A stretch of 64,000 nt of DNA, from contig JAKPNM010000053.1 in NCBI GenBank assembly GCA_029548395.1, positions 1 to 64,000 on the forward strand. The letters are read 5' to 3'. This DNA comes from Bacillota bacterium. GTDB lineage: Bacteria; Bacillota; Clostridia; Christensenellales; Aristaeellaceae. The notes under the pieces are model-generated. The model did not search any database, was not told the origin of the DNA, and saw only the letters and a program-made list of their open reading frames with translations. Position numbers and translations under genes: made by a program. Positions 1 through 64,000 of this stretch are shown here, piece after piece. Position 1 is the stretch's first letter. Every line of letters starts with the position of its first letter.

Positions 1-1
1 C

Positions 2-85
2 AAGGAGAAAGCGTGGGATAACTGTCTTGAGAATAAGCTGATATCCAAAAAGCAGAAAAGAGAAAACATCAAGAAACGTTCTTAA
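2..85 (+). CDS. C-terminal end of a CDS truncated by the window edge (hypothetical)
   Basis: Open frame KEKAWDNCLENKLISKKQKRENIKKRS* from the window edge to TAA at 83-85; too short to identify. Confidence 0.3.
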   Translation, partial: KEKAWDNCLENKLISKKQKRENIKKRS

Positions 86-243
86 CACTGATGTAAAGCT
101 TGTTTGCATCCAAAGCGGCGAGGGATTTTGTTGGCCTGCAAGGAAGGAAACCGATGGCGTAGCCATAGCTGCGTTGAGGTTGACTAACACAGCAGGGCAA
201 AAAAAGACCCGGTGCGACGATACAATAAAGTTTGGAATCATTA

Positions 244-1173
244 TCAATTCAGTGTCTGCTCAATCTCCAGGATGAACCGATCCAAAGCGGCTTCCATCTC
301 CCGCCCATGCCCTTGCATCAAATGACCCCCGCTTTCAAACAGCAGCAATTGGCGGGTTTGAAACCGGGGCGCCGCCTTTTCCATGGCGGACACATCCACC
401 AGCTTGTCATCCTTAGCGCCGATGATCAGCACCGGGCAGGCGATTTCCTCAATGGGATAGTCCCGGTAGTTTTTAGCCATATCTGGGTTGGTCACCTGCG
501 CGTCCAGCCGCATGCCGTCCGAGCGCAGGTACAGGGGCAACATACCGTGCACTGTATCCGGTTCCATGCCCATCAGCGGTGAAAACAACCCCCGAAAGGC
601 CCACATCACAAAATCATTCAGGGTGAATGCCGGGGGACCCTGCCAGGTGCTGAACGTTTGCGGCGGGCTTGTTTCTGGCATGGCTGAGGAATAAAGGATG
701 AGGCCCTTGCAGCGCTCCGGGTAATCCAGCGCAAAGCGAATGGCCGGCGTGCCGCCGGCGGAGGTGCCCAGCACATAGGCCTGCTCTATGTCCAATGCGT
801 CCAGCAGCTGGGCAAAGGCGGTTGCCTGCGCCTTGACGCTGGCATCCGTTGGCAGGGGGCTGCCCGGATAACCAAAGCGGGAGGGCGCCAACAGCCTGTA
901 TTTTCCTTCTTTTCCTGCCACAGCATCATACGCCTGGTCAAACCCGCCGCTGATGCCATGGGAGACCAGAACTACCGGACCTTCCCCTCTGTCCACATAG
1001 CTGATCTGCCCCTGGGACAAGACCAGAACCTGTGCCCCATAGGACGCCAGCCTGGTTTCCGCTTCTCTCAGCGCACCCTGCAGGGTGATCCCCTGTATCA
1101 AAATCCAGACGCCTGCCAGCGCAGCCAGACCCAAAACAACAAAGGGCATGACACGATGCTTTTTTCTTCTCAT
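244..1173 (-). CDS. alpha/beta hydrolase with N-terminal membrane anchor
   Basis: N-terminal TM, nucleophile elbow GTSAGG, C-terminal GGHLMQGH; 4 bp from the upstream TetR gene. Confidence 0.85.
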   Translation of the reverse strand: MRRKKHRVMPFVVLGLAALAGVWILIQGITLQGALREAETRLASYGAQVLVLSQGQISYVDRGEGPVVLVSHGISGGFDQAYDAVAGKEGKYRLLAPSRFGYPGSPLPTDASVKAQATAFAQLLDALDIEQAYVLGTSAGGTPAIRFALDYPERCKGLILYSSAMPETSPPQTFSTWQGPPAFTLNDFVMWAFRGLFSPLMGMEPDTVHGMLPLYLRSDGMRLDAQVTNPDMAKNYRDYPIEEIACPVLIIGAKDDKLVDVSAMEKAAPRFQTRQLLLFESGGHLMQGHGREMEAALDRFILEIEQTLN

Positions 1174-1176
1174 TGC

Positions 1177-1800
1177 TTATTCCTCCTGCTTGGTATATGT
1201 CATGCAAAAACTACGCACATGCTCAGCCAGCATGCCTCTTGCCTCATCCTCATACTCCGGCTCCCGGTCACAGCGGAGCAGCAAAAAGTAAATTGGGGCA
1301 TAGAAAGCCAGAGCCAAGGCCTTTGGGCTGGGGCTTGTACTGTCTGCTGCTAACGGCATGGCTGCAAACAATTGCTCCTGGTAATGGAGGGGATCCTCCA
1401 TATACAGCTTGGTCAGCAAGGCAGCAAGCTCCCTGTCCTCAAACTGGGACAGGGTCAGCATGCGGCGCAGGCCGCTCACGGTCGGCTCATGCAAAAACCA
1501 GGAAAACAGATGATTGACCATGGTCAACAGTTGCTTTTCATCCATGCCGGAAAACGCTTGTGCATCCTGACGGCCGCTTTGCCAGCCAAGGCCTATCCGT
1601 GCCGCCTGCTGCCGGTATGTTTCTGTTGTATCATGGATAATTGCATCAAAAATAGCCCGCTTGCTGTGAAAATGGTTGTATAGGGAAGGCGCCCGGATGC
1701 CTATGGCTTGGGCGATCTCCTGTACGCTCACTGTATGGTATCCTTTTCGGGAGAACAAAAGAAGAGCATGCTGGATGATCTTTTCTCGTGTCGATTGCAT
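1177..1800 (-). CDS. TetR/AcrR family transcriptional regulator
   Basis: N-terminal HTH: TREKIIQHALLLFSRKGYHTVSVQEIAQAIGIRAPSLYNHFHSKRAIF. Confidence 0.9.
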   Translation of the reverse strand: MQSTREKIIQHALLLFSRKGYHTVSVQEIAQAIGIRAPSLYNHFHSKRAIFDAIIHDTTETYRQQAARIGLGWQSGRQDAQAFSGMDEKQLLTMVNHLFSWFLHEPTVSGLRRMLTLSQFEDRELAALLTKLYMEDPLHYQEQLFAAMPLAADSTSPSPKALALAFYAPIYFLLLRCDREPEYEDEARGMLAEHVRSFCMTYTKQEE

Positions 1801-1817
1801 GGAGAGACTCCCTTCAA

Positions 1818-1864
1818 ACTAATGATCGTTAGCATTGTGGTAATGGTAACTAACGGGCATTAGT
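1818..1864. promoter_or_regulatory. Two tandem operator-like sites upstream of the TetR gene
   Basis: ACTAATGATCGTTAGC (1818-1833) and ACTAACGGGCATTAGT (1849-1864), both fitting ACTAAYGnnCRTTAGY, 31 bp apart. Confidence 0.65.
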
Positions 1865-1940
1865 TTGTCAAGAGTATGAATATGATAAACATCCTTGATG
1901 CCATAAATTTGAAGCGCTGGGGATCCCGAACGCTCATTTC

Positions 1941-2324
1941 TTACCAAAGCCATGTCCACACGGCGGTAAAGGCGTTCAGCGCCAGGCTGATGACAATGAG
2001 CACCCGGTCAAAAAGCCCGGAATAACCGGCGACGCCAAAGATATTCACAATAAAAAGCAACAGGGAGCCGATGATGCCGGCCCACCTGGCGAAGCCGCGG
2101 GGCAGGAAGACCATGCCCAGGGCCAGCAGAACAGGGATCAACATCAGGAGGGCGGCCATCATCAGATGGGTCTGGGTCATGGGCTTGCCGTCAATGAAGG
2201 CGGCGGCCTGGCCCTTTTCATACAGGCGCAGCACGTCCCCCAGCAGGTAGATCAGCATCAGTGCCACCCAGCACACGGCCAGCTGGATGCGGTGAGGCTC
2301 CATGGATATCATGTCATGGGTCAT
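1941..2324 (-). CDS. Small four-TM membrane protein, hypothetical
   Basis: Four hydrophobic segments; overlaps the downstream end of the 2321-3283 gene. Confidence 0.7.
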   Translation of the reverse strand: MTHDMISMEPHRIQLAVCWVALMLIYLLGDVLRLYEKGQAAAFIDGKPMTQTHLMMAALLMLIPVLLALGMVFLPRGFARWAGIIGSLLLFIVNIFGVAGYSGLFDRVLIVISLALNAFTAVWTWLW

Positions 2325-3283
2325 ATGCGTACCTCCTGATTCATCATTAAAATCACGCTGCCCCGCTTGTGCCCGGTATCCACGATGCGGTGGGCTTCAC
2401 GGGCTTCTTCCATGGGCAGCGCCTTGTCGATCACGGCCTTGATGCTTCCTGCTTCAAACCACTGCGCCAGCCTCTCCGTCTGCTGGCGGTTTTCCCTGGC
2501 GATATCGCCGCCGCAGACATTGATGAAACGTCCGCCGGGCTTCAGCGCTGCTGTTGCCTGGGCTTTATTCAGCTTGCCCACCGTGTCCATCACCAGATCA
2601 TATTTGACACCGGGGACAAAGACGCGGCCCAGGGTGTAATCAATGAAGTGACTGGCGCCCAATTCCTGCACCAGCGCCTTGTTCCTGCCGCTGGCAACCC
2701 CGGTCACCTCAAGACGCAGGATGCCGGCGATTTGCACCGCCATGGTGCCCACCGCCCCTGCGGCGCCGTTGATCAGGATGGATTCCCCGGCCTGAGCCTT
2801 ATGTTTTTCCAGGAAATACTGGGCGGTGTTGCCGCCAAAGGGCAGGGCGGCGGCCTCTTGAAAGCTCATGGACGGGGGCATGAGGGCCACAGGGCCTGAA
2901 GCCGGGATGGCGGCATAGCGGGCGTGACAGCCATAGCGCATGCCGGGGGAGGAGCCAAAGACAGCGTCCCCCACCTTGAAAGAGGTGACCTTGGCGCCTA
3001 AGGCAGCCACAGTGCCTGAGAATACGGTGCCCAGGATGGGCTGGCGGGGCCTGCGCCATCCCAACACCAGGCGCATCAGGGTTTTTATGGGTTCTTCGGC
3101 CTGCAAACCCCTTGTCCTGGCGTCCCCGGAGTTGACTGCGCTGGCTGATACGCGCACCATGATCATGCCCGGCTGCAATGCCGGCAGGGGAACTTCCACA
3201 ATTTTGATGACTTCTGGGCCGCCATAGCTTGTCGCCTGGGCTGCCTCCATTCGTTCCGGCAGGCCACTGTCAAGGCTGTTCAT
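2321..3283 (-). CDS. NAD(P)-dependent medium-chain alcohol dehydrogenase / quinone reductase-like
   Basis: MDR fold motifs: GGPEVIKIVEVPLP, INGAAGAVGTMAVQIA, lack of catalytic Zn cysteines. Confidence 0.85.
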   Translation of the reverse strand: MNSLDSGLPERMEAAQATSYGGPEVIKIVEVPLPALQPGMIMVRVSASAVNSGDARTRGLQAEEPIKTLMRLVLGWRRPRQPILGTVFSGTVAALGAKVTSFKVGDAVFGSSPGMRYGCHARYAAIPASGPVALMPPSMSFQEAAALPFGGNTAQYFLEKHKAQAGESILINGAAGAVGTMAVQIAGILRLEVTGVASGRNKALVQELGASHFIDYTLGRVFVPGVKYDLVMDTVGKLNKAQATAALKPGGRFINVCGGDIARENRQQTERLAQWFEAGSIKAVIDKALPMEEAREAHRIVDTGHKRGSVILMMNQEVRI

Positions 3284-3300
3284 TGCTTTACCTCCTTGTT

Positions 3301-3346
3301 TTTCTTACTCGTCCTCAAACGCATTTCTTACTCGTCCTCAAACGCA
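3301..3346. repeat. 23-bp perfect tandem duplication at the 3' end of the Xre gene
   Basis: TTTCTTACTCGTCCTCAAACGCA at 3301-3323 and again at 3324-3346. Confidence 0.95.
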
Positions 3347-3552
3347 AAAACCTCTTCTACGGATTTATCGAATACCCTGGCGATGGCAAACGCCAGTTCC
3401 AGCGAAGGTGAGTATTTGCCGTTTTCCACTGCCAGGATGGTCTGACGGGTAACCCCTACCGAATCTGCCAGCTGTTGCTGGGTCATTTCATTGGCCAGGA
3501 AGCGGAGGGTGCGGATCTTGTTGGTGATGCGGGTTTTCTTTGCCATGATCAC
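3328..3552 (-). CDS. Xre-family HTH regulator
   Basis: MTQQQLADSVGVTRQTILAVENGKYSPSLELAFAIARVF. Confidence 0.9.
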   Translation of the reverse strand: MIMAKKTRITNKIRTLRFLANEMTQQQLADSVGVTRQTILAVENGKYSPSLELAFAIARVFDKSVEEVFAFEDE

Positions 3553-3989
3553 AGCCCTCTTTCATACCCGATAATGTAGGCGATCCAAATGGCGAGGCCG
3601 GACAGCAGCACCATGAGGGCCAGGGCGCAGAAGAAGGTATGCAGCCCCAGCCCTAGCGCCAGCAGGATGGCTGAAACAAGGAAGGAGAGAAAGGAAACCG
3701 CGCCAAAGGCTTTCATGGCAAGGCCCTCGATATGGCGGTCACGCTCATCGGTCTTTTCCTCAAAGCCCTGCCCACCGGACCGTTTTTCCCTTGACATGAT
3801 CAGAATCGCGCTGAGCACATCCAGCACCAGGAAACCTGTGACCAGCACGAGAAAATAAATGCCCCATGTTTTGCCTAAGGCCTCGCCGTCAAGGGACGCT
3901 ACCCTGGAGCGGTTCCAAAGAAAAGTCAGGATGAACCAAATCAAGTTGTTGATGGCTGAGAGAATGGCGATCTTTGTACGGTTGTTCAT
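3549..3989 (-). CDS. Membrane protein paired with the Xre regulator
   Basis: Four predicted TMs; start of the Xre gene overlaps its stop; RBS GGAGGT upstream. Confidence 0.7.
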   Translation of the reverse strand: MNNRTKIAILSAINNLIWFILTFLWNRSRVASLDGEALGKTWGIYFLVLVTGFLVLDVLSAILIMSREKRSGGQGFEEKTDERDRHIEGLAMKAFGAVSFLSFLVSAILLALGLGLHTFFCALALMVLLSGLAIWIAYIIGYERGL

Positions 3990-4169
3990 GTGACCTCCTT
4001 GTGCCCGATGGAAATCCCTTTTGATTTTCCCGGACGATGTTAGAATTTACAGACATCGTGTTAAAGAAACCATACACACAATATCATATGCCCTCTCGCG
4101 ATGTCAAACATTTTTAACATCGTTCCGTGAAGATTTTACAATCCTGCTTGTTTTCTAATCCTGGCAGCC

Positions 4170-4198
4170 TTGACAACTGTTCTTCATTGCCTTATTCT
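4170..4198 (+). promoter_or_regulatory. Sigma-A-type promoter of the FMN-binding/MarR operon
   Basis: TTGACA (4170-4175), 17 bp, TATTCT (4193-4198). Confidence 0.55.
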
Positions 4199-4200
4199 CA

Positions 4201-4222
4201 ATTAGGTAATACATTACCTAAT
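4201..4222. promoter_or_regulatory. Perfect 22-bp inverted repeat, probable MarR operator
   Basis: ATTAGGTAAT-AC-ATTACCTAAT immediately downstream of the -10, 16 bp before ATG 4239. Confidence 0.75.
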
Positions 4223-4238
4223 CGACGGAGGTGTTTCA

Positions 4239-4631
4239 ATGAGCATTAAACGGCTTGCCATAGGGCTTGTAATCCTGTTGTTGGCGGTTGGTATCATTGT
4301 TTACGTATTGATGGTAAGGCAGATCAACAAGCTTGAAGAACAAAACTTTGATCTGGTGGATCTTGCCAGTTTGCCGGTTGGCAGATATCAGGGCGAGGCG
4401 ACCGCTCTGCTGGTGACAGCCCGGGTGGAGGTATTTCTGCAGGATGGGCGCATCCGGCAGGTCAACCTTCTTGAACACCGCCACGGGCCTGGTTATGGCG
4501 CTGAAGCGATTGCAGACAGCATTGTAGAGGCAAACAGCCCGGATGTGGACAGCATCAGCGGGGCCACCGCCTCCAGCATCGTGGTCAAGACAGCGGTGCT
4601 GGAAGCGCTCAAGAGCGCAGGAACGCGGTGA
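4239..4631 (+). CDS. Membrane-anchored FMN-binding domain protein
   Basis: N-terminal TM and covalent-FMN-type motif SGATASS in DSISGATASSIVVKTAVLEAL. Confidence 0.85.
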   Translation: MSIKRLAIGLVILLLAVGIIVYVLMVRQINKLEEQNFDLVDLASLPVGRYQGEATALLVTARVEVFLQDGRIRQVNLLEHRHGPGYGAEAIADSIVEANSPDVDSISGATASSIVVKTAVLEALKSAGTR

Positions 4632-5140
4632 AACGGCATCAGAAGCTGTTAGCGGAAGCGGATCCTGCCCTTGACCTGAGTGGTATTGAGGACCGGTACT
4701 ATCTGTTTGCCATGTTGACCGCCTTTGCCAACCGCATGCAAACCGTTGGGGACAATGTGTTTGAAGAGGTGACATGGAAACAATGGTTTGCTTTGCTGGG
4801 CGCCAGCGTTTTACAGCCCGCTCCTTCTGTTTCCCAGGTAGCGGGTTTGGTGGGCACCTCTCATCAGAATATGAAACAGCTGCTGCTGCGCTTGCAGTCT
4901 GCCGGATTGGTATCCCTTGAGAAGGACAAGCATGATTTGCGCCGAACCCTGGTGAAGCTTACCCCGGCAGCCGAAGCGTTTGAACTGAAATACCATGAGA
5001 GCAGCGGCCTGTTCATGGATTGTCTGTTTGAAGGAATTTCCACCGAAGCCCTGGCCGCGGCCCGGCAGGTGATTCATCAGCTGGACGAGAACCTGAAGGC
5101 CATCGCAAAAGAAATCGCTCGGCAGGAGGACAGCGCATGA
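4628..5140 (+). CDS. MarR family transcriptional regulator
   Basis: wHTH SVSQVAGLVGTSHQNMKQLLLRLQSAGLVSLEKDKHDLRRTLVKLTPAAEA; GTG start overlaps the previous stop. Confidence 0.85.
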   Translation: MKRHQKLLAEADPALDLSGIEDRYYLFAMLTAFANRMQTVGDNVFEEVTWKQWFALLGASVLQPAPSVSQVAGLVGTSHQNMKQLLLRLQSAGLVSLEKDKHDLRRTLVKLTPAAEAFELKYHESSGLFMDCLFEGISTEALAAARQVIHQLDENLKAIAKEIARQEDSA

Positions 5141-5673
5141 TCGTCATCATTTCAGATGAAAGCAGCGGGAAACTGGGGGTTGCTTTGAAGGAAGCAGCCG
5201 GCCGCGCAGGTGCGCAGGTGGTTCATTTCGCTGCCAACACCCTTCATATCAAGCCCTGTGCCGCCTGCGGCAGCTGCAGCGGGAAAACCTATGGCCGCTG
5301 CGTCATCCGGGATGATATGCAGCAGGTGTTACCCAAAATCGCGGGCTGCCGGGCGCTTGTGCTGGTCTCCGCGGTGGTGTTTGGCGGTGTCAGCCATCAT
5401 ATCAAGAAGGTGATGGACCGCATGGCGGCTGTGGGCGATCCCCGCTACCAGGTGAGCAGCGGCGAGCTGGTAAAAGGCATGAGCGGGCAGGGCATGAGCT
5501 ATTATATGGTGGGCACAGGGGATAAGCTGGGTGAGACCGAGCGGTCAGCCTTTTTGTTCCTCCATGAAGAAAACCGAAACATCATGAACACCAGGGGAAA
5601 GGCCTTTCTCCTTCACAGCAGTCCGGATCAAGCCGTGATTGACAATATCGCTCAGGAGATCGCCCATGAATAA
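5137..5673 (+). CDS. Flavodoxin-like / iron-sulfur flavoprotein-like NAD(P)H-FMN oxidoreductase
   Basis: Cys motif CAACGSCSGKTYGRCVIRDDM, typical of iron-sulfur flavoproteins of the FMN reductase family. Confidence 0.75.
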   Translation: MIVIISDESSGKLGVALKEAAGRAGAQVVHFAANTLHIKPCAACGSCSGKTYGRCVIRDDMQQVLPKIAGCRALVLVSAVVFGGVSHHIKKVMDRMAAVGDPRYQVSSGELVKGMSGQGMSYYMVGTGDKLGETERSAFLFLHEENRNIMNTRGKAFLLHSSPDQAVIDNIAQEIAHE

Positions 5674-6310
5674 ACCGGAGATCATGCTCCTATGCGCCAG
5701 CTCCAGGCGAAAGGGCACCAGCGCCATGCTGCTGGAGCGCATCCGCCTTGTCACCGGCGGGGAAGTGATATTCCTGCCCCAGAAAGGCAGCCTGAACGAG
5801 GTGATACTGGCCATGCAACAGGCTGCAGCCATCGTAATCTCCGGGCCCTGCTACATCAACACCTATCCGGCCCGGCTGATTGAATTGCTGGAAGCGGCGT
5901 CCCTAAGCGGCGGTTTCTCCGGGCAGAAGCTGTACGGCATCATCAACGGCGGCATGCCTTATGTCCACACACACCGGCATGGGCTTGCCTGCCTCCGGCT
6001 GTTCGCGGAGCAGAATCATCTTTCCTGGCAGGGCGGCTTTGTATTGGGCGGCGGCGCCATGCTGGACGGCAAACCCTTGGAAAAGCATATGAATCGCAAA
6101 AAAATCGTGCCGGTTTTTGACCTGTTTATCCGACACATCGCAGAGGGCAGTCCGTCGCCTGACAGCTTGTACGAACAGGCACAAATCCCTCCCGGTCACA
6201 TCATGACACGGGTCTTTGCCAAACTTCTGACCTTCATGGTGGTACGGCGCATCAAAAAACATGGGCACGACCCGGATGCACCCAACTGGTATCTGCGGAA
6301 AAAAGAGTAA
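5666..6310 (+). CDS. Flavodoxin-fold NAD(P)H-dependent oxidoreductase-like protein
   Basis: MNKPEIMLLCASSRRKGTSAMLLERI; GPCYINTYPARLIELLE; overlaps the previous CDS. Confidence 0.7.
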   Translation: MNKPEIMLLCASSRRKGTSAMLLERIRLVTGGEVIFLPQKGSLNEVILAMQQAAAIVISGPCYINTYPARLIELLEAASLSGGFSGQKLYGIINGGMPYVHTHRHGLACLRLFAEQNHLSWQGGFVLGGGAMLDGKPLEKHMNRKKIVPVFDLFIRHIAEGSPSPDSLYEQAQIPPGHIMTRVFAKLLTFMVVRRIKKHGHDPDAPNWYLRKKE

Positions 6311-6321
6311 CACGCACAACA

Positions 6322-7458
6322 TCAGTTTTCCATTTGATGCTTTAAGTCCAGCAAAACCTTGATATACTCGTTGGGCAAATCCGCATGGATGTCGTGGCTG
6401 GATTGAAAACCCCCGATGTAGGTGCCACGAGGCAGCAAATCCACCACGTTTTGCGCATCCTTTTCGTCCATGGCAGCAAGCAAAACTCCGTTGGCATCAT
6501 AATAGCTGGGGGCCGTAAGCTTGTTAGGCGCTACATGCATCACAATGGTAGGAGACTGTATATTTTTTAGTATTTCTTCCTGGTCAAACTCTTCAAACCA
6601 GGAAAAATCATAGAATGTAACCCCAAACCGTAAGTCGTAATGGCTTGTTTCATCCTGCATGTTGGCATTGATGGCATAGATGGAGTTAATCCCCAACTCC
6701 GGCGGGAAGTACCACATTTTAGGGACTTGCCCGGGATGTTTCTTTATATGCTTTAGCGCAGGGTTTTTGATCAGCCTGTCCCACAGCCATGGCGCTTCGG
6801 CGTTAAAGATTTCCTGCATATAGTCATGCTCTAACGAATACTCCAAAAAGGTTTCGATTTCATGTTGATTCAAATAGTCATGCATGTTCTTGAAACCTAA
6901 CCATGAGATAGTCTTTTCCGCCCGACCAGGCAGGGTGGCAAAAAACGGCCCATCCTCTAAAACGGTGGAGATGATGCAGTCTGGCGCCTTGGCGGAAACA
7001 TACGCAGCCAGCAGCGCCCCGGAAGAGTGGCCGGATATATACGCCTTTTCCCTGATAATGTTTCGGAGAAACCAGATGATATCCTCCCCGATGGCTACCG
7101 CCTGATACTTGTCAGGGTTTTTGGATGACCGCCCATGGCCATAGTAGTCCAGGGCATAGACATGAAATTCTTTGGATAGCTTGGGCAATACCCTGGCATA
7201 GTCGTAGCAGGTTGCTTGCTGGCCATGGAGCAATAAGAGCTTGGGGCCATTGTCCGGGCCTTCGATATAATATATTTCTGACCCATCATCCAATTGAGCC
7301 ATGCCCTCCTTAAAGCCCAATTTGAACCCCTTTTTTTGCAAAAACTGCTCGTTCAAAATGTCATGGTTCATGTTCCTGTAGGCAAAAATGCCGACTCCTA
7401 TCAGGAGCACCACAATAACAATCCCCACGATGATGAGTACCCGATGCATTACACGCAT
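6322..7458 (-). CDS. alpha/beta hydrolase with N-terminal TM
   Basis: LLLLHGQQATCYDYARVLPKLSKEF, YYGHGRS, GHSSGALLAAY. Confidence 0.85.
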   Translation of the reverse strand: MRVMHRVLIIVGIVIVVLLIGVGIFAYRNMNHDILNEQFLQKKGFKLGFKEGMAQLDDGSEIYYIEGPDNGPKLLLLHGQQATCYDYARVLPKLSKEFHVYALDYYGHGRSSKNPDKYQAVAIGEDIIWFLRNIIREKAYISGHSSGALLAAYVSAKAPDCIISTVLEDGPFFATLPGRAEKTISWLGFKNMHDYLNQHEIETFLEYSLEHDYMQEIFNAEAPWLWDRLIKNPALKHIKKHPGQVPKMWYFPPELGINSIYAINANMQDETSHYDLRFGVTFYDFSWFEEFDQEEILKNIQSPTIVMHVAPNKLTAPSYYDANGVLLAAMDEKDAQNVVDLLPRGTYIGGFQSSHDIHADLPNEYIKVLLDLKHQMEN

Positions 7459-7491
7459 ATGTTCTTCCGTTCTATCTGGTGTAGCGCCTGC

Positions 7492-8232
7492 TCAGGCCTT
7501 GCCTTTCCAGGGGAAATGACCGTCCAGCCATCCTTCTTTTTGCCAGAACAGGTAATCGCTGGTAGCAGGCTGGTCCTTCTTTTGCAGCATTTTGTGAATT
7601 CCTTTTTGACCAAAAGCCATGGCCCGGTATAGCAGCTTTGCAAAAAGGCCTGGAGAAACATCCTGTTGTTTTGACATAATTTTGCGGATTGTTCTCTCGA
7701 TCTGCCGGTTCAGCTTTGCTTTTGCTTTCTGGTCCACCAGGTCGTAATCCGTCATGCCCAGGCGCGCTTTTATGTGATATATTCGCTTGATCCCCCAGAA
7801 ACGCAGGCTGTGTTTCAGGGGGATCAGGGTGCTGCGAAAGCCTGCTCCCACGGCTTGATTGATGATCAGGGCCTGTTTTCCCAGCATTTTGGGGCTGGGC
7901 TGATGCACGATCCACCGGCTGCCGAAATGATCCAGCAGAGCCTTTAACTGTCCGGGAATGCTGAATACATAGGTAGGGGTGATGAACACCACCAGGCAGG
8001 CCTCCTCCATGGCCTGCCAGATGGGCAGCGTGGCCTTCAGGTGCGGGCAGGCGCTCATGTCTTTAAAAAAACAGGCTTTGCATCCCAGGCAATACGTCGG
8101 CCCGTCCTTGGGGAGGATGAACTGCCTGATCCGCGCCCCGGGTATCAGGACGTTCAGTTGCGCTACAAAAGCTTCCCGGATATGCGCCGTGCAGCCCGGA
8201 TTGGATACAGCCGTAATCAGGCATATGTTCAT
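7492..8232 (-). CDS. Flavodoxin-like NAD(P)H-dependent FMN oxidoreductase with Cys cluster
   Basis: YCLGCKACFFKDMSACPHL; ITPTYVFSIPGQLKALLDHFGSRW. Confidence 0.8.
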   Translation of the reverse strand: MNICLITAVSNPGCTAHIREAFVAQLNVLIPGARIRQFILPKDGPTYCLGCKACFFKDMSACPHLKATLPIWQAMEEACLVVFITPTYVFSIPGQLKALLDHFGSRWIVHQPSPKMLGKQALIINQAVGAGFRSTLIPLKHSLRFWGIKRIYHIKARLGMTDYDLVDQKAKAKLNRQIERTIRKIMSKQQDVSPGLFAKLLYRAMAFGQKGIHKMLQKKDQPATSDYLFWQKEGWLDGHFPWKGKA

Positions 8233-8295
8233 GACAAACTCCTCCTGTCAGGGGCGAAACAGATGATCCATGGCCTTTATTGCAGGCAGATGCTG

Positions 8296-9261
8296 CTATG
8301 AACTCTCCGGCGAAGCGCTTTTTTCTTTCATCGCCCGATTCCCCAGAATATAACTCCCCACACAGACCGCTGCCAGCACCCAAAACCCCCAGTTGCCAAA
8401 GATGCGCTGCCATGAATTTTGCATATCCAGCAACTCGGGAGGCCAAAAATGCGCGCTTTTGGACATCATCCATACGAAGCCTGTCGTTCCGATCAGGGAA
8501 AGAACGATGGTATATATCCCGTTTGCTTTTTCAGAGGTTATCTTTTTCATGTATTCCGGTATAAAAGTCATTAGCAGGTTGAACAGAATGTGATAGGCTG
8601 TACACAACAGCAGGCTGCCGCTGCTCACATACACCCAAGACCACAGAAAGCCGGTATGAAGCATACCCACTGCCACTGCGATCCGCCCGGTTTGAAGATG
8701 AAGCAAGGAAAACACTATAGCGGACATGCATAGGAAAAGCCCTGCCTGATCATTGCCCAGTATATCACCCAGCAGCTTTCTGCAAAGAAGCTCCTCCATC
8801 AAAGGAACCATGAGTATTAGCAAAACAGCATTAAGGCCTTGGCTTTTTTCTTTTTGTTGCTGCTCCCATGCCTGAGACGTGACCAGGCCCAACTTGATTT
8901 CAAGGATAGTAAACGGCACCATCAGCACAAAGGCAAAAAACTGCGCCATAAACACCACGATATAATCTGCCGTTCCAAAGCCCTGTGGAGAAACCTGGAA
9001 CACCGGCAGATCCTTAATGAACAGCAGCAGAAGCCCCAAACCGGGCAGATAAAGCAGGGCTGTGCTCACCAGGTATTTTTTATCTTTTGGCAGCCTGCCC
9101 TTTTCAAGAAGCGGCGAAACAATAAATCGATTGCACAGCCAATACAGGCTGAACATCGCGCCTACGCCAAGGGTATATCGTGTGATGGGTTCATGCCACA
9201 TATACTTTCTCCTTTCTGACAGCAGGTGACGATGCTTTGGATTTTGCATTCTCTTTGTCAT
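8296..9261 (-). CDS. CPBP (CAAX/Abi-type) intramembrane metalloprotease family protein
   Basis: Motifs EELLCRKLL, FSLLHLQ and HILFN within a polytopic membrane protein; alternative start at 9201. Confidence 0.8.
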   Translation of the reverse strand: MTKRMQNPKHRHLLSERRKYMWHEPITRYTLGVGAMFSLYWLCNRFIVSPLLEKGRLPKDKKYLVSTALLYLPGLGLLLLFIKDLPVFQVSPQGFGTADYIVVFMAQFFAFVLMVPFTILEIKLGLVTSQAWEQQQKEKSQGLNAVLLILMVPLMEELLCRKLLGDILGNDQAGLFLCMSAIVFSLLHLQTGRIAVAVGMLHTGFLWSWVYVSSGSLLLCTAYHILFNLLMTFIPEYMKKITSEKANGIYTIVLSLIGTTGFVWMMSKSAHFWPPELLDMQNSWQRIFGNWGFWVLAAVCVGSYILGNRAMKEKSASPESS

Positions 9262-9365
9262 CAGGTGCCGGAAGGTCAGCCGCTTCCCCTCTTTGCCCTG
9301 TTTGATGGGCAGTGTCGTGTATATCCTGACCGGTCATTCGTGAACGGCTCTTCCGTACCCGGTGA

Positions 9366-9388
9366 ACAAGCTGTACGGTACAGCTTGT
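9366..9388. promoter_or_regulatory. 23-bp perfect palindrome, operator-like
   Basis: ACAAGCTGTAC-G-GTACAGCTTGT, with TGTACnGTACA core. Confidence 0.65.
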
Positions 9389-9431
9389 CAAAAACAGTCA
9401 GCGCGGCGATCTTCTTCCCGCCGGATCTTGT

Positions 9432-10451
9432 TTATTGCAGGCTTCCGCTGTTGACTACCGGTTGGGCGTCCCGGTTGCCGCACAGCACCACCAGAAGGTT
9501 GGAAACCATAGCGGCCTTGCGCTCCTCGTCCAGGGTGACAACTTTGTTTTTGGCAAGCTTTTCCAGCGCCATTTCCACCATGCCCACCGCTCCGTCGACA
9601 ATCAGCTTCCGGGCGTCCACAATGGCGCTTGCCTGCTGGCGCTGCAGCATGACAGCGGCAATCTCCGGCGCATAGGCCAGGTAGGTAATCCGGGCTTCCA
9701 GAATTTCAAGCCCGGCATCGTGTACCTTGCTTTGAATCTCATCCTTGATGCGCTGGGCTACCACCTCGCTGGAGCCGCGCAGGCTGCCCTCGTCCGGCTC
9801 GCCATCGCCTGTGGTATCCACATTGGGCGCCACATCATAAGGATAGATGCGCACAATGTTGCGCAAAGCGCTGTCACACTGCAGGGACAGATATTCCTTG
9901 TAATTGTCCACGTTGAAGACAGCCTTGGCAGTATCCACCACCCGCCAGATCACTGCAATGCCGATCTCCACCGGATTACCCAAGCAGTCGTTCACTTTCT
10001 GCCTGGCATTGTTCAGCGTCATGGCCTTGAGAGAAACCCGTTTGCCCAGGGATTCCACATCCACCTTGGCGCTGTCACTGGAGATGATGATGCCCGGCTT
10101 GCCTGTCTGCACATCGCCGCTTTGTCCCAGCTTGGTTTTGGCAGCGGGGTTCACAGCCACTGAAAAGGGATGAACAAAGTAAAAGCCTGCTTCCCGCAGC
10201 GTGCCGGTGTATTTGCCAAACAAAGTCATTACCAGGGCTTCGTTGGGCTTGAGCACTTTCAGGCCGATGAAAGGGATAAAGCCGACGATCATCCAAAGGG
10301 TGCCCAGCACCAGAGGAAGGGCGCCAATGTTCTTTTCCTTTTCCAGCAGGACGCCTCCCAGCACAACAAGCCCGATGGCCGCGAGGTACAGCACAACGGA
10401 CAAAAGCAGAACCGGCATGCCTGGTCTGGCTTTGAGCTCTTGTTCCTTCAT
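9432..10451 (-). CDS. SPFH/band-7 domain protein
   Basis: Two N-terminal TMs, LKPNEALVMTLFGKYTGTLREAGFYFVHPF, C-terminal EAAVMLQRQQASAIVDARKLIVDGAV-type segment. Confidence 0.9.
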   Translation of the reverse strand: MKEQELKARPGMPVLLLSVVLYLAAIGLVVLGGVLLEKEKNIGALPLVLGTLWMIVGFIPFIGLKVLKPNEALVMTLFGKYTGTLREAGFYFVHPFSVAVNPAAKTKLGQSGDVQTGKPGIIISSDSAKVDVESLGKRVSLKAMTLNNARQKVNDCLGNPVEIGIAVIWRVVDTAKAVFNVDNYKEYLSLQCDSALRNIVRIYPYDVAPNVDTTGDGEPDEGSLRGSSEVVAQRIKDEIQSKVHDAGLEILEARITYLAYAPEIAAVMLQRQQASAIVDARKLIVDGAVGMVEMALEKLAKNKVVTLDEERKAAMVSNLLVVLCGNRDAQPVVNSGSLQ

Positions 10452-10655
10452 ACGACAGGCCTCCTTCTTTTGTTTTTCCTTTGGTCCCTAATAAATAGAT
10501 ACCGAATTTAAATAGCGTTTAAGTATAAACCATGTAAAGTTCTGATAAAATTTATGTTATTTTTGGAGAAATCGAATGAATCCGGGCAAGCTTATTATTT
10601 ATAATAAACGATTTTTATGGGGGATTCTCATTGATGCATCCATGGAGAACAGCTG

Positions 10656-11843
10656 TCAACTTAGACTTAAAAGCCATTCAGTGTCAAATTCCGCGACTGA
10701 GATCCCGTTTTCGTAAGGATCCTGATCGTTGCCATTTTCGTATAGCAAGTAAAAGCGGCCATCCTTTTCATTATACGCAAGACTCGAATAGCCGGCGGCT
10801 GCCGCGTGGACAGTCTTCAGACCGGCCCATGTCATCCCTTCATCAAAGCTGTAGCAGATGGTCATGTTCCTGCGGTTCTCCGCACGCGGATTGGCAAAGA
10901 GCGTCAGGGAGGTGCAGCCCTTGGGGAGTGCCGTTCCCGCCGGCAGCCTGTCCTTATCCACTCGCAGGAAGGAAGCGTTGCAGCCAATATTCTTTTCTTC
11001 AATCAGGAAATCATCCGCTGTAAATTCACCGAAGGTTTCTCCGCCATCGCGGCTGACAGCCAGATAGCGCTTCTGGTCAAAAAAATAGGCACGGGAATTA
11101 TACAGGATCGTCCCGTCCGACCGTTCGATCAGTGTCCCCTCGCCAGTGCCGATCTGTACTGGTCCGCCGCATTTCCATGTCTGTCCGTGGTCATCGCTGT
11201 AGAGCGTATTGTTATAGGAATAATCCTTCAATTGATCGAAACTGGTATATTTCCCGATCGCATATCTGGAGGGACAAAGCAGCCTGCCGGCATGCGGGCC
11301 GCGGATCAGCTGGATTCCGGCGGAGGAACCATGTGTGCCGGAAACAGTCGTTTCGCGTTTTCCGGTATTCCTGTTAATGTATTCCAAGGGCTTGCCGGCG
11401 AAGGGGCGCTCGGTCCACGTCGCGCCGTTGTCTTTGGTTTCAAGGATAAACCTGCCCGGTTTGATCCCGTCCCGTTTGATGATTCGCCGGCGCTCCTCCT
11501 CCTTTTGCCGCCTTTCTTCTTCAGAATAATCCCCGAATTCATTTTCGCTTACACAGGATCGACTGAAAAAGCACATGAACGTATCGGTCATCTGGTCATA
11601 GACAACGCTTCCGATCACGAAAAACCAGCCTGGAATGCCTCTGGCGACTTTGCTCCCGGACCATTCCCGGCCAGGCGCTTTGACAGCATAAGCCAGATTA
11701 CATTCTTCACAGTCATCCCGTACCGTATCCAGCCGCTCATTACAGAAAGCGATAGCATAGCCATCCTTTGTGACGCCGATACTCGGAATGCGGAAATGGG
11801 AACGGCCGCCTGTTTTGAATACCTGTGTTTCTTGAAAAAACAT
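10656..11843 (-). CDS. Sialidase (BNR/Asp-box) family exo-alpha-sialidase
   Basis: FRIPSIG motif and four Asp-box-like repeats (TKDNGATW, SDDHGQTW, SRDGGETF, SFDEGMTW); no obvious signal peptide. Confidence 0.85.
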   Translation of the reverse strand: MFFQETQVFKTGGRSHFRIPSIGVTKDGYAIAFCNERLDTVRDDCEECNLAYAVKAPGREWSGSKVARGIPGWFFVIGSVVYDQMTDTFMCFFSRSCVSENEFGDYSEEERRQKEEERRRIIKRDGIKPGRFILETKDNGATWTERPFAGKPLEYINRNTGKRETTVSGTHGSSAGIQLIRGPHAGRLLCPSRYAIGKYTSFDQLKDYSYNNTLYSDDHGQTWKCGGPVQIGTGEGTLIERSDGTILYNSRAYFFDQKRYLAVSRDGGETFGEFTADDFLIEEKNIGCNASFLRVDKDRLPAGTALPKGCTSLTLFANPRAENRRNMTICYSFDEGMTWAGLKTVHAAAAGYSSLAYNEKDGRFYLLYENGNDQDPYENGISVAEFDTEWLLSLS

Positions 11844-12011
11844 ATCATTTCCATTTCTACAATTATTTGCCCGACTAATCCTCATATCTTGACAGAGCCG
11901 GTCAGGACGTCTTTGGCGAAGCGCTTCTGGCGACCGGATATACAAGCAGAAACGGCAATTCCGGTGCCTTTCAGCAGCCTTTCAGCACTTGCCTTTCAGC
12001 CTGGCCTGTGC

Positions 12012-12041
12012 TTGCAATTTTTCCACGCTTTGTGCTATACT
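12012..12041 (+). promoter_or_regulatory. rpsB operon promoter
   Basis: TTGCAA (12012-12017), 18 bp, TATACT (12036-12041). Confidence 0.55.
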
Positions 12042-12057
12042 GTCAAGGCATTACACA

Positions 12058-12112
12058 CGCGGGGTGACTGTGCGCTTGTGCCTAATGGCGGCCGCACAGG
12101 ATGAAGCCCGCG
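12058..12112 (+). promoter_or_regulatory. Structured rpsB leader hairpin
   Basis: CGCGGG(12058-12063)/CCCGCG(12107-12112) and CTGTGCG(12068-12074)/CGCACAG(12093-12099), internal loop GTGA/GATGAAG, apical GCC-TAAT-GGC. Confidence 0.65.
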
Positions 12113-12137
12113 GAGGCAACAACAAGGAGGAAGACCC

Positions 12138-12881
12138 ATGGCTATCATTTCTATGAAGAGCCTGCTGGAAGCAGGCGTCCACTTCGGACATCAGACCCGC
12201 CGGTGGAATCCCAAAATGGCGCCCTATATCTTCACGGAGCGCAACGGCATCTACATCATTGACCTGCAAAAGACCGTGCGCAAGATTGAAGAAGCCTATA
12301 TGTTCGTGCGCAACCTGTCCATGGAAGGCAAGAGCCTTTTGTTTGTCGGCACCAAGAAGCAGGCTCAGGAATCCATCGAGCAGGAAGCCAAGCGCTGCAA
12401 CATGTTTTATGTCAACCGACGCTGGCTGGGCGGCATGCTGACCAACTACCGCACCATACGTTCGCGCGTTGATCGTCTCAACGAGATTGATAAAATGGAA
12501 GCCACCGGCCAGTTTGAGCTGTTGCCCAAAAAGGAAGTGGCAAAACTGACCCACGAACGTGAAAAGCTTAACAACAACCTGGGCGGCATCCGTAGCATGA
12601 AAGGTTTGCCGGGCGCACTGTTTGTTGTGGATCCGCAGATGGAAGCCATTGCGGTCGCTGAGGCGCGCACGCTGGGCATTCCGGTTGTCGCCATTGTGGA
12701 CACCAACTGCGATCCGGATCTGGTTGACTATGTCATCCCCGGAAATGATGATGCCATCCGCGCCGTCAAGCTGATTTCCAGCAAAATGGCTGACGCTGTT
12801 CTGGAAGGCAAGCAGGGCGCTCAGGCGGAGAGTGATGCCGATGAAACTGGTGAGGATGACAGTGCGGAGATGGGCAACTGA
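12138..12881 (+). CDS. rpsB: 30S ribosomal protein S2
   Basis: [46 protein letters not shown]. Confidence 0.98.
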
Positions 12882-12914
12882 TTGCCGCTGCGCTGAAGAA
12901 TAAGGAGATTGACA

Positions 12915-13568
12915 ATGGAAATTACTGCTGCAATGGTAAAGGAACTGCGTGAGCGCACGCAGGCGGGCATGATGGACTGTAAGAATGCGCTGATTGAGTG
13001 CAAGGGCAATATGGACAAGGCCATCGAGTATCTCCGTGAGAAAGGGCTGGCCGCCAACGCCAAGAAGGCGGGCCGCATCGCCGCTGAAGGCCTGGTGGAC
13101 AGCTATATCCACATGGGCGGCAAGATTGGCGTGCTGCTGGAAGTCAACTGCGAGACCGACTTCGTCGCCAAAACCGACGCTTTCAAGGATTTGTGCCATG
13201 ATCTGACCCTGCAGATCGCGGCCAGCAATCCGCTGTACATCAGCAAGGCGGACGTCCCGGCAGAGGACCTCGAAAAAGAGCGGGAGATTCTGCGCGCGCA
13301 GGCCCTCAATGAAGGGAAGCCTGAAAAAATCGTTGAGCGCATGGTGGAAGGCCGGATAGAAAAATACTATAAGGAAGTCTGCCTGCTGGAGCAGCCTTTT
13401 GTGAAGAACCCCGATATTACAGTGCAAGCCCTGGTCAATGAGACTGCGCTGGCCAGCGGTGAGAAGATCTCCGTGCGCCGCTTCACCCGTTATGAGCGCG
13501 GCGAAGGCATCGAGAAGAAAGTCAGCGACCTGGCCGGTGAAATCGAAGCGATGACCGGCAAGGCCTGA
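12915..13568 (+). CDS. tsf: Elongation factor Ts
   Basis: [29 protein letters not shown]. Confidence 0.98.
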
Positions 13569-13594
13569 GCTATCGTCAGGATGATTATTCAATG

Positions 13595-13615
13595 GGGCGG
13601 CGCATTGCGCCGCCC
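13595..13615 (+). terminator. Strong hairpin between tsf and pyrH (attenuator or processing hairpin)
   Basis: GGGCGGCGC-ATT-GCGCCGCCC, 9-bp perfect stem; only a weak T tract (TGTTTC) follows. Confidence 0.5.
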
Positions 13616-13642
13616 TGTTTCAAAAAATACAGGAGGCTTGCC

Positions 13643-14350
13643 ATGATGTATAAGCGAATCCTGCTCAAGCTCTCCGGGGAAGCCCTGGGGGAGAAGGGGT
13701 GGTTGTTTGACCATGAAAAAATCCTGGAAGTGGCCGGCATTCTCAAGGAAATCAGGGACGGCGGCACCCAGGTCGGCGTGGTGATTGGCGCCGGCAACCT
13801 ATGGCGCGGGCGCCATGGCCTGTCCTCCGGCATGGATGCGGTGCGCGCGGACATGATGGGCATGCTGGGCACAGTGATGAACTGTGTCATGATGCAGGAT
13901 GCCATGGCGCAGCACGGCTGTCCGTCAAAGGTGTTCTCCGCCCTGTACATGCCGGATGTGTGCGATAAATACCGCCGCGATCTGGCGGATGAGGCGCTTG
14001 AGCGCGATGGCGTGGCTTTTTTCGGCGGCGGGCTGGGCAATCCCTTTTTTACCACAGATACCGCCGTGGTGCTGCGCGCGGTAGAGCTGGGGGCCGATGC
14101 GCTGTTGTTGGCCAAGAACATTGATGGCGTCTACACGGCCGACCCCAACAAAGATGAAACAGCCGAGCTGATCCCGGTCATTACCTACCGAGAAGCCTAT
14201 CAAAGGGGGCTGAAGGTCATGGATTTGGCGGCCTTTACGATCTGTGCGGATCAGGGTCTGCCCGTGGTAAGGGTCTTTGGCCTGGATGACCCGCGCAATA
14301 TCCTGCGGGTGATTGCCGGGGAAAACCTGGGCACCATTTTGCACCCCTGA
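13643..14350 (+). CDS. pyrH: UMP kinase
   Basis: YKRILLKLSGEALGEKG; GAGNLWRGR; NIDGVYTADP. Confidence 0.97.
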   Translation: MMYKRILLKLSGEALGEKGWLFDHEKILEVAGILKEIRDGGTQVGVVIGAGNLWRGRHGLSSGMDAVRADMMGMLGTVMNCVMMQDAMAQHGCPSKVFSALYMPDVCDKYRRDLADEALERDGVAFFGGGLGNPFFTTDTAVVLRAVELGADALLLAKNIDGVYTADPNKDETAELIPVITYREAYQRGLKVMDLAAFTICADQGLPVVRVFGLDDPRNILRVIAGENLGTILHP

Positions 14351-14363
14351 GGATACCTCAGCT

Positions 14364-14891
14364 ATGAAAAAACTGCGGCGCTTCGTCTGGTTCATTGCCA
14401 AGCGGCTGATGCTGATCACCGTGATCCTGGGGTTGATGACGATTGCTTTTTACTTTTCGATGAATGCTGCCAACATTTTTGTCATTCTCAAGGATGGCAT
14501 GGCGCAGCGGGCCTTGACGGTGATGATGGATCTGGATGGCACGGAGCTGCCCAAGTATTTTTCCACTGCTTATTTGCCTGTGGACAAACGGCTGGCGACC
14601 ATGCGCGATGGCACCAATCCCTATGAGCCTTATCAGATCACAGGCATTGACCATCGTTTGCGCATGGAATGGGTATGGGCCTGGCCCTGGGAGGATACCG
14701 CCCGCGCCACCATCATTGAGCAGGTGCCGGGCATAGACGGACGCATCAAGGCCTCCTGGCGCGAGCGCGTCCCAAAGGAGCAGTGGTCGCCGCCGCGCTG
14801 GCCGTCCGCGCGCTATGATGTCATTTTAATCCGGGAGAACGGACGGTGGTTTATCCGCGAACTGCGCAATGAGCGTGCCTACACGCCCTGA
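14364..14891 (+). CDS. Single-TM hypothetical protein
   Basis: N-terminal TM; no recognised family; 13 bp after pyrH. Confidence 0.65.
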   Translation: MKKLRRFVWFIAKRLMLITVILGLMTIAFYFSMNAANIFVILKDGMAQRALTVMMDLDGTELPKYFSTAYLPVDKRLATMRDGTNPYEPYQITGIDHRLRMEWVWAWPWEDTARATIIEQVPGIDGRIKASWRERVPKEQWSPPRWPSARYDVILIRENGRWFIRELRNERAYTP

Positions 14892-14907
14892 GATAAATGT
14901 GTGCAGG

Positions 14908-15990
14908 ATGACATACCCTGTTGCCCAAGCTGTTGAGGAAGCGTTGATGAAACGGAACATGCGTGAATGGAAAGAAGCCCTTATTGCATCGCCAGTCAAG
15001 CAGGCGATGCCTATTTTATCCTTTCCGGGCGCAGGGTTACTGGGGGTCAGGGTGGAACAGTTGGTACGCGATGCCCGTTTGCAGGCGCAGGCGATGCACC
15101 TGGTGGCGCAGCGCACGCCTTCCTGCGCTGCGGTCAGCATGATGGACCTGTCGGTGGAGGCTGAAGCTTTCGGCAGCGCTGTCCATTTTGGGCCGGGTGA
15201 GGTGCCTGCCGTCAAGAATGCCATTGTGCGCCCGCACAGCGCAGACAGCCTGGCAAGACCGGATGTGGGCGCCGGGCGGACCGGGCAGTATGTCGAGGCG
15301 ATTGCCCGGGCCTGCGAATTGATCATTGACCGCCCGGTTTTTTCGGGCGTGATTGGCCCTTATTCACTTGCCGGGCGGCTGATGGGCGTCAGCGACATTA
15401 TGATGGATTGTTTTGATGAACCGCAGGCTGTTCATCTGGTGCTGGGCAAGGCGACTGATTTTCTTGTGGACTACCTGTGCGCCTTGCGCGATGCGGGCGC
15501 CAATGGCGCGGTCATTGCGGAGCCTCTGGCCGGTCTGCTGTCCCCGGCGTTGGCTGAAGAGTTTTCCGCGCCTTATGTGGCGCGCATCGTGACAGCGCTG
15601 CGCGCGGAGGATTTTTTGGTCATCTACCACAACTGCGGAAACAACACGCCCCGGATGATGGACAGCATCCTCTTCACCGGCTGTGATGGCTACCATTTCG
15701 GTGATGCGGTGAATCTGGCGGAACTGGTGCCCCAGGTGCCGGCGGATGCGCTGGTCATGGGCAACATCAGCCCTTCCGCGCAGTTTCTGGGGGGCACGCC
15801 GCACAGCATACGGGAAGCCACGCTGGCCTTGATGCGCGCATGCAGCCCCGGCCATCCCAATTTCATTGTGTCATCCGGCTGTGACATTCCGCCCGGGGTG
15901 CCCTGGGAAAACATTGATGCCTTTTATGAGGCGGTGACAGCATATTATGCCGGTATGCAATCTTTTTCCTCAAGGGAAGATACGCATTGA
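14908..15990 (+). CDS. Uroporphyrinogen decarboxylase-family protein, likely corrinoid methyltransferase-type (MtaA/CmuA-like)
   Basis: URO-D/MtaA-like fold with HNCGNNTPRM (His-x-Cys) motif and C-terminal SSGCDIPPGVPWENIDAF. Confidence 0.8.
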   Translation: MTYPVAQAVEEALMKRNMREWKEALIASPVKQAMPILSFPGAGLLGVRVEQLVRDARLQAQAMHLVAQRTPSCAAVSMMDLSVEAEAFGSAVHFGPGEVPAVKNAIVRPHSADSLARPDVGAGRTGQYVEAIARACELIIDRPVFSGVIGPYSLAGRLMGVSDIMMDCFDEPQAVHLVLGKATDFLVDYLCALRDAGANGAVIAEPLAGLLSPALAEEFSAPYVARIVTALRAEDFLVIYHNCGNNTPRMMDSILFTGCDGYHFGDAVNLAELVPQVPADALVMGNISPSAQFLGGTPHSIREATLALMRACSPGHPNFIVSSGCDIPPGVPWENIDAFYEAVTAYYAGMQSFSSREDTH

Positions 15991-15997
15991 AAAATCC

Positions 15998-16981
15998 ATG
16001 AACAAGCAGGCTCCTCTTTTGGTGCTGGCGCCCATGGCAGGCATTACGGACTGGCCTTTCAGACGGCAGGCCATGCTGCACGGAGCGGACAAAACCATGA
16101 CTGAGATGATCAGCGCCATGGGGCTTCTTCAGGCGCCGCGCGGCAACATCGCCTATCGGCATTTGCTGTCCTATGATGAAAGCGAAACAAACCTGAGCGC
16201 CCAGATTTTCGGAAAAGACCCGGATTTCATGGCTGAAGCAGCCGCCATCCTGTCTGCCTTGCCGCAATACACGGGGCTGGACATCAACTTCGGCTGTCCG
16301 GCGCCCAAGGTGACTTCCTCGGGCAGCGGCAGCGCATTAATGAAAGACATACCCCGTGCCCGGGCTATTATCGCCGCGGTGCGCAAAGCCTGCGCCAAGC
16401 CCTTGTCCGCCAAGATGCGCATTGGCTGGGACAGCCATTCCATTAACGCGATGGACTTCGCCAAAATGTGTGAGGATGAGGGCGTGGACAGCCTGTGTGT
16501 GCATGGCCGCACCCGGGCGCAGCAGTATTCCGGACGCGCGGACTGGGGTCAGATCGCGCTGGTGAAGCAGTCTGTAAGCATCCCGATCATCGCCAATGGG
16601 GATGTGTTTTCCGTTGCGGACGCGCTGGTCATCCTGAACCAGACCGGCGCGGATGGCATCGCGTTGGGGCGCGGCGCACTGGGCAAGCCCTGGCTGTTCT
16701 CACAAATCAAGCAGGCCCTGGCCGGGGAGGCTGTGAGCCTTCCAGACCCGCAGAAGGCGTTGGTCACTGCGCTTGACCACCTGGAAGACATGGTCCGCAT
16801 GAAAGGGGAGCGCAGGGCGCTCATTGAGATGCGGAAGCATTTTGCCTGGTATCTCAAAGGCACCCGCAACGCCGCAGCTGCGCGGGCCATCATCAATGCC
16901 GCTGAGGAGCTTGAAACGCTCAAATCCGTGCTTGCCCGGCATTTCCTTGCGGAAGACCATGGCACGTCAGCCGGCTTATAA
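15998..16981 (+). CDS. dus: tRNA-dihydrouridine synthase
   Basis: LAPMAGITDWPFRR; DINFGCPAPKVTSSGSGSALM; VHGRTRAQQYSGRADW. Confidence 0.95.
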   Translation: MNKQAPLLVLAPMAGITDWPFRRQAMLHGADKTMTEMISAMGLLQAPRGNIAYRHLLSYDESETNLSAQIFGKDPDFMAEAAAILSALPQYTGLDINFGCPAPKVTSSGSGSALMKDIPRARAIIAAVRKACAKPLSAKMRIGWDSHSINAMDFAKMCEDEGVDSLCVHGRTRAQQYSGRADWGQIALVKQSVSIPIIANGDVFSVADALVILNQTGADGIALGRGALGKPWLFSQIKQALAGEAVSLPDPQKALVTALDHLEDMVRMKGERRALIEMRKHFAWYLKGTRNAAAARAIINAAEELETLKSVLARHFLAEDHGTSAGL

Positions 16982-17151
16982 AATATTGCCATGATATGAC
17001 TTGACTGATTTCTATTGTATCTGCACGGCGCCAGGCTCTATCGCCCTGCCGTGTCAACCTGGCTCAATGCGGTTCAGGTTGCGCATTTGCCTATCATACA
17101 GGACAATGCTGTGGTGATTGCGTGGGCAGTCAGATGCCGGTGTATCAGCGC

Positions 17152-17694
17152 TTAACTTCGGCGCATAAAACGATAGCTTTTGGGGCCTACGCGGATAATA
17201 TCACGGTGGTTGAGGGGGACAGGGACTGTATTGGGCAGGAAGTGCCCATTGTGAAACGTGCCGTTGCGGCTGCCCAGATCCTTCAGATAATATCGCTGGT
17301 CTTGCCTGCGGAAAAAAATCTGGCAGTGATGCTTGGTTACCATTCGGAAATTGACGCGCAGGTCGTTGTTCGCTTCCCGTCCCAGGGTGAACGGCGAATG
17401 ATTGATGTCCGCAATTACGCGCTGGGTGTCGCAGTCCACCAGACAATACCGGACCGCCGTGGCGCCGGTTTTACTTTTGGTGTCGATCAGATCGTCCAAG
17501 GATACCTTGCGCCCTTTTGTTGAAGAGAACTTATCCGGCATCAGGTAGTACATCAACGCAGTCAACAGGACCAACAGACACAACAACACCAGGCTCAGGG
17601 TGAAATCCAGCACCGCGATAACAGCCAGAAGAACAAGCACAAATATCAGCACAGCAGCACATATCTTGCTTTTGGCAGGTGTGTTGCTTCGCAT
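17152..17694 (-). CDS. Membrane-anchored FHA domain protein
   Basis: Two N-terminal TMs, then FHA core LGREANNDLRVNFRMVTKHHCQIFF...LKDLGSRNGTFHNG. Confidence 0.9.
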   Translation of the reverse strand: MRSNTPAKSKICAAVLIFVLVLLAVIAVLDFTLSLVLLCLLVLLTALMYYLMPDKFSSTKGRKVSLDDLIDTKSKTGATAVRYCLVDCDTQRVIADINHSPFTLGREANNDLRVNFRMVTKHHCQIFFRRQDQRYYLKDLGSRNGTFHNGHFLPNTVPVPLNHRDIIRVGPKSYRFMRRS

Positions 17695-18125
17695 TGTGTC
17701 CTCCTTGTGAAAACTTCCCTCTTAGTGTACAAAAGCTCCTGTGAATTGGCAAGCCTGCAGGTGCTGTATGCCCAATGCCGCACACTGCCGTATGGCAGGC
17801 TTTGTTTTCACAAGGGAAAACCGCCGAAAAACCAGCGTTTCCATTGACAAATCCATTATACATTTGTAGAATCATGTTGCGTCAAGACAGGTATGCATGA
17901 TGCAAATGCACTATGGCTGTCTTTACCTCACAGGCTGTCAGGCTGCGCTTTACGTTGATATGTGAAGCTGCGCCTGACAGGAATTTCTATGGTCAAAGCA
18001 GCGGAGCAACAGGTCACTGCTTTGTCTTTCTGTATTTCATTACTCGCTGGCTTGATGTTCTCCTGTGTCTGACAAACATCCGGGTTTTTGCCCGGGGCTG
18101 TGCACGAAAAGATTTGAGGTGTCGA

Positions 18126-20483
18126 ATGAAGTATCTGCAACGCGCCACTGCCTGTGTGCTTGTAATGCTCATGCTCGCAGCGGTCGTCTTGCCTGTGCTG
18201 GCAAGTTCTATCACGTTTTTGAGGGTTATCAAGCTCGAACAGGTCAAGGAAGGCCATGTGCTGCGGATGGGGATCAAGGCTTCGGACGATGCCGGCCGTG
18301 GACAGCGCCAGGCAGGCGGTCAGATTTCTGTGTCGGTCAACGATGTGCCAGTGCATCTGGTTGATATCACCGGTTCTGAAATTGGACATTTATTACTTAT
18401 TGACACCACCACGCCTTCCCATTCCCAGAGTTGGAGCTATGATGTGATCCGGGCAATGGCCCAGGCTTTTGTCAATGCGATTCCCTTGGATGAGCGTGTG
18501 ATGATTATCACCTTTGATGATAAAGGCGCCTATGATCAGGGCTGGCAAAGCCCGCAGGAAGCACTGTCTTTCATCAGCTCCATCCAGCCCTCCTCACAAA
18601 CCCGGGCGCGATTGTATACAGCGCTAAAACGGGCTCATATCCTGATCCGGGAGCCCAGTAAAGGCGATGACCCTGCTTTTATCAGTTCTATTTTCACTGT
18701 GACCGATGGTTCACCCTCCCTTAGCAGTTACCAGGACATGGGCAGCCTGATTTCTGACAGGAGTTATATCAATTTTGTTATTGCCCGCCCCTATTCCAGC
18801 GTAGTTGTCAACAGCAACTCAAACGCGGGCAAAGCGTTTATCAACAATCAGGCTTTGCTGCAAAGCATCGCCTCACAGCAAAACGGCAAACTGATTGATT
18901 GCGAAACGCCCAGGAACGGGATGCCCGACATAAATGGCCTGTACCGCGAAGTGTACGACATGCTCAATGCGGATTTGTATTACGAGTTTAGTCTTGATCC
19001 CCTGATCGGCAAGGTTCAATACAAAGCGGATGACCTGGTCATGGTAAACATCCAGGCGGGAAATGTCAGTGTAAAGGTGCCCATCGAAGTGGACACCTTG
19101 TCCCTGCCCACGCCCACGCCTACGCCCACGCCTATACCTACGCCTACGCCTACACCTACGCCCACGCCCGCTCCCGAGGCAACTGCAACCAAGCCTGCAG
19201 AGAAAATGACACCCACACCCACCCCGACCCCTTCGCCGGAGCCCTTGATGGTCGAATATGGCAAGGCCAGTTCCAATGCGCGTCAGGCGCGGTATTTCCT
19301 GCATCTTTATAATTATATGGAGGATCACTACACCGAAACCGAGGTGTTTGACAAAGCCGCCCAGCAAGCCTTTGATGAGTTTGCCATAAGAAACGGGCTG
19401 GATACGACGGATGGCATCTATGCCGGTGCTTTTGCGATACTGACAGATCCCTCCAAGATCCCGGTCACCTATCCTCCGCCCAGCCCCACGCCCAGCCCGA
19501 CGCCGACGCCTACCCCGGAACCTACCCCAAGCCCTGAGCCGACACCCCGGGCCATCTATCTCAATGAGGAAGATCCGATTGATGGCAAGGACCTGATTTT
19601 GCCTATGCAGATGAAATTGGAATCGCTGGGCTACTATGCGGCAATCAATGAGACATTTTCTCCCAAAAAGCTTGATCAGGCTACGCTGAACGCCTTGGCT
19701 CTGTTCGCGCAGACCAAAGGAATTGCAAACGAAGCGCCCAATGGCGTCAGCGTTGGGCTGCAGGAAGTGCTCCTGAAAGGTTCCTACGAGCCGTTTACGC
19801 CTTCGCCAAGCCCCAAGCCGCCGGGATTTGTAGATAACCTTCGCGCCAGGATGAGCCAAACACTCAGCATCGGCAGTTTGAAAGTTCCCTTTTGGACGAT
19901 CATCGCGCTGGTCGGCTTGTTGTTGCTGGGAGTAATCATCCTGATTATTCTGCTTCGCAGCGGTCATCAAACCTCTTCGGTCTCCGGCGCGGGCATTCCT
20001 CTTGATCCCTTGGGACAGGGAGACGGTCAAACCAAGGAGGAAGGGACTAAAAAGACAGCTGTCATAACAGGCGAATGGCGTAGGACTGGCAGTAAGACTG
20101 TTGCCATGGACAATTTAGGACTCGCGGTTAATTTCCATATTCAGTTTATGGGCCGCAGTGAAACCACCCATGACTTTGTGTCCCAGCGCTTCACGATTGG
20201 ACGGGAGAACTGCACTTTACTTCTGGATGCCAGGGACATGAGTGTTTCCAAAGAGCATGCCGAATTGAACTATCATGATAACCAGCTGGTTATCATAGAT
20301 TCGAACAGCACCAATGGTACTTTTGTCAATGGTATGCGCGTGCCCAGTATCAAGGATGGCATGATGCCCGTCGGTGGAGATATGAACAAGACACTTGAAT
20401 TGAAAGGCGATGTCTTTGGCCGCGTGATCAACAACGGCGACATCCTCAAAATAGGGATGCATCAGATCACGATTACCTGGTAA
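18126..20483 (+). CDS. Secreted VWA domain + TP-rich linkers + TM + cytosolic FHA domain protein
   Basis: Signal peptide MKYLQRATACVLVMLMLAAVVLPVLA; VWA-like LLLIDTTTPSHSQSW...TVTDGSPS; TM FWTIIALVGLLLLGVIILIILL; C-terminal FHA FTIGRENCTLLLDARDMSVSKEHAELNY...DSNSTNGTFVNG. Start taken at ATG 18126, not the ORF-track 17913. Confidence 0.85.
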   Translation: MKYLQRATACVLVMLMLAAVVLPVLASSITFLRVIKLEQVKEGHVLRMGIKASDDAGRGQRQAGGQISVSVNDVPVHLVDITGSEIGHLLLIDTTTPSHSQSWSYDVIRAMAQAFVNAIPLDERVMIITFDDKGAYDQGWQSPQEALSFISSIQPSSQTRARLYTALKRAHILIREPSKGDDPAFISSIFTVTDGSPSLSSYQDMGSLISDRSYINFVIARPYSSVVVNSNSNAGKAFINNQALLQSIASQQNGKLIDCETPRNGMPDINGLYREVYDMLNADLYYEFSLDPLIGKVQYKADDLVMVNIQAGNVSVKVPIEVDTLSLPTPTPTPTPIPTPTPTPTPTPAPEATATKPAEKMTPTPTPTPSPEPLMVEYGKASSNARQARYFLHLYNYMEDHYTETEVFDKAAQQAFDEFAIRNGLDTTDGIYAGAFAILTDPSKIPVTYPPPSPTPSPTPTPTPEPTPSPEPTPRAIYLNEEDPIDGKDLILPMQMKLESLGYYAAINETFSPKKLDQATLNALALFAQTKGIANEAPNGVSVGLQEVLLKGSYEPFTPSPSPKPPGFVDNLRARMSQTLSIGSLKVPFWTIIALVGLLLLGVIILIILLRSGHQTSSVSGAGIPLDPLGQGDGQTKEEGTKKTAVITGEWRRTGSKTVAMDNLGLAVNFHIQFMGRSETTHDFVSQRFTIGRENCTLLLDARDMSVSKEHAELNYHDNQLVIIDSNSTNGTFVNGMRVPSIKDGMMPVGGDMNKTLELKGDVFGRVINNGDILKIGMHQITITW
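19107..19166 (+). repeat. Hexanucleotide microsatellite (CCYACR)x10 encoding the PTPTPT linker
   Basis: Ten consecutive 6-bp units CCCACG/CCTACG/CCTATA/CCTACA; a second TP-rich tract is at about 19480-19550. Confidence 0.9.
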
Positions 20484-20492
20484 GGAAAGCTG

Positions 20493-21662
20493 ATGAATCA
20501 ACCAAACGGCTCTGCCCGCGCGGTATCCCGGCAGGTGCCGGCGGGCAGGTGCCTGGCCTGCATGAAGACGTTGACGCCGGCCGACATCCGGGAATGCAGC
20601 GCTTGCCACAGCACGCTGCCCTATGTGAGCAAAGACAGCACTTTGCTGGAGCCTGGCGCTGTGCTGAAGGGGCGCTATCAGATTGGCCGTCCCTTGGGCA
20701 GCGGCGGTTTTGGCAACACCTATCTGGCGTTTGATTTGGCAAGCCATTCTGTGTGCGCCGTGAAAGAATATTTTTTGCGCGGGGCTGCCGTCAGGGACAG
20801 GAAAAGCAGCCTGGTGCTGGTTGAGCAGGGCAGGGAACACGCGTTTAAACGTTTTCGCGACAGTTTCATAAAAGAGGCCCAACAGCTTAGCCAATTGGGC
20901 GCCATACCTGGTATGGTCAGGGTCTTTGATGTGTTCCAGCAAAACAATACAGCGTATTTTGCGATGAGCTATGTTCAGGGACAGACGCTCAGGAATTGGT
21001 TGCTGGAACAGAAAGCCCCCCAGGCATTGAATGACGTCTTGGCAATGGTCAATGAATTGCTGGATATTCTTGGTCGGGTGCATGCCCGGGGCATCCTGCA
21101 CCGTGATGTCAGCATGGACAACATCATCCGCGGATCAAACGGAGAGCTGACCCTGATCGATTTTGGCGCCGCGCGCCAGGCCGGCAAACCGGAAATGACG
21201 GTCTACCACAAGGGCGTTTATACTGCGCCGGAGCAAAAGCTGGGTGTCACGCAAGGCCCGTATACGGATATCTACGCAGTAGGGGTTATCATGTTTGCCC
21301 TGCTCCATGGCCGCTTGCCCCATGAGGATCAAAACCGCCTTGAGCCATTGCCGGGTTTGCCGCAGGACATTCAGGCGCAGTTGGACCGTATTTTCCGAAA
21401 GGCCACCCATCCAAGGACTTCCGCCCGTTATCAGCAAACAGCGCAGATGCGCGCAGAACTGCAACAGGTTGCCTTGCGTGCTGACGGTTATCGGCTGTCT
21501 CTTTCAAGGCCCCGGCGCCCCCTGCGAGGGATGCTCCGTACCCCAAAAGGCAGCCGGGAGATTAGGCTGAAGATTTTGCTGGCTGTGTTTTTGTTTTTTT
21601 TATTGCTTCTTTTGCTTGCCATTGTCTTAGGTGATGCGGGTTTTCAAGGTGTAACGGATTGA
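20493..21662 (+). CDS. Zinc-ribbon Ser/Thr protein kinase with C-terminal TM
   Basis: CxxC...CxxC N-terminus; P-loop GSGGFGNTYLAFD; HRDVSMDN; DFGAAR; APEQ; C-terminal TM. Confidence 0.93.
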   Translation: MNQPNGSARAVSRQVPAGRCLACMKTLTPADIRECSACHSTLPYVSKDSTLLEPGAVLKGRYQIGRPLGSGGFGNTYLAFDLASHSVCAVKEYFLRGAAVRDRKSSLVLVEQGREHAFKRFRDSFIKEAQQLSQLGAIPGMVRVFDVFQQNNTAYFAMSYVQGQTLRNWLLEQKAPQALNDVLAMVNELLDILGRVHARGILHRDVSMDNIIRGSNGELTLIDFGAARQAGKPEMTVYHKGVYTAPEQKLGVTQGPYTDIYAVGVIMFALLHGRLPHEDQNRLEPLPGLPQDIQAQLDRIFRKATHPRTSARYQQTAQMRAELQQVALRADGYRLSLSRPRRPLRGMLRTPKGSREIRLKILLAVFLFFLLLLLLAIVLGDAGFQGVTD

Positions 21663-21692
21663 TGTGCTAATGTATTCGATGGGAGATAGCAG

Positions 21693-24600
21693 ATGGTAAA
21701 ACCGGGAGACGTGCTGTGTTATTCCTGCATGAGGGAAGTAGTCGCGGGCAAGAGCTGCCCCTTGTGCGGTGCGCCCATACCATATGAGGCGCGGGATGTA
21801 TTGGACCTAAAACCCGGCACAGTGCTCAACGGCAAGTATACGATCGGCCGCTGCCTTGGCAGGGGCGGCTTTGGCGCGACTTACCTGGCTATGGAAAGCA
21901 GCCTGGGCGGGCGCTTTGCGATCAAGGAGTATTTTTATCAGGCTTGCTGCACCCGCGCGGTAGATTCCAATGAGATTGTTGTCAAACCGGGCATGGAGGA
22001 GGATTTCCGCCGTTTCAAGGAGAAATTCCACCAGGAAGCGCGCAGGCTGCAGGAGTTCCAGCATTCCCCGGGGGTGGTGAAATGTCTGGAGTACTTTGAG
22101 GAAAACGGCACCGCTTATTTTGTAATGGAATATCTTGAGGGTGTCACCCTGATGGACTTTATGAGAAAACGCGGCACCACTCTGACAGCGGATGAGCTTA
22201 TTCCCATTCTTCTGCGGGCGCTCAAGGCGCTGGAACAGGTACACGCCAAGGGCTATATCCACCGTGACATTTCTCCGGACAACCTCTTTTTGCTTCAGGG
22301 CGGAGAGATCAAATTGATAGACTTCGGCTCGGCCAGGCAGACCAGCGCGCGGTCCATGACCCGCCTGGCTAAGGGCAGCTATACCGCGCCTGAGCAGGAG
22401 TTTAACCGCGAGCAAACCCCGGCTACCGATTTATATGCCCTGGGCGTCAGTATTTTCACGCTGCTGGTCGGTAGGCAACCGGAGAAGCAGCCTTTAACAG
22501 GAAGCGGAAGCCGCTATAAGCTGGAGCCTCTGCCGGCAGACACCCCTCCTTCCCTGCAATCAATTTATACCAAGGCAACAGCCTTTGACGCCAAGAGCCG
22601 CTACCGGACCGCGCCGGAGATGGCCGCCGCGATAAACCTGGCTTTCCCCGGCTTTATCCCGACTACCGGCAGCTATACAACTTTCTCACCGTCCCCAAAG
22701 CGTCAGATCGGGCGCATTATCGGGCTTGTGAGCATCCTGCTGGCGCTTGCTGCCGTGGTTCTCATCCTCCTGAATCAGCCGTCAGCGCTTACTAGCGAAG
22801 TTACCATCCGCTACTACAACCAGCAAGGGAATTTGCTTAATACAGTCAATCAAAGCTTTTCAAAAGGCACCTACACCATTACCGCGGATGATGATATGGT
22901 ACCGCCGGGGCATCTGCTTACAAGTGAGCGTGAACAATTCCTTCGGGTCAATGAGGATGGCTCCGTATCTCCTGGAAACATTGATTTTATCTACATGCAA
23001 ACTGCGCAGTCTGCTGCGGGCAGCGTGACCTACGATCTGTTGCCGGATCAGGATGGCGGGCTGTTCATTATTATTAACGGCGGCGCTTCCGTCTCCATTC
23101 AGATGACGCCCCATGAGCTGGTGCGCGCGAATCTGGTAACTGAAAAACATTTGGCTTACCCGCTGTATTTGATCCACCGGGAATCCGGCAACCGTTTTCA
23201 GGTTGTTGACAGCCTGGACGGTTCCACAGCCGTTGGTCTGCAGCCGGGGATATATGATGCAGCATTAGATTTGTCCGGGAATGATCTTCTTTCGAAAGCC
23301 CCCCTGGAAATCCGTGCAGGGCAAAGCGATTATCAGCTGTTTTTTGATGATGACATCCTGGCGTTTTTCAACGACTACGGGGCTTTGCCCCTGCCCGCTG
23401 ACCAGGCGCTGGTGGATTATGGCGCCGGTCCTTACAGCACAGACAAGTTGGAAAAGGTACGCCTGACCGTGTTTGCTGAGCAGGCGCAGCCTAATGACCT
23501 GCGCCGCTTGATGTATCATGTGAACTTGCATATGGATGTGCCTCAAGGGTTGAGCGACAGATTTGAGTTGATTCCAAACGGTCAAGACAGAGGCATATCC
23601 TTCAGTCAGGAAAGCGCTGCATCCCTGCGCATGACATCAGGCACTTACGAAGTCAGGATGTATATTGGCGCAGCGGAATTTGAAAGCCTTGAACAAATCA
23701 CAGTTAAAGCCGATAAAGTTCAGCAGAATCTGTCAGTCAGCTTCAACCTGGACGACGCGATGAGCTTAGCAAAGACTGCCGCGTATAAAATAGCGGACAA
23801 CGACGTGACGAAATTCATTGGCCAGCAGTTAGGCAATGCAACCGGCTTGACGCTTTCCAAGGTCAGCCTCAAAACCAACCTGATCAATCTGTATGGTATC
23901 AATGACGATGACGTTGTCTTTCGTTTGCGCCTTCAAAACGACGACAACCTGCTCAGCGACCCTTTGCCGGTTAAAAGCCTTGGCACCACTGTTCATCTGA
24001 GCCCCGGATCGTACACGCTTCAGGCGGAGATGAACAACCAGACCCTTATATCCGAGCCTTTTTACGTTGCTTACAACAATGATGTAAGCCAAACTTTGAA
24101 TTTTGACACCTCTGTGCTGACGCGGTGGACACCCCCGCCTGAAGGCTCGGTCGTTTTTGCCTACGACCTGGATCACGATGAGCGCAATGGTTCCATGATG
24201 GTTGTTGTTGGCAAGGACGCCGAACTGATTATGAACAATCCGGTGGCCCTGTACCCGGTCGCCCTTAGTCTGGATTTGCCGCCTTATATGGTAGAAAATA
24301 AGCAGTTCACCCTTGAGCACCATGAAAGCGGGATGACGCTGAATGCGCCTTACTATGGCGTTGAGCCTCATCAAATGCGTTTGATGGCCGGCAGCTATAC
24401 ACTGAGCATCACCAACAAGGATACGCCGTTTGAAGCGGAGCAACCTTTTCTTGTTGATGGTAATACTGAACAAATAACAATCTTATTTGATCAAAACGCT
24501 ATTGTGTTTTATCAAGAAAATGGCTTGTTGCCCCTGAAGCCGGATGCCATGGTGCTCAGGGCACGAGGCGCTACCCTGCTGGGCAGGACAGGACAGAAGC

Positions 24601-27407
24601 CGCTTGAGGTGGATGCCCGTCTCGCGGCTGGTCATGAGGCGTTCAATGCCGGGCAGATCCCTTTGTACCCGGTGACCATTCGGGTGGATTTGCCACGTGA
24701 ATATGACAATGCCGTCAGCCTGACCCTGGCGGATAACCCGGACATTGCTATTCCGCTTGCTTTGCGCCCCGGGCCAGTAGAAATGCAGGTGTCAGCCGGC
24801 TCTTACCGGCTCAGTTATTCCGTCAATGGTGTGCCTGTGTACTCCCCGGTGTTTGCCTTCGGTCCAAACGCCGCTGCCGATTATCATTGGCAGCTGGACG
24901 ATGCGATGGCGGATGAATACCAGCGGTTCGGTTATTTCACCGCGCAGCGTGGCGCGGACAAGGAATCCTATCAGAAACTGGGGTCTGAAAAATATCATTG
25001 GCCTCAATTATGTCTGGCTTTGCCCATGTATGAAACTCCCATCAGCACCAACATGGATCGAATAACGGGCTTTCACCATGCGTTAATCACGGGTCTTGAA
25101 ATCGTCAATACCCTGACAGGCAAGGCTTATAATGTCCTGCCTCTTCTGGACAGCGGCATGAGCCTCAGTGGCTTGCAGGTAAGCAAAGGCTGCTATCTGT
25201 TGAGGCTGCACACCAAAGGCGGCCAGGTAGACAGCAGTGAAACCTTTGCTGTGGACGGGAAAAAGGATGCGTCATACAGCGTGAGTTTCAACCAACAGGC
25301 TGTGCTGAGCTTGCTTCCGGCGCCATTGCCTGAGGGTAGTTTTGTGATCGGACGTGAAGGTAAAGACAGGATTGAGGTCATGCTCATCAAGGATGGCCAG
25401 GAGATCCCGGCGCAGGCTCCCGTGCAGCTTTGGCCGGTTGAAATCACCACCAACCTGGGCAAGAAGCATCAGGAAATGATCCTCAGGCATACCCAGTCCG
25501 GTCAAACCACCAGCTTGGCTCTGAAGGACGGCAAAGCGCATATCTTGGCGTCAGCGGGCACCTATGTGCTGGAAGCCCTGGTGTCCGGCATACGGCTGAC
25601 TCCACAGGGCCTGCCAAATTTTGTCATTGCAGACAAGAAAGTGTCTTTGGATGTAAAATTCGGTTTGTTGTCCGGTGTCACCTATCCCAATGGCCAGCCA
25701 TCAGGCGATGTGACGGCAGGAGACCGGATTGTTGCTGCCCTGGATTTTGGCAGCAATGCGCCTGCTTCCGTCCAAACCATGTCCTCGGACAGCAAGATTG
25801 TCAGCATAGAACAAGATCATAGCAATCTGTCCAGAGTAGTGATCCGTGTGTTGCGAAAGGGTACCGCGACGGTCACCATTACTGATGGGATCAGCCGGTA
25901 TTCTCTGGACTTGAAAGTCAAGGCATATGAGTTTGCGGCGGCTAAGGAGCAATTTGCGCTGTATGCCGGCGGCAGTGTCAAGGCCGGATTTCTGGATAAG
26001 GACGGCGTTTCGCTCTCCGGGTCTTACCTGGAGGCAAACGATGTCAAGGGGCTGAAAGTCAGCGCGGGAGAGAACGGCCTGGTGATTTCCTCCGTAGTGC
26101 CTGGCACCTATGATTTGCCGGTTACATGTCTGAATACTACCATCACGGTCAAGGTTCAGGTCTATGACGATATAAAGGGCAGCCCCATACCGCCGGCAAG
26201 CATGTCTGTAAACGAAGTTGTCATGATGGATTTGCCAACTTACTCCGGGACGCTCAACAAGCTGGAGATTCCTGCTGATTCCGGAGGTGTTATCAAGGTA
26301 GAAAAGGATGCGGACAACCCGCAGCAGCTGCGCTTGCATGCCCTGAAAACCGGCACGGCAGAGCTGGTGTTGACTTTGGACGGGCGCGTAAGAACGCTGG
26401 GCACCATAGAGGTAATCAGGTTAAACACAGCGCATATCAAAAACGGCGTAGGTTTTTTCGGCACATATTTCTTTCTTGATGAGTACGGTCAGACACTCCT
26501 TTTTAAGCGCGGAAGTGATCGGGCCTATAACGTACTTGAACCGAAATTCATCAAACTCCTTGCCAATGACACCGTGGTGGTCGGGCTGACTGAAGAAGGC
26601 GAATTGTATGCCTACGGCAACAAGATAAACCTGGACAGGTGGTTTGACAGGGTAAGTAGAGGCCGTGTGACCTTGAACTATATGGACATCAAAATCAAGG
26701 ATTTTTCTTTGACCGATTCCAGCCTTGTATATATCCTGAAAGAGAACGGAATCATGCAATCCGATGGCAGGCGGCAATTTGTGAAAGCGGGCGGATTATG
26801 GATGCATTTCCCACGCACTGCGGAAGACGCCCCGCTGCGGCCATTGCAAGTGTCCCACGATCCAGTTGTTCCCGGCACGCTGGAGCTGCAGCCAAGCAAT
26901 TCCCGGTCCCATAACTTTCTCGCGGTTCCCGAGGGATCTCAGGATGGCTTGAATCAAGTATTTACGATCGGCCATGATTCCCGGTACGCACGCGTCAATC
27001 CGCAGATCAATGCCGGCAACGCAACCCTGAACCCTGTTCGTGTATGGGCTGCGCAGGATGCGCTGTTCATCCTGACCGCGGAAGGCCGGCTGTATTCCCG
27101 CGAAACCAACCAAAAGGACTACAGGCTCGTCAGGAATAATGCTGATTTTAATTCTTTTAATCTTGTCCATGTCCTGCCCATGAACAACCATACTTATTTC
27201 CTGGACAATCAGAACAGACTCTATCTTTCCGGCAAAACTTCAGACAGCCTCTATAAGCAGATTACGCTGGTGGCGCAAGAGGTTGCCTGGATGCAGCAGG
27301 TTTCATCCGAGGATGTGATGCTGTTCCACACGGATGGCTCAATCAGCCTGTACCAGAACGGTGTGGCCGTTTCTGAGGTATCGCGCTTAAAAATCAAGTA
27401 TCCATAG
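21693..27407 (+). CDS. 1904-aa zinc-ribbon receptor Ser/Thr kinase with repetitive ectodomain and RCC1-like C-terminus
   Basis: CYSCMREVVAGKSCPLC; GRGGFGATYLAME; HRDISPDN; DFGSAR; single TM at about 22715-22775; ~1540-aa extracellular region with repeated Ig-like modules; RCC1-like segments such as VVGLTEEGELYAYGN. Confidence 0.9.
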   Translation: MVKPGDVLCYSCMREVVAGKSCPLCGAPIPYEARDVLDLKPGTVLNGKYTIGRCLGRGGFGATYLAMESSLGGRFAIKEYFYQACCTRAVDSNEIVVKPGMEEDFRRFKEKFHQEARRLQEFQHSPGVVKCLEYFEENGTAYFVMEYLEGVTLMDFMRKRGTTLTADELIPILLRALKALEQVHAKGYIHRDISPDNLFLLQGGEIKLIDFGSARQTSARSMTRLAKGSYTAPEQEFNREQTPATDLYALGVSIFTLLVGRQPEKQPLTGSGSRYKLEPLPADTPPSLQSIYTKATAFDAKSRYRTAPEMAAAINLAFPGFIPTTGSYTTFSPSPKRQIGRIIGLVSILLALAAVVLILLNQPSALTSEVTIRYYNQQGNLLNTVNQSFSKGTYTITADDDMVPPGHLLTSEREQFLRVNEDGSVSPGNIDFIYMQTAQSAAGSVTYDLLPDQDGGLFIIINGGASVSIQMTPHELVRANLVTEKHLAYPLYLIHRESGNRFQVVDSLDGSTAVGLQPGIYDAALDLSGNDLLSKAPLEIRAGQSDYQLFFDDDILAFFNDYGALPLPADQALVDYGAGPYSTDKLEKVRLTVFAEQAQPNDLRRLMYHVNLHMDVPQGLSDRFELIPNGQDRGISFSQESAASLRMTSGTYEVRMYIGAAEFESLEQITVKADKVQQNLSVSFNLDDAMSLAKTAAYKIADNDVTKFIGQQLGNATGLTLSKVSLKTNLINLYGINDDDVVFRLRLQNDDNLLSDPLPVKSLGTTVHLSPGSYTLQAEMNNQTLISEPFYVAYNNDVSQTLNFDTSVLTRWTPPPEGSVVFAYDLDHDERNGSMMVVVGKDAELIMNNPVALYPVALSLDLPPYMVENKQFTLEHHESGMTLNAPYYGVEPHQMRLMAGSYTLSITNKDTPFEAEQPFLVDGNTEQITILFDQNAIVFYQENGLLPLKPDAMVLRARGATLLGRTGQKPLEVDARLAAGHEAFNAGQIPLYPVTIRVDLPREYDNAVSLTLADNPDIAIPLALRPGPVEMQVSAGSYRLSYSVNGVPVYSPVFAFGPNAAADYHWQLDDAMADEYQRFGYFTAQRGADKESYQKLGSEKYHWPQLCLALPMYETPISTNMDRITGFHHALITGLEIVNTLTGKAYNVLPLLDSGMSLSGLQVSKGCYLLRLHTKGGQVDSSETFAVDGKKDASYSVSFNQQAVLSLLPAPLPEGSFVIGREGKDRIEVMLIKDGQEIPAQAPVQLWPVEITTNLGKKHQEMILRHTQSGQTTSLALKDGKAHILASAGTYVLEALVSGIRLTPQGLPNFVIADKKVSLDVKFGLLSGVTYPNGQPSGDVTAGDRIVAALDFGSNAPASVQTMSSDSKIVSIEQDHSNLSRVVIRVLRKGTATVTITDGISRYSLDLKVKAYEFAAAKEQFALYAGGSVKAGFLDKDGVSLSGSYLEANDVKGLKVSAGENGLVISSVVPGTYDLPVTCLNTTITVKVQVYDDIKGSPIPPASMSVNEVVMMDLPTYSGTLNKLEIPADSGGVIKVEKDADNPQQLRLHALKTGTAELVLTLDGRVRTLGTIEVIRLNTAHIKNGVGFFGTYFFLDEYGQTLLFKRGSDRAYNVLEPKFIKLLANDTVVVGLTEEGELYAYGNKINLDRWFDRVSRGRVTLNYMDIKIKDFSLTDSSLVYILKENGIMQSDGRRQFVKAGGLWMHFPRTAEDAPLRPLQVSHDPVVPGTLELQPSNSRSHNFLAVPEGSQDGLNQVFTIGHDSRYARVNPQINAGNATLNPVRVWAAQDALFILTAEGRLYSRETNQKDYRLVRNNADFNSFNLVHVLPMNNHTYFLDNQNRLYLSGKTSDSLYKQITLVAQEVAWMQQVSSEDVMLFHTDGSISLYQNGVAVSEVSRLKIKYP

Positions 27408-27534
27408 CGCTCACGCCAAGCCCGGACAACTGTTTTTGATGTATAATAAGCAAGCGCTGGATGGATGATGGAGCTGTTTTCCCTGGCGAGATCATGGTGA
27501 ACTGTCAATCTGTCGAAGAATCGAGGAGAAGATC

Positions 27535-28422
27535 ATGAAGAAACTGTTGGCGTTGTTGTTGATTACCACGCTTGTGATGCCCCTTTCAAACGGTCTGGCA
27601 GCCGGCAAGAGAGAGCCAAAGCTGATCCTGTTGCCCATGCAGGTAGGAGAGGTCAGCCAGGCGATCCAGGGGGAAGGAACCTGGCGCAGCGAGCATCCGG
27701 ACATCGCAGCCGTATCGGATCAAGGGGTCATTACCGCGCTGGCGGAGGGCTACACCCTGGTGCTGCTCAGCAACAAGAAAAACGAGGTGACTGTCCGGTG
27801 TGAGGTCCAGGTTGGTGAAAAGCCGGTGCCGGAGGAAATCACCCGTGTGATTGAATCAGCCCTGGCCGACTGGGCTGCGGCGGATGGAAAGCCTCTGCCC
27901 CGCTATAATGAATATACCAAATGGTTCAATCCGGCCGCCAAGGACGGCTTTGGCTGGTGCGGCGCCTTTGTCGGCCTGCATTTTGACAAGGCCGGCATTG
28001 AGATGAACAAGGAGTATCGCGCCAAGAATGCCCCGCCGCTTGCGGACGGCTCCCTGTTCGCGGTACGCCAGGCCTCCCAGACCAAGCTCTACGAAGGCTT
28101 TCAGAGCCGCAACCGCCTCAGCAACCTGCCTCGCCCGGGCTATTACATTATCTATGGCAAAAAGGGCAGCACGCCCTACACCCATGTCGGCCTGATTACT
28201 GCGGTAAAGGACATGGGGGAGGGCGTCTACCTGCTGGAGACCGTGGAGGGCAACCTGAATTCGCGCATCAAACGCTACAGCTACCTCTATGACAGCCTGG
28301 CTGAGCGCAAGGACCGTAACATCAGGCCCATCCCGGCTGAAATGCAAACCCGGCCGGATGAGTTCAACTATGAGTATGTCAAGGATTTTTATATCAATGT
28401 CTTTGGGCAGACCTGGTATTGA
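27535..28422 (+). CDS. Secreted protein with Big-like N-terminal module and CHAP-like cysteine peptidase/amidase domain
   Basis: Signal peptide; TWRSEHPDIAAVSDQGVITALAEGYTLVLL; GWCGAFVGLHF...YTHVGLITAV. Confidence 0.75.
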   Translation: MKKLLALLLITTLVMPLSNGLAAGKREPKLILLPMQVGEVSQAIQGEGTWRSEHPDIAAVSDQGVITALAEGYTLVLLSNKKNEVTVRCEVQVGEKPVPEEITRVIESALADWAAADGKPLPRYNEYTKWFNPAAKDGFGWCGAFVGLHFDKAGIEMNKEYRAKNAPPLADGSLFAVRQASQTKLYEGFQSRNRLSNLPRPGYYIIYGKKGSTPYTHVGLITAVKDMGEGVYLLETVEGNLNSRIKRYSYLYDSLAERKDRNIRPIPAEMQTRPDEFNYEYVKDFYINVFGQTWY

Positions 28423-28471
28423 CGGCAACTAAAGCTGAGGGTGACATCGTCCGGCAACCCATGAAGCAAAC

Positions 28472-28505
28472 AAAGAGCGGACGCCGAGAACGGCACCCGC
28501 TCTTT
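28472..28505. terminator. Bidirectional terminator between convergent genes
   Basis: AAAGAGCGG ... CCGCTCTTT with inner GCCG/CGGC. Confidence 0.75.
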
Positions 28506-28541
28506 CCGTGTCAATTGTGTATACTGATCTGACCGGAATCA

Positions 28542-30464
28542 CTATTCAAAGGCGTCGCTTTGCTCCGTCGCCTTGCTGGCTTCCTCAGCCTTGAGCGTTG
28601 CGATCAGCCGCTCATGCGTGATGCCGTTGAAGGCCTGGCCTTTGCGGTTGCGCACGGACACCGTGCCCTCCTCAGCTTCACGGTCCCCGATAACCAGCAT
28701 ATAGGGTATTTTCATCAATTGCGCTTCGCGCACCTTGAAGCCGATCTTCTCGTTGCGCAAGTCGAGTTCCACGCGCAGCCCGGCTTTTTCCATTTCTGCC
28801 TTCAGGGCTTTGGCGGCTGCGTCCGCGCGCTCGGTGATGGTCAGGATGCGCGCCTGCACGGGGGAGAGCCACAGGGGGAAAGCGCCGCCGAAGTGCTCGG
28901 TCAGAATGCCGATGAACCGTTCCATGGAGCCCAGCACAGTGCGGTGAATCATGACCGGGCGGTGCTTTTCTCCATCAGAGCCTGTATAGGTCATATCAAA
29001 ACGCTCGGGCAGATTCATGTCCAGCTGCAGCGTGCCGCACTGCCAGCCGCGACCCAGGCTGTCCTGCAGGTGAAAATCGATCTTGGGGCCATAAAAGGCG
29101 CCATCGCCCTCGTTGATGGTATAGGGTACCTGCATCTCATCCAGCGCCTCTTGCAGCGCGCGGGTGGACAGGTCCCACATCTCATCAGAGCCAATGCTGT
29201 TTTCAGGCCGGGTGGACAGTTCCACTTTGTAGGAGAAACCAAAGTCCCTGTAGACCCTGTCCTCCAGTTTATACACGCCGATGATCTCGTCCTTGATTTG
29301 CTCTGGCGTCATATACAGGTGGGCATCATCCTGGGTGAAAGCGCGCACGCGCATCAGGCCATGCAACGCGCCTGATTTTTCATGGCGGTGCACAAGACCC
29401 AATTCCGCCACGCGCGCCGGTAAATCCCTGTAGGACCACAGCCTGCGCTTATAAGCCAGGATACCGCCGGGGCAATTCATGGGCTTGATGGCAAATTCCT
29501 GTTCATCAATCTGAAGCGTGTACATATTCTCGCGGTAGTTTTCCCAGTGACCGCTTTGCTCCCACAATTCCTGGCTGAGGATCAGGGGCGTTTTGATTTC
29601 TTCATAGCCTGCCTGGCGGTGGATTTTCCGCCAGTAATCCTCCAGAAGATTGCGCAGCACCATGCCCTTGGCGTAAAAGAAGGGGAAGCCCGGGCCTTCC
29701 TCCATCAGGTCAAACAAATCCAGCTCGCGCCCCAGCTTGCGGTGGTCGCGCTTTTTCGCCTCCTCAATGCGCGCCAGATGGGCCTCCAGATCGGCTTTGT
29801 CTGTGAAGGCAGTGCCATAGACCCGCTGCAGCATCTTGTTTTTCTCGCTGCCGCGCCAGTAGGCGCCGGCCAGGCTGGTCAGCTTGAAAGCCTTGATTTT
29901 ACCGGTAGAAGGCAGGTGCGGACCGGCGCACAGATCAATAAACTCGCCCTGCCTGTAAAAGGACAGCGCCTCATCCTCCGGCAGGTCGAGGATCAGCTCC
30001 ACTTTATAGGGCTCATCGCGCTGCTGCATCAGCGCAATGGCTTCTGCGCGCGGCAGGGTGAAGCGTTCCTCCCGCTCGTTCTTCTTGATGATGCGCGCCA
30101 TTTCCTTCTCAATACGCGCCAGGTCCTCCGGCTGGAAAGGCTCCTCCACATCAAAATCGTAGTAAAATCCGTTCTCAATGGACGGGCCGATGGCCAGCTT
30201 GGCCTTGGGAAAGAGGTTCTTTACGGCGCTGGCCAGCACATGGCTGGCGGTGTGGCGCAGCAGATGGCGGGCTTCCTCATCCTCAAAGCCAAGGGGTTCC
30301 AGCGTGCCCTCCTCATGCAGCGGCGCCATCAGCTCCACCAGCTTGCCGTTGTGTCGGGCGGCGATGGCGTTCTTTCGCGCATCGGGCGCCAGATCCTTGA
30401 AAGCATCCAGGGCGTTGACGCCAGGCTGGTATTCCCCGGAGCGTCCCATGACAGTCAGTTTCAT
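28542..30464 (-). CDS. thrS: Threonyl-tRNA synthetase
   Basis: MKLTVMGRSGEYQPGVNALDA; RHTASHVLASAVKNLFP; class II motifs; CPGG; RxFTQDDAHLY. Confidence 0.97.
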   Translation of the reverse strand: MKLTVMGRSGEYQPGVNALDAFKDLAPDARKNAIAARHNGKLVELMAPLHEEGTLEPLGFEDEEARHLLRHTASHVLASAVKNLFPKAKLAIGPSIENGFYYDFDVEEPFQPEDLARIEKEMARIIKKNEREERFTLPRAEAIALMQQRDEPYKVELILDLPEDEALSFYRQGEFIDLCAGPHLPSTGKIKAFKLTSLAGAYWRGSEKNKMLQRVYGTAFTDKADLEAHLARIEEAKKRDHRKLGRELDLFDLMEEGPGFPFFYAKGMVLRNLLEDYWRKIHRQAGYEEIKTPLILSQELWEQSGHWENYRENMYTLQIDEQEFAIKPMNCPGGILAYKRRLWSYRDLPARVAELGLVHRHEKSGALHGLMRVRAFTQDDAHLYMTPEQIKDEIIGVYKLEDRVYRDFGFSYKVELSTRPENSIGSDEMWDLSTRALQEALDEMQVPYTINEGDGAFYGPKIDFHLQDSLGRGWQCGTLQLDMNLPERFDMTYTGSDGEKHRPVMIHRTVLGSMERFIGILTEHFGGAFPLWLSPVQARILTITERADAAAKALKAEMEKAGLRVELDLRNEKIGFKVREAQLMKIPYMLVIGDREAEEGTVSVRNRKGQAFNGITHERLIATLKAEEASKATEQSDAFE

Positions 30465-30491
30465 CTCGTCCTCCTTGATTGAATCCGGTAT

Positions 30492-30703
30492 AAAAAACAT
30501 CCGCCCACACAGGGACGGATGATGTTGTCCGCGGTTCCACCCAGATTGCCGGTTGCCCGGCCGCTCTTATGCGCTCTAACGCTCGCCATGCGCTCATGTC
30601 AGGCGGTGGTACTGTCCCCTTCCGTGCCCGGCGCGCTTTCAGCCTTGGCGCTGCCTCTCTTGTGGGGCGGTCAGGGGGAGCTTGTCCTCCCTCATCCACG
30701 AAT
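30492..30703 (-). promoter_or_regulatory. T-box leader of thrS
   Basis: Minus-strand GGGTGGAACCGCG (30531-30543), terminator CATCCGTCCC-TGTGT-GGGCGGATG-TTTTTT (30492-30523), distal GCTGAAAGC motif, candidate ACC specifier at 30605-30610. Confidence 0.85.
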
Positions 30704-30709
30704 GGACAC

Positions 30710-30738
30710 AGTATACTCCCTGCTGACGCCGGCGTCAA
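30710..30738 (-). promoter_or_regulatory. thrS promoter
   Basis: Minus-strand TTGACG-17 bp-TATACT. Confidence 0.8.
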
Positions 30739-30774
30739 CATTTGGGTTCGTTGGGATTCCGGGCGCGATATTCT

Positions 30775-32007
30775 CCCCGGATTGAAAAATCAAGTGCAAC
30801 ACGTCGCAACACTGGAAGAGAGCTTTGCTGAGTTGATTATATCGCTCAATTTCTTCTCGAACAACTCCTCAGGCGTCTTGTAACCGAAGCGTTTGCGCGG
30901 CAGTTGGTTAATGTATCGATTGATTCGAACCAAGATGTTCGGAGCTAAGTCAGTCAGGTTCATGCCTTTGGGAAGGAACCGGCGAACAATACCATTCCAA
31001 TTCTCCGAGGTTCCCCGTTCATAACTGCTGTAGGGATGTGCATAGTAGGCCGTTATGCCGCCTTTGTTTTCAATTTCCTCTGCTGATGAGAACTCAGGGC
31101 CATTGTCAAAGGTGATGCTTTTGAATACCCCGGAGAACAGTTCTCCGTATTCCCGCCTCAACTCAAGAAGAAAAGTCACAACCTTGTCCGCTCCCCGGTC
31201 TTTGGCGTCCCAGACAATGCCATAGCTGATGCTGCGCTCCACCAAAGTCAGCAAATGTCCTTTCTGACCTTTGCCGATGATGCCGTCGCATTCCCAATGC
31301 GCAAATTCGTTCCGCTGATTGATACAATCCGGTCGTTCATCTATGCTTCGTCCCAGAATTCGCTTCCTGACCCGCGCGCGTTTCTTCCCTTTCAAGCGCA
31401 CTTTGAGCAGCAGGTCGATGTTCCGAATCCTCAAGAAGCCGGCGTCAACCCAGTTGTAGACGGTCTTTGTGCTGGGGATTACCGGAAACATCTGATGCCG
31501 CTTTGCGTAGCCGACAACCGCGTCAATGGACCACTTCTCAGGCCCGAGCACCTTCCGCTCCAGGAACTGCACAAAATCCGCACATTGCGCCAGCTTGCAT
31601 TTCGCGCCTGTATTCATCCGACGTTCCTGGTATAAGCGTTGCGCGGAATCATGATAATAGCGCTGCACAGTTCTGTACAGGGGAACATTGATGGACTTGC
31701 TATAGGTCTGCACGTTTTCCCGCTGCTCCACCATGTTTCGCTTTAGTTCACGGCCAATGGTGCTCCAGTGACGGCAGAGTATTCTCCCAATCTCTGTATT
31801 GCTTAATCCTTGGCGTTTGAGTCGTTCAATACATTTTCGTTCTGATTCCTGGATGTGATGATACTTCTTTGTCCTTGTGCTATACTCGACTTGGCTCATG
31901 GTGCGCCTCCACGTGTTGTTTTCTGCAAAAACTATCATACCGTGTTTGCGCAACATGAGCTGTTCCTATCTTCTCATGTCTGTTGCACTTCGTATTTCAA
32001 TCCGGGG
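30775..32007 (-). mobile_element. IS30-family insertion sequence, apparently complete (1233 bp)
   Basis: 27-bp terminal inverted repeats CCCCGGATTGAAAAATCAAGTGCAACA / CCCCGGATTGAAATACGAAGTGCAACA (24/27 identical), intact transposase, flanking direct repeats. Confidence 0.92.
30790..31899 (-). CDS. IS30-family transposase
   Basis: HTH (YHHIQESERKCIERLKRQGLSNTEIGRIL), DDE residues in HWECD, FDNGPEF, ERGTSEN; ORF may start at 31956. Confidence 0.95.
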   Translation of the reverse strand: MSQVEYSTRTKKYHHIQESERKCIERLKRQGLSNTEIGRILCRHWSTIGRELKRNMVEQRENVQTYSKSINVPLYRTVQRYYHDSAQRLYQERRMNTGAKCKLAQCADFVQFLERKVLGPEKWSIDAVVGYAKRHQMFPVIPSTKTVYNWVDAGFLRIRNIDLLLKVRLKGKKRARVRKRILGRSIDERPDCINQRNEFAHWECDGIIGKGQKGHLLTLVERSISYGIVWDAKDRGADKVVTFLLELRREYGELFSGVFKSITFDNGPEFSSAEEIENKGGITAYYAHPYSSYERGTSENWNGIVRRFLPKGMNLTDLAPNILVRINRYINQLPRKRFGYKTPEELFEKKLSDIINSAKLSSSVATCCT

Positions 32008-32154
32008 CGCGATATTCTCTTGATTTTTCTCCGTCTTTTATTGTTGGGTTGTCGGCGCATGAAAACTGAAGCTGTTACGGCTCTTGACCGGCTGGAAGAT
32101 ACATAGTACATTAGGTCCAGGTCAAAGCTTCCATTACGTAAAAGGAGACAGGTT

Positions 32155-32991
32155 ATGTTGAGTAAAAAGTCGCTTCTGAGCTTGTTTTTCATTGTGTTGT
32201 TTCTTTTTTCTGTGGACGCATACATGGAAGCCGGGGATGTCTTAGCGGATTACCGTTCCAGGGGGATTGAAGTATACAGCGTGGAATCCGGCGACTTGAC
32301 CGAGAACGCCGAGTGTTATCTTGACACCTATATTCTGACTGTCATCAAGGTTAAAAAGAAACCCAAGGCGGAGGTTCTTTATGCTTTGGAGGTGGACAGT
32401 AGATCTTGGACGCACGATATCCGTGCGGTCTTCGCTGACAAAAACCAGCTTGCAGGACTCCGCGCCGGTGATCTGGTGGCTGTTATTGGCAAGGTTGGAA
32501 AAGCGCGATGGAACCAACTGGCCGATGTGGTGCTGACGGATTGCCAGATGATTTTCGCGAACCTGGAAGCCAGCAAACTGCAAAGCGAGCTGGTTGCAAA
32601 CAAGGAACTTGCTGTTTTGGACAGGCAAAACCTTGCCAAAGCCAGGTATGAGAAGGATTTTATGGCGTACAAGGCAAAAGCTGTGTCTCCGGACTACGAA
32701 AAGGTTGCCCGAAACCCAGACCAGTTCAAGAGCCAGATCTTCAATATTAACGGCACAGTCATCGGTTTGGTGGAAGCTCCTCTCTCCCGTTATACACAGA
32801 TTCTGCTGCATGATTATAGGGGAAACCTCTGGACGGTGTACTACTTCCGCAAGGCTGGAGGCGAGAGGTTTCTGGTCAATGACAGGCTTGAGGTTTACGG
32901 CACCTACACTGGAATTATGTTATCCGGATTCGGAGAAAACCAAGAGTATTCATTACCGGCTGTATACGGCGTCTACTTGAATCGTCAATAG
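32155..32991 (+). CDS. Secreted protein with two OB-fold-like halves, hypothetical
   Basis: Signal peptide; repeated pattern ...AGLRAGDLVAVIGKV... and ...FLVNDRLEVYGTYTGI... Confidence 0.65.
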   Translation: MLSKKSLLSLFFIVLFLFSVDAYMEAGDVLADYRSRGIEVYSVESGDLTENAECYLDTYILTVIKVKKKPKAEVLYALEVDSRSWTHDIRAVFADKNQLAGLRAGDLVAVIGKVGKARWNQLADVVLTDCQMIFANLEASKLQSELVANKELAVLDRQNLAKARYEKDFMAYKAKAVSPDYEKVARNPDQFKSQIFNINGTVIGLVEAPLSRYTQILLHDYRGNLWTVYYFRKAGGERFLVNDRLEVYGTYTGIMLSGFGENQEYSLPAVYGVYLNRQ

Positions 32992-33056
32992 CTTTGAAAC
33001 GGGAGCTGCAAGCCGGAATCCTGAATATTCAACCAGAACGGTAAGTGCCTGAAAGC

Positions 33057-33084
33057 CCCGGCAGATTTGGCCGGGACTTTTTTT
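33057..33084 (+). terminator. Rho-independent terminator
   Basis: CCCGGC-AGATTTG-GCCGGG-AC-TTTTTTT. Confidence 0.7.
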
Positions 33085-33115
33085 GTGCGCGGACAGCTTT
33101 TTTGTGCGCGGACAG
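33077..33115. repeat. 19-20 bp tandem duplication of the terminator T-tract and downstream sequence
   Basis: CTTTTTTTGTGCGCGGACAG then CTTTTTTGTGCGCGGACAG. Confidence 0.9.
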
Positions 33116-33177
33116 CGCGCTTTTCAGGGTTGTTCAAACGTGATATAATCATAAAACACAGGTGAGGAGGACGAAGG

Positions 33178-34050
33178 ATGCGCAGCATGACCGGGTATGG
33201 CAGGGGACATTCCAGCAAAGAGGGGGTCAACCTGACTGCGGAAGTCAAGACGGTCAACCATCGTTACCTGGATATATCCGTTCGCCTGCCGCGGCCGCTG
33301 CAGGCCCTGGAGGTGCCGCTGCGCAAGCGCCTGAGCGAACGCTTCTCCCGCGGTCGGGTTGAATTGAGCATCACCCAGGACCTTGCCGGTGCCCAGGCGG
33401 CGCTGGTCAGCGCCAACCTGCCCCTGGCGCATGAGTATGCCCAGGCTGCGCAGCAAATCGCGCAGGCTGCCGGCATCAAGGGCGCGCTCAAACTGAACAC
33501 CCTGGTGACGCTGCCAGACGTGCTCACCCTGATTCCGCTGGATCCCCAGGCAGATGTGCTGCTGGACGCGGCAAACGAGGCGCTGGACCTGGCCTGTGAC
33601 GCGGCGCAGGAGGACCGTGAGCGTGAGGGCGGCCAGCTGAAGGCCTTTCTTGAGCAGCACCTGGACGCGCTGGAGGAGGCTGTGAGCCAGCTTGGACCGC
33701 AGGCGGCCCAGCAGCCGGTTTTGGCGCGTGAGAAGCTGCAAAAGCGCCTGGCTTCCATGCCCGAGGTACAGGTTGATCCCCAGCGCCTGGCCCAGGAGAT
33801 CGCTTTATTCGCCGACCGCTGTGACATTGCCGAGGAAATCAACCGCCTTGGCGCTCACTGCGCGCAGATGCGCATCCTGATTGAAAAGGACGGATCCATC
33901 GGGCGCGATTTGGATTTCCTGTGTCAGGAAATGAACCGTGAAGCCAACACCATCTGCAGCAAGTCAGCCTCGCTCGCTGTCACCCGGCTGGGCCTGGTCT
34001 GCAAGGGAGAGGTTGATAAAATCAAGGAACAACTGCAAAACGTGGAGTAA
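33178..34050 (+). CDS. yicC: YicC family endoribonuclease-like protein
   Basis: MRSMTGYGRG...VKTVNHRYLDISVRLP; C-terminal CQEMNREANTICSKS. Confidence 0.95.
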   Translation: MRSMTGYGRGHSSKEGVNLTAEVKTVNHRYLDISVRLPRPLQALEVPLRKRLSERFSRGRVELSITQDLAGAQAALVSANLPLAHEYAQAAQQIAQAAGIKGALKLNTLVTLPDVLTLIPLDPQADVLLDAANEALDLACDAAQEDREREGGQLKAFLEQHLDALEEAVSQLGPQAAQQPVLAREKLQKRLASMPEVQVDPQRLAQEIALFADRCDIAEEINRLGAHCAQMRILIEKDGSIGRDLDFLCQEMNREANTICSKSASLAVTRLGLVCKGEVDKIKEQLQNVE

Positions 34051-34054
34051 AACG

Positions 34055-34717
34055 ATGAAACAACCCCCGGCTTGCAACGCCAAGAAACCTGATGTTGACC
34101 TTTGCCAGCAGCCCGGCCAGACGCGCAAGGGCATGCTGATCATCGTGTCCGGCCCCTCGGGAACGGGCAAGGGCACCCTGTGCGAACGCCTTTTGGCTTC
34201 GGATCCCCACATTGTTTTTTCCGTCAGCGCCACCACCCGCGCGCCAAGGGATAATGAGAAGGACGGCGTACATTACTCCTTCATCACGGAGAAAGAGTTT
34301 GATCAGCTGCTTCAAACCGGCAACCTTCTGGAGCATGCCACCGTACATGACCATCGCTATGGCACGCCCCGGCCGCCGGTGGAAGCTGCGCTGGAAAAGG
34401 GCCTGGATGTTTTGCTGGATGTGGACTCCCAGGGCGCCATGAGCGTGATGAAGCAAATGCCGCACTGCGTTTCCATTTTTATTATGCCCCCTTCCTTTGA
34501 CTCCCTCAGGCTGCGCCTGCGCACCCGCAACACCGATGACGCGGACGAGATTGCCAAACGCCTGCGCAATGCGCGCGCCGAGATTGCCCGCTACGTCCAT
34601 TATGACTACGCGCTCATCAATGATGATCTGGAAAGCGCCTTTAAGCGCCTTCTGTGTATCATCGCGGCGGAGCGCATGCGCACCCTGCGTTATCACCCGG
34701 ACATCCCTGAACAATAA
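34055..34717 (+). CDS. gmk: Guanylate kinase
   Basis: GMLIIVSGPSGTGKGTLCERLL; SATTRAPRDNEKDGVHYSFI. Confidence 0.97.
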   Translation: MKQPPACNAKKPDVDLCQQPGQTRKGMLIIVSGPSGTGKGTLCERLLASDPHIVFSVSATTRAPRDNEKDGVHYSFITEKEFDQLLQTGNLLEHATVHDHRYGTPRPPVEAALEKGLDVLLDVDSQGAMSVMKQMPHCVSIFIMPPSFDSLRLRLRTRNTDDADEIAKRLRNARAEIARYVHYDYALINDDLESAFKRLLCIIAAERMRTLRYHPDIPEQ

Positions 34718-34732
34718 AATCGGAGGACCCCT

Positions 34733-34945
34733 ATGGCTATCAACGAACCCGGTATTGAATCCCTGATGAAAAATGTCGACAGCGCCTACACCCTGGTGGA
34801 AATGGTCGCCAAGCGCGCCCGCATGTTGATCGACGGCGCCCAGCCATTGATTGAAGGCGAGGAAAAAAAGCCCATCGCTGCCGCGATTGAGGAAATCCAG
34901 CATGGCTTGATTACTTACCACCGCAACCTCGAGGATGAGGAATAA
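34733..34945 (+). CDS. rpoZ: DNA-directed RNA polymerase omega subunit
   Basis: Position after gmk, YTLVEMVAKRARML. Confidence 0.9.
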   Translation: MAINEPGIESLMKNVDSAYTLVEMVAKRARMLIDGAQPLIEGEEKKPIAAAIEEIQHGLITYHRNLEDEE

Positions 34946-34947
34946 GC

Positions 34948-36162
34948 ATGAGCGCTGGCGGTAAGACGGTTGTTCTGGGCATCACAGGAGGCATCGCCGC
35001 CTACAAGGCGTGCGAGGTAGTCTCCCGCCTGGCCAAGGCTGGCTGCAAGGTGCACGTCATCATGACGCGCAACGCCTGTCAGTTCGTGCAGCCGCTTACC
35101 TTTCAGACGCTGTCTCACAACCCGGTGGTGGTGGACACCTTTGCGACGCCCACGGTGTGGGAGGTAGAGCATGTTTCGCTGGCGCAAAGGGCAGATGTAT
35201 TGCTCATTGCGCCGGCTACGGCCAATGTGATCGCCAAACTGGCCCATGGCCTGGCGGATGACATGTTGACGACCACGGCTTTGGCGACCCGGGCTCCCCT
35301 GCTGCTGGCTCCGGCCATGAACACCGCCATGTGGGAGCATCCGGCCACCCAGGCCAATCTTGCGCTGCTGCGCCAGCGCGGCGCGTCCGCCATCGGCCCG
35401 GAGGGCGGCCTTTTGGCCTGCGGCGATGTAGGGGCCGGGCGCATGAGCCAGCCAGAAGAGATTGTGACCGCCTGCCTGAGGCTGCTGCACCCGCTGAAGG
35501 ACTTGAAGGGAAAGAAGGTGCTGGTGACCGCCGGCCCCACCCGTGAGGCGATTGATCCTGTGCGGTTTATCACCAACCGTTCCAGCGGCAAAATGGGTTA
35601 TGCCGTTGTGGAGGCGGCGCTTATGCGCGGCGCAACGGTCACTCTGGTGTCCGGGCCGGTTTGCCTGGACCCGCCGCAGGGCGCTGAGATGGTGATGGTG
35701 GACAGCACGGGGGATTTGTTCGACGCGGTCACGCGCCTGGCGCCCGGGGCCGACCTGCTTATTCAGGCTGCTGCACCCGCGGACTTCAAGCCCCGTGTGT
35801 TTTCTGAGGAAAAAATCAAGAAGCGGCATGATGACAGCCTGCGCCTTGACCTGGTGCAAACCCCGGATGTGGCTGCAGCAGCAGGGCTCAGCAAGCGGGC
35901 CGGGCAGGTTTTTGTTGGTTTTGCGGCAGAGACGCATGACCACCTGGACAATGCGCGGCGCAAGCTGGACAGCAAGCACCTGGATCTGATTGCCATTAAC
36001 GATGTCAGCCGCAGGGATGCCGGATTTGACGTGGACACCAACGCGCTGACGCTGATTTCCCGCCAGGGCACGGTGGAGCTGCCGCTGATGAACAAGCTGG
36101 ATGCCGCCCACAAGCTGCTGGACGAGGCGGTTCTTCTGATGCAGGGCGCGACGAATGCCTGA
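34948..36162 (+). CDS. coaBC: Bifunctional phosphopantothenoylcysteine decarboxylase/synthetase
   Basis: LGITGGIAAYKACEVVSRL; APAMNTAMWEHPA; VTAGPTREAIDPVRFITNRSSGKMGYA. Confidence 0.97.
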   Translation: MSAGGKTVVLGITGGIAAYKACEVVSRLAKAGCKVHVIMTRNACQFVQPLTFQTLSHNPVVVDTFATPTVWEVEHVSLAQRADVLLIAPATANVIAKLAHGLADDMLTTTALATRAPLLLAPAMNTAMWEHPATQANLALLRQRGASAIGPEGGLLACGDVGAGRMSQPEEIVTACLRLLHPLKDLKGKKVLVTAGPTREAIDPVRFITNRSSGKMGYAVVEAALMRGATVTLVSGPVCLDPPQGAEMVMVDSTGDLFDAVTRLAPGADLLIQAAAPADFKPRVFSEEKIKKRHDDSLRLDLVQTPDVAAAAGLSKRAGQVFVGFAAETHDHLDNARRKLDSKHLDLIAINDVSRRDAGFDVDTNALTLISRQGTVELPLMNKLDAAHKLLDEAVLLMQGATNA

Positions 36163-38395
36163 GGGCAAACCGTATGCCCAGGTCATCGTTGACATTGCCT
36201 CCGCCAACACCGACCGGGTCTTTACCTACCGTGTCCCCATGGGCATGATTGTTCAACCCGGCACGCGCGTGCTGGTGCCCTTTGGCCGCCAGCGCCTGGA
36301 AGGCGTGGTGTTGTCCCTGGTGCAAACGACAGACTTGCCGCAGGAGCGCGTCCGGGACATTCTTGAGCCGCTGGAAGACTACCCGGCCATCCTGCCGCCC
36401 CTGGTGGACCTGGCCCGGGAGATCGCCCGCAAGTCGCATTGTCCCCTGGCGCTGGCGCTGCGCCTGATGATCCCCTCGCAAATGCGCTCAGGCCGCGTCA
36501 GGGCGAAGACCCAGACGGTGGCGCGCCTGGCGATCGATCCAAAGCATTTAAGCGCCGCGCTGTCAGCTAACAGCCGTTCTGCCAAACGCAGGCTGCTGCT
36601 TACCCTGCTCAGCGATGGCCTGGCTCATCCTGTGAGCGAGCTGCGCGCCCTGGTGCGCGATCCGATGCCTGCCCTGCGCGTGCTGGAAGAGGCAGGCAGC
36701 GTTACGCTGCAGGAGGAAGAGGTCTACCGTTCTCCCTACCAGCATACCGAACCCCTGGGTGAGGATCCGGTGCTGACAGCGGCCCAGCAGGAGGTACTGG
36801 GTGAGATCCTGCCCGCGGTCCGCTCTGGCAGCGGACGGTTTTTGCTGCACGGCATCACAGGTTCGGGCAAAACCGAGGTCTATATCCGCGCTGCGCGGGA
36901 GTGCCTGGTTCAGGGACGAGGCGTGATTGTGTTGATCCCTGAAATCGTGCTGACGCCGCAGATGGTCAGCTGGTTTCGCGGCCGCTTCGGCGAGGTGGCT
37001 GCGGTGCTTCATTCCCGGTTGTCCGCCGGTGAGCGCTTCGACGAATGGCGGCGCATCCGCTCCGGCTGCGCCCGTCTGGTCATTGGGGCGCGCAGCGCGG
37101 TGTTTGCCCCGGTAAAGGACCTGGGGCTGATTGTGATCGACGAAGAACACGAGCCCAGCTACCAGTCTGAGAACAACCCGCGCTATGACGCGCGTGAGGT
37201 GGCCTGCTTCCGGGCGGACAATGAGCGGGCCAGTCTGCTCCTGGGCAGCGCCACGCCCAGCATCCTCTCGTTTGCCAAGGCGCAGCGGGGGGACTATATG
37301 CTGCTTGAGATGCTCTCACGCGTCAACGATCATCAGCTGGCGGCCGTCACGCTGGTCGACATGCGCGAGGAGCTGCGCCTGGGAAACCGGGGCATGTTTT
37401 CCGGGCTGTTGGTTCAGCGCCTGAAGGCCTGCCTGGACGCGGGGGGCCAGGCAATGTTGTTTATCAACCGCCGCGGCTACGCGCCCAGCGTCATGTGCCG
37501 AAAATGTGGTGAAGTCCTCACCTGTTCGCAGTGCGATGTCAAAATGACCTTTCATCAGGCTGACCGGCATATGCATTGCCACTACTGCGGCCAGTCCGTT
37601 CTTCTCCCCACCGCCTGCCCGGCTTGCGGCAGCGCATACCTGCGTCCTGTGGGCGCGGGTACCCAGAAGGTGGAGGAGGAGTTTCTCAAGCTGTTCCCGC
37701 AGGTGCCCTTAATCCGCCTGGACTCGGATACCACCACAGGCAAGGATGCGCATGAGCGCCTTCTCAACCGTTTCCGTTCCGGGCAGGCGCGGGTGATGAT
37801 TGGCACTCAGATGATTGCCAAAGGCCTGGATTTTCCCCAGGTCACCCTGGTGGGGGTGGTGCTGGCGGATTTGACGCTCAACTTGCCTGATTACCGCGCG
37901 CAGGAACGCACCTTCCAGCTGCTCACGCAGGTTGCAGGGCGGGCTGGCAGGGCGTTTATGCCGGGCGAGGTCATCATCCAGACCTACAAGCCCGAGCATG
38001 AGGTGATTCAGGCGGCGGCTGCTCAGGATTTCCGGGGCTTTTTCAATCAGGAGTTTGCCCGGCGCCGCCAGTTGCTTTATCCGCCTTTTACTGTGATCGC
38101 AAGGCTTTTGTGCGAGGCCAGGCAGGAGGAACAGTCCCGTGCGGTTTCCCGGCAGCTGCAGCAGCGCATCGCGCAAAAGCTGCTGAAGCAGCCTTTGCTT
38201 AAGCGCCGGGTGCTCTTTGTCAGGGAGGACGCTGCGCCCATCAAACGCATTATGGGTCAATACCGCTCCCAGGTGCTCCTGAAGCTGCTGGAGCATCGTG
38301 ACAGCGAGGAGCTGTTCGCTTTTCTCAACGAACTGGTACAGGAACCATGGCCCTGCAAGGTCAGCCTGGAGATTAACCCGGGCAGCCTTGCCTGA
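36155..38395 (+). CDS. priA: Primosomal protein N' (replication restart helicase)
   Basis: HGITGSGKTEVYI; DEEHEPSY; paired CxxC zinc motifs; VAGRAGR. Confidence 0.97.
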   Translation: MPEGKPYAQVIVDIASANTDRVFTYRVPMGMIVQPGTRVLVPFGRQRLEGVVLSLVQTTDLPQERVRDILEPLEDYPAILPPLVDLAREIARKSHCPLALALRLMIPSQMRSGRVRAKTQTVARLAIDPKHLSAALSANSRSAKRRLLLTLLSDGLAHPVSELRALVRDPMPALRVLEEAGSVTLQEEEVYRSPYQHTEPLGEDPVLTAAQQEVLGEILPAVRSGSGRFLLHGITGSGKTEVYIRAARECLVQGRGVIVLIPEIVLTPQMVSWFRGRFGEVAAVLHSRLSAGERFDEWRRIRSGCARLVIGARSAVFAPVKDLGLIVIDEEHEPSYQSENNPRYDAREVACFRADNERASLLLGSATPSILSFAKAQRGDYMLLEMLSRVNDHQLAAVTLVDMREELRLGNRGMFSGLLVQRLKACLDAGGQAMLFINRRGYAPSVMCRKCGEVLTCSQCDVKMTFHQADRHMHCHYCGQSVLLPTACPACGSAYLRPVGAGTQKVEEEFLKLFPQVPLIRLDSDTTTGKDAHERLLNRFRSGQARVMIGTQMIAKGLDFPQVTLVGVVLADLTLNLPDYRAQERTFQLLTQVAGRAGRAFMPGEVIIQTYKPEHEVIQAAAAQDFRGFFNQEFARRRQLLYPPFTVIARLLCEARQEEQSRAVSRQLQQRIAQKLLKQPLLKRRVLFVREDAAPIKRIMGQYRSQVLLKLLEHRDSEELFAFLNELVQEPWPCKVSLEINPGSLA

Positions 38396-38416
38396 TGCCT
38401 GGTCAAGGAGAACTGG

Positions 38417-38920
38417 ATGTCAAAGAAACGGATTTTTACGATCGGCGCGAAGGAATTGCGCCTCAAGGCCAACCCCGTCACCAAGTTTGACGGCCGTCTG
38501 GGCGTGATTTTACGCGATATGGCCGACACCATGTATCAGGCGGAAGGCGTCGGCCTGGCCGGGCCCCAGGTGGGCATTGTCAGGCGTTTGGTGGTGGCCG
38601 ACGTGGGGGAGGGCCTGATTGAGTTTGTCAATCCGGAGATCACCGGTGCCGAAGGCAGCTGCGGCATGGTGGAAGGCTGCCTGAGCGTGCCTGGCCGGCG
38701 CGGCTTTGTCACACGCCCTGAAAAGGTCGTCATTAAGGCCCAGGACAGGACGGGCAAGCCGTTTACCCTGGAGGCGGACGGTTTGCTTGCCCGCTGCATT
38801 CAACATGAGATTGACCACCTGGACGGCGTGCTGTACGTGGACAAGATGGACCACGAGGTCTTCCCGGAGGACGGGGAAGAGGCAGATAAAGACAGGCTTT
38901 CAGCCAGCGGAGAAAACTAA
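38417..38920 (+). CDS. def: Peptide deformylase
   Basis: GVGLAGPQVG; EGCLSVPG; QHEIDHLDG. Confidence 0.97.
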   Translation: MSKKRIFTIGAKELRLKANPVTKFDGRLGVILRDMADTMYQAEGVGLAGPQVGIVRRLVVADVGEGLIEFVNPEITGAEGSCGMVEGCLSVPGRRGFVTRPEKVVIKAQDRTGKPFTLEADGLLARCIQHEIDHLDGVLYVDKMDHEVFPEDGEEADKDRLSASGEN

Positions 38921-39867
38921 TGCGCCTTGTGTTTATGGGTACCCCGGAGTATGCCGAAATACACCTGCAGGCCCTGCTTGCGGCAGGACACAGCGTGGTC
39001 GGCGTGTTCACGCAGCCTGACCGTCCCAGCGGCCGCGGGAAAAAGCTGATGCCCTCCCGGGTCAAGGCGCTGGCTGAACAGGCAGGCATCCCTGTGTTTC
39101 AGCCCGGGCGGATCCGTGTTCAGGGGCTTGAGGATTTACGGGCGCTCAAGCCGGATATCTGTGTCACCGCGGCCTATGGACAGATTCTTTCGGAGGAGAT
39201 CCTGGCTGTTCCGTTGTTGGGAACCGTCAATGTGCACGCCTCGCTTCTGCCGCGCTACCGGGGCTCTGCGCCGGTGAACTGGGCGATCATCAAGGGAGAA
39301 ACCCACACCGGCGTGACCACCATGATGACTGACAAGGGGATCGATACCGGGGACATTCTGCTGCAATCCGGGCTGGCCATTCATCCGGAGGAGACCGCGG
39401 GCGAATTGACTGTGCGCCTGGCGCATGCAGGCGCGGAACTGCTGCTTGAGACCTTAAAGCGCCTTGCGGCGGGAGATTGCCCCCGCGTTAAGCAGGATGA
39501 GCGGGCAATGTCCTATTATCCGCTTCTGACCCGCGAAGCGGGGCAGATCAACTGGCAGGACAAGTCCAGGAACTTGGTCAACCTGATCCGGGGCACCCAG
39601 CCCTGGCCGGGCGCCTACAGCGCCTCTCCCTGGGGCACGCTCAAGCTGCTGTCCGCGCGTGTGGAACCGGCTCCCGGCCCGGTGGCGCCGGGCACCATTC
39701 TGGCAGCGGACCCCAAAACCGGCTTGCTGGTGAAAACCGGGGATCAGGCCCTGCGGGTCATCACCCTGCAAGCGCCGGGCAGCAGGGCGATGAGCAGCGA
39801 GGACTTTTTACGCGGGCATCCGCTGAACCTCCCGGCCATGATGGCAGCTGATGAGGAGACATCATGA
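38920..39867 (+). CDS. fmt: Methionyl-tRNA formyltransferase
   Basis: MRLVFMGTPEYAEIHLQALL; HASLLPRYRGSAPVNWAI. Confidence 0.97.
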   Translation: MRLVFMGTPEYAEIHLQALLAAGHSVVGVFTQPDRPSGRGKKLMPSRVKALAEQAGIPVFQPGRIRVQGLEDLRALKPDICVTAAYGQILSEEILAVPLLGTVNVHASLLPRYRGSAPVNWAIIKGETHTGVTTMMTDKGIDTGDILLQSGLAIHPEETAGELTVRLAHAGAELLLETLKRLAAGDCPRVKQDERAMSYYPLLTREAGQINWQDKSRNLVNLIRGTQPWPGAYSASPWGTLKLLSARVEPAPGPVAPGTILAADPKTGLLVKTGDQALRVITLQAPGSRAMSSEDFLRGHPLNLPAMMAADEETS

Positions 39868-41450
39868 GCGATACCTGCAAACGCGACAAAAAGCCCCGCA
39901 ACCAGGCGTCCCGCCCTCCTTTCCGGCAGCCAGGCAGAGGTCCTTACGGCAAGCCGGCCCCTGCCCCCGAACGCCGCGATGGCCGCCCTGCGCCATTGCA
40001 GCCCGGGGAGCGGCAGACAGCGCGCCGCGATGCCAGACCGGCCCCTGTCCCGGAGCGGCGCTATGGCCGTCCCGCCTTGCCGCAGCAGCGCCGGAAGCCT
40101 GAACCCATCTTAAGCCAGGACGCGCGCAGGGCAGCCTTTCTGGTGCTTCACAGGGTGCTTCAGGATGGCGCTTATGCCTCCCTGTCCCTGGATGAGATCT
40201 TTGCCAACATGCGCCTCAGCCAGCAGGACAAGCGCCTGACCGCTGTTATTGTCTATAAGACCATTGAGGACCTTATCAAGCTGGATTATGCGCTGGATCA
40301 GTTCCTGAAGGACGCCCAGGCTCTGAATATTAGGATTCGCAACATCCTGCGCCTGTCTGCCTGCCAGATCCTGCTGATGGACAGGATCCCCGATTTTGCG
40401 GCTGTTAACGAGGCGGTCGAGCTTACGCGTGCCTGCGGTTTTGAGGACATGACCGGCCTGGTCAACGGTGTGCTGCGTTCTTTGATCCGCCAGAAGGATG
40501 CGCTGGCCTGGCCCGCGCCGGAGGACCCAAACTACCTGAGCGTGACCCATTCCATTCCGCAATGGCTGCTGGACATTTTCCTGGTTTCTTATCCGGAGGA
40601 TACCGCGCTTCAGATCATCGCTTACCGCAATCCGGACCACGCAACGGTTGTGCGGCGCAACCGGATTCTGCTACGCCAGGAGGAATTTGATGCGCTGCTG
40701 CGCAGGAAGGTCTGGGACATATCCCCGGGAGTATTGGAGGGCGTATACCGGGTCAAAGGCGCTTCCGACATCGGACGGGATCTGGATTTCCAGGGCGGCA
40801 AGTTTTCCATCCAGTCAGAGGGCAGCATGGCTGCCGTATTGGCGCTGGCGCCTGCGCCCGGTATGACTGTGCTGGATTGCTGCGCGGCGCCGGGCGGAAA
40901 GACCTGCCTGATTGCCGAGATGATGCAAAACACAGGCCGCGTTTACGCATGGGATATTCATGAGCACCGTGTCAACCTGATTTATGCCCAGGCTGAGAGA
41001 CTGCGCCTGTACAACATCCGCCCGGCGGTGCGTGATGCCGTTATCTACCAGGAACGTTTTGAGGGCACCATGGATGCCGTGCTGCTGGACGCGCCCTGCT
41101 CCGGCACCGGCGTGATGGACAACAAGCCGGACATCAAATACCGCCTCACCCGGGAGGGGCTGGACGAGCTGGTTGCGCTGCAGGCGGACCTGCTGGATAC
41201 TGTTTCACGATACCTGAAGCCCGGTGGGGTGCTGGTGTACGCCACCTGCAGCCTGTTGTCCGCCGAGAATGAAGCGCAAATCGCCTCCTTCCTCGGCCGC
41301 CATACGGATTTTGCCATGGATGAGCTGCCCGCGGGCTTTCCCGATGTCTTCAGGCCTCGCCAGCGAACGCACGGGCTGCAGCTGCTGCCGCACCGCGATG
41401 GTGTGGACGGGTTTTTCATCGCGCGGATGAGAAAGGCACGGCATGACTAA
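39864..41450 (+). CDS. rsmB: 16S rRNA (cytosine-967-C5)-methyltransferase with Pro/Arg-rich N-terminal extension
   Basis: DCCAAPGGKTCLIAEMM; DAPCSGTGVM; NusB-like domain; ~65-aa low-complexity N-terminus. Confidence 0.93.
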   Translation: MSDTCKRDKKPRNQASRPPFRQPGRGPYGKPAPAPERRDGRPAPLQPGERQTARRDARPAPVPERRYGRPALPQQRRKPEPILSQDARRAAFLVLHRVLQDGAYASLSLDEIFANMRLSQQDKRLTAVIVYKTIEDLIKLDYALDQFLKDAQALNIRIRNILRLSACQILLMDRIPDFAAVNEAVELTRACGFEDMTGLVNGVLRSLIRQKDALAWPAPEDPNYLSVTHSIPQWLLDIFLVSYPEDTALQIIAYRNPDHATVVRRNRILLRQEEFDALLRRKVWDISPGVLEGVYRVKGASDIGRDLDFQGGKFSIQSEGSMAAVLALAPAPGMTVLDCCAAPGGKTCLIAEMMQNTGRVYAWDIHEHRVNLIYAQAERLRLYNIRPAVRDAVIYQERFEGTMDAVLLDAPCSGTGVMDNKPDIKYRLTREGLDELVALQADLLDTVSRYLKPGGVLVYATCSLLSAENEAQIASFLGRHTDFAMDELPAGFPDVFRPRQRTHGLQLLPHRDGVDGFFIARMRKARHD

Positions 41451-42501
41451 GTCCTGTCTGTGTGGAATGAACCTGGAACAGCTGACTGACTTCGTCACCG
41501 GTCTGGGCCAGCCGGCCTTCCGCGCACGCCAGCTGATGGCCTGGCTTGTCAAAGGCATGGATTTTTCACAGATGCACACCCTGCCCGCCGCCCTGCGGGA
41601 ACAGCTGGACAGGGTGGCCGTCGCCCGCCCGGCCCTTGTGTCTGAACGTCATGTGTCCGCCCTTGACGGGACAGAGAAGCATCTCTACCGCCTGCTGGAC
41701 AATCACACGGTTGAAGGCGTCCTCATGCGCTACCGGCACGGCATCACCTTTTGTCTGTCCACCCAGGTGGGCTGTGCCATGGGTTGCGCTTTTTGCGCCA
41801 GCACGCTGGGCGGCAAGCTGCGCGATTTGAGCGCGGGGGAGATGGCCGGCATGACCTACGCAGCCAATGCCCTTTGCGCGGATGAAGGGATAGGGAACAT
41901 CGTGCTGATGGGCAGCGGTGAGCCGCTGGACAACTATGAGCAGGTGATTGCATTTTTGCGCTTGATTTCCTCGCCTGACAGCCTCAACATTGGCCTAAGG
42001 CATATCTCGCTGTCCACTTGCGGCTTGTCCGAGCAAATGCGCCGTTTGGCGCGGGAAGGGCTGCCGGTCACGCTGTCGGTTTCACTGCACGCGCCCAATG
42101 ACGAAATCAGGCGGCGGATCATGCCGGTTGCGCGCGTTTACCCAATGGCCGAGGTCCTGGATGCCTGCCGTGGCTATGTCCGGCAGACCGGCCGCCGGGT
42201 CGTGTTTGAGTATGCGCTGATCGCCGGCATCAATAACCAGCTCCATCACGCGCAGGAATTGGCTGCCAGGCTGCGCGGCATGCAATGCCATGTGAATCTG
42301 ATTCCCTTAAATGATGTTGCGGAGCGTGATTTGCGCGCTGCTGATCGCGGGCAGGTCAGGGCCTTTGCCAATCGTTTGGCTGAACTGAACGTCTCCGTGA
42401 CAGTGCGCAGGCAGCTGGGTGATGACATCTTTGGCGCCTGCGGACAGCTGCGCGCGCAGCGGCTCAAAGCGCCATTCATCGAAGAGGAGGTGGGGACATG
42501 A
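41443..42501 (+). CDS. rlmN: 23S rRNA (adenine-2503-C2)-methyltransferase (radical SAM)
   Basis: STQVGCAMGCAFCAST; GSGEPLDNYEQV. Confidence 0.96.
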   Translation: MTKSCLCGMNLEQLTDFVTGLGQPAFRARQLMAWLVKGMDFSQMHTLPAALREQLDRVAVARPALVSERHVSALDGTEKHLYRLLDNHTVEGVLMRYRHGITFCLSTQVGCAMGCAFCASTLGGKLRDLSAGEMAGMTYAANALCADEGIGNIVLMGSGEPLDNYEQVIAFLRLISSPDSLNIGLRHISLSTCGLSEQMRRLAREGLPVTLSVSLHAPNDEIRRRIMPVARVYPMAEVLDACRGYVRQTGRRVVFEYALIAGINNQLHHAQELAARLRGMQCHVNLIPLNDVAERDLRAADRGQVRAFANRLAELNVSVTVRRQLGDDIFGACGQLRAQRLKAPFIEEEVGT

Positions 42502-43202
42502 TTGCCATTGCCAAAACGCACCCGGGCAAGGTGCGCTTGAGCAACCAGGATTCCTACCTCTTGCGGGAGGAGGCTACCTGTCTGTACGCCGTGGCGGATG
42601 GCATGGGCGGCCACCGGGGCGGCAATGTGGCCAGCGCCATGGCGGTGGAAGCGCTTCAGCGGCTGGATTTGTCCGCACAACCCAGCCCGGTGCATCTGCG
42701 TGAGGCTGTGGAGGCAGCCAATGACGCCATTTGGGAACGTCAGCTGACCGACCTCAGCTTGTCCGGCATGGGCACCACCCTGACCGTGCTGTGGGCAGGC
42801 CAGGACAGCCTGCTGGTCGCCCATGTGGGAGACAACCGCTTGTACAGCTTCGCGGAGGGGACCTTGCATCAGGTGACCACCGACCATTCCCTGGTGGGTG
42901 AATTGCTGCGCTCTGGCGTTATTACACCTGAAAAGGCGCGCAGGCATCCCTATCGCAACATTGTGACGCGGGCTGTCGGCACGGATGTCTCCGTGACGGT
43001 CGATCTGCTGGAGCTGAACAAAATCCCCGGCATGCGGTTTTTGCTGTGCTCGGATGGCCTGACAGAATATGCGCCGCCGCAGGTATTGGCCAGCAGCCTG
43101 GCAAAGGATTTGAACACAGCCGCGCAGGAGCTGCTGGATATCGCGCTGTCCGGCGGCGGACGTGACAACATCACGCTGATTGTCCTGGAGGTACCGGTAT
43201 GA
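42498..43202 (+). CDS. stp: PP2C-family Ser/Thr phosphatase
   Basis: VRLSNQDSYL; VADGMGGHRGGNVAS; DNITLIVLEV. Confidence 0.95.
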   Translation: MIAIAKTHPGKVRLSNQDSYLLREEATCLYAVADGMGGHRGGNVASAMAVEALQRLDLSAQPSPVHLREAVEAANDAIWERQLTDLSLSGMGTTLTVLWAGQDSLLVAHVGDNRLYSFAEGTLHQVTTDHSLVGELLRSGVITPEKARRHPYRNIVTRAVGTDVSVTVDLLELNKIPGMRFLLCSDGLTEYAPPQVLASSLAKDLNTAAQELLDIALSGGGRDNITLIVLEVPV

Positions 43203-44833
43203 TAGGCGTGCTGCTGATGGGCCGTTACCGCCTGGAGGAGCGCATCGGGGAGGGCGGCATGGCCGCGGTCTACCGCGCGCTGGACCTGCGCACCGGGCAC
43301 AGGGTCGCGGTGAAGTTCCTGCGCCAGGAGCTGCAAGCCAACCAGGAGTTTTTGGACCGCTTCCGCCGTGAGGCCACCGCGGCCAGCCGCATGTCCCATC
43401 ACAACATCGTCAACCTCCTGGACATTGGCGACAACCCCAGCGCGCCTTATCTGGTGTTTGAGTTTGTTGACGGAAAGACGCTCAAGGAGATTATCGCTGA
43501 ACATGGCAAGTTGCCCCAGGGTACCGCGGTGCAGATTGCCATAAGGATTTTGTCGGCCTTGCGCCACGCGCATGAGGCAGGGGTCATCCACCGGGATATC
43601 AAGCCGCAAAATGTGCTGGTGGACCGGCAGGGTTATATCAAGGTATCCGATTTCGGCATTGCGCGCATGGTGGACACCAATACGCAGGATGGCGAAAGCA
43701 GGCAAAGCGTGATGGGCTCCGTTCATTATTTTTCGCCGGAGCAGGCGCGCGGGGAGACGGCAACCGCAGCATCGGATCTATATTCGGTAGGCTGTGTGCT
43801 ATATGAAATGCTGACCGGCAGGATGCCTTTTGAAGGGGAAACTCAGGTGTCCCTTGCCATGCAGCACCTCCAGGCGGAACCCAGGCCGGTGCGCGAACTG
43901 GCTCCGGAAGTCTCGGCTGCGGTGGCGGCTGTTGTGCACAAGGCGCTGGCCAAGGATCCGGCCGCGCGGTACCCGTCCGCCCTGCTGATGGCGCAGGCGC
44001 TGCACGACGCGCTGTTGCCTGAAAAGGACAATAAGCTTGCCACAATGTCGGATTTCCGGAGAAAGCCCAGACCCAAGATACGCATGCGGACCCGCCATAC
44101 GCTGCTGACCGGCGTGTTTGTGACGCTGCTGGCAATCGTGCTGCTGCTGGGCGTGTTTGGTGGCGCCTATCTGATCTACCGCGATGTGGTCAATACGACG
44201 CGCACGCCCTTGCTGACCGGTTATTTGCTGGAGGCTGCCATACGGGAGGCGGAGCAGGACGGCATCATTATTCGCGTGGCACGCAACCCCAGCGATGAGC
44301 CTGTGGACACAGTGATTGACCAGAGCTATGATGTAGGTACACCCATCAAACGGGGCGACGTATTGTTGCTGGTGGTTTCCTCGGGCCCTGCGCGCAAGCC
44401 GGTTCCGGGTCTTTTGGGGAAAACTGTCAGTGTGGCGAAGTCACAGCTGGAACGCATCGCACTGGAGATCCTGGTCATCAAGGAGCTGATCAACCCTGCG
44501 CCTAAGGGCACAGTGCTTTCTCAGGAGCCCCAGGAGGGCACGGTGGTAGATGCAGGCAGCATTGTACAGTTGGTGATATCAGCAGGCCAGACGGTGGTGC
44601 CCGAGCTGAGCGGTCGGGTCTGGACAGAAACAGCGGACATCCTGCGCAAAGTCAAGCTGGTTCAGGGCAAGGTAAGTGAAATTGAGACCGAGGACGTCAC
44701 GCAGCATGGCAAGGTCGCTTCGCAGCTGCCTGTGGCAGGGGAGAAGGTGGGGGAGAATACCCCAGTGGATCTGGCGGTGTATGTAGCTCCCGCGCAGCCA
44801 TCACCCAATCCCAAAAACGAGGGTGGTTCATGA
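43199..44833 (+). CDS. prkC: PASTA-domain Ser/Thr kinase
   Basis: Hanks kinase motifs (HRDIKPQN, DFGIAR), TM, three PASTA-like repeats. Confidence 0.96.
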   Translation: MIGVLLMGRYRLEERIGEGGMAAVYRALDLRTGHRVAVKFLRQELQANQEFLDRFRREATAASRMSHHNIVNLLDIGDNPSAPYLVFEFVDGKTLKEIIAEHGKLPQGTAVQIAIRILSALRHAHEAGVIHRDIKPQNVLVDRQGYIKVSDFGIARMVDTNTQDGESRQSVMGSVHYFSPEQARGETATAASDLYSVGCVLYEMLTGRMPFEGETQVSLAMQHLQAEPRPVRELAPEVSAAVAAVVHKALAKDPAARYPSALLMAQALHDALLPEKDNKLATMSDFRRKPRPKIRMRTRHTLLTGVFVTLLAIVLLLGVFGGAYLIYRDVVNTTRTPLLTGYLLEAAIREAEQDGIIIRVARNPSDEPVDTVIDQSYDVGTPIKRGDVLLLVVSSGPARKPVPGLLGKTVSVAKSQLERIALEILVIKELINPAPKGTVLSQEPQEGTVVDAGSIVQLVISAGQTVVPELSGRVWTETADILRKVKLVQGKVSEIETEDVTQHGKVASQLPVAGEKVGENTPVDLAVYVAPAQPSPNPKNEGGS

Positions 44834-45711
44834 ACCAGCGGGGCCGCATCATAGAAGGCCGCGGCGGGTTGTATACCGTTCGCGATACAAAGGGACAAAG
44901 CTATGTCCTCCGTGCAAAAAACCGCTTCCGCCGCGAGGGGATCAGGCCGCTGGTGGGGGATGAGGTGCTCTTCACTCCCGGCCGACTGGAGGAGCATGGC
45001 TGGCTGGAGGAAATTTTGCCGCGCCGTTCGGTCAGCCTGCGGCCGCCTGTTGCGAACATCACACAGCTGATTATTACCCTGGCAAGCGAGCCGCCCCCGG
45101 ATTTGATGCTGGCGGACAAGCTCCTGGTTTTTGCTTTCCGCCAGGACATTAAAGCGCTGATGGTCATTAACAAGTCTGACCTGGATGCCGCTTTGCCCCT
45201 GAAAATGCAGGAAGCGTATGCACCTGCCGGGGTGCAGGTGCTGGCGCTCAGCGCGCTTAAGGGCAGCGGCCTGGAGACGCTGCGCGCCGCCATGAAGGGG
45301 CACCTCAATTGCTTTGCCGGGCAGTCCGGAGTAGGCAAGAGCACCTTGGTTTCAGCATTGACCGGACTGGATCTGGAAACCGGCGCGGTCAGCCACAGAA
45401 CCAGGCGTGGCCGGCAGACCACCCGTCACATCAGCCTTATTGACCGCCAGGGCCTGGAAGTGCTGGACACCCCGGGTTTCAGCCTGTTGGAGCTACCCAC
45501 GCAGCTTGAGCCTGAGCGGTTGCGCGAAGTTTACCCTGAATTTCTTCCGCTGCAGCCGTTTTGCCGCTTTGAGGTGTGTCTGCATGATCAGGAACCGGGC
45601 TGCGCGGTGGAGCAGGCACTGGAAGCAGGCCGGCTGAACAGCGGGCGCGTGGAACGCTACCGTCAGCTGTTGGCCGAGCAAAAAGAGAAATGGAGTACTC
45701 GTTATGATTGA
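44830..45711 (+). CDS. rsgA: Ribosome small subunit-dependent GTPase A
   Basis: GQSGVGKSTLVSAL; NKSDL; circularly permuted GTPase; C-terminal Cys/His Zn motif. Confidence 0.96.
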   Translation: MNQRGRIIEGRGGLYTVRDTKGQSYVLRAKNRFRREGIRPLVGDEVLFTPGRLEEHGWLEEILPRRSVSLRPPVANITQLIITLASEPPPDLMLADKLLVFAFRQDIKALMVINKSDLDAALPLKMQEAYAPAGVQVLALSALKGSGLETLRAAMKGHLNCFAGQSGVGKSTLVSALTGLDLETGAVSHRTRRGRQTTRHISLIDRQGLEVLDTPGFSLLELPTQLEPERLREVYPEFLPLQPFCRFEVCLHDQEPGCAVEQALEAGRLNSGRVERYRQLLAEQKEKWSTRYD

Positions 45712-46342
45712 AATCGCACCGTCTGTGCTGGCGGCCCACCCGCTGTATGTCGCCCGTGATGTAGGTCGCCTGCTGGATGCGGGCATCACGCTTTTACACC
45801 TGGATATCATGGACGGGCATTTTGTGCCCAATATTTCCTTTGGACCGGCCATGGTCAATGCGCTTCATCAGCAATATCCTGACATTTGTCTGGATGTCCA
45901 TTTGATGCTCTCCCGGCCTGCATCGCTGCTGGATGCCTTCATCAAGGCCGGTGCGAGTGAGATCACGCTGCATTCAGAAGCAGAGGGCGACCTGCGCGCC
46001 TTATTGCAAACCGTCAGGGCGGCAGGGCTGCGCGCGGGGTTGTCCATCAAACCGGCTACGGCAGTGGACACGGTGCTGCCCTACCTGGATGTGCTGGACC
46101 TGGTGCTGATCATGTCAGTGGAGCCTGGTTTTGGCGGTCAGAAGCTGATGGCAGACACCCTGAGCAAAATGGGACAGCTGCGCCAGGCAGGCTTTCAGGG
46201 CGCTCTCAGTGTGGATGGCGGGGTCAAGCAGGATAATGCCGGCATAGTCAAGCGTGCCGGCGCTACGCGCCTGGTCATGGGTACAGCGGCTTTCACAGCG
46301 CCTGATCCCCGTGCCTTTTTAGCTGCTGTGCGACAGGCATGA
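45704..46342 (+). CDS. rpe: Ribulose-phosphate 3-epimerase
   Basis: IAPSVLAA; LHLDIMDGHFVPNISFGP; MSVEPGFGGQ. Confidence 0.97.
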   Translation: MIEIAPSVLAAHPLYVARDVGRLLDAGITLLHLDIMDGHFVPNISFGPAMVNALHQQYPDICLDVHLMLSRPASLLDAFIKAGASEITLHSEAEGDLRALLQTVRAAGLRAGLSIKPATAVDTVLPYLDVLDLVLIMSVEPGFGGQKLMADTLSKMGQLRQAGFQGALSVDGGVKQDNAGIVKRAGATRLVMGTAAFTAPDPRAFLAAVRQA

Positions 46343-47172
46343 CACAGGGCTTGCCCGCCTTTGAGTATAAGATTTCCCTGGGGCAGAATTTTCTTTTTGA
46401 CCAGGATCTGCTCAACCGCCTGGTGGACAGCGCCATGGTCGGCCCGGAGGACACGGTGCTTGAAATCGGCGCCGGCCGGGGTGATTTGACCCAGGCGCTG
46501 GCGCTGCGGTGCAGACAGGTGGTCACGCTTGAAATTGATCATCGCCTCTCGCCTGTGCTTGAGGCGCGCTTTGAGCATCAGGATAAGGTGCGTCTGGTCA
46601 TGGCTGACGTCATGCAGACTGATCTTGGGCAGCTGATGGCGCCCTATGGCGCCTACCATGTGGTTGCCAATCTTCCTTATTATTTGACTACGCCCATCCT
46701 GCACCGCCTCTTCACCATGCGTGCGCCCGTCCAAAGCGTCAATGTCATGGTGCAGGCAGAAGTGGCACAGCGCCTGACGGCGCATCCGGGCACCCCGGAG
46801 TATGGCCCGCTGACGGTTCTTGCGGCTTACCGCGGGATCCCGCATCGCGCGATAGAGGTGCCCGCCGGTATGTTTACCCCGCCGCCCAAGGTGGACAGCG
46901 CTTTCATGACCATTCCCTATCACCGGCACATGTCATTGGCACCACAGGATGAAGAGATTTTTTTTGCTCTGATCCATGTGGCCTTTGTCATGCGGCGCAA
47001 GACGCTGGCCAACAACCTCATGCGCGCCTTTTCCATGCAGCGCGCGCAGGCGGTATCCTGTCTTCAGGCAGCAGGTCTGCCGGAGCAAATTCGCGGCGAG
47101 CGCCTGGATGTGCATGATTTTGTTGCTTTGTCGGATGTGCTGACAGACTGGAACGATTGCCAAAAGAAATAA
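46339..47172 (+). CDS. rsmA: 16S rRNA (A1518/A1519-N6)-dimethyltransferase
   Basis: LGQNFLFDQDLLNRLV; EIGAGRGDLTQAL; VANLPYYLTTPIL. Confidence 0.96.
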   Translation: MTQGLPAFEYKISLGQNFLFDQDLLNRLVDSAMVGPEDTVLEIGAGRGDLTQALALRCRQVVTLEIDHRLSPVLEARFEHQDKVRLVMADVMQTDLGQLMAPYGAYHVVANLPYYLTTPILHRLFTMRAPVQSVNVMVQAEVAQRLTAHPGTPEYGPLTVLAAYRGIPHRAIEVPAGMFTPPPKVDSAFMTIPYHRHMSLAPQDEEIFFALIHVAFVMRRKTLANNLMRAFSMQRAQAVSCLQAAGLPEQIRGERLDVHDFVALSDVLTDWNDCQKK

Positions 47173-47243
47173 ATTTGTAACAAATGTTTACAAATAAGAA
47201 ATAATATGATATCATGCGCACATCAAGGATAAGGAGTGTACTG

Positions 47244-49418
47244 GTGAAGCGCAATCGGAATCGTCCCACTGCCTGGCTGCTTGCCGCCCTGATGCTGCTG
47301 CCTGCTGTGTCAGGGGCCGCGGCTGTTTTTGAAACACTGCGCCCCGGCCGCCAGGGGGAGCAGGTTCGGGCGATGCAATCGGCTCTTCGTTACCTGGGCT
47401 ATTCCCTGGGAGTGGATGGCAAGTATGGTCCGCAGACTGAGAACGCCGTGACTGCTTTTCAGCGTGAAAACCGTCTCACGCCTGACGGGCTGGCCGGCAG
47501 CATGACCTTGAACGAGCTGTACCGTCAGGCGCCGCAGTTTTTGCCGGAAAACCAGTCTGAGCCTACAGCAACACAGGCACCCGCGCCCACGGTCACACCC
47601 GGTCCTCAGGCGTCTGCAACCCCGGATGGGGCCGGGAGCGCCACTGTGTATACCGCCAACGGAGGTTCTCTTAACCTGCGCAGCCGTCCCGCCCGTGGCA
47701 ATACCACCATCGCGCAGCTGCCGTTTGGCACGCAGGTGACTGTTCTGAGTGTCCAGGGCGCCTGGACCCAGGTCATCGCCCTGGGGCAGCATGGCTATGT
47801 GCAGTCTTCCTTCCTGCGCTTCGGGACGCAGCCTGCCAACCCGGCCTCCTCATCCCAGCCATCCCAGGATGCAACACCTACTCCAACGAATACCCCGCCG
47901 CCGGAGACTGAACAGGCTGCCGCATCGTCCCGGGCCATGGTGTACACTGCCAACCGTGGCAGCCTCAACCTGCGGGACCGCGCCTCCTATGCAGGCAAAG
48001 TCCTGGATCAGATTCCCTGTCACACGGTGGTGCAGGTGCTGTCCAGGCAGGGAAGCTGGTCACAGGTATCCTACCGCGGCACCACAGGCTATGTGGTGGA
48101 CAGCTTTTTAAGCTATCAGATCACCCAATCCACCCAGGCGCCGGCCAGCACCCAGCCCGCGCAGACAGAGAGTCCGCAGGCGCCTGCTCAGGGGCTGGCG
48201 TATGTCAATACACAAAACGGCCGCACCCTCAATTTCCGCAGCGCCCCCAGCCAGGGAAACAACATCATTGGGCAGCTTCCCTATGGCGCAGCCCTGTCAG
48301 TACAACGCAGGGGGGAGACCTGGTGTGAGGTGGAGTACAAGGGCCGCAGCGGATTTGTGATGAGCTCCTTCCTGCGCTTTGACACAGAACCTACGCAGGA
48401 ACCCGCGCCTGCGCAGCAAGCAGACCCGACGACTACGCCCAGCCTACAGCCAACTGAGGCGCCTCTGTTTGCCAGGACGCTTCGACTCAACGACAGCGGC
48501 GAAGATGTCAGCTTGTTGCAGGAGCGTTTGATTGCGCTCAAGTATACTGTGTCGCGCACCGGTGTCTATGATAGTATGACCCGCGAAGCGGTCGCGCATT
48601 TTCAATTGCAAAACGGTTTGACAAGCGACGGCGTCTTTGGCAGCGCAAGCTCCGCCGTGCTCCTGTCCGGCAATGCGCGCAACGCGGACAGCCCGCCTTT
48701 ATCCTATAAGACCCTGCGCATTGATGACCGCGACCCGGCGGACGGAGCCCTGAGCGCCATGCAAAAAGCCTTGCTGGAATTAGGCTATCCGCTCACAGTC
48801 AACGGCCGGTTTGACGTCCCCACTCACCAGGCGGTGGTCGCGTTCCAGCAGCGCAATGGCTTGCTCATTTCAGGCATTGCCACGCCCATTACCCAATCCA
48901 CCCTGTATTCCAGTTCCGCCAAGCCTTATTCCACGCCGGTGGAAAGCCTGGATGCCGGGCTGGGCAAGGGCGGCGGCCCCTCAACATCCCAGGTCAAGCT
49001 GCTGCACTGGTTTAATGACATCAAGCCGCGCGTGGCCGCCGGGCAGCGGGTGACGGTCTATCATCCTTCCAGCGACACCAGCTTCACGCTGCGGCTGTAT
49101 TCCCTGGGAAACCACGCGGATTCCGAGCCCGCCACCTGGCAGGACACCCAGCTGATGAACCGCGCTTTCGGTACGCCTTCATGGAACATCAACACGGTAT
49201 ATGTCAAGCTGCCCGACGGCCGATGGACGCTGGCCGCCATGCACAACCGGCCGCACCTGACCGGCGCCATCACCAACAACGGCTTTGGGGGGCACCTGTG
49301 CGTCCACTTTCTGCGCGATATGGACGAGGTGCTGCGCAACGACCCGGATTACGGCGCCTCCAACCAGCGCGCCATCCGCAAAGCCTGGCTGGCCATGACA
49401 GGTGAAACCGTAGACTGA
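47244..49418 (+). CDS. Secreted cell-wall protein: peptidoglycan-binding_1 repeats, three SH3b domains, C-terminal L,D-transpeptidase-like domain
   Basis: Signal peptide; LRPGRQGEQVRAMQSALRYLGY; three NxxxLNxRSxP-type SH3b repeats; C-terminal NNGFGGHLCVHFLRDMDE. Confidence 0.85.
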   Translation: MKRNRNRPTAWLLAALMLLPAVSGAAAVFETLRPGRQGEQVRAMQSALRYLGYSLGVDGKYGPQTENAVTAFQRENRLTPDGLAGSMTLNELYRQAPQFLPENQSEPTATQAPAPTVTPGPQASATPDGAGSATVYTANGGSLNLRSRPARGNTTIAQLPFGTQVTVLSVQGAWTQVIALGQHGYVQSSFLRFGTQPANPASSSQPSQDATPTPTNTPPPETEQAAASSRAMVYTANRGSLNLRDRASYAGKVLDQIPCHTVVQVLSRQGSWSQVSYRGTTGYVVDSFLSYQITQSTQAPASTQPAQTESPQAPAQGLAYVNTQNGRTLNFRSAPSQGNNIIGQLPYGAALSVQRRGETWCEVEYKGRSGFVMSSFLRFDTEPTQEPAPAQQADPTTTPSLQPTEAPLFARTLRLNDSGEDVSLLQERLIALKYTVSRTGVYDSMTREAVAHFQLQNGLTSDGVFGSASSAVLLSGNARNADSPPLSYKTLRIDDRDPADGALSAMQKALLELGYPLTVNGRFDVPTHQAVVAFQQRNGLLISGIATPITQSTLYSSSAKPYSTPVESLDAGLGKGGGPSTSQVKLLHWFNDIKPRVAAGQRVTVYHPSSDTSFTLRLYSLGNHADSEPATWQDTQLMNRAFGTPSWNINTVYVKLPDGRWTLAAMHNRPHLTGAITNNGFGGHLCVHFLRDMDEVLRNDPDYGASNQRAIRKAWLAMTGETVD

Positions 49419-49468
49419 GAATATATGAATTTTGACTGCAAGCCGCTTTTGTCAAGGAGGCGGCATTT

Positions 49469-50629
49469 TTATTCCGCAGCCTTGAAGTTGTAGACCGGTT
49501 TGATGTGTTTGAGCACACGGACAGTAGGCGTGATCTGCGCCAGCAATGATTCCATAGGCTTGTAGGCCATGGGCGCCTCATCCAGGGTATCCATTGAAAC
49601 GCTGGTGGTAAACACATCCGTCATCTGTGCCTTGAAGTCGCCCAGGTTCAGCTCCTGGCGCGCTTCGCGGCGGCTCATCACGCGCCCGGCGCCATGGGGG
49701 GCGGAATAATTCCAATCCGGGTTGCCCAGACCTTCACACAGCAGGCTGCCATTGCGCATGTTCAGAGGAATCAATAATTTTTCGCCCTGCTGCGCGGACA
49801 CCGCGCCCTTGCGCAGGATATTGACACGCAGATCAACATAGTTATGAATGGTAGTGAATTCCTCCAGGACCGTCAGGCCCATGCCGTCCAAAATCACATC
49901 CATGATGGCCTTGCGGTTGAGCACCGCAAAGCGCTGGACAAGGCGCATATCATGCAGGTAATCGTCCATCAGCTGGCCCTGTGCGTAGGCCAGGTCCCTG
50001 GGCAGACCGCCAGGCAGCGGACCGGCTTTTGCTTTTTGACGCCCTGTTTTCTTCTTTCCGGAATCATTCTGCCGGCTCAGCCGCTCCAGCGCCCGGCGCT
50101 GATAGCCCATGGCGGTCTCATGCCCCAGGTGCCGGCTGCCTGAATGCACAACCAGGTACAAAGAACCGTCCTCATCATATCCGGCTTCAATAAAATGGTT
50201 GCCCCCGCCCAGGGTGCCGATGCTCAGCCTGGCGCGCTGAAGGTTGACCAAACCGGCGCACCGCAGCTGCATGAGGTCAATGTCCGAGTTAAGCGGGTGC
50301 GGATCTCTGCGCACCTGCCGGCCGGAGGGAATCTCCCTGCGGATCAGTGTGTCGAGCCGCTCAAAATCCAGTTGCCCTTCCTTCAGGCGCACTGTTTCCA
50401 TGCCGCAGCCGATGTCCACGCCTACCATGCCGGGCACCACTTTGTCATGGATGGTCATCGTTGTGCCGATGGTGCAGCCTATGCCGGCATGAACATCGGG
50501 CATGATGCGGATCTTGCACTCAGCGAAGGCTTCCTGGTCGCACAGGGTTTCAATCTGTTTGCGTGCGGAAGCCTCCAATTCATCAGTAAAGCAAACGGCT
50601 TGGTTGTGTTTTCCCTTGATGATGATCAT
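49469..50629 (-). CDS. rtcB: RtcB family RNA ligase-like protein
   Basis: MPDVHAGIGCTIGTTM; VGVDIGCGMETV; LGGGNHFIE; HSGSRHLG. Confidence 0.92.
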   Translation of the reverse strand: MIIIKGKHNQAVCFTDELEASARKQIETLCDQEAFAECKIRIMPDVHAGIGCTIGTTMTIHDKVVPGMVGVDIGCGMETVRLKEGQLDFERLDTLIRREIPSGRQVRRDPHPLNSDIDLMQLRCAGLVNLQRARLSIGTLGGGNHFIEAGYDEDGSLYLVVHSGSRHLGHETAMGYQRRALERLSRQNDSGKKKTGRQKAKAGPLPGGLPRDLAYAQGQLMDDYLHDMRLVQRFAVLNRKAIMDVILDGMGLTVLEEFTTIHNYVDLRVNILRKGAVSAQQGEKLLIPLNMRNGSLLCEGLGNPDWNYSAPHGAGRVMSRREARQELNLGDFKAQMTDVFTTSVSMDTLDEAPMAYKPMESLLAQITPTVRVLKHIKPVYNFKAAE

Positions 50630-50681
50630 TGCTCATATCTCCTTTTCAGCATCAGTCCCTGAACAAAAGGCTGGCTGATGA

Positions 50682-50736
50682 TATATACACAAAAGAGCTG
50701 CGCGCATGCCTTGTTCCGCCACAGCTCTTGTATATA
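50682..50736 (-). terminator. Extended hairpin between the antiporter operon and rtcB
   Basis: TATATAC-(ACAA bulge)-AAGAGCTG ... CAGCTCTT-GTATATA; minus-strand U-rich tail CUCUUUUGU. Confidence 0.5.
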
Positions 50737-50749
50737 AGAGGGATGGGAC

Positions 50750-53047
50750 CTATTTGATCAGCAGCAGCGCCAGCAGCACCACCAGGCCGAGGGCGAACAG
50801 AATCAATCCAAAGGACAGCGTGCGAAGCAACCTGCGTACAGTGTCCCGGAAGGTGGTCCATACCGCGGCGTACAGGTACACATAGTGATTGGGATCCTTG
50901 GGCGCAAGGCCAAAGGCGCGGCGTGACAGGTAGTTGATGCGTCCGGAAAAGCGGCCCAGCGCGAAGGTGATTCGGTTGCCCGCCGGGGGATAGACGGGAA
51001 TCTCAGAGGTGCGTTTGAATACAGTGCGCATCAACAACAGCGTTACACTGTCCACCAACGACTCCAGCAATCGTGACAGAAAGGTAAATACCACATTCAA
51101 TGCGGGGAAGACCCGCTCAATGGCGCCCAGCGGGATGGCGATGGCATAGCCCAGCTTGACCGCAAACTGCATCACCCGCTCAATGGCGCCCAACGGGATG
51201 GCGATGGCATACCCCAGCTTGACCGTAAACGGAAATAGCTTCTCAATGGCGCCCAGTGGAATGGCGATGGCATACCCCTGCTTGACCAATGCCTTCACCA
51301 TTGGGCGGTAGAGCCTGTCCTCCATGTCCAGCCAGGCAGGCCAGCGGTTCAGATGAATGCTTTGGCCGTCGTCATCCTTGCCGCTGAGCCAGCGCTGCAC
51401 AAACAGCGCATAGAAGACAATGCCCAGCACAAGGGACTTGCCGCCGCCTGAAAGGTTGACCCAAGCCAGGTAATCCACAGCGTGCGCCGGCTCATGAGCC
51501 TTCAGGAAAGGCAAAGAGCGGTTGGCAAGCTCAGTGAGCGGGCCCTGAGGGAAGAGGCCCAACACGAACAGCACAAGGGCTGAGCCACCCAAGGCAAAGG
51601 CTGACAAGGGAGTCATGGAAGCGCCCATCCGGTCATATTCTTCCTGCCGGGTGGGGTGCTTTTGCACAAAGATGGTGATGAACAGCTTAAGCATGTAGCA
51701 GAAGGTCAGCCCGCCTGTAATGACAAACAGCCATTCCGCGATCTGATAGAGAAGGGCGTTTTGGCCCAGATCCTGCACATGGACGATGTATTCAATCATG
51801 CTCTCGTGCAGCAGGGTCTTGGACGCGTAGCCGCTGAAGAAGGGGATGCCGCTGATGGAGGCTGTGCCAACCAGGAAGATCAGCATCAGGCCTGGCTTGC
51901 GCCGGCCATAGCCCCGCACCTCGTTGAGGTCCAGGGTATGGGTGTTCAGGTAGACAACGCCTGCCGCCATGAAAAGCGCCAGCTTGATCAGGCTGTGGTT
52001 GAGCATGTGCAGCACGGTGCCCTGCGCAGCCAGGGCGTTGTGTTCGCCCAGAAGGCAGGAGGTCCCGGTGCCAAACAGGATAAAACCGATTTGGCTCATG
52101 GACGAACAGGCCAGCGTGCGCTTCAGGTCGATGGAAAACAATGCCAGCACCGCGCCCAGCAGCATGTTGATCAGGCCCAGCCCCAGCAGCAGCTGTCCCC
52201 AGGTCAAATCTGCGGCAAACAGCCGGATGGACAATACAAGAATGCCATAAATGCCCACCTTGGTCAAAACGCCGCTCAGCAGCGCGCTGGCCGGGGCCGG
52301 CGCGACCGGGTGCGCCTTGGGCAGCCACACATGCAGCGGGAACATGCCGGCCTTGGCGCCGAAACCGGCCAAAATCAGTATGCCGGGAAGGTAAAGGCTT
52401 TTCCTGGGCATCCCATCAAGCGCGCCGGCCAGTTCCTCAAAGCGCAGGGTACCGGTCTTGCCGTAGAGCATCATCAGGCCCATCAGCATGGCCATGCCGC
52501 CCAGGATGGCGATGGCCAGGTAAGTCTGCCCGGCGCGCATCGCTCCGGGGGTTTGCTCATGGATGACCCAGCAGTAGCTGGTGAAGGAGAGGACTTCAAA
52601 AAACATGAAGGTTGTAATCAGGTCATCCGACAGGAAGACCCCCATGGTGGCGCCCAGGGTCATCAGGGTAAACAGCGCATAGCGCCCCTGCGCGTGTCCG
52701 TGGCGAAAATACTGCGGGCTGAACAGCGAGGTCATCAGCCACATGAAGGCGGCCACCAGCGCGTACAGCGTGCGGAAGCCGTCTCCGCGCAGGAAAAGCC
52801 CATGTCCGATGACGCCTGCAGCGCTGAAGGCGGCGGTTTGATCTCCCAGGAAGAGCGTTAGCGCCAGGGCGAACTCAGCCAGTGTGACCGCGCACATGAA
52901 CCACAGTCCAAGTGCCGGTTTTCGCTTGCTGAGCATATAGGCCGGAGTTGCTGCAAGGAAGGGCAGCGCGACCAGGACAGGTAAAATCCAAGGCATTACG
53001 CACCACCTCCTATATCGCGCCCAAGGCGGTTTGGTAGAGGAAATCAA
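50750..53047 (-). CDS. NuoL/MrpA-D-like proton-translocating antiporter subunit (765 aa) with repeated C-terminal segment
   Basis: Proton_antipo_M-type TM core (FFEVLSFTSYCWVIHE, LPKAHPVAPAPASALLSGVLTKVGIYG). Confidence 0.88.
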   Translation of the reverse strand: MISSTKPPWARYRRWCVMPWILPVLVALPFLAATPAYMLSKRKPALGLWFMCAVTLAEFALALTLFLGDQTAAFSAAGVIGHGLFLRGDGFRTLYALVAAFMWLMTSLFSPQYFRHGHAQGRYALFTLMTLGATMGVFLSDDLITTFMFFEVLSFTSYCWVIHEQTPGAMRAGQTYLAIAILGGMAMLMGLMMLYGKTGTLRFEELAGALDGMPRKSLYLPGILILAGFGAKAGMFPLHVWLPKAHPVAPAPASALLSGVLTKVGIYGILVLSIRLFAADLTWGQLLLGLGLINMLLGAVLALFSIDLKRTLACSSMSQIGFILFGTGTSCLLGEHNALAAQGTVLHMLNHSLIKLALFMAAGVVYLNTHTLDLNEVRGYGRRKPGLMLIFLVGTASISGIPFFSGYASKTLLHESMIEYIVHVQDLGQNALLYQIAEWLFVITGGLTFCYMLKLFITIFVQKHPTRQEEYDRMGASMTPLSAFALGGSALVLFVLGLFPQGPLTELANRSLPFLKAHEPAHAVDYLAWVNLSGGGKSLVLGIVFYALFVQRWLSGKDDDGQSIHLNRWPAWLDMEDRLYRPMVKALVKQGYAIAIPLGAIEKLFPFTVKLGYAIAIPLGAIERVMQFAVKLGYAIAIPLGAIERVFPALNVVFTFLSRLLESLVDSVTLLLMRTVFKRTSEIPVYPPAGNRITFALGRFSGRINYLSRRAFGLAPKDPNHYVYLYAAVWTTFRDTVRRLLRTLSFGLILFALGLVVLLALLLIK
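51116..51304 (-). repeat. Three in-frame 63-bp tandem repeats
   Basis: Units start at 51116, 51179 and 51242; encode 21-aa units K(L/Q)GYAIAIPLGAIE(R/K)... Confidence 0.95.
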
Positions 53048-54452
53048 GCAAGGGGCCGCTGTAAAAACTCAGAGCGATGATCATCGCGCTCAGGACAAGC
53101 AGGGTGACATAAAAGCCGGACTCAACCTTTTGGGGTGCCGGAATCACAGGCGGCCGTGTATACATGGTGACAGCAGGCACGATAAGGTATATGCCGGTCA
53201 GAACTGCGCTGATCAGCAGCGCGCTCACACCCAATAGCGGCAGCAATCCGCCGGAGAGAATGGCGGCTTCGGCAAGTGACCACTTGCTGACAAAGCCGAT
53301 CAGGGGCGGGATGCCGGTCATGGCCAGGGAACCGATGACAAACACCACAGCCAGGACCGGCAGGGCCTTGGCGATACCGCGAACGTCCTCTATATAATAT
53401 GCGTGGGCACGCCGGTTGAACACACCCACCACCAGGAACAGGGCGATTTTCATCAGCGCGTGGAAGACCAGGTGCATTAGCCCGGCATAAAGCCCCTGCG
53501 CACTCATCAGCAAGGCGCCAAAGAGGATGTAGGAGAGGTTTGCGACTGTTGAATAGGCCAGGCGGCGCTTGAGATGCCTTTCCTTCAGCGCCATGGCACT
53601 GCCGAACACAATGGTAAAAGCGCTTAGCGCCAGGGAAACATACTGCGCATAACTGCCTTCCAACACGCTGGTCCCAAAGCTGAAATAGGTCACGCGGATA
53701 ATTGCGAATACGCCGGACTTGACCACGGCTACGGCATGCAGCAAGGCGGTGACCGGCGTAGGCGCCACTGCGGCGGTGGGCAGCCAGCCGTGCACCGGGA
53801 AGATGGCCGCCTTGACTCCAAAGCCCAAAAAACACAACAGGTAGCCCAGTTGCAGCTGCACAGTGTGCTGCGATCCCACGCCGACAAACAATCCGCCGGG
53901 CAGGAAATCCGTGCCGCCCCCAAAATACACCAGGTAGACCAGGCCGATAAAGGCGAAGGCCGAGCCGCCCAGGGAATAGTACAGGTATTTCAACCCTGCT
54001 TTGACTGACTTGGCCGAGCCGCTATGCAGCACCAGGGGCAGGGTGGACAGGGTCATCAGCTCGTAGAAGATATACAGCGTCAGCAGATTGGCGCTCATCG
54101 CGATGCCCAGCGTCACCCCGTAGCTCATCTGAAAGAAGGTGAAAAAGGAGGTCTGGTTAACCGCGTCCTTCATGTAGCTGAGCGCATACAGCAGAGTCAG
54201 CGGCCACAGCAGGGCAATGACCGCGCTGAACACCTTTCCCAGGTCATCCAGGTGCAGGGAAATGCTCAGCTTCTTGTTCAGGCTGATCAACTCAAGCTGC
54301 GTGAAATCACCTGTCAGCGCTATCGCAACCAGCACACTGGTCAGCAGTGTGCAAACCATCATGTACAGGTTGCGCGCCCTGGCTTTCAGCCGCATGACCG
54401 GCAGCAGCACCCCTGTGACGATGGGCAGAATTATTGCAAGGATCAGGATCAT
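53010..54452 (-). CDS. MrpD/NuoN-like antiporter subunit
   Basis: Proton_antipo_M core: HGWLPTAAVAPTPVTALLHAVAVVKSGVF. Confidence 0.9.
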   Translation of the reverse strand: MILILAIILPIVTGVLLPVMRLKARARNLYMMVCTLLTSVLVAIALTGDFTQLELISLNKKLSISLHLDDLGKVFSAVIALLWPLTLLYALSYMKDAVNQTSFFTFFQMSYGVTLGIAMSANLLTLYIFYELMTLSTLPLVLHSGSAKSVKAGLKYLYYSLGGSAFAFIGLVYLVYFGGGTDFLPGGLFVGVGSQHTVQLQLGYLLCFLGFGVKAAIFPVHGWLPTAAVAPTPVTALLHAVAVVKSGVFAIIRVTYFSFGTSVLEGSYAQYVSLALSAFTIVFGSAMALKERHLKRRLAYSTVANLSYILFGALLMSAQGLYAGLMHLVFHALMKIALFLVVGVFNRRAHAYYIEDVRGIAKALPVLAVVFVIGSLAMTGIPPLIGFVSKWSLAEAAILSGGLLPLLGVSALLISAVLTGIYLIVPAVTMYTRPPVIPAPQKVESGFYVTLLVLSAMIIALSFYSGPLLDFLYQTALGAI

Positions 54453-54460
54453 GTCGCTCC

Positions 54461-55948
54461 TTAGAACAGGGTGTTGGCCAGGCTGGTGAACACCTCGATC
54501 ATGAAGCCCGGGAAGATGCCCAGCAGCAGGATGGCCAATGTGAGGATGGTGATGGGGATCATCATCATCAGCGGCGGATCCTTCTTTTCATATGCGATGG
54601 CTGCAGCTTCGCCCTGAGCCATGCCGCCAAAGAAGGAGGATACGCTCGGCGGCAGCAGGTAGGCCGCGGTCAGCATCGCGGAAATCAGCAGCACAACAGG
54701 GACCAGCCAGCTGAATACCGGCGTGTTGGTAATCAGCGCGCCTTCAGCGATGTACCACTTGGCGATAAAGCCGCCCAGCGGCGGGATGCCCACCAGGGAG
54801 ATCGCGCAGATGGTAAACATCCACATGGTCCAGGGCATGCTCTTGCCCAGATTGTGCATTTCGTCTACCCGTGTGACGCCGGCCTGGAGGATGATGGCGC
54901 CGGCGCACAGGAACAGGGCGTCCTTGGTCAGCGCGTGAAATACCATCTGCAGCAGCGCACCATCCAGCGCCATGGTGTCCAGAATGAACACGCCGCACAG
55001 GACATAGCTCACCTGGGAGACGCTGGAATAGGCCAGGCGTTTCTTGAGGACTTTTTCCCGCAATGCCAGCATAGAGCCCATGAATACCGTGATGGTGGCG
55101 CAGCTGAGCAAGGTCCACTGCACCCAGGTGCCGCGCAGGTAATCCGGACCAATGACGTAAAAGATCATCCGGAAGATACACAATACGCCTGCCTTGGTGA
55201 TCACGCCGGAGAGCACTGCGCTGGCGGGAGACGGCGCGACCGGGTGGGCTGTTGGCAGCCAGCCGTGCATGGGGAACATACCGGCCTTGGTGCCAAAGCC
55301 AATCAGGGTAACCAGCAGGATGACCTGAAAGGCCGTGTGAGGGAGATTCAGCTGTTCGACCAGGAGTGAGCCGCCCTCCACAAAGTAAGGCGACGCGATA
55401 TTGGGGGTCAGCATGAAGATGCCCAGCAGGCCCATGGTAGCGCCGGCGACGGAATAAATCAGGTACTTGATGCCCGCGGCGACCGCCTCCTTGGTGCGGC
55501 TGTGCAGTACCATGGGCATGGAGATGAAGGTCATCATCTCAAAGAAGAGATACATCGTCACCATCGTGCCCGACAGCGTCAGCGCCATCAGGGAAGCCAG
55601 GGTCATCAGATAGAAGGCATAATAGGATTTCTCGTTTTGTTCATGCTTCATGTAGCTGAAAGAATAGAAGCCCGAGATGGTCCACATCAGCGCCATCACA
55701 GCCGAGAACACCCTGCTGGTGCCGTCTGAGCGCAGCGCGATGGGCAGCTGCTTGGTCATCTCAAACAGCACCAGGGTGCGTTCCGCGTCCAGCGCAATCA
55801 GCAGCACCACAATGCACTCCAGCACCATGATTACACCAACAAAGAAGCACCGCTCTTCCCTGCGCTCGTTCAGCCAGGGCATAAAAACCACCATCAATGA
55901 GCCGATGGCAGGCAGCAGGATTGCGACCAGCAGCAATAATCCTTCCAT
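54461..55948 (-). CDS. MrpD/NuoM-like antiporter subunit
   Basis: HGWLPTAHPVAPSPASAVLSGVITKAGVL. Confidence 0.9.
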   Translation of the reverse strand: MEGLLLLVAILLPAIGSLMVVFMPWLNERREERCFFVGVIMVLECIVVLLIALDAERTLVLFEMTKQLPIALRSDGTSRVFSAVMALMWTISGFYSFSYMKHEQNEKSYYAFYLMTLASLMALTLSGTMVTMYLFFEMMTFISMPMVLHSRTKEAVAAGIKYLIYSVAGATMGLLGIFMLTPNIASPYFVEGGSLLVEQLNLPHTAFQVILLVTLIGFGTKAGMFPMHGWLPTAHPVAPSPASAVLSGVITKAGVLCIFRMIFYVIGPDYLRGTWVQWTLLSCATITVFMGSMLALREKVLKKRLAYSSVSQVSYVLCGVFILDTMALDGALLQMVFHALTKDALFLCAGAIILQAGVTRVDEMHNLGKSMPWTMWMFTICAISLVGIPPLGGFIAKWYIAEGALITNTPVFSWLVPVVLLISAMLTAAYLLPPSVSSFFGGMAQGEAAAIAYEKKDPPLMMMIPITILTLAILLLGIFPGFMIEVFTSLANTLF

Positions 55949-55964
55949 ACTTCACCAATCCTCC

Positions 55965-57461
55965 TTAAGAAAAAGTCTTTAACCCAGTTTCGATCAAACG
56001 CATAATTGGCTCAGAACCAATCCCCAGGTATAAAATATACAGCATGGAAACAAAAAGTGCGCCCGCAGCTGACGGAGACATTTTTTCTGACGGCGGATAC
56101 ACCATGTCCTGCGCGGGCTTGCGGTAAATGGATACCACCGTGTGCAGGAAATAAATGCCGTTGAGCAGGGTGCTGACTGCCAGAGCCACCAGCACCAGCG
56201 CGCGCATCCACCCGCCAAAGGCCATGCCCGCGATGGCCAGGTTCAGCTTGACGATAAACCCGCCCGTAAAGGGAATGCCCACCATGCTCATGGCCGCTAC
56301 GGTAAACACGATGCCTGCAGGGATGTTGCGGTAACCGGCGCCGTGCAAATAGCGGAAGCGCTTGCGGTCGCCGGAAACATTGATCAACTCATAGGTAGCC
56401 AGGAACAGCAGGGACTTGACGGCGGCATGTGCCAGCATCTGGAACATCGCTGCCTCTGTGCCGGCAGCGCTGCCCATGCCCAGACCCATGTAAATATAGC
56501 CGATTTGGGCGACTGAAGAATAGGCGATCATCCTCCGGATGTCACGCTGGCTGATGGCTATGACAGAGCCGATGATCATACCGGCAACCCCGCACACAAA
56601 CAGGAAAGGGCTGATCTGCTGGGAGATGATGATGTCCATCCCGATTACCCGGTAAAAAAACTTGACCATCACAAAAATATAAGCCTTGCTGATGATCCCG
56701 CTGAGGATGGCGCTGCTCAGCGGCGGCGCGAAGGCATAGGTGTCCGGGGCCCAGACATGGAAGGGAAACATTGCGCTTTTGATGGCCAGCGCGGCGGTAA
56801 TCAGCGCGATGACCACGGTCAGCGGCCCCAGGTATTGACCGCTGTCCACAATCTGTCGCACTGCCTCGCTCAGTGGCACCATCAGCAGATGCCCTGTGAT
56901 GCCGTACAGCATGGAAATACCCAGCAGCAGCAAGCCCGAGCCAAACAGATGCATGATCATGTAACGCGTGATGGCGACCAACGTATGCCCGTTTTGCCGC
57001 ACAGCCACCAGCGCGCAGGAGGCAATGGTCATGATCTCAATGAAAACGTACACGGTGAACAGGTCATTGGTATAAATCAACACCAGCACGGCAGCCAGAG
57101 CCAAATCCACCATGATGCAGTACAGGTTGCTCTTTTTTTCGCTGACAAAGCAGGGCATGCGCTCAAAGCCTGGGATTAGGCTGACCAGCAGCACAGCTGA
57201 GAATCCGGTAGCCATCAGGGCTTCCAGACGGCCGATGCGAATCTCATTGCCCCAGGGGGCCGGGAAATGACCCATAATATAGGGGTAGGAATCATCCAGC
57301 GACATGGTCAGGGACAGGGCCATCGCGCTGAGGACCAGTACTGTACCGGTCACCAAAAAGGTGACCATGCGCGCGACGCGAGGCTTGAAAACCGAGGTAA
57401 AGATGCCCGCCGACATGCATAGCAGGATGCTGATAAAGGGGAAATTGTGAACGAGGCTCAT
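55965..57461 (-). CDS. MrpD-like antiporter subunit
   Basis: HVWAPDTYAFAPPLSSAILSGIISKAYIF. Confidence 0.9.
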   Translation of the reverse strand: MSLVHNFPFISILLCMSAGIFTSVFKPRVARMVTFLVTGTVLVLSAMALSLTMSLDDSYPYIMGHFPAPWGNEIRIGRLEALMATGFSAVLLVSLIPGFERMPCFVSEKKSNLYCIMVDLALAAVLVLIYTNDLFTVYVFIEIMTIASCALVAVRQNGHTLVAITRYMIMHLFGSGLLLLGISMLYGITGHLLMVPLSEAVRQIVDSGQYLGPLTVVIALITAALAIKSAMFPFHVWAPDTYAFAPPLSSAILSGIISKAYIFVMVKFFYRVIGMDIIISQQISPFLFVCGVAGMIIGSVIAISQRDIRRMIAYSSVAQIGYIYMGLGMGSAAGTEAAMFQMLAHAAVKSLLFLATYELINVSGDRKRFRYLHGAGYRNIPAGIVFTVAAMSMVGIPFTGGFIVKLNLAIAGMAFGGWMRALVLVALAVSTLLNGIYFLHTVVSIYRKPAQDMVYPPSEKMSPSAAGALFVSMLYILYLGIGSEPIMRLIETGLKTFS

Positions 57462-57835
57462 CAGGCGTCCTCCCCTCTGGCCAACAGGGCGATCTCATCA
57501 ATGTCCAGCGTGTGGTAGCGCCGATACAGGCGGATGGTCAGCGCCAGCATGATCGCGGTAAAGCTGACGGAGACCACAATGCCCGTAAGCACCAGTCCGG
57601 TTGGGACAGGGTTGATATAGGCGGTGACCTCCAGGACCCCATCGGTTACAATGGGCGCCTTGCGGCCCTGAATATAGCCCATGGACGCCAAAAACAGATA
57701 GACAGAGGTGTCCATGATGTTCAGACCGATGATCTTGCGGATCAGGTTGCGCTGCAGCAATAAGATGGAAAAGCCGATGACAAACAGGATGACAGACACT
57801 GTTTGCTCCAGGTTTTCATACAGCAGTTGCCACAT
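57461..57835 (-). CDS. mrpC: MrpC/NuoK-like subunit
   Basis: 124 aa, three TMs, VITAYINPVPTGLVLTGIVVSVSFTA-type. Confidence 0.9.
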   Translation of the reverse strand: MWQLLYENLEQTVSVILFVIGFSILLLQRNLIRKIIGLNIMDTSVYLFLASMGYIQGRKAPIVTDGVLEVTAYINPVPTGLVLTGIVVSVSFTAIMLALTIRLYRRYHTLDIDEIALLARGEDA

Positions 57836-57837
57836 GC

Positions 57838-58857
57838 TTACAGCCCTCCTTTGCGGAAGAGCGCGTAGAAGACATACATCGTGCAGGCTACCACCATGCC
57901 CACAGCGATATTCAGCGGCATGATCAGCCCGCTGGACAGGATGGCGCCCGGGGTACCCAAGGGGATGCCGCTGGGCAGGCCGTTGGCGCCCATATAAAAG
58001 GCATAGGCCTTGGCCAGCGCATAAAAGCTCAGCGAGAAGAAGCTGACCCAGGTAAAAGTCTTGGTGGTGAAAAAGCGTCCGGCCTTCTCAAAGCCGAAGG
58101 CCACCAGGTACAAAATCAGACCGGCGCTGACGATGGCCCCGCCGGAGAAGCCGCCGCCGGGGGACAGGTGACCGTTGAGTATGATATAGATCCCGTACAG
58201 CAGGATGATCGGCGTCAGTACCATCGCGCTGCCTTGCAGGATACGGTCATCGCGCGGCTCATAGTGCCGGTCATCGGACTCTGCAGCAATCAGTTCCTGA
58301 GCGGGGTTGCCTTCCTTGTCATGGTCAATGCGCAGCAAAATCAATACCGCGCTGGCTGCGATGAACAACACCGTGCTCTCACCCAGGGTGTCAAAGGCGC
58401 GGTAGTCCAGAATCATGCCTGCAACGATGTTGACCGCGCCGGTTTCATCCAGCCCCTTTTCGATATAGCGCGCGGAAACTTCATTGGCGCCCGGGGTGGC
58501 AGGGTCGCCAAAGCGCGGCATCAGGGCCACGGTTTCCAACAGAAAAACCATCATCATCAGACCCAGGACCAGCGCCAAGGCGACATAGAGCCGGGAGATT
58601 GCCTTGCGTCCCCTGGTTCTCATCCATACAAGCAGGTTATGCTGGTCCAGCCGTTCAATCGCAATGCTGCGCTCATGCTGGCGGCTGTCGATGGCTGCTT
58701 GTTGAGCTTCCAGCGCCTCTTCATAATCAAACCGGGGGGGTGGCGGGCTTGAGATCTTTTCAGCAATCTCGTCATCCAGCGCCAGGAAGCCCTTGTAAAA
58801 CCACCGGCGAACGCGGGCCTGAGGGCGCGATTCCCAGTCACTTCTGCGCTTGCTCAT
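57838..58857 (-). CDS. MbhE-like + MnhB (MrpB) fusion subunit
   Basis: NEVSARYIEKGLDETGAVNIVAGMILDYRAFDTLGESTVLFIAA followed by an MnhB core (YGIYIILNGHLSPGGGFSGGAI). Confidence 0.88.
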   Translation of the reverse strand: MSKRRSDWESRPQARVRRWFYKGFLALDDEIAEKISSPPPPRFDYEEALEAQQAAIDSRQHERSIAIERLDQHNLLVWMRTRGRKAISRLYVALALVLGLMMMVFLLETVALMPRFGDPATPGANEVSARYIEKGLDETGAVNIVAGMILDYRAFDTLGESTVLFIAASAVLILLRIDHDKEGNPAQELIAAESDDRHYEPRDDRILQGSAMVLTPIILLYGIYIILNGHLSPGGGFSGGAIVSAGLILYLVAFGFEKAGRFFTTKTFTWVSFFSLSFYALAKAYAFYMGANGLPSGIPLGTPGAILSSGLIMPLNIAVGMVVACTMYVFYALFRKGGL

Positions 58858-59104
58858 GCTCGCTGTCTCCTTTAATCGCGTGAATTTTTTTGAGTGTCAC
58901 GAAGAACAGAACGCTGGTAATTCCTGCGCCCACAGCCGCTTCCGTGATGGCCAGGTCAGGGCTTTCCAGAAACATCCAGATCACCGCCATGATCAGACTG
59001 TAGGCCATGTAGACGATCAGGGAGGTCAGCAGGTTGCGCGTGAGCGCCACGGCCAGCGAGCAGATGATCAGCATGCCCAGCAAGGCGATGTGGACAAAGT
59101 TCAT
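58838..59104 (-). CDS. DUF4040/MbhD-like subunit
   Basis: 88 aa, three TMs, SPDLAITEAAVGAGITSVLFFVTL. Confidence 0.88.
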   Translation of the reverse strand: MNFVHIALLGMLIICSLAVALTRNLLTSLIVYMAYSLIMAVIWMFLESPDLAITEAAVGAGITSVLFFVTLKKIHAIKGDSEHEQAQK

Positions 59105-59445
59105 TCGTTATCCTCCTCTGCGGGCGTACCGGGTGGCGGGGGTAATTGCTGCCACATCGGGTTGATGGTGACTTCCAGCCGGGCGATCAGGTGGCTGTTG
59201 ACCGGGCTTGCAAACCACAGGAAGACAATGATGAGCAGCAGCTTGAGCACTGTCCAGATATCCGGCGCGCTGAAAGTCAGCCCCAGCAGGCAAAATAGGA
59301 GGCCCAGGGTATCGCCCATCGCCGCTGCGTGCATGCGGTTGAGCACATAGTCAAACTTGTATACGCCAATCACCGAGGTGATCAGAATGATGATGCCGCT
59401 GAGCAGAAAGCCGGTTGTCAGCAAGAAACGAAGCCAGTCAAGCAT
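59101..59445 (-). CDS. mrpG: MrpG/MnhG/PhaG subunit
   Basis: MLDWLRFLLTTGFLLSGIIILITSVIGVYKFDYVLNRMHAAAMGDTLG. Confidence 0.9.
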   Translation of the reverse strand: MLDWLRFLLTTGFLLSGIIILITSVIGVYKFDYVLNRMHAAAMGDTLGLLFCLLGLTFSAPDIWTVLKLLLIIVFLWFASPVNSHLIARLEVTINPMWQQLPPPPGTPAEEDNE

Positions 59446-59761
59446 GCTCCTGCCCCCCTTGCTGAGCCTGAGCCTTTGCCTGGCGCTCCAGGAACACGCC
59501 CATGTAGATCTTGCACAGCACAACCACCGCCAGGAAGCTGATCATCGCGTAGAGCATGGAAACGTCCACCAGGCAGCTCGCATCAAGCATCAGCGCCACC
59601 ACGCCTACCATGATGATGATCTGGGTGCCAATCATGTTGATAGCGACAATGCGGTCAGCAATGGTGGGTCCATTAATGGCGCGGATGAAACAGGCGATAA
59701 TCAACACAGACAGCACCACCAGGATGCCGCTGTATAGGATGCCATACGCGTCCTGCAGCAT
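59438..59761 (-). CDS. mrpF: MrpF/MnhF subunit
   Basis: GPTIADRIVAINMIGTQIIIMVGVVALM. Confidence 0.9.
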   Translation of the reverse strand: MLQDAYGILYSGILVVLSVLIIACFIRAINGPTIADRIVAINMIGTQIIIMVGVVALMLDASCLVDVSMLYAMISFLAVVVLCKIYMGVFLERQAKAQAQQGGQEHA

Positions 59762-60252
59762 CAGGATACCCCGCTTTCTATCCAGTCAGCTTCTTTGATC
59801 AGCAGGCGCTTTTCAAACTCACTGTTGACCAGGCCGCCCTCCAGAGATTCATCCAGGCAGTGCACCAGGTATTCATCTTCATGCAGGTGAACGGTAATGG
59901 TGCCTGGCGTCAGCGTGATGCAGTCAGCAAGCGCCACCCGCGCTGCCTTGGTTTGAAGCTTGGTATGAAACACCGTCAGTTTTGGTACAACAATGTCCCG
60001 GTCGGTCAGAATCATTTGCATTACCGTGAAGTTGGCCAGGGTAATTTCTTTGATCAGCAACCAGACAAAGCGCAGGTAACCGGGTAGCTGCTTCATAATG
60101 AACCACTGTCTTTTCATCGTCAGCCCTGGGGTGATGAAGCGTTGCACGAACCACGCCAGGGCAACGGAAAGAATGGCGCCGATCACTACCAGCTCCAGGG
60201 TTATCTTGGCATTAAAAAAGAGCCACAAAAAGAATAAGGCCAACGCGATCAC
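59761..60252 (-). CDS. mrpE: MrpE/MnhE subunit
   Basis: Two to three TMs, DRDIVVPKLTVFHTKLQTKAARVALADCITLTPGTITV. Confidence 0.92.
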   Translation of the reverse strand: MIALALFFLWLFFNAKITLELVVIGAILSVALAWFVQRFITPGLTMKRQWFIMKQLPGYLRFVWLLIKEITLANFTVMQMILTDRDIVVPKLTVFHTKLQTKAARVALADCITLTPGTITVHLHEDEYLVHCLDESLEGGLVNSEFEKRLLIKEADWIESGVS

Positions 60253-60309
60253 ATGTTCACCTACTTCTTCAATGATTCTTATTGGTGAATTGTTAGGCTC
60301 ACCAGTTGG

Positions 60310-60337
60310 ATTATAACAGACCCTTTCCGGCTGTCAA
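60310..60337 (-). promoter_or_regulatory. Consensus promoter of the mrp operon overlapping the selB stop codon
   Basis: Minus-strand TTGACA-16 bp-TATAAT. Confidence 0.8.
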
Positions 60338-62238
60338 CTGATGGCCATCTTCCGGGCTTCCCCCGTTTTTCTGGTGATACCTTTACGATCCCAGTACTCC
60401 AGAATAGCCAGGGCGTATTTGCGGGAGGTGGACAGCGCATCCCGGAAGTCTGCCAGGGTAACCTCTCCGTGCTGCTGCTGCAGTTGCAGGAAGGCTTGCT
60501 GCGCCTGGGCGAGGTCTTTTGACAAAAACAGGATGTCCGGGCTCACGGGGATCAGGCTGCCCTGGTCGAGCAGGTAGTCCAGCACCCGGGGGAACTCCTT
60601 CTCCTTGGTAAACTCAGCGAGCAGCGCCGATTTTTCCGGAGGGGAAAAACGGGCTTCTTCCAACCTGGTCTGCAAGCCCTCCAGCAGCGCCTGTTGCCTG
60701 GGGGTGAAACTGATGGCGTGTTCCGGCAAGGCAAAGACTGTCCCTGACCGGACAAACGTATTGCGGGACAGCAGCATGTCCAGCGCCTGGTCCGCCTCCT
60801 GTTGGTTTTGTCCGGGCAGCAGGGCGGTCCGGAACTCTTCCCGCCTGATCCCCATGCGCAAGGGATTCCTTTGATGAAAATCATTCAGGATCTCCCTGGA
60901 TTTCTCCTCCAGGATCCGCACATTGTCCTGATGAAGATACAGCCCTTCCTGCAGCTTGATTACCCTGCCCTGCGACAGCAGGGTTTCCAGGCAGGCTTCC
61001 ATTGCCTCCGCGGATACAGCGGTCTGCAGGGCCAGGGCTGCGCTGTGAACAAAGCGGGTGCCGTGGCCTTTGAGCAGGGCTTCCGCGCGGGCAGGCAGGT
61101 CCGCTCCGTGCATGGCGTGCAGTTTCTCCACGGCCTTGATGCTGGAAGGCCGGTGCTTGTAAGGGCTGGGATCTAGCACCGTGCCGCCTCCGACTGTTTC
61201 AAGCGGGGAATAAAACCGCAGTACAAAGGCGTCCCCTGCCTTGGCAGCGACAGCGTCTTCAAAGCGCAATTGGCCAAAGCCCTCCTCGCCGGGCAGCAGC
61301 TGCTCCCTGCCGCCCAGAAGAATCAGCTTGCACAGGGTTTCTCCGGAGCCGTGGTGGAAGTGCAGCCTGCTGCCATTCTCCAGAACGCGCCGGGAGTCAG
61401 GCAGCACGCGCAGCGCGACATCCAGCATCAGCCCGGGCTGCATGCTGCCGGGGCTTGCCAGCACGCTGCCCCGGGGGATGTCTTCCTGCCTGGCCTTTTG
61501 CAGATTCATGGCCACGCGCTGGCCTGCGTAGGCCCGCTCAACCAGATTGCCGTGCTCCTGCAGGCTTCTAATCCTGTAAGACTCCTCCAGCGGATACAGG
61601 GTGGCTTCCTCACCCTGGCTGACGCTGCCTTCTATCATGGTGCCGGTAATCACCGTGCCAAAGCCCGGCATGGTGAACACCCGGTCCACCGGCATACGGA
61701 AGGGGCCGTCCACGTCCTTGGCAGGCATCCGACAGACCAGGCCGATCAGGGTTTCCTTAAGCTGCCCGATGCCCTGGCCGGTATACGCGCTGACGACATG
61801 GATGGGCGCGTTGGCAAGGAAGCTGTCCGCCAGGCCTTCTTTAAGCTCCTCCAGCATCATTTCCAGCCAGTCCTCTTCCACCAAATCCGCTTTGGTGACC
61901 GCCACGCAGCCGTGGCGGATGCCCAGCAGCGACAGGATGCCCAGGTGCTCCCGGGTCTGGGGCATGATGCCCTCATCCGCAGCCACCACCAGCAAGGCCA
62001 GGTCGATGCCGCCGGCGCCTGAGAGCATGTTGCGGATAAACCTTTCATGTCCGGGTACATCCACGATACCGGCCCGGCTGCCGTCAGGCAGGTCCAGCCA
62101 GGCAAAGCCCAGGTCAATGGTGATGCCCCGGCGCTTTTCCTCCTCTAGCCGATCGGTGTCCATGCCCGTCAGGGCGCGGATAAGCGCAGTTTTGCCATGG
62201 TCCACATGCCCGGCGGTGCCGATGATCACATTACGCAT
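60334..62238 (-). CDS. selB: Selenocysteine-specific translation elongation factor
   Basis: [41 protein letters not shown]-terminal winged-helix region. Confidence 0.96.
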
Positions 62239-63643
62239 CCTGTACCTCCAAGGAAGAAAGCACTGCCTTAAGCGCCCCGGTCAGTTCGGGCAGCTGATCA
62301 GGGAAAACGGTGCGCAAGTCCAACACCACCGCATCCTGCCGGATGTGGGCAATGACCGCCGGGCTGCCGTGGCGCAGGCGGTCCGCCAGACTGTTGGATG
62401 ACACAAGCCTGGATTTGAGGCAGAGCGCCACAGATGCAAGCGCCTCACCCGGCGCGGACCCTCCGCCCAACCGAGCCTGGCTTTCCGCCACTTCACATTT
62501 CAGGCCGGAAATGTCCTTGAGGGCTTCCATCAGGGCAAGCGCGCGCAGGCGCAGCGTCTGCTGATCTGTGCCCAGCATCCGGTACAAAGGGATGTGCCTG
62601 CGGGCCAAATCGGCATCGCGGTAAAGCTGAAGGGTGGCTTCCAGCGCAGCCAGGGTCATCTTGTCAGGGCGCAGGGCCCGCATGAGCGGATGGCGCCGCA
62701 TGACAGCAATCAAGTCTGTATTCCCCGCAAGGATGCCCGCTTGCGGGCCGCCCAACAGCTTATCACCGGAGAAACAGACCACCTGTGCGCCCTGGGCCAG
62801 TATCTCCCGGGGACTGGGCTCATCCTGCAGGCCATAGACGTTCAGCGGCAACAGCGCGCCGCTGCCCAGGTCGGCCAGCAGGGGCAATCCCGCTTCCCGT
62901 GCGATTTCGGCAAGCTCCGGGATGTCCACAGCCTGGGTGAAGCCAACCACCTTATAGTTGCTGGTATGCACTTTCATCAGCGCGGCAGTGCTTTCTCCAA
63001 TCGCCGCACGGTAATCCCCGGGCTTGGTTTTGTTGGTGGTTCCTACCTCCCGCAGGATGCACCCGCTTTGGGCCATGACCTCGGGCACACGGAAACTGCC
63101 GCCGATTTCCACCAGTTCCCCGCGGGATACCACCACCTCCCTGCCCCGGGCCACGGCAGCCAGCATCAGCAGCACGGCGGCGGCATTGTTGTTGACCACC
63201 AGGGCAGCCTGAGCGCCCAGAAGCTGGCTGATTAGCGTCTCCACATGAGCCTGCCGGTCGCCGCGCCTGCCGGTATCCAGGTCAAACTCCAGCGTGGAGT
63301 AGCGGGTGGCAGCGTCCAGGGCGGCCTGTGCCGCTTGTGTTGCCAGGGGGGCACGGCCCAGGTTGGTATGCAGCAGGATACCGGTGGCGTTGATCACCAC
63401 GGGCTTCTGGGTCTGCAAGCTTTTGCTGACGCGCTCTTCGCAGGCTGACAGCAATTCCGCATGTGCGGGCACGCAGGTCTGGCCGCTCCGGATGCGCTTA
63501 CGCACCTCCTCGAGGATTTCACGCAGCGTTTGGGCGACCAGCTGCTGTGAATACTGTGAGGTCAGCGCCTGTCCCTGCGCGGTTTTCAGCAAGGCATCCA
63601 CCTGCGGGATGCGCCGGAGAAGGTTGTGCGGCTCTTGGCTCAT
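62231..63643 (-). CDS. selA: L-seryl-tRNA(Sec) selenium transferase
   Basis: [53 protein letters not shown]; alternative start at 63670. Confidence 0.96.
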
Positions 63644-63799
63644 AACAATACCCCGTTCATTTGATGACATGCCCTATTGTAACACAGTCCGCGCAGGCGG
63701 GCACGGGGGTGAATGGCAGCCTGCACATATGGTTTCGCCTTTAAATCCAGGACATGATTTGGTATAATGACGCAAACAAATGAGAAGGGGGGTGTACCG

Positions 63800-64000
63800 G
63801 TGAGCGATGCGCAGCGCATACGCCTGACCATGATGACCTCCTGCGGCGGGTGAGCGGCCAAGACAGGGCCGGGTGTCCTGGAGGAAATATTGCACCGCCT
63901 GCCCAAAGGGCCGCATGACCCGCGGCTGCTGGTGGGTTACGATACGGCGGATGACGCAGCCGTGTATCTGGTCAACGATGACACGGCGCTGATCCAGACC
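63800..64000 (+). CDS. selD: Selenide, water dikinase, selenocysteine-containing, truncated by window end
   Basis: GTG start; [35 protein letters not shown]...; in-frame TGA at 63851-63853 at the conserved Cys/Sec position; divergent from selAB. Confidence 0.93.
63858..63881 (+). promoter_or_regulatory. Candidate bacterial SECIS element just downstream of the selD UGA
   Basis: CCA-A-GACA-[GGGCCGGG]-TGTC-C-TGG hairpin; alternative fold CAGGG-[CCGGGTG]-TCCTG at 63864-63880. Confidence 0.5.

Follow-up and report, generated by a model that had tools for sequence, protein, structure and literature searches.

A kinase and FHA gene block in a Clostridia genome is probably the detached control half of a type VII secretion system

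Two FHA proteins and two zinc-ribbon kinases, encoded next to a secreted CHAP enzyme, raise the question of whether such a block is a cell-wall signalling system of its own or serves another machine of the cell. The block lies in the window analysed here, a stretch of 64,000 nucleotides from a gut-type Bacillota bacterium of the family Aristaeellaceae (Clostridia; Christensenellales). The first-pass annotation had read the five genes as a wall-remodelling signalling system, so far undescribed, that includes a CHAP enzyme, and this reading does not hold. As relatives of the block sit inside type VII secretion system (T7SS) loci, it is most likely a T7SS control unit and not a new cell-wall signalling system.

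Table 1. Features of the block and its neighbour in the window
Feature	Position	Strand	Description
FHA1	17152..17694	-	180 aa; two-TM hairpin and cytoplasmic FHA domain; PF00498 6.5e-19
Divergent promoter-like sites	17724..17872	both	consensus scan only, putative
VWA-FHA	18126..20483	+	785 aa; signal/TM, extracellular VWA, Pro/Thr linker, peptidoglycan-binding-like repeats, TM 592-610, cytoplasmic FHA
KIN1	20493..21662	+	389 aa; zinc ribbon (C20-C38), Hanks-type kinase, C-terminal TM 361-379
KIN2	21693..27407	+	1904 aa; zinc ribbon, Hanks-type kinase, TM 342-360, 1542-aa ectodomain
KIN2 ectodomain repeats	22779..25667	+	seven divergent beta-rich repeats, about 100-190 aa each
KIN2 C-terminal part	25668..27404	+	Big_2-like region (by inspection), then RCC1-like propeller
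CHAP protein, secreted	27535..28422	+	neighbour; judged outside module

The five open reading frames exist with the coordinates and strands first assigned to them (Table 1), and the gaps between the plus-strand genes measure 9 bp (VWA-FHA/KIN1), 30 bp (KIN1/KIN2) and 127 bp (KIN2/CHAP). The longest frame of VWA-FHA begins at 17913, but its signal sequence and homology support the original start at 18126. Upstream of the two divergent genes, a consensus scan found a putative plus-strand promoter for the VWA-FHA operon (TTGACA-17-TAGAAT, 17844-17872, matching 11/12 consensus positions) and a putative minus-strand one for FHA1 (TTGCCA-17-TACACT, 17752-17724). The FHA domain of VWA-FHA is matched in Pfam with E=6.2e-14. 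Its VWA domain, taken as a single protein, stays below the Pfam cut-off (13.4 vs 23.8 bits), and a 6-sequence VWA profile matches solved VWA domains (BatB 4e-7, integrin alpha-1 0.017). A structure model of this protein built without an alignment (pLDDT 37) was set aside.

Both zinc-ribbon kinases proved real (Pfam E 1.9e-29 and 2.4e-34) and retain the G-loop, Lys, Glu, HRD and DFG motifs together with the CxxC...CxxC zinc ribbon. Each has one TM, while VWA-FHA has a signal/TM and a second TM, and the proposal that the FHA proteins and kinases form a phospho-signalling module is supported, as is the receptor-like nature of KIN2. The ectodomain repeats of KIN2 align to each other with scores up to 98 (shuffle maximum 45) and are modelled as beta-rich at moderate confidence (pLDDT 71); a fold search with this model returned nothing below E=0.001, its adhesin-, pilin- and CBM-like matches being non-significant. 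Pfam matches the RCC1-like part only weakly (E=0.06 over residues 1612-1802). The Hanks-type Ser/Thr kinase fold is shared with PASTA kinases (PrkC/StkP) and with MAD6 and PD-T4-6 kinases. An identity as PASTA kinases was rejected, given the lack of a PASTA domain and scores of 147 and 142 bits against a cut-off of 450, and KIN1 falls far below both NCBIfam cut-offs (147 vs 450 and 121 vs 460 bits). Anti-phage defence was rejected too, the PADLOC matches being generic kinase matches. The same genome encodes a further, PASTA-type-like kinase at 43226-43975.

The match to the CHAP domain narrowly misses the cut-off (25.3 vs 26 bits), and its Cys and His motifs can be recognised by eye. Orthologues of 66-75% identity were found in 6/6 same-genus genomes searched, in unrelated contexts and in every case without the FHA and kinase genes; since these genomes have the CHAP gene but not the rest of the block, it is excluded from the module. 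Across the family the gene occurs in 75/151 genomes, namely 8/24 with EssC and 67/127 without it, which is no positive association, and it is not dedicated to a T7SS in the manner of EssH. Of the set of five that had been proposed, FHA1, VWA-FHA, KIN1 and KIN2 belong together and CHAP does not. Wall remodelling as the output is not supported, and the tempting link to it through the adjoining CHAP gene was wrong.

The distribution of VWA-FHA in the family points towards T7SS. A query with the whole protein hit 145/151 genomes, largely because of the Pro/Thr linker, and a VWA-only profile was used instead. This profile matches 9/151 genomes and an EssC profile 24/151, with EssC present in 8/9 VWA genomes against 16/142 others (Fisher p=1.1e-6; p=6e-6 without the genome studied here). 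The VWA gene lies within 10 kb of essC in six genomes (G003, G060, G097, G102, G125, G127), and in G035 both are at contig edges. Furthermore, a TM-FHA gene adjoins VWA-FHA or its FHA half, along with EssC, in loci L037, L038, L039, L155, L156 and L199; its product has the architecture of FHA1, and core FHA residues are kept. The gene order in G060 is kinase (minus strand), N-lobe protein, PP2C, VWA-FHA, FHA, YukD, EssC. In both G060 and G035 the zinc-ribbon kinases have the same plan of zinc ribbon, kinase and then an ectodomain with PG_binding_1 or Big_6. On these counts the set qualifies as a T7SS control module, encoded with or co-occurring with EssC and WXG100, in the genome studied here on separate contigs. 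VWA-FHA was found 0 times outside this family (an order-wide search gave 2/396 matches, both within it), and a search for related loci with KIN1 returned three only, all distant. Some observations count against a T7SS reading: G051 has VWA and no EssC, in a genome 80% complete with the kinase at a contig end, and some genomes that lack EssC, such as G027, have zinc-ribbon kinases as well, so that a T7SS cannot be deduced from the kinases by themselves. A kinase tree lacks the resolution to place KIN1 and KIN2 among the zinc-ribbon kinases. Scattering of the genes in close relatives had been named as evidence against a unit; the outcome partly goes that way, as close relatives are without the block entirely, while more distant ones carry it inside T7SS clusters.

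That relatives of VWA-FHA and TM-FHA occupy T7SS loci had escaped the first-pass annotation, as had the genome's own T7SS on another contig, C115. This contig encodes EssC, a YukD-like protein, WXG100s, a TPR protein, PP2C, a second TM-FHA protein (188 aa, with the architecture of FHA1) and a membrane N-lobe protein with a zinc ribbon and a kinase N-lobe only, without C-lobe. FtsK_SpoIIIE is matched at 2.5e-52 in two stretches and WXG100 at 4.6e-12, and the 77-aa YukD-like protein, for which Pfam gave no match, resembles proteins of L040, L039 and L196; the EssC ATPase, WXG100 and YukD-like marks of a T7SS are thus all present. In C115 the order N-lobe protein, PP2C, TM-FHA, YukD-like, EssC is that of G060 minus the kinase and VWA-FHA. 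As judged from its genes, this core is without VWA-FHA and the predicted active kinases, the very parts that the window provides. In the whole genome, PF00069 kinases occur only on contig C63, which holds the block, and over-cut-off FtsK/SpoIIIE and WXG100 matches only on C115. In an EssC tree the genome (G000) groups with G060 and G035 (SH-aLRT 98), both of which have VWA-FHA as well as zinc-ribbon kinases. Within the genus, of which 11 genomes were compared, WXG100 and confident FHA genes are found in G000 alone, one other having a single weak FHA match; this co-occurrence is a single event at genus level, which counts against the link, as does the placement of block and core on different contigs of a MAG that is 68% complete. 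A recent import from a very differently composed organism was rejected, since tetranucleotide correlations with the window flanks (0.93 for the locus, 0.94 for C115) equal those of window pieces among themselves.

Taken together, the evidence of homology, of gene linkage in relatives and of co-occurrence, along with topology and the intact state of the catalytic and FHA motifs, suggests that FHA1, VWA-FHA, KIN1 and KIN2 are probably the detached kinase/FHA half of a T7SS whose core lies elsewhere in the genome. It seems unlikely that they form a stand-alone envelope-sensing phospho-signalling operon with CHAP as output enzyme and an ancestral T7SS link only. Such an operon would fit the self-contained locus with its intact kinases, large ectodomain and peptidoglycan-binding-like parts, the lack of any T7SS core gene found in the window, and the fact that no plus-strand terminator-like site was reported between KIN2 and CHAP. 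However, VWA-FHA tracks EssC, CHAP is independent of the module, and the same genome holds a T7SS without just these parts. A decaying or displaced remnant, moved off a T7SS by rearrangement and no longer acting on it, is quite improbable. The block does sit at a break in conserved order, following rpsB-tsf-pyrH-hyp-dus where relatives with enough sequence have a phosphoribosyltransferase-like gene and guaA, and an IS30-like transposase lies 2.4 kb past CHAP; yet all four frames are intact with catalytic and FHA motifs retained, and the genome still has both its T7SS core and the two kinases. Service to another machine, with the T7SS overlap as modular reuse, is very improbable: G027 clusters a zinc-ribbon kinase, PP2C, an N-lobe protein and FHA proteins, one an FHA-ABC exporter, without an EssC match, but it has no VWA-FHA, and the only three FHA matches of G000 include no FHA-ABC protein.

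A detached T7SS control half has close counterparts among known systems. In the portions of Garrett, Higginson and Palmer 2024 (PMC11217815) considered here, variants T7SSc-T7SSj combine an EssC-type ATPase, WXG100 and a YukD-like protein with a membrane kinase with ectodomain (TsxD), a PPM phosphatase (TsxF), a separate FHA protein (TsxJ), a VWA protein (TscE) and a large Ig-like protein (TsdI/TseI); these component types have counterparts here, for the Ig-like protein at most a possible one. In contrast to those variants, a single protein joins VWA, wall-binding-like repeats, TM and FHA, both the kinases and an N-lobe-only pseudokinase bear zinc ribbons, a repeat ectodomain is fused to a kinase, and the kinase/VWA-FHA half is encoded apart from EssC; this combination is absent from the eight subtypes as described in those portions. 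The same portions present TscE of T7SSc as a cytoplasmic VWA protein without signal peptide or TM, which VWA-FHA is not, having a signal/TM and a second TM before FHA, and TsxI of T7SSd/T7SSe/T7SSj as large and Ig-like with a signal peptide and C-terminal TM. Although its repeat ectodomain is long, KIN2 is itself a kinase, and a separate TsxI was not seen on C115, an incomplete contig. DUF6382, the TsxJ mark of T7SSe/T7SSf/T7SSj, is absent from FHA1, VWA-FHA and the C115 FHA protein. Staphylococcus aureus T7SSb likewise pairs a kinase-like membrane component (the pseudokinase EssB) and a CHAP hydrolase (EssH) with a T7SS (in the portions considered of PMC11217815 and PMC13059805), but KIN1 and KIN2 appear active by motif and the CHAP gene of the window does not track T7SS.

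The nearest solved kinase is PpkA of the type VI secretion system (T6SS), where a membrane Hanks-type kinase, an FHA reader and a PP2C phosphatase (PpkA-Fha1-PppA) control a secretion machine after an envelope cue (PMC10482370). That machine is a Gram-negative T6SS, and the comparison serves as a working analogy that implies no T6SS gene here. In a similar way, an envelope cue sensed through the repeat/propeller ectodomain would activate KIN2 (and KIN1), and the kinases would phosphorylate threonines of T7SS membrane partners. The resulting phosphothreonines might be bound by the FHA domains of FHA1, VWA-FHA and the C115 TM-FHA protein, a docking that would help the EssC machine to assemble or fire, with the C115 PP2C resetting the system, while VWA-FHA, through its extracellular VWA and its peptidoglycan-binding-like parts, may anchor the complex in the wall.

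We regard it as an even call whether one Clostridia family has a T7SS subtype of its own, so far undescribed, marked by a VWA-TM-FHA protein that binds the wall, by receptor kinases with zinc ribbons and by a zinc-ribbon pseudokinase of the N-lobe-only kind, which is paired with PP2C (the two are once apparently fused). This species would then keep the kinase/FHA half in trans, and a threonine phosphorylation circuit like that of the T6SS, acting from a separate locus, would switch secretion. We found no description of a T7SS variant of this kind in the literature. Kinases, phosphatases and FHA proteins are known from T7SS clusters and phospho-regulation of some T7SS has been proposed, with no test of it reported in the portions of Garrett et al. 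2024 considered (PMC11217815). The family offers a compact and testable parts list of kinase, reader, phosphatase, pseudokinase and wall anchor, in this case with the control half physically split from the machine, and would allow asking whether a Gram-positive T7SS is fired after threonine phosphorylation, as the Gram-negative T6SS is.

The four genes for FHA1, VWA-FHA, KIN1 and KIN2 (the block) are best read as the detached control half of a type VII secretion system (T7SS) whose core lies on another contig of the same genome, C115. An ORF check of the window bore out the coordinates and strands of all five genes, including CHAP, that the first-pass annotation had grouped into an envelope-sensing system. 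The VWA domain gave a weak Pfam match, and its identity was confirmed by a six-relative profile against solved structures (BatB, 4e-7); PG_binding_1 and PG_binding_2 occur in three and one of six aligned VWA-FHA family members, respectively, and were not found in the window copy. Catalytic motifs are all kept in KIN1 and KIN2; among solved kinases the closest is PpkA, from the T6SS threonine phosphorylation pathway. A tree of zinc-ribbon kinases came out without resolved branching. FHA core residues are conserved across aligned membrane FHA (TM-FHA) proteins, FHA1 carrying Thr instead of the usual Ser before the core His.

Features of the window, of the T7SS core contig (L164) and of related loci
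Feature	Location	Strand	Description
Methyltransferase-like gene	window 14869-15990		uroporphyrinogen decarboxylase/corrinoid methyltransferase-like
FHA1	window 17152-17694	-	FHA domain, two-TM hairpin
VWA-FHA	window 18126-20483		signal/TM, VWA, Pro/Thr linker with peptidoglycan-binding-like repeats, TM, FHA (in order)
KIN1	window 20493-21662		Hanks-type kinase with zinc ribbon, one TM
KIN2	window 21693-27407		Hanks-type kinase with zinc ribbon, one TM, 1542-aa ectodomain
CHAP	window 27535-28422		secreted
Transposase	window 30790-31956		IS30-family-like
PrkC-like kinase	window 43226-43975		separate from block
Possible substrate	L164:7615-8991		458 aa
N-lobe protein	L043:5206-8397		
N-lobe protein	L041:2942-6895		
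N-lobe protein	L040:3013-4206		
N-lobe protein	L162:5523-8024		
N-lobe protein	L158:424-1842		
Exporter cluster L162	G027:C29:172001-191000		
Kinase cluster L161	G140:C47:1-20000		

A first search of the 151 family genomes recovered true VWA-FHA relatives in a few of them, located in T7SS loci or near contig ends beside T7SS-type parts. Clean profiles then placed VWA in 9/151 genomes and the T7SS ATPase EssC in 24/151, with both in eight (Fisher p=1.1e-6). VWA seeds were picked by likeness to the window protein, without regard to T7SS context. Four of the VWA/EssC genomes went into the EssC profile, a possible bias towards them, but the profile also matches 16 EssCs in genomes lacking VWA. The two genes lie less than 10 kb apart in G003, G060, G097, G102, G125 and G127, and both sit at ends of short contigs in G035. 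No essC was found in the remaining VWA genome, G051, where VWA-FHA is flanked by a PP2C phosphatase and an N-lobe protein (zinc ribbon, membrane segment, kinase N-lobe). Order-wide, VWA-FHA was found in 2/396, confined to this family.

The window's genome is a MAG of 1.89 Mb in 141 contigs, 68% complete. On C115 an N-lobe protein (zinc ribbon, TM, kinase N-lobe without C-lobe; 1091 aa as called) is followed by PP2C, the 188-aa TM-FHA and a YukD-like protein; then come the 1527-aa EssC, WXG100-like proteins, a TPR protein and additional WXG100. The VWA profile found no VWA-FHA there, and no kinase with a C-lobe was found; all three PF00069 matches of the genome lie on the window's contig, one being the PrkC-like kinase. 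Since G060 carries the C115 gene set, a zinc-ribbon kinase and VWA-FHA in one contiguous run, the block supplies the parts missing from C115. The C115 EssC groups with those of G060 and G035 (SH-aLRT 98), both VWA-FHA genomes with zinc-ribbon kinases. Among 11 genomes of the genus, WXG100 occurs in this one alone, as do confident FHA genes (G154 has one weak match), and C115 is not separable from the window by sequence composition. Between its WXG100 genes lies a protein without a Pfam match whose start resembles a WXG/LXG-type helical protein, a candidate T7SS substrate.

The order rpsB-tsf-pyrH-hyp-dus is conserved in the genus. Seven relatives whose sequence extends far enough carry a phosphoribosyltransferase-like gene and guaA behind dus, either adjacent to it or separated from it by additional genes. 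In the window the block takes their place, and the site is therefore a rearrangement or insertion point. The methyltransferase-like gene between hyp192 and dus is not at that spot in the genus, and the transposase lies between thrS and the gmk region, close to the synteny break. CHAP, proposed as a wall-remodelling enzyme of the system, is tempting as a component because the CHAP hydrolase EssH is required by the T7SSb of S. aureus (PMC13059805). This membership did not hold: CHAP occurs in 75/151 family genomes and in all six sampled genomes of the genus (66-75% identity), in varying contexts and with no positive association with EssC (8/24 genomes with EssC, 67/127 without). CHAP is a neighbour of the block, not a member.

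The N-lobe proteins form a family sharing a FRDAQGQPLMSVNALPIPPLP-like motif before the TM; their genes lie directly upstream of PP2C, with an apparent fusion in G035, and the family is possibly an EssB-like pseudokinase partner of the phosphatase. In G140, which has 11 kinase-profile matches, 20 kb hold five zinc-ribbon-type kinases with differing ectodomains and two PP2C-like genes. G027, where the EssC profile found no match, has a double-FHA ABC transporter clustered with a kinase, an N-lobe protein, PP2C, TM-FHA and large Ig-like proteins. By gene content this appears to be the same phospho-toolkit on another exporter, so that a module of zinc-ribbon kinase, PP2C, N-lobe and FHA proteins occurs beside an FHA-ABC protein as well.

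Homology, linkage, co-occurrence, intact motifs and topology are established at the sequence level. KIN2 may sense an envelope cue through its ectodomain (seven repeats, Big_2-like, RCC1-like), KIN1 and KIN2 would phosphorylate threonines of T7SS partners, FHA readers would dock, and the C115 PP2C would reverse the modification. The best working analogy is the T6SS pathway, in which Fha is phosphorylated by PpkA and the reaction reversed by PppA (PMC10482370). According to PMC11217815, T7SSc-j have kinases, PPM phosphatases and FHA proteins, with a VWA protein in T7SSc; however, the FHA protein of T7SSe, T7SSf and T7SSj carries DUF6382, absent from the FHA proteins of the block and C115, and the T7SSc VWA protein is cytoplasmic whereas the VWA of VWA-FHA is not. 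No later paper using the T7SSc-j names was found in the literature searched. Because it departs from those published definitions that were tested, the combination is regarded as a new form of T7SS. The split of the block from the core is known in one case, a fragmentary MAG, and the block would place T7SS under threonine phosphorylation control.

Follow-up and report, generated by a model that had tools for sequence, protein, structure and literature searches.

What kind of protein is encoded by a very long ORF that appears to join a kinase, across the membrane, to an extracellular region ending in RCC1-like sequence, and does it represent a new kind of signalling system? The ORF is located in a 64,000-nucleotide stretch of DNA (the window), which lies on contig 63 of a 68% complete genome bin (MAG) from a gut-type Clostridia bacterium. 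It encodes 1904 residues and is the longest frame collected, the next being 1386 residues long. The modular organization of the protein is as follows.

21693-27407, + strand: predicted giant zinc-ribbon receptor kinase, 1904 aa, a single ORF that begins with ATG and is uninterrupted by stops
21717-21767, + strand: zinc ribbon CxxC-x9-CxxC (aa 9-25), its Cys residues almost invariant among 10 members of the family
21816-22646, + strand: Hanks-type Ser/Thr kinase domain (~aa 42-318), PF00069 E 2.4e-34, with invariant columns
22710-22775, + strand: single TM helix (aa 340-361), from hydropathy and flanking charge, N-terminus predicted inside
22788-23012, + strand: juxtamembrane module (aa 366-440), related to the repeated modules of L032:5393-7783
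23013-25667, + strand: seven tandem, putative beta-sandwich modules of ~130 aa (aa 441-1325), from module profile, shuffles and model
25668-26417, + strand: Big-like or beta-rich spacer (aa 1326-1575), from homology to part of L031
26418-27404, + strand: divergent RCC1-like domain (aa 1576-1904), seven blade-like motifs, from profile evidence

The ATG of the ORF is preceded by GGGAGA, a ribosome-binding-like site. The first-pass annotation of this DNA had described an N-terminal cytosolic kinase with HRDISPDN and DFG motifs, one TM segment at about 22715-22775 and ~1540 extracellular residues, and each of these points was borne out. The catalytic motifs are all intact (G-loop GRGGFG, Lys78, Glu115, HRDISPDN, DFG and APE), and the protein is, by its motifs, a catalytically complete Hanks kinase. 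The TM segment is clear and single, as evidenced by a Kyte-Doolittle value of 3.2, against 1.35 for the next-best segment. Because Lys and Arg residues are located on the kinase side of the helix, the N-terminus is predicted to be inside and the C-terminus outside. The 1543 residues downstream of the helix, predicted to form the ectodomain, contain three Cys residues and no further TM segment. These sequence features support the prediction of a single-pass receptor kinase. Missing from the first-pass annotation were the cytosolic zinc ribbon (C9, C12, C22 and C25), a tandem sister kinase (20493-21662) and the seven-fold repetition of modules in the ectodomain.

The CxxC..CxxC ribbon directly precedes a kinase domain matching profile A2, and the kinase is followed by the TM helix. 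This order places the protein in the zinc-ribbon TM kinase family, which is defined here by profile A2. In an order-wide search, the zinc-ribbon kinase profile matched at least 50 of 396 genomes at E≤1e-55, a count that is a lower bound, as five candidates per genome were scored; nearly all family matches reached E<1e-80 with the kinase-core profile. The family extends to Bacilli, Desulfosporosinus, Acidobacteria, Azospirillum and Coriobacteriia; members from Clostridia and other groups include L112:14019-16103, L037, L033 and L106. Within the genus, 11 species of which were compared, full zinc-ribbon kinases are found only in the window species.

Ectodomains vary extensively within the family. 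The 103 scanned in one set include PASTA (18), LRR_5 (11), SBP_bac_8 (6), DUF5050 (4), C-type lectin (3) and Big_2 (3) domains, and further zinc-ribbon kinases carry TPR, DUF6273 or RCC1 domains outside. These bacterial receptor kinases, a widespread family that has received little description, take their outer sensors, RCC1-like domains included, from a wide repertoire. We read the giant kinase as a receptor in part because its relatives fill the same slot with known sensors (PASTA, LRR, solute-binding, DUF5050 and lectin).

Kinases with an extracellular propeller are already known, and the giant kinase is not unique in this respect. In M. tuberculosis PknD, a kinase is connected through a TM segment to an extracellular beta-propeller (PMC1262709; PMC2877116), which is of the six-bladed NHL type (PMC2877116). 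Like PknD, the giant kinase features an N-terminal cytosolic Hanks kinase, a single TM segment and a predicted extracellular propeller-like sensor; unlike PknD, it has a seven-module stalk, an RCC1-like domain and a zinc ribbon before the kinase. Topology and kinase fold are shared with PASTA kinases (PrkC/Stk1/IreK), but the giant kinase has no PASTA repeat, and its classification as a PASTA kinase (Stk1/PrkC) was rejected (NF033483, 142 bits against a cut-off of 450). It had been called unusual compared with PASTA kinases. This is correct for its size and its seven-module stalk, and not for the kinase-TM-RCC1 organization, as the family is widespread and the L112 kinase carries a canonical RCC1 domain. 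The giant kinase is an oversized member of a widespread modular kinase family, not a new kind of system, and what stays unusual is its size and its seven-module stalk.

The genetic context of the kinase suggests what the receptor may do. The relevant features of the window are listed below.

17152-17694, - strand: short FHA protein of 180 aa with a TM anchor, encoded divergently to the kinase operon, FHA E 6.5e-19
17844-17872, + strand: promoter-like TTGACA-N17-TAGAAT upstream of the operon, 11/12 consensus matches, from consensus only
18129-20483, + strand: membrane protein with signal peptide, degenerate VWA-like region, Pro-rich linkers, TM segment and cytosolic FHA domain, FHA E 6e-14
20493-21662, + strand: tandem sister zinc-ribbon kinase, one TM segment, almost no ectodomain, kinase-tree support 98/81
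27535-28422, + strand: candidate secreted CHAP-type peptidoglycan hydrolase with a Big-like N-domain, CHAP E 2.2e-5, Big_2 E 0.0017
28472-28505, no strand assigned: bidirectional terminator-like hairpin at the operon end, 15-pair stem
42498-43202, + strand: housekeeping PP2C phosphatase (Stp), possible eraser, NF033484 above cut-off
43199-44833, + strand: the genome's own canonical PASTA kinase, NF033483 499 bits, cut-off 450

Four co-directional genes (18129-28422), separated by gaps of 9, 30 and 127 nt, lie between the promoter-like and the terminator-like sites. The region of the 18129-20483 protein called VWA-like matches VWA at E 0.1 only, below cut-off, when scanned from the upstream start at 17913. 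The CHAP match of 27535-28422 (25.3 bits) is just under the Pfam cut-off of 26. FHA genes are found near zinc-ribbon kinases in 46 of 80 loci and PP2C genes in 55 of 80, against 0/50 control loci, a comparison that is indicative only, the controls being shorter. PP2C adjacency is a feature of the relatives' loci and not of the giant-kinase operon. In relatives, trypsin-like protease-TM-FHA proteins encoded beside zinc-ribbon kinases (L034:6642-7916 and L106:1509-2879) take the place of the VWA-like/FHA protein of the window. An IS30-like transposase gene (30790-31956, - strand; HTH_38 and a weak rve) is located shortly downstream of the operon, beyond thrS. The hypothesis of an anti-phage kinase system (PD-T4-6, MADS) was rejected, as only generic kinase matches were obtained and padloc gave no match in the other operon proteins.

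The explanation that we favour, with a confidence slightly better than even, is that of a zinc-ribbon receptor kinase with a wall-spanning stalk presenting an RCC1-like propeller, an FHA read-out and a CHAP wall output. It builds on the domain order, the integrity of the motifs, the operon, the relationship to RCC1 and the module repeat; ligand sensing, a dimer mechanism, the read-out and the output are what we infer. The seven beta-sandwich modules, along with Big-like spacers, would form a long stalk crossing the Gram-positive wall, and the divergent RCC1-like propeller would be displayed at the surface of the wall or further out. A ligand bound by the propeller, or tension on it, could alter how receptors pair through their one TM helix, and the changed pairing would promote trans-autophosphorylation of the giant kinase and perhaps of its sister kinase. 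The FHA domains of the two membrane proteins (18129-20483 and 17152-17694) would then recognize the phosphothreonines, and a PP2C, for instance 42498-43202, would remove them. The FHA read-out is proposed because FHA and PP2C genes widely neighbour the family. The co-operonic CHAP hydrolase may link the pathway to wall remodelling, its likely output.

Alternatively, the giant kinase may be part of a type VII secretion system (T7SS) or regulate it, as TscD/TsdD/TseD do, its stalk and propeller contacting the wall-side channel or targets. We regard this as unlikely, though some data point to it. Components of T7SS variants include TM kinases, PPM phosphatases and proteins of the vWA and FHA types (PMC11217815); EssB/YukC combines a pseudokinase with a TM segment (PMC11217815; PMC12599244); and a kinase gene was not found in T7SSf (PMC11217815). 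A cytosolic kinase or kinase-like domain, a TM segment, an outer domain and FHA, vWA and PP2C partners are common to the giant kinase and to TscD/TsdD/TseD and EssB/YukC (PMC11217815). Moreover, a 1091-residue protein encoded on contig 115 of the same genome (L207:5122-8397) is composed of a zinc ribbon, a degenerate kinase domain reduced to its N-lobe, a TM segment and the ecto-modules of the giant kinase (A6 profile, E 1.1e-5; 24.2 bits, the highest of 500 shuffles reaching 2.3). Its gene directly precedes a PP2C gene (8480-9364), which is followed by an FtsK/EssC-type ATPase gene (10198-13998). WXG100 proteins (genes in L210) and putative effectors are encoded at this half-kinase T7SS locus as well, and L207:5122-8397 is a candidate for its EssB-like component. 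The stalk common to the giant kinase and to this half kinase offers a candidate, open to testing, for the kinase-like membrane component that is missing from some clostridial T7SS.

Unlike genes for T7SS kinases, the giant-kinase operon has no FtsK ATPase gene that could be found nearby. No EssC-like gene was detected in the window using the genome's own EssC, nor in 80 loci of zinc-ribbon kinases (flanks of up to 6 kb), nor at the remaining half-kinase loci, for which longer flanks were taken if the contig permitted. With no EssC-like ORF near it, the giant kinase does not classify as a T7SS kinase component (TsxD). More speculatively, the genus may pair two zinc-ribbon proteins having the same stalk, an RCC1-like receptor kinase and an N-lobe EssB-like T7SS component, and surface sensing by the kinase might license T7SS firing via shared stalk contacts and FHA/PP2C phospho-signalling; we hold this to be improbable.

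Half kinases form a conserved class in which a zinc ribbon precedes an N-lobe that stops close to the hinge and has lost the G-loop and the beta3 Lys, and a TM segment follows. Members are L097:1685-5044, L098:4560-8408, L100:4244-6889, L101:3747-6071, L105:4147-6141 and L031:3-1028. PG_binding_1 repeats are found outside in L097, L098, L100, L101 and L105, which come from five other genomes.

The stalk of the proposed receptor kinase had been described as consisting of Ig-like modules, a view supported by the seven-fold repeat profile and by an all-beta model. Modules feature the pattern 'LYPV..L..DL ... G(S/T)Y.L ... F.V', and the module profile places seven copies end to end in aa 441-1325. 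Each module scored above all 200 shuffles against the profile of the remaining six. The AlphaFold model of one module, obtained with the seven modules as alignment, has a mean pLDDT of 72, rising to 93 in the conserved half. A Foldseek search with this model gave no significant match (best E 0.012), the weak matches including SpaC, CnaB2 and transthyretin. An Ig-like/CnaB-like beta-sandwich is a reasonable interpretation of the modelled fold. In a profile search, the ~130-aa modules were found elsewhere only in two proteins of the same genus. The juxtamembrane module is related (33% identity over query residues 368-459, E 5.2e-11) to L032:5393-7783, a signal-peptide/SH3-like protein from a different species of the genus, in which the module is repeated. 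No Pfam family with an Ig fold was found in the spacer sequence of the window (aa 1326-1575); its Big-like label is mainly due to the homologue L031, whose corresponding region weakly matches Big_2 and T2SS-T3SS_pil_N.

Such a very long modular stalk would also suit a protein that is mainly a surface adhesin or a wall anchor, with the kinase as a secondary reporter of attachment, and the pilus adhesin SpaC and CnaB domains are among the weak Foldseek matches of the module. We consider this quite unlikely, since those matches are not significant, every kinase motif is kept and the operon is of a signalling type with FHA proteins; moreover, no sortase or wall-binding signal was noticed in the giant kinase.

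In the favoured receptor kinase, the sensor would be the C-terminal domain. Four RCC1-like segments had been noticed earlier in the last ~320 residues. All are present and, with TYFFLDEYGQTLLFK (residue 1591), SLVYILKENGIMQSDG (1677) and NFLAVPEGSQDGLNQVFTIG (1741), they make up seven blade-like motifs. These are also kept in the same-genus homologue L031 (genome G008), an open frame of 894 aa that ends at the contig edge and is 22-24% identical to the giant kinase over aa 1212-1519 and 1576-1904. The C-terminus of L031 matches the RCC1-like model WD40_RLD at E 6.6e-9 and retains the canonical RCC1 blade NGSSQLGNG (...YVRGDNGSSQLGNG). The window C-terminus matches RCC1_2 at E 2.7e-4, its 21.1 bits being under the curated Pfam cut-off of 22, and WD40_RLD with 18.3 bits, under the cut-off of 150. 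Scored against an RCC1 profile, it reached 14.6 bits and beat 1000/1000 shuffles (best 5.4), and L031 reached 40.1 bits (best shuffle 4.6); the similarity of aa 1576-1904 to RCC1 is above chance.

A joint profile of the window and L031 sequences retrieved RCC1 proteins among 8333 ORFs. The comparison with RCC1 that had been suggested supports the relationship, as hhalign aligned the joint profile to that of 26 clostridial RCC1 proteins with a probability of 95% (E 2.6e-8), against 0.3% in a control in which a wider C-terminal profile was compared with the kinase profile. In the PDB, the joint profile gave 14 matches at E≤1 (best 1.5e-5), and RCC1-family chains (HERC2, RCC1, SRM1, RCC2, RPGR and HERC1) account for 13 of them. 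The RCC1 part of the proposed RCC1-like beta-propeller is supported, and a closed propeller may form; the AlphaFold model of aa 1571-1904, built from the single sequence with no alignment, had a mean pLDDT of 36 and was not used. Closure, like the number of blades, would follow from the motif count. Since the window copy has lost most of the Gly/Asn positions that are conserved in RCC1, the domain may be a worn relative of the RCC1 fold. That the C-terminus is another beta-propeller (e.g., PQQ/BamB or DUF5050-like) with a convergent likeness to RCC1 is very unlikely: the eroded signature, the presence of BamB among the 14 weak PDB matches and the DUF5050 domains of relatives would fit, but the other 13 matches and the WD40_RLD hit and canonical blade of L031 argue against it.

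A second kinase-TM-RCC1 protein, L112:14019-16103, is encoded in genome G628, which belongs to another family of the same order (RCC1_2 E 8.6e-35). It is the only RCC1-profile match among the 189 kinase-bearing frames collected, and one of five clustered zinc-ribbon kinases. The two proteins share zinc ribbon, kinase core, TM segment and exchangeable ectodomain, but the RCC1 ectodomain of L112, unlike that of the giant kinase, is canonical. In a tree of 44 kinase domains, the giant kinase groups with the adjacent 20493-21662 (support 98/81), on a long branch separate from the L112 kinase, which pairs with its own neighbour. Because each kinase pairs with its own neighbour, the two fusions are apparently independent gains, although the long branches of the window kinases call for caution; the order has probably seen two or more origins of the kinase-TM-RCC1 organization. 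Kinase and RCC1 domains are also joined in one chain in NEK8 and NEK9, which are eukaryotic fusions with no TM segment between the two domains; there is no evidence for common descent with the giant kinase.

Scanning contigs with the alignment of the RCC1 part revealed no relative. Among 300 genomes of the bacterial family, the ectodomain of the giant kinase is found only in the window and in G008, and RCC1 proteins are present in 147. The RCC1 frames of ~620-660 aa found in this family were considered as kinase fusions and rejected, those checked being secreted or multi-TM proteins with no kinase. Recurrent proteins of this size, in which an RCC1-like domain is followed by several TM segments, are encoded at L075, L076, L077, L078 and L090.
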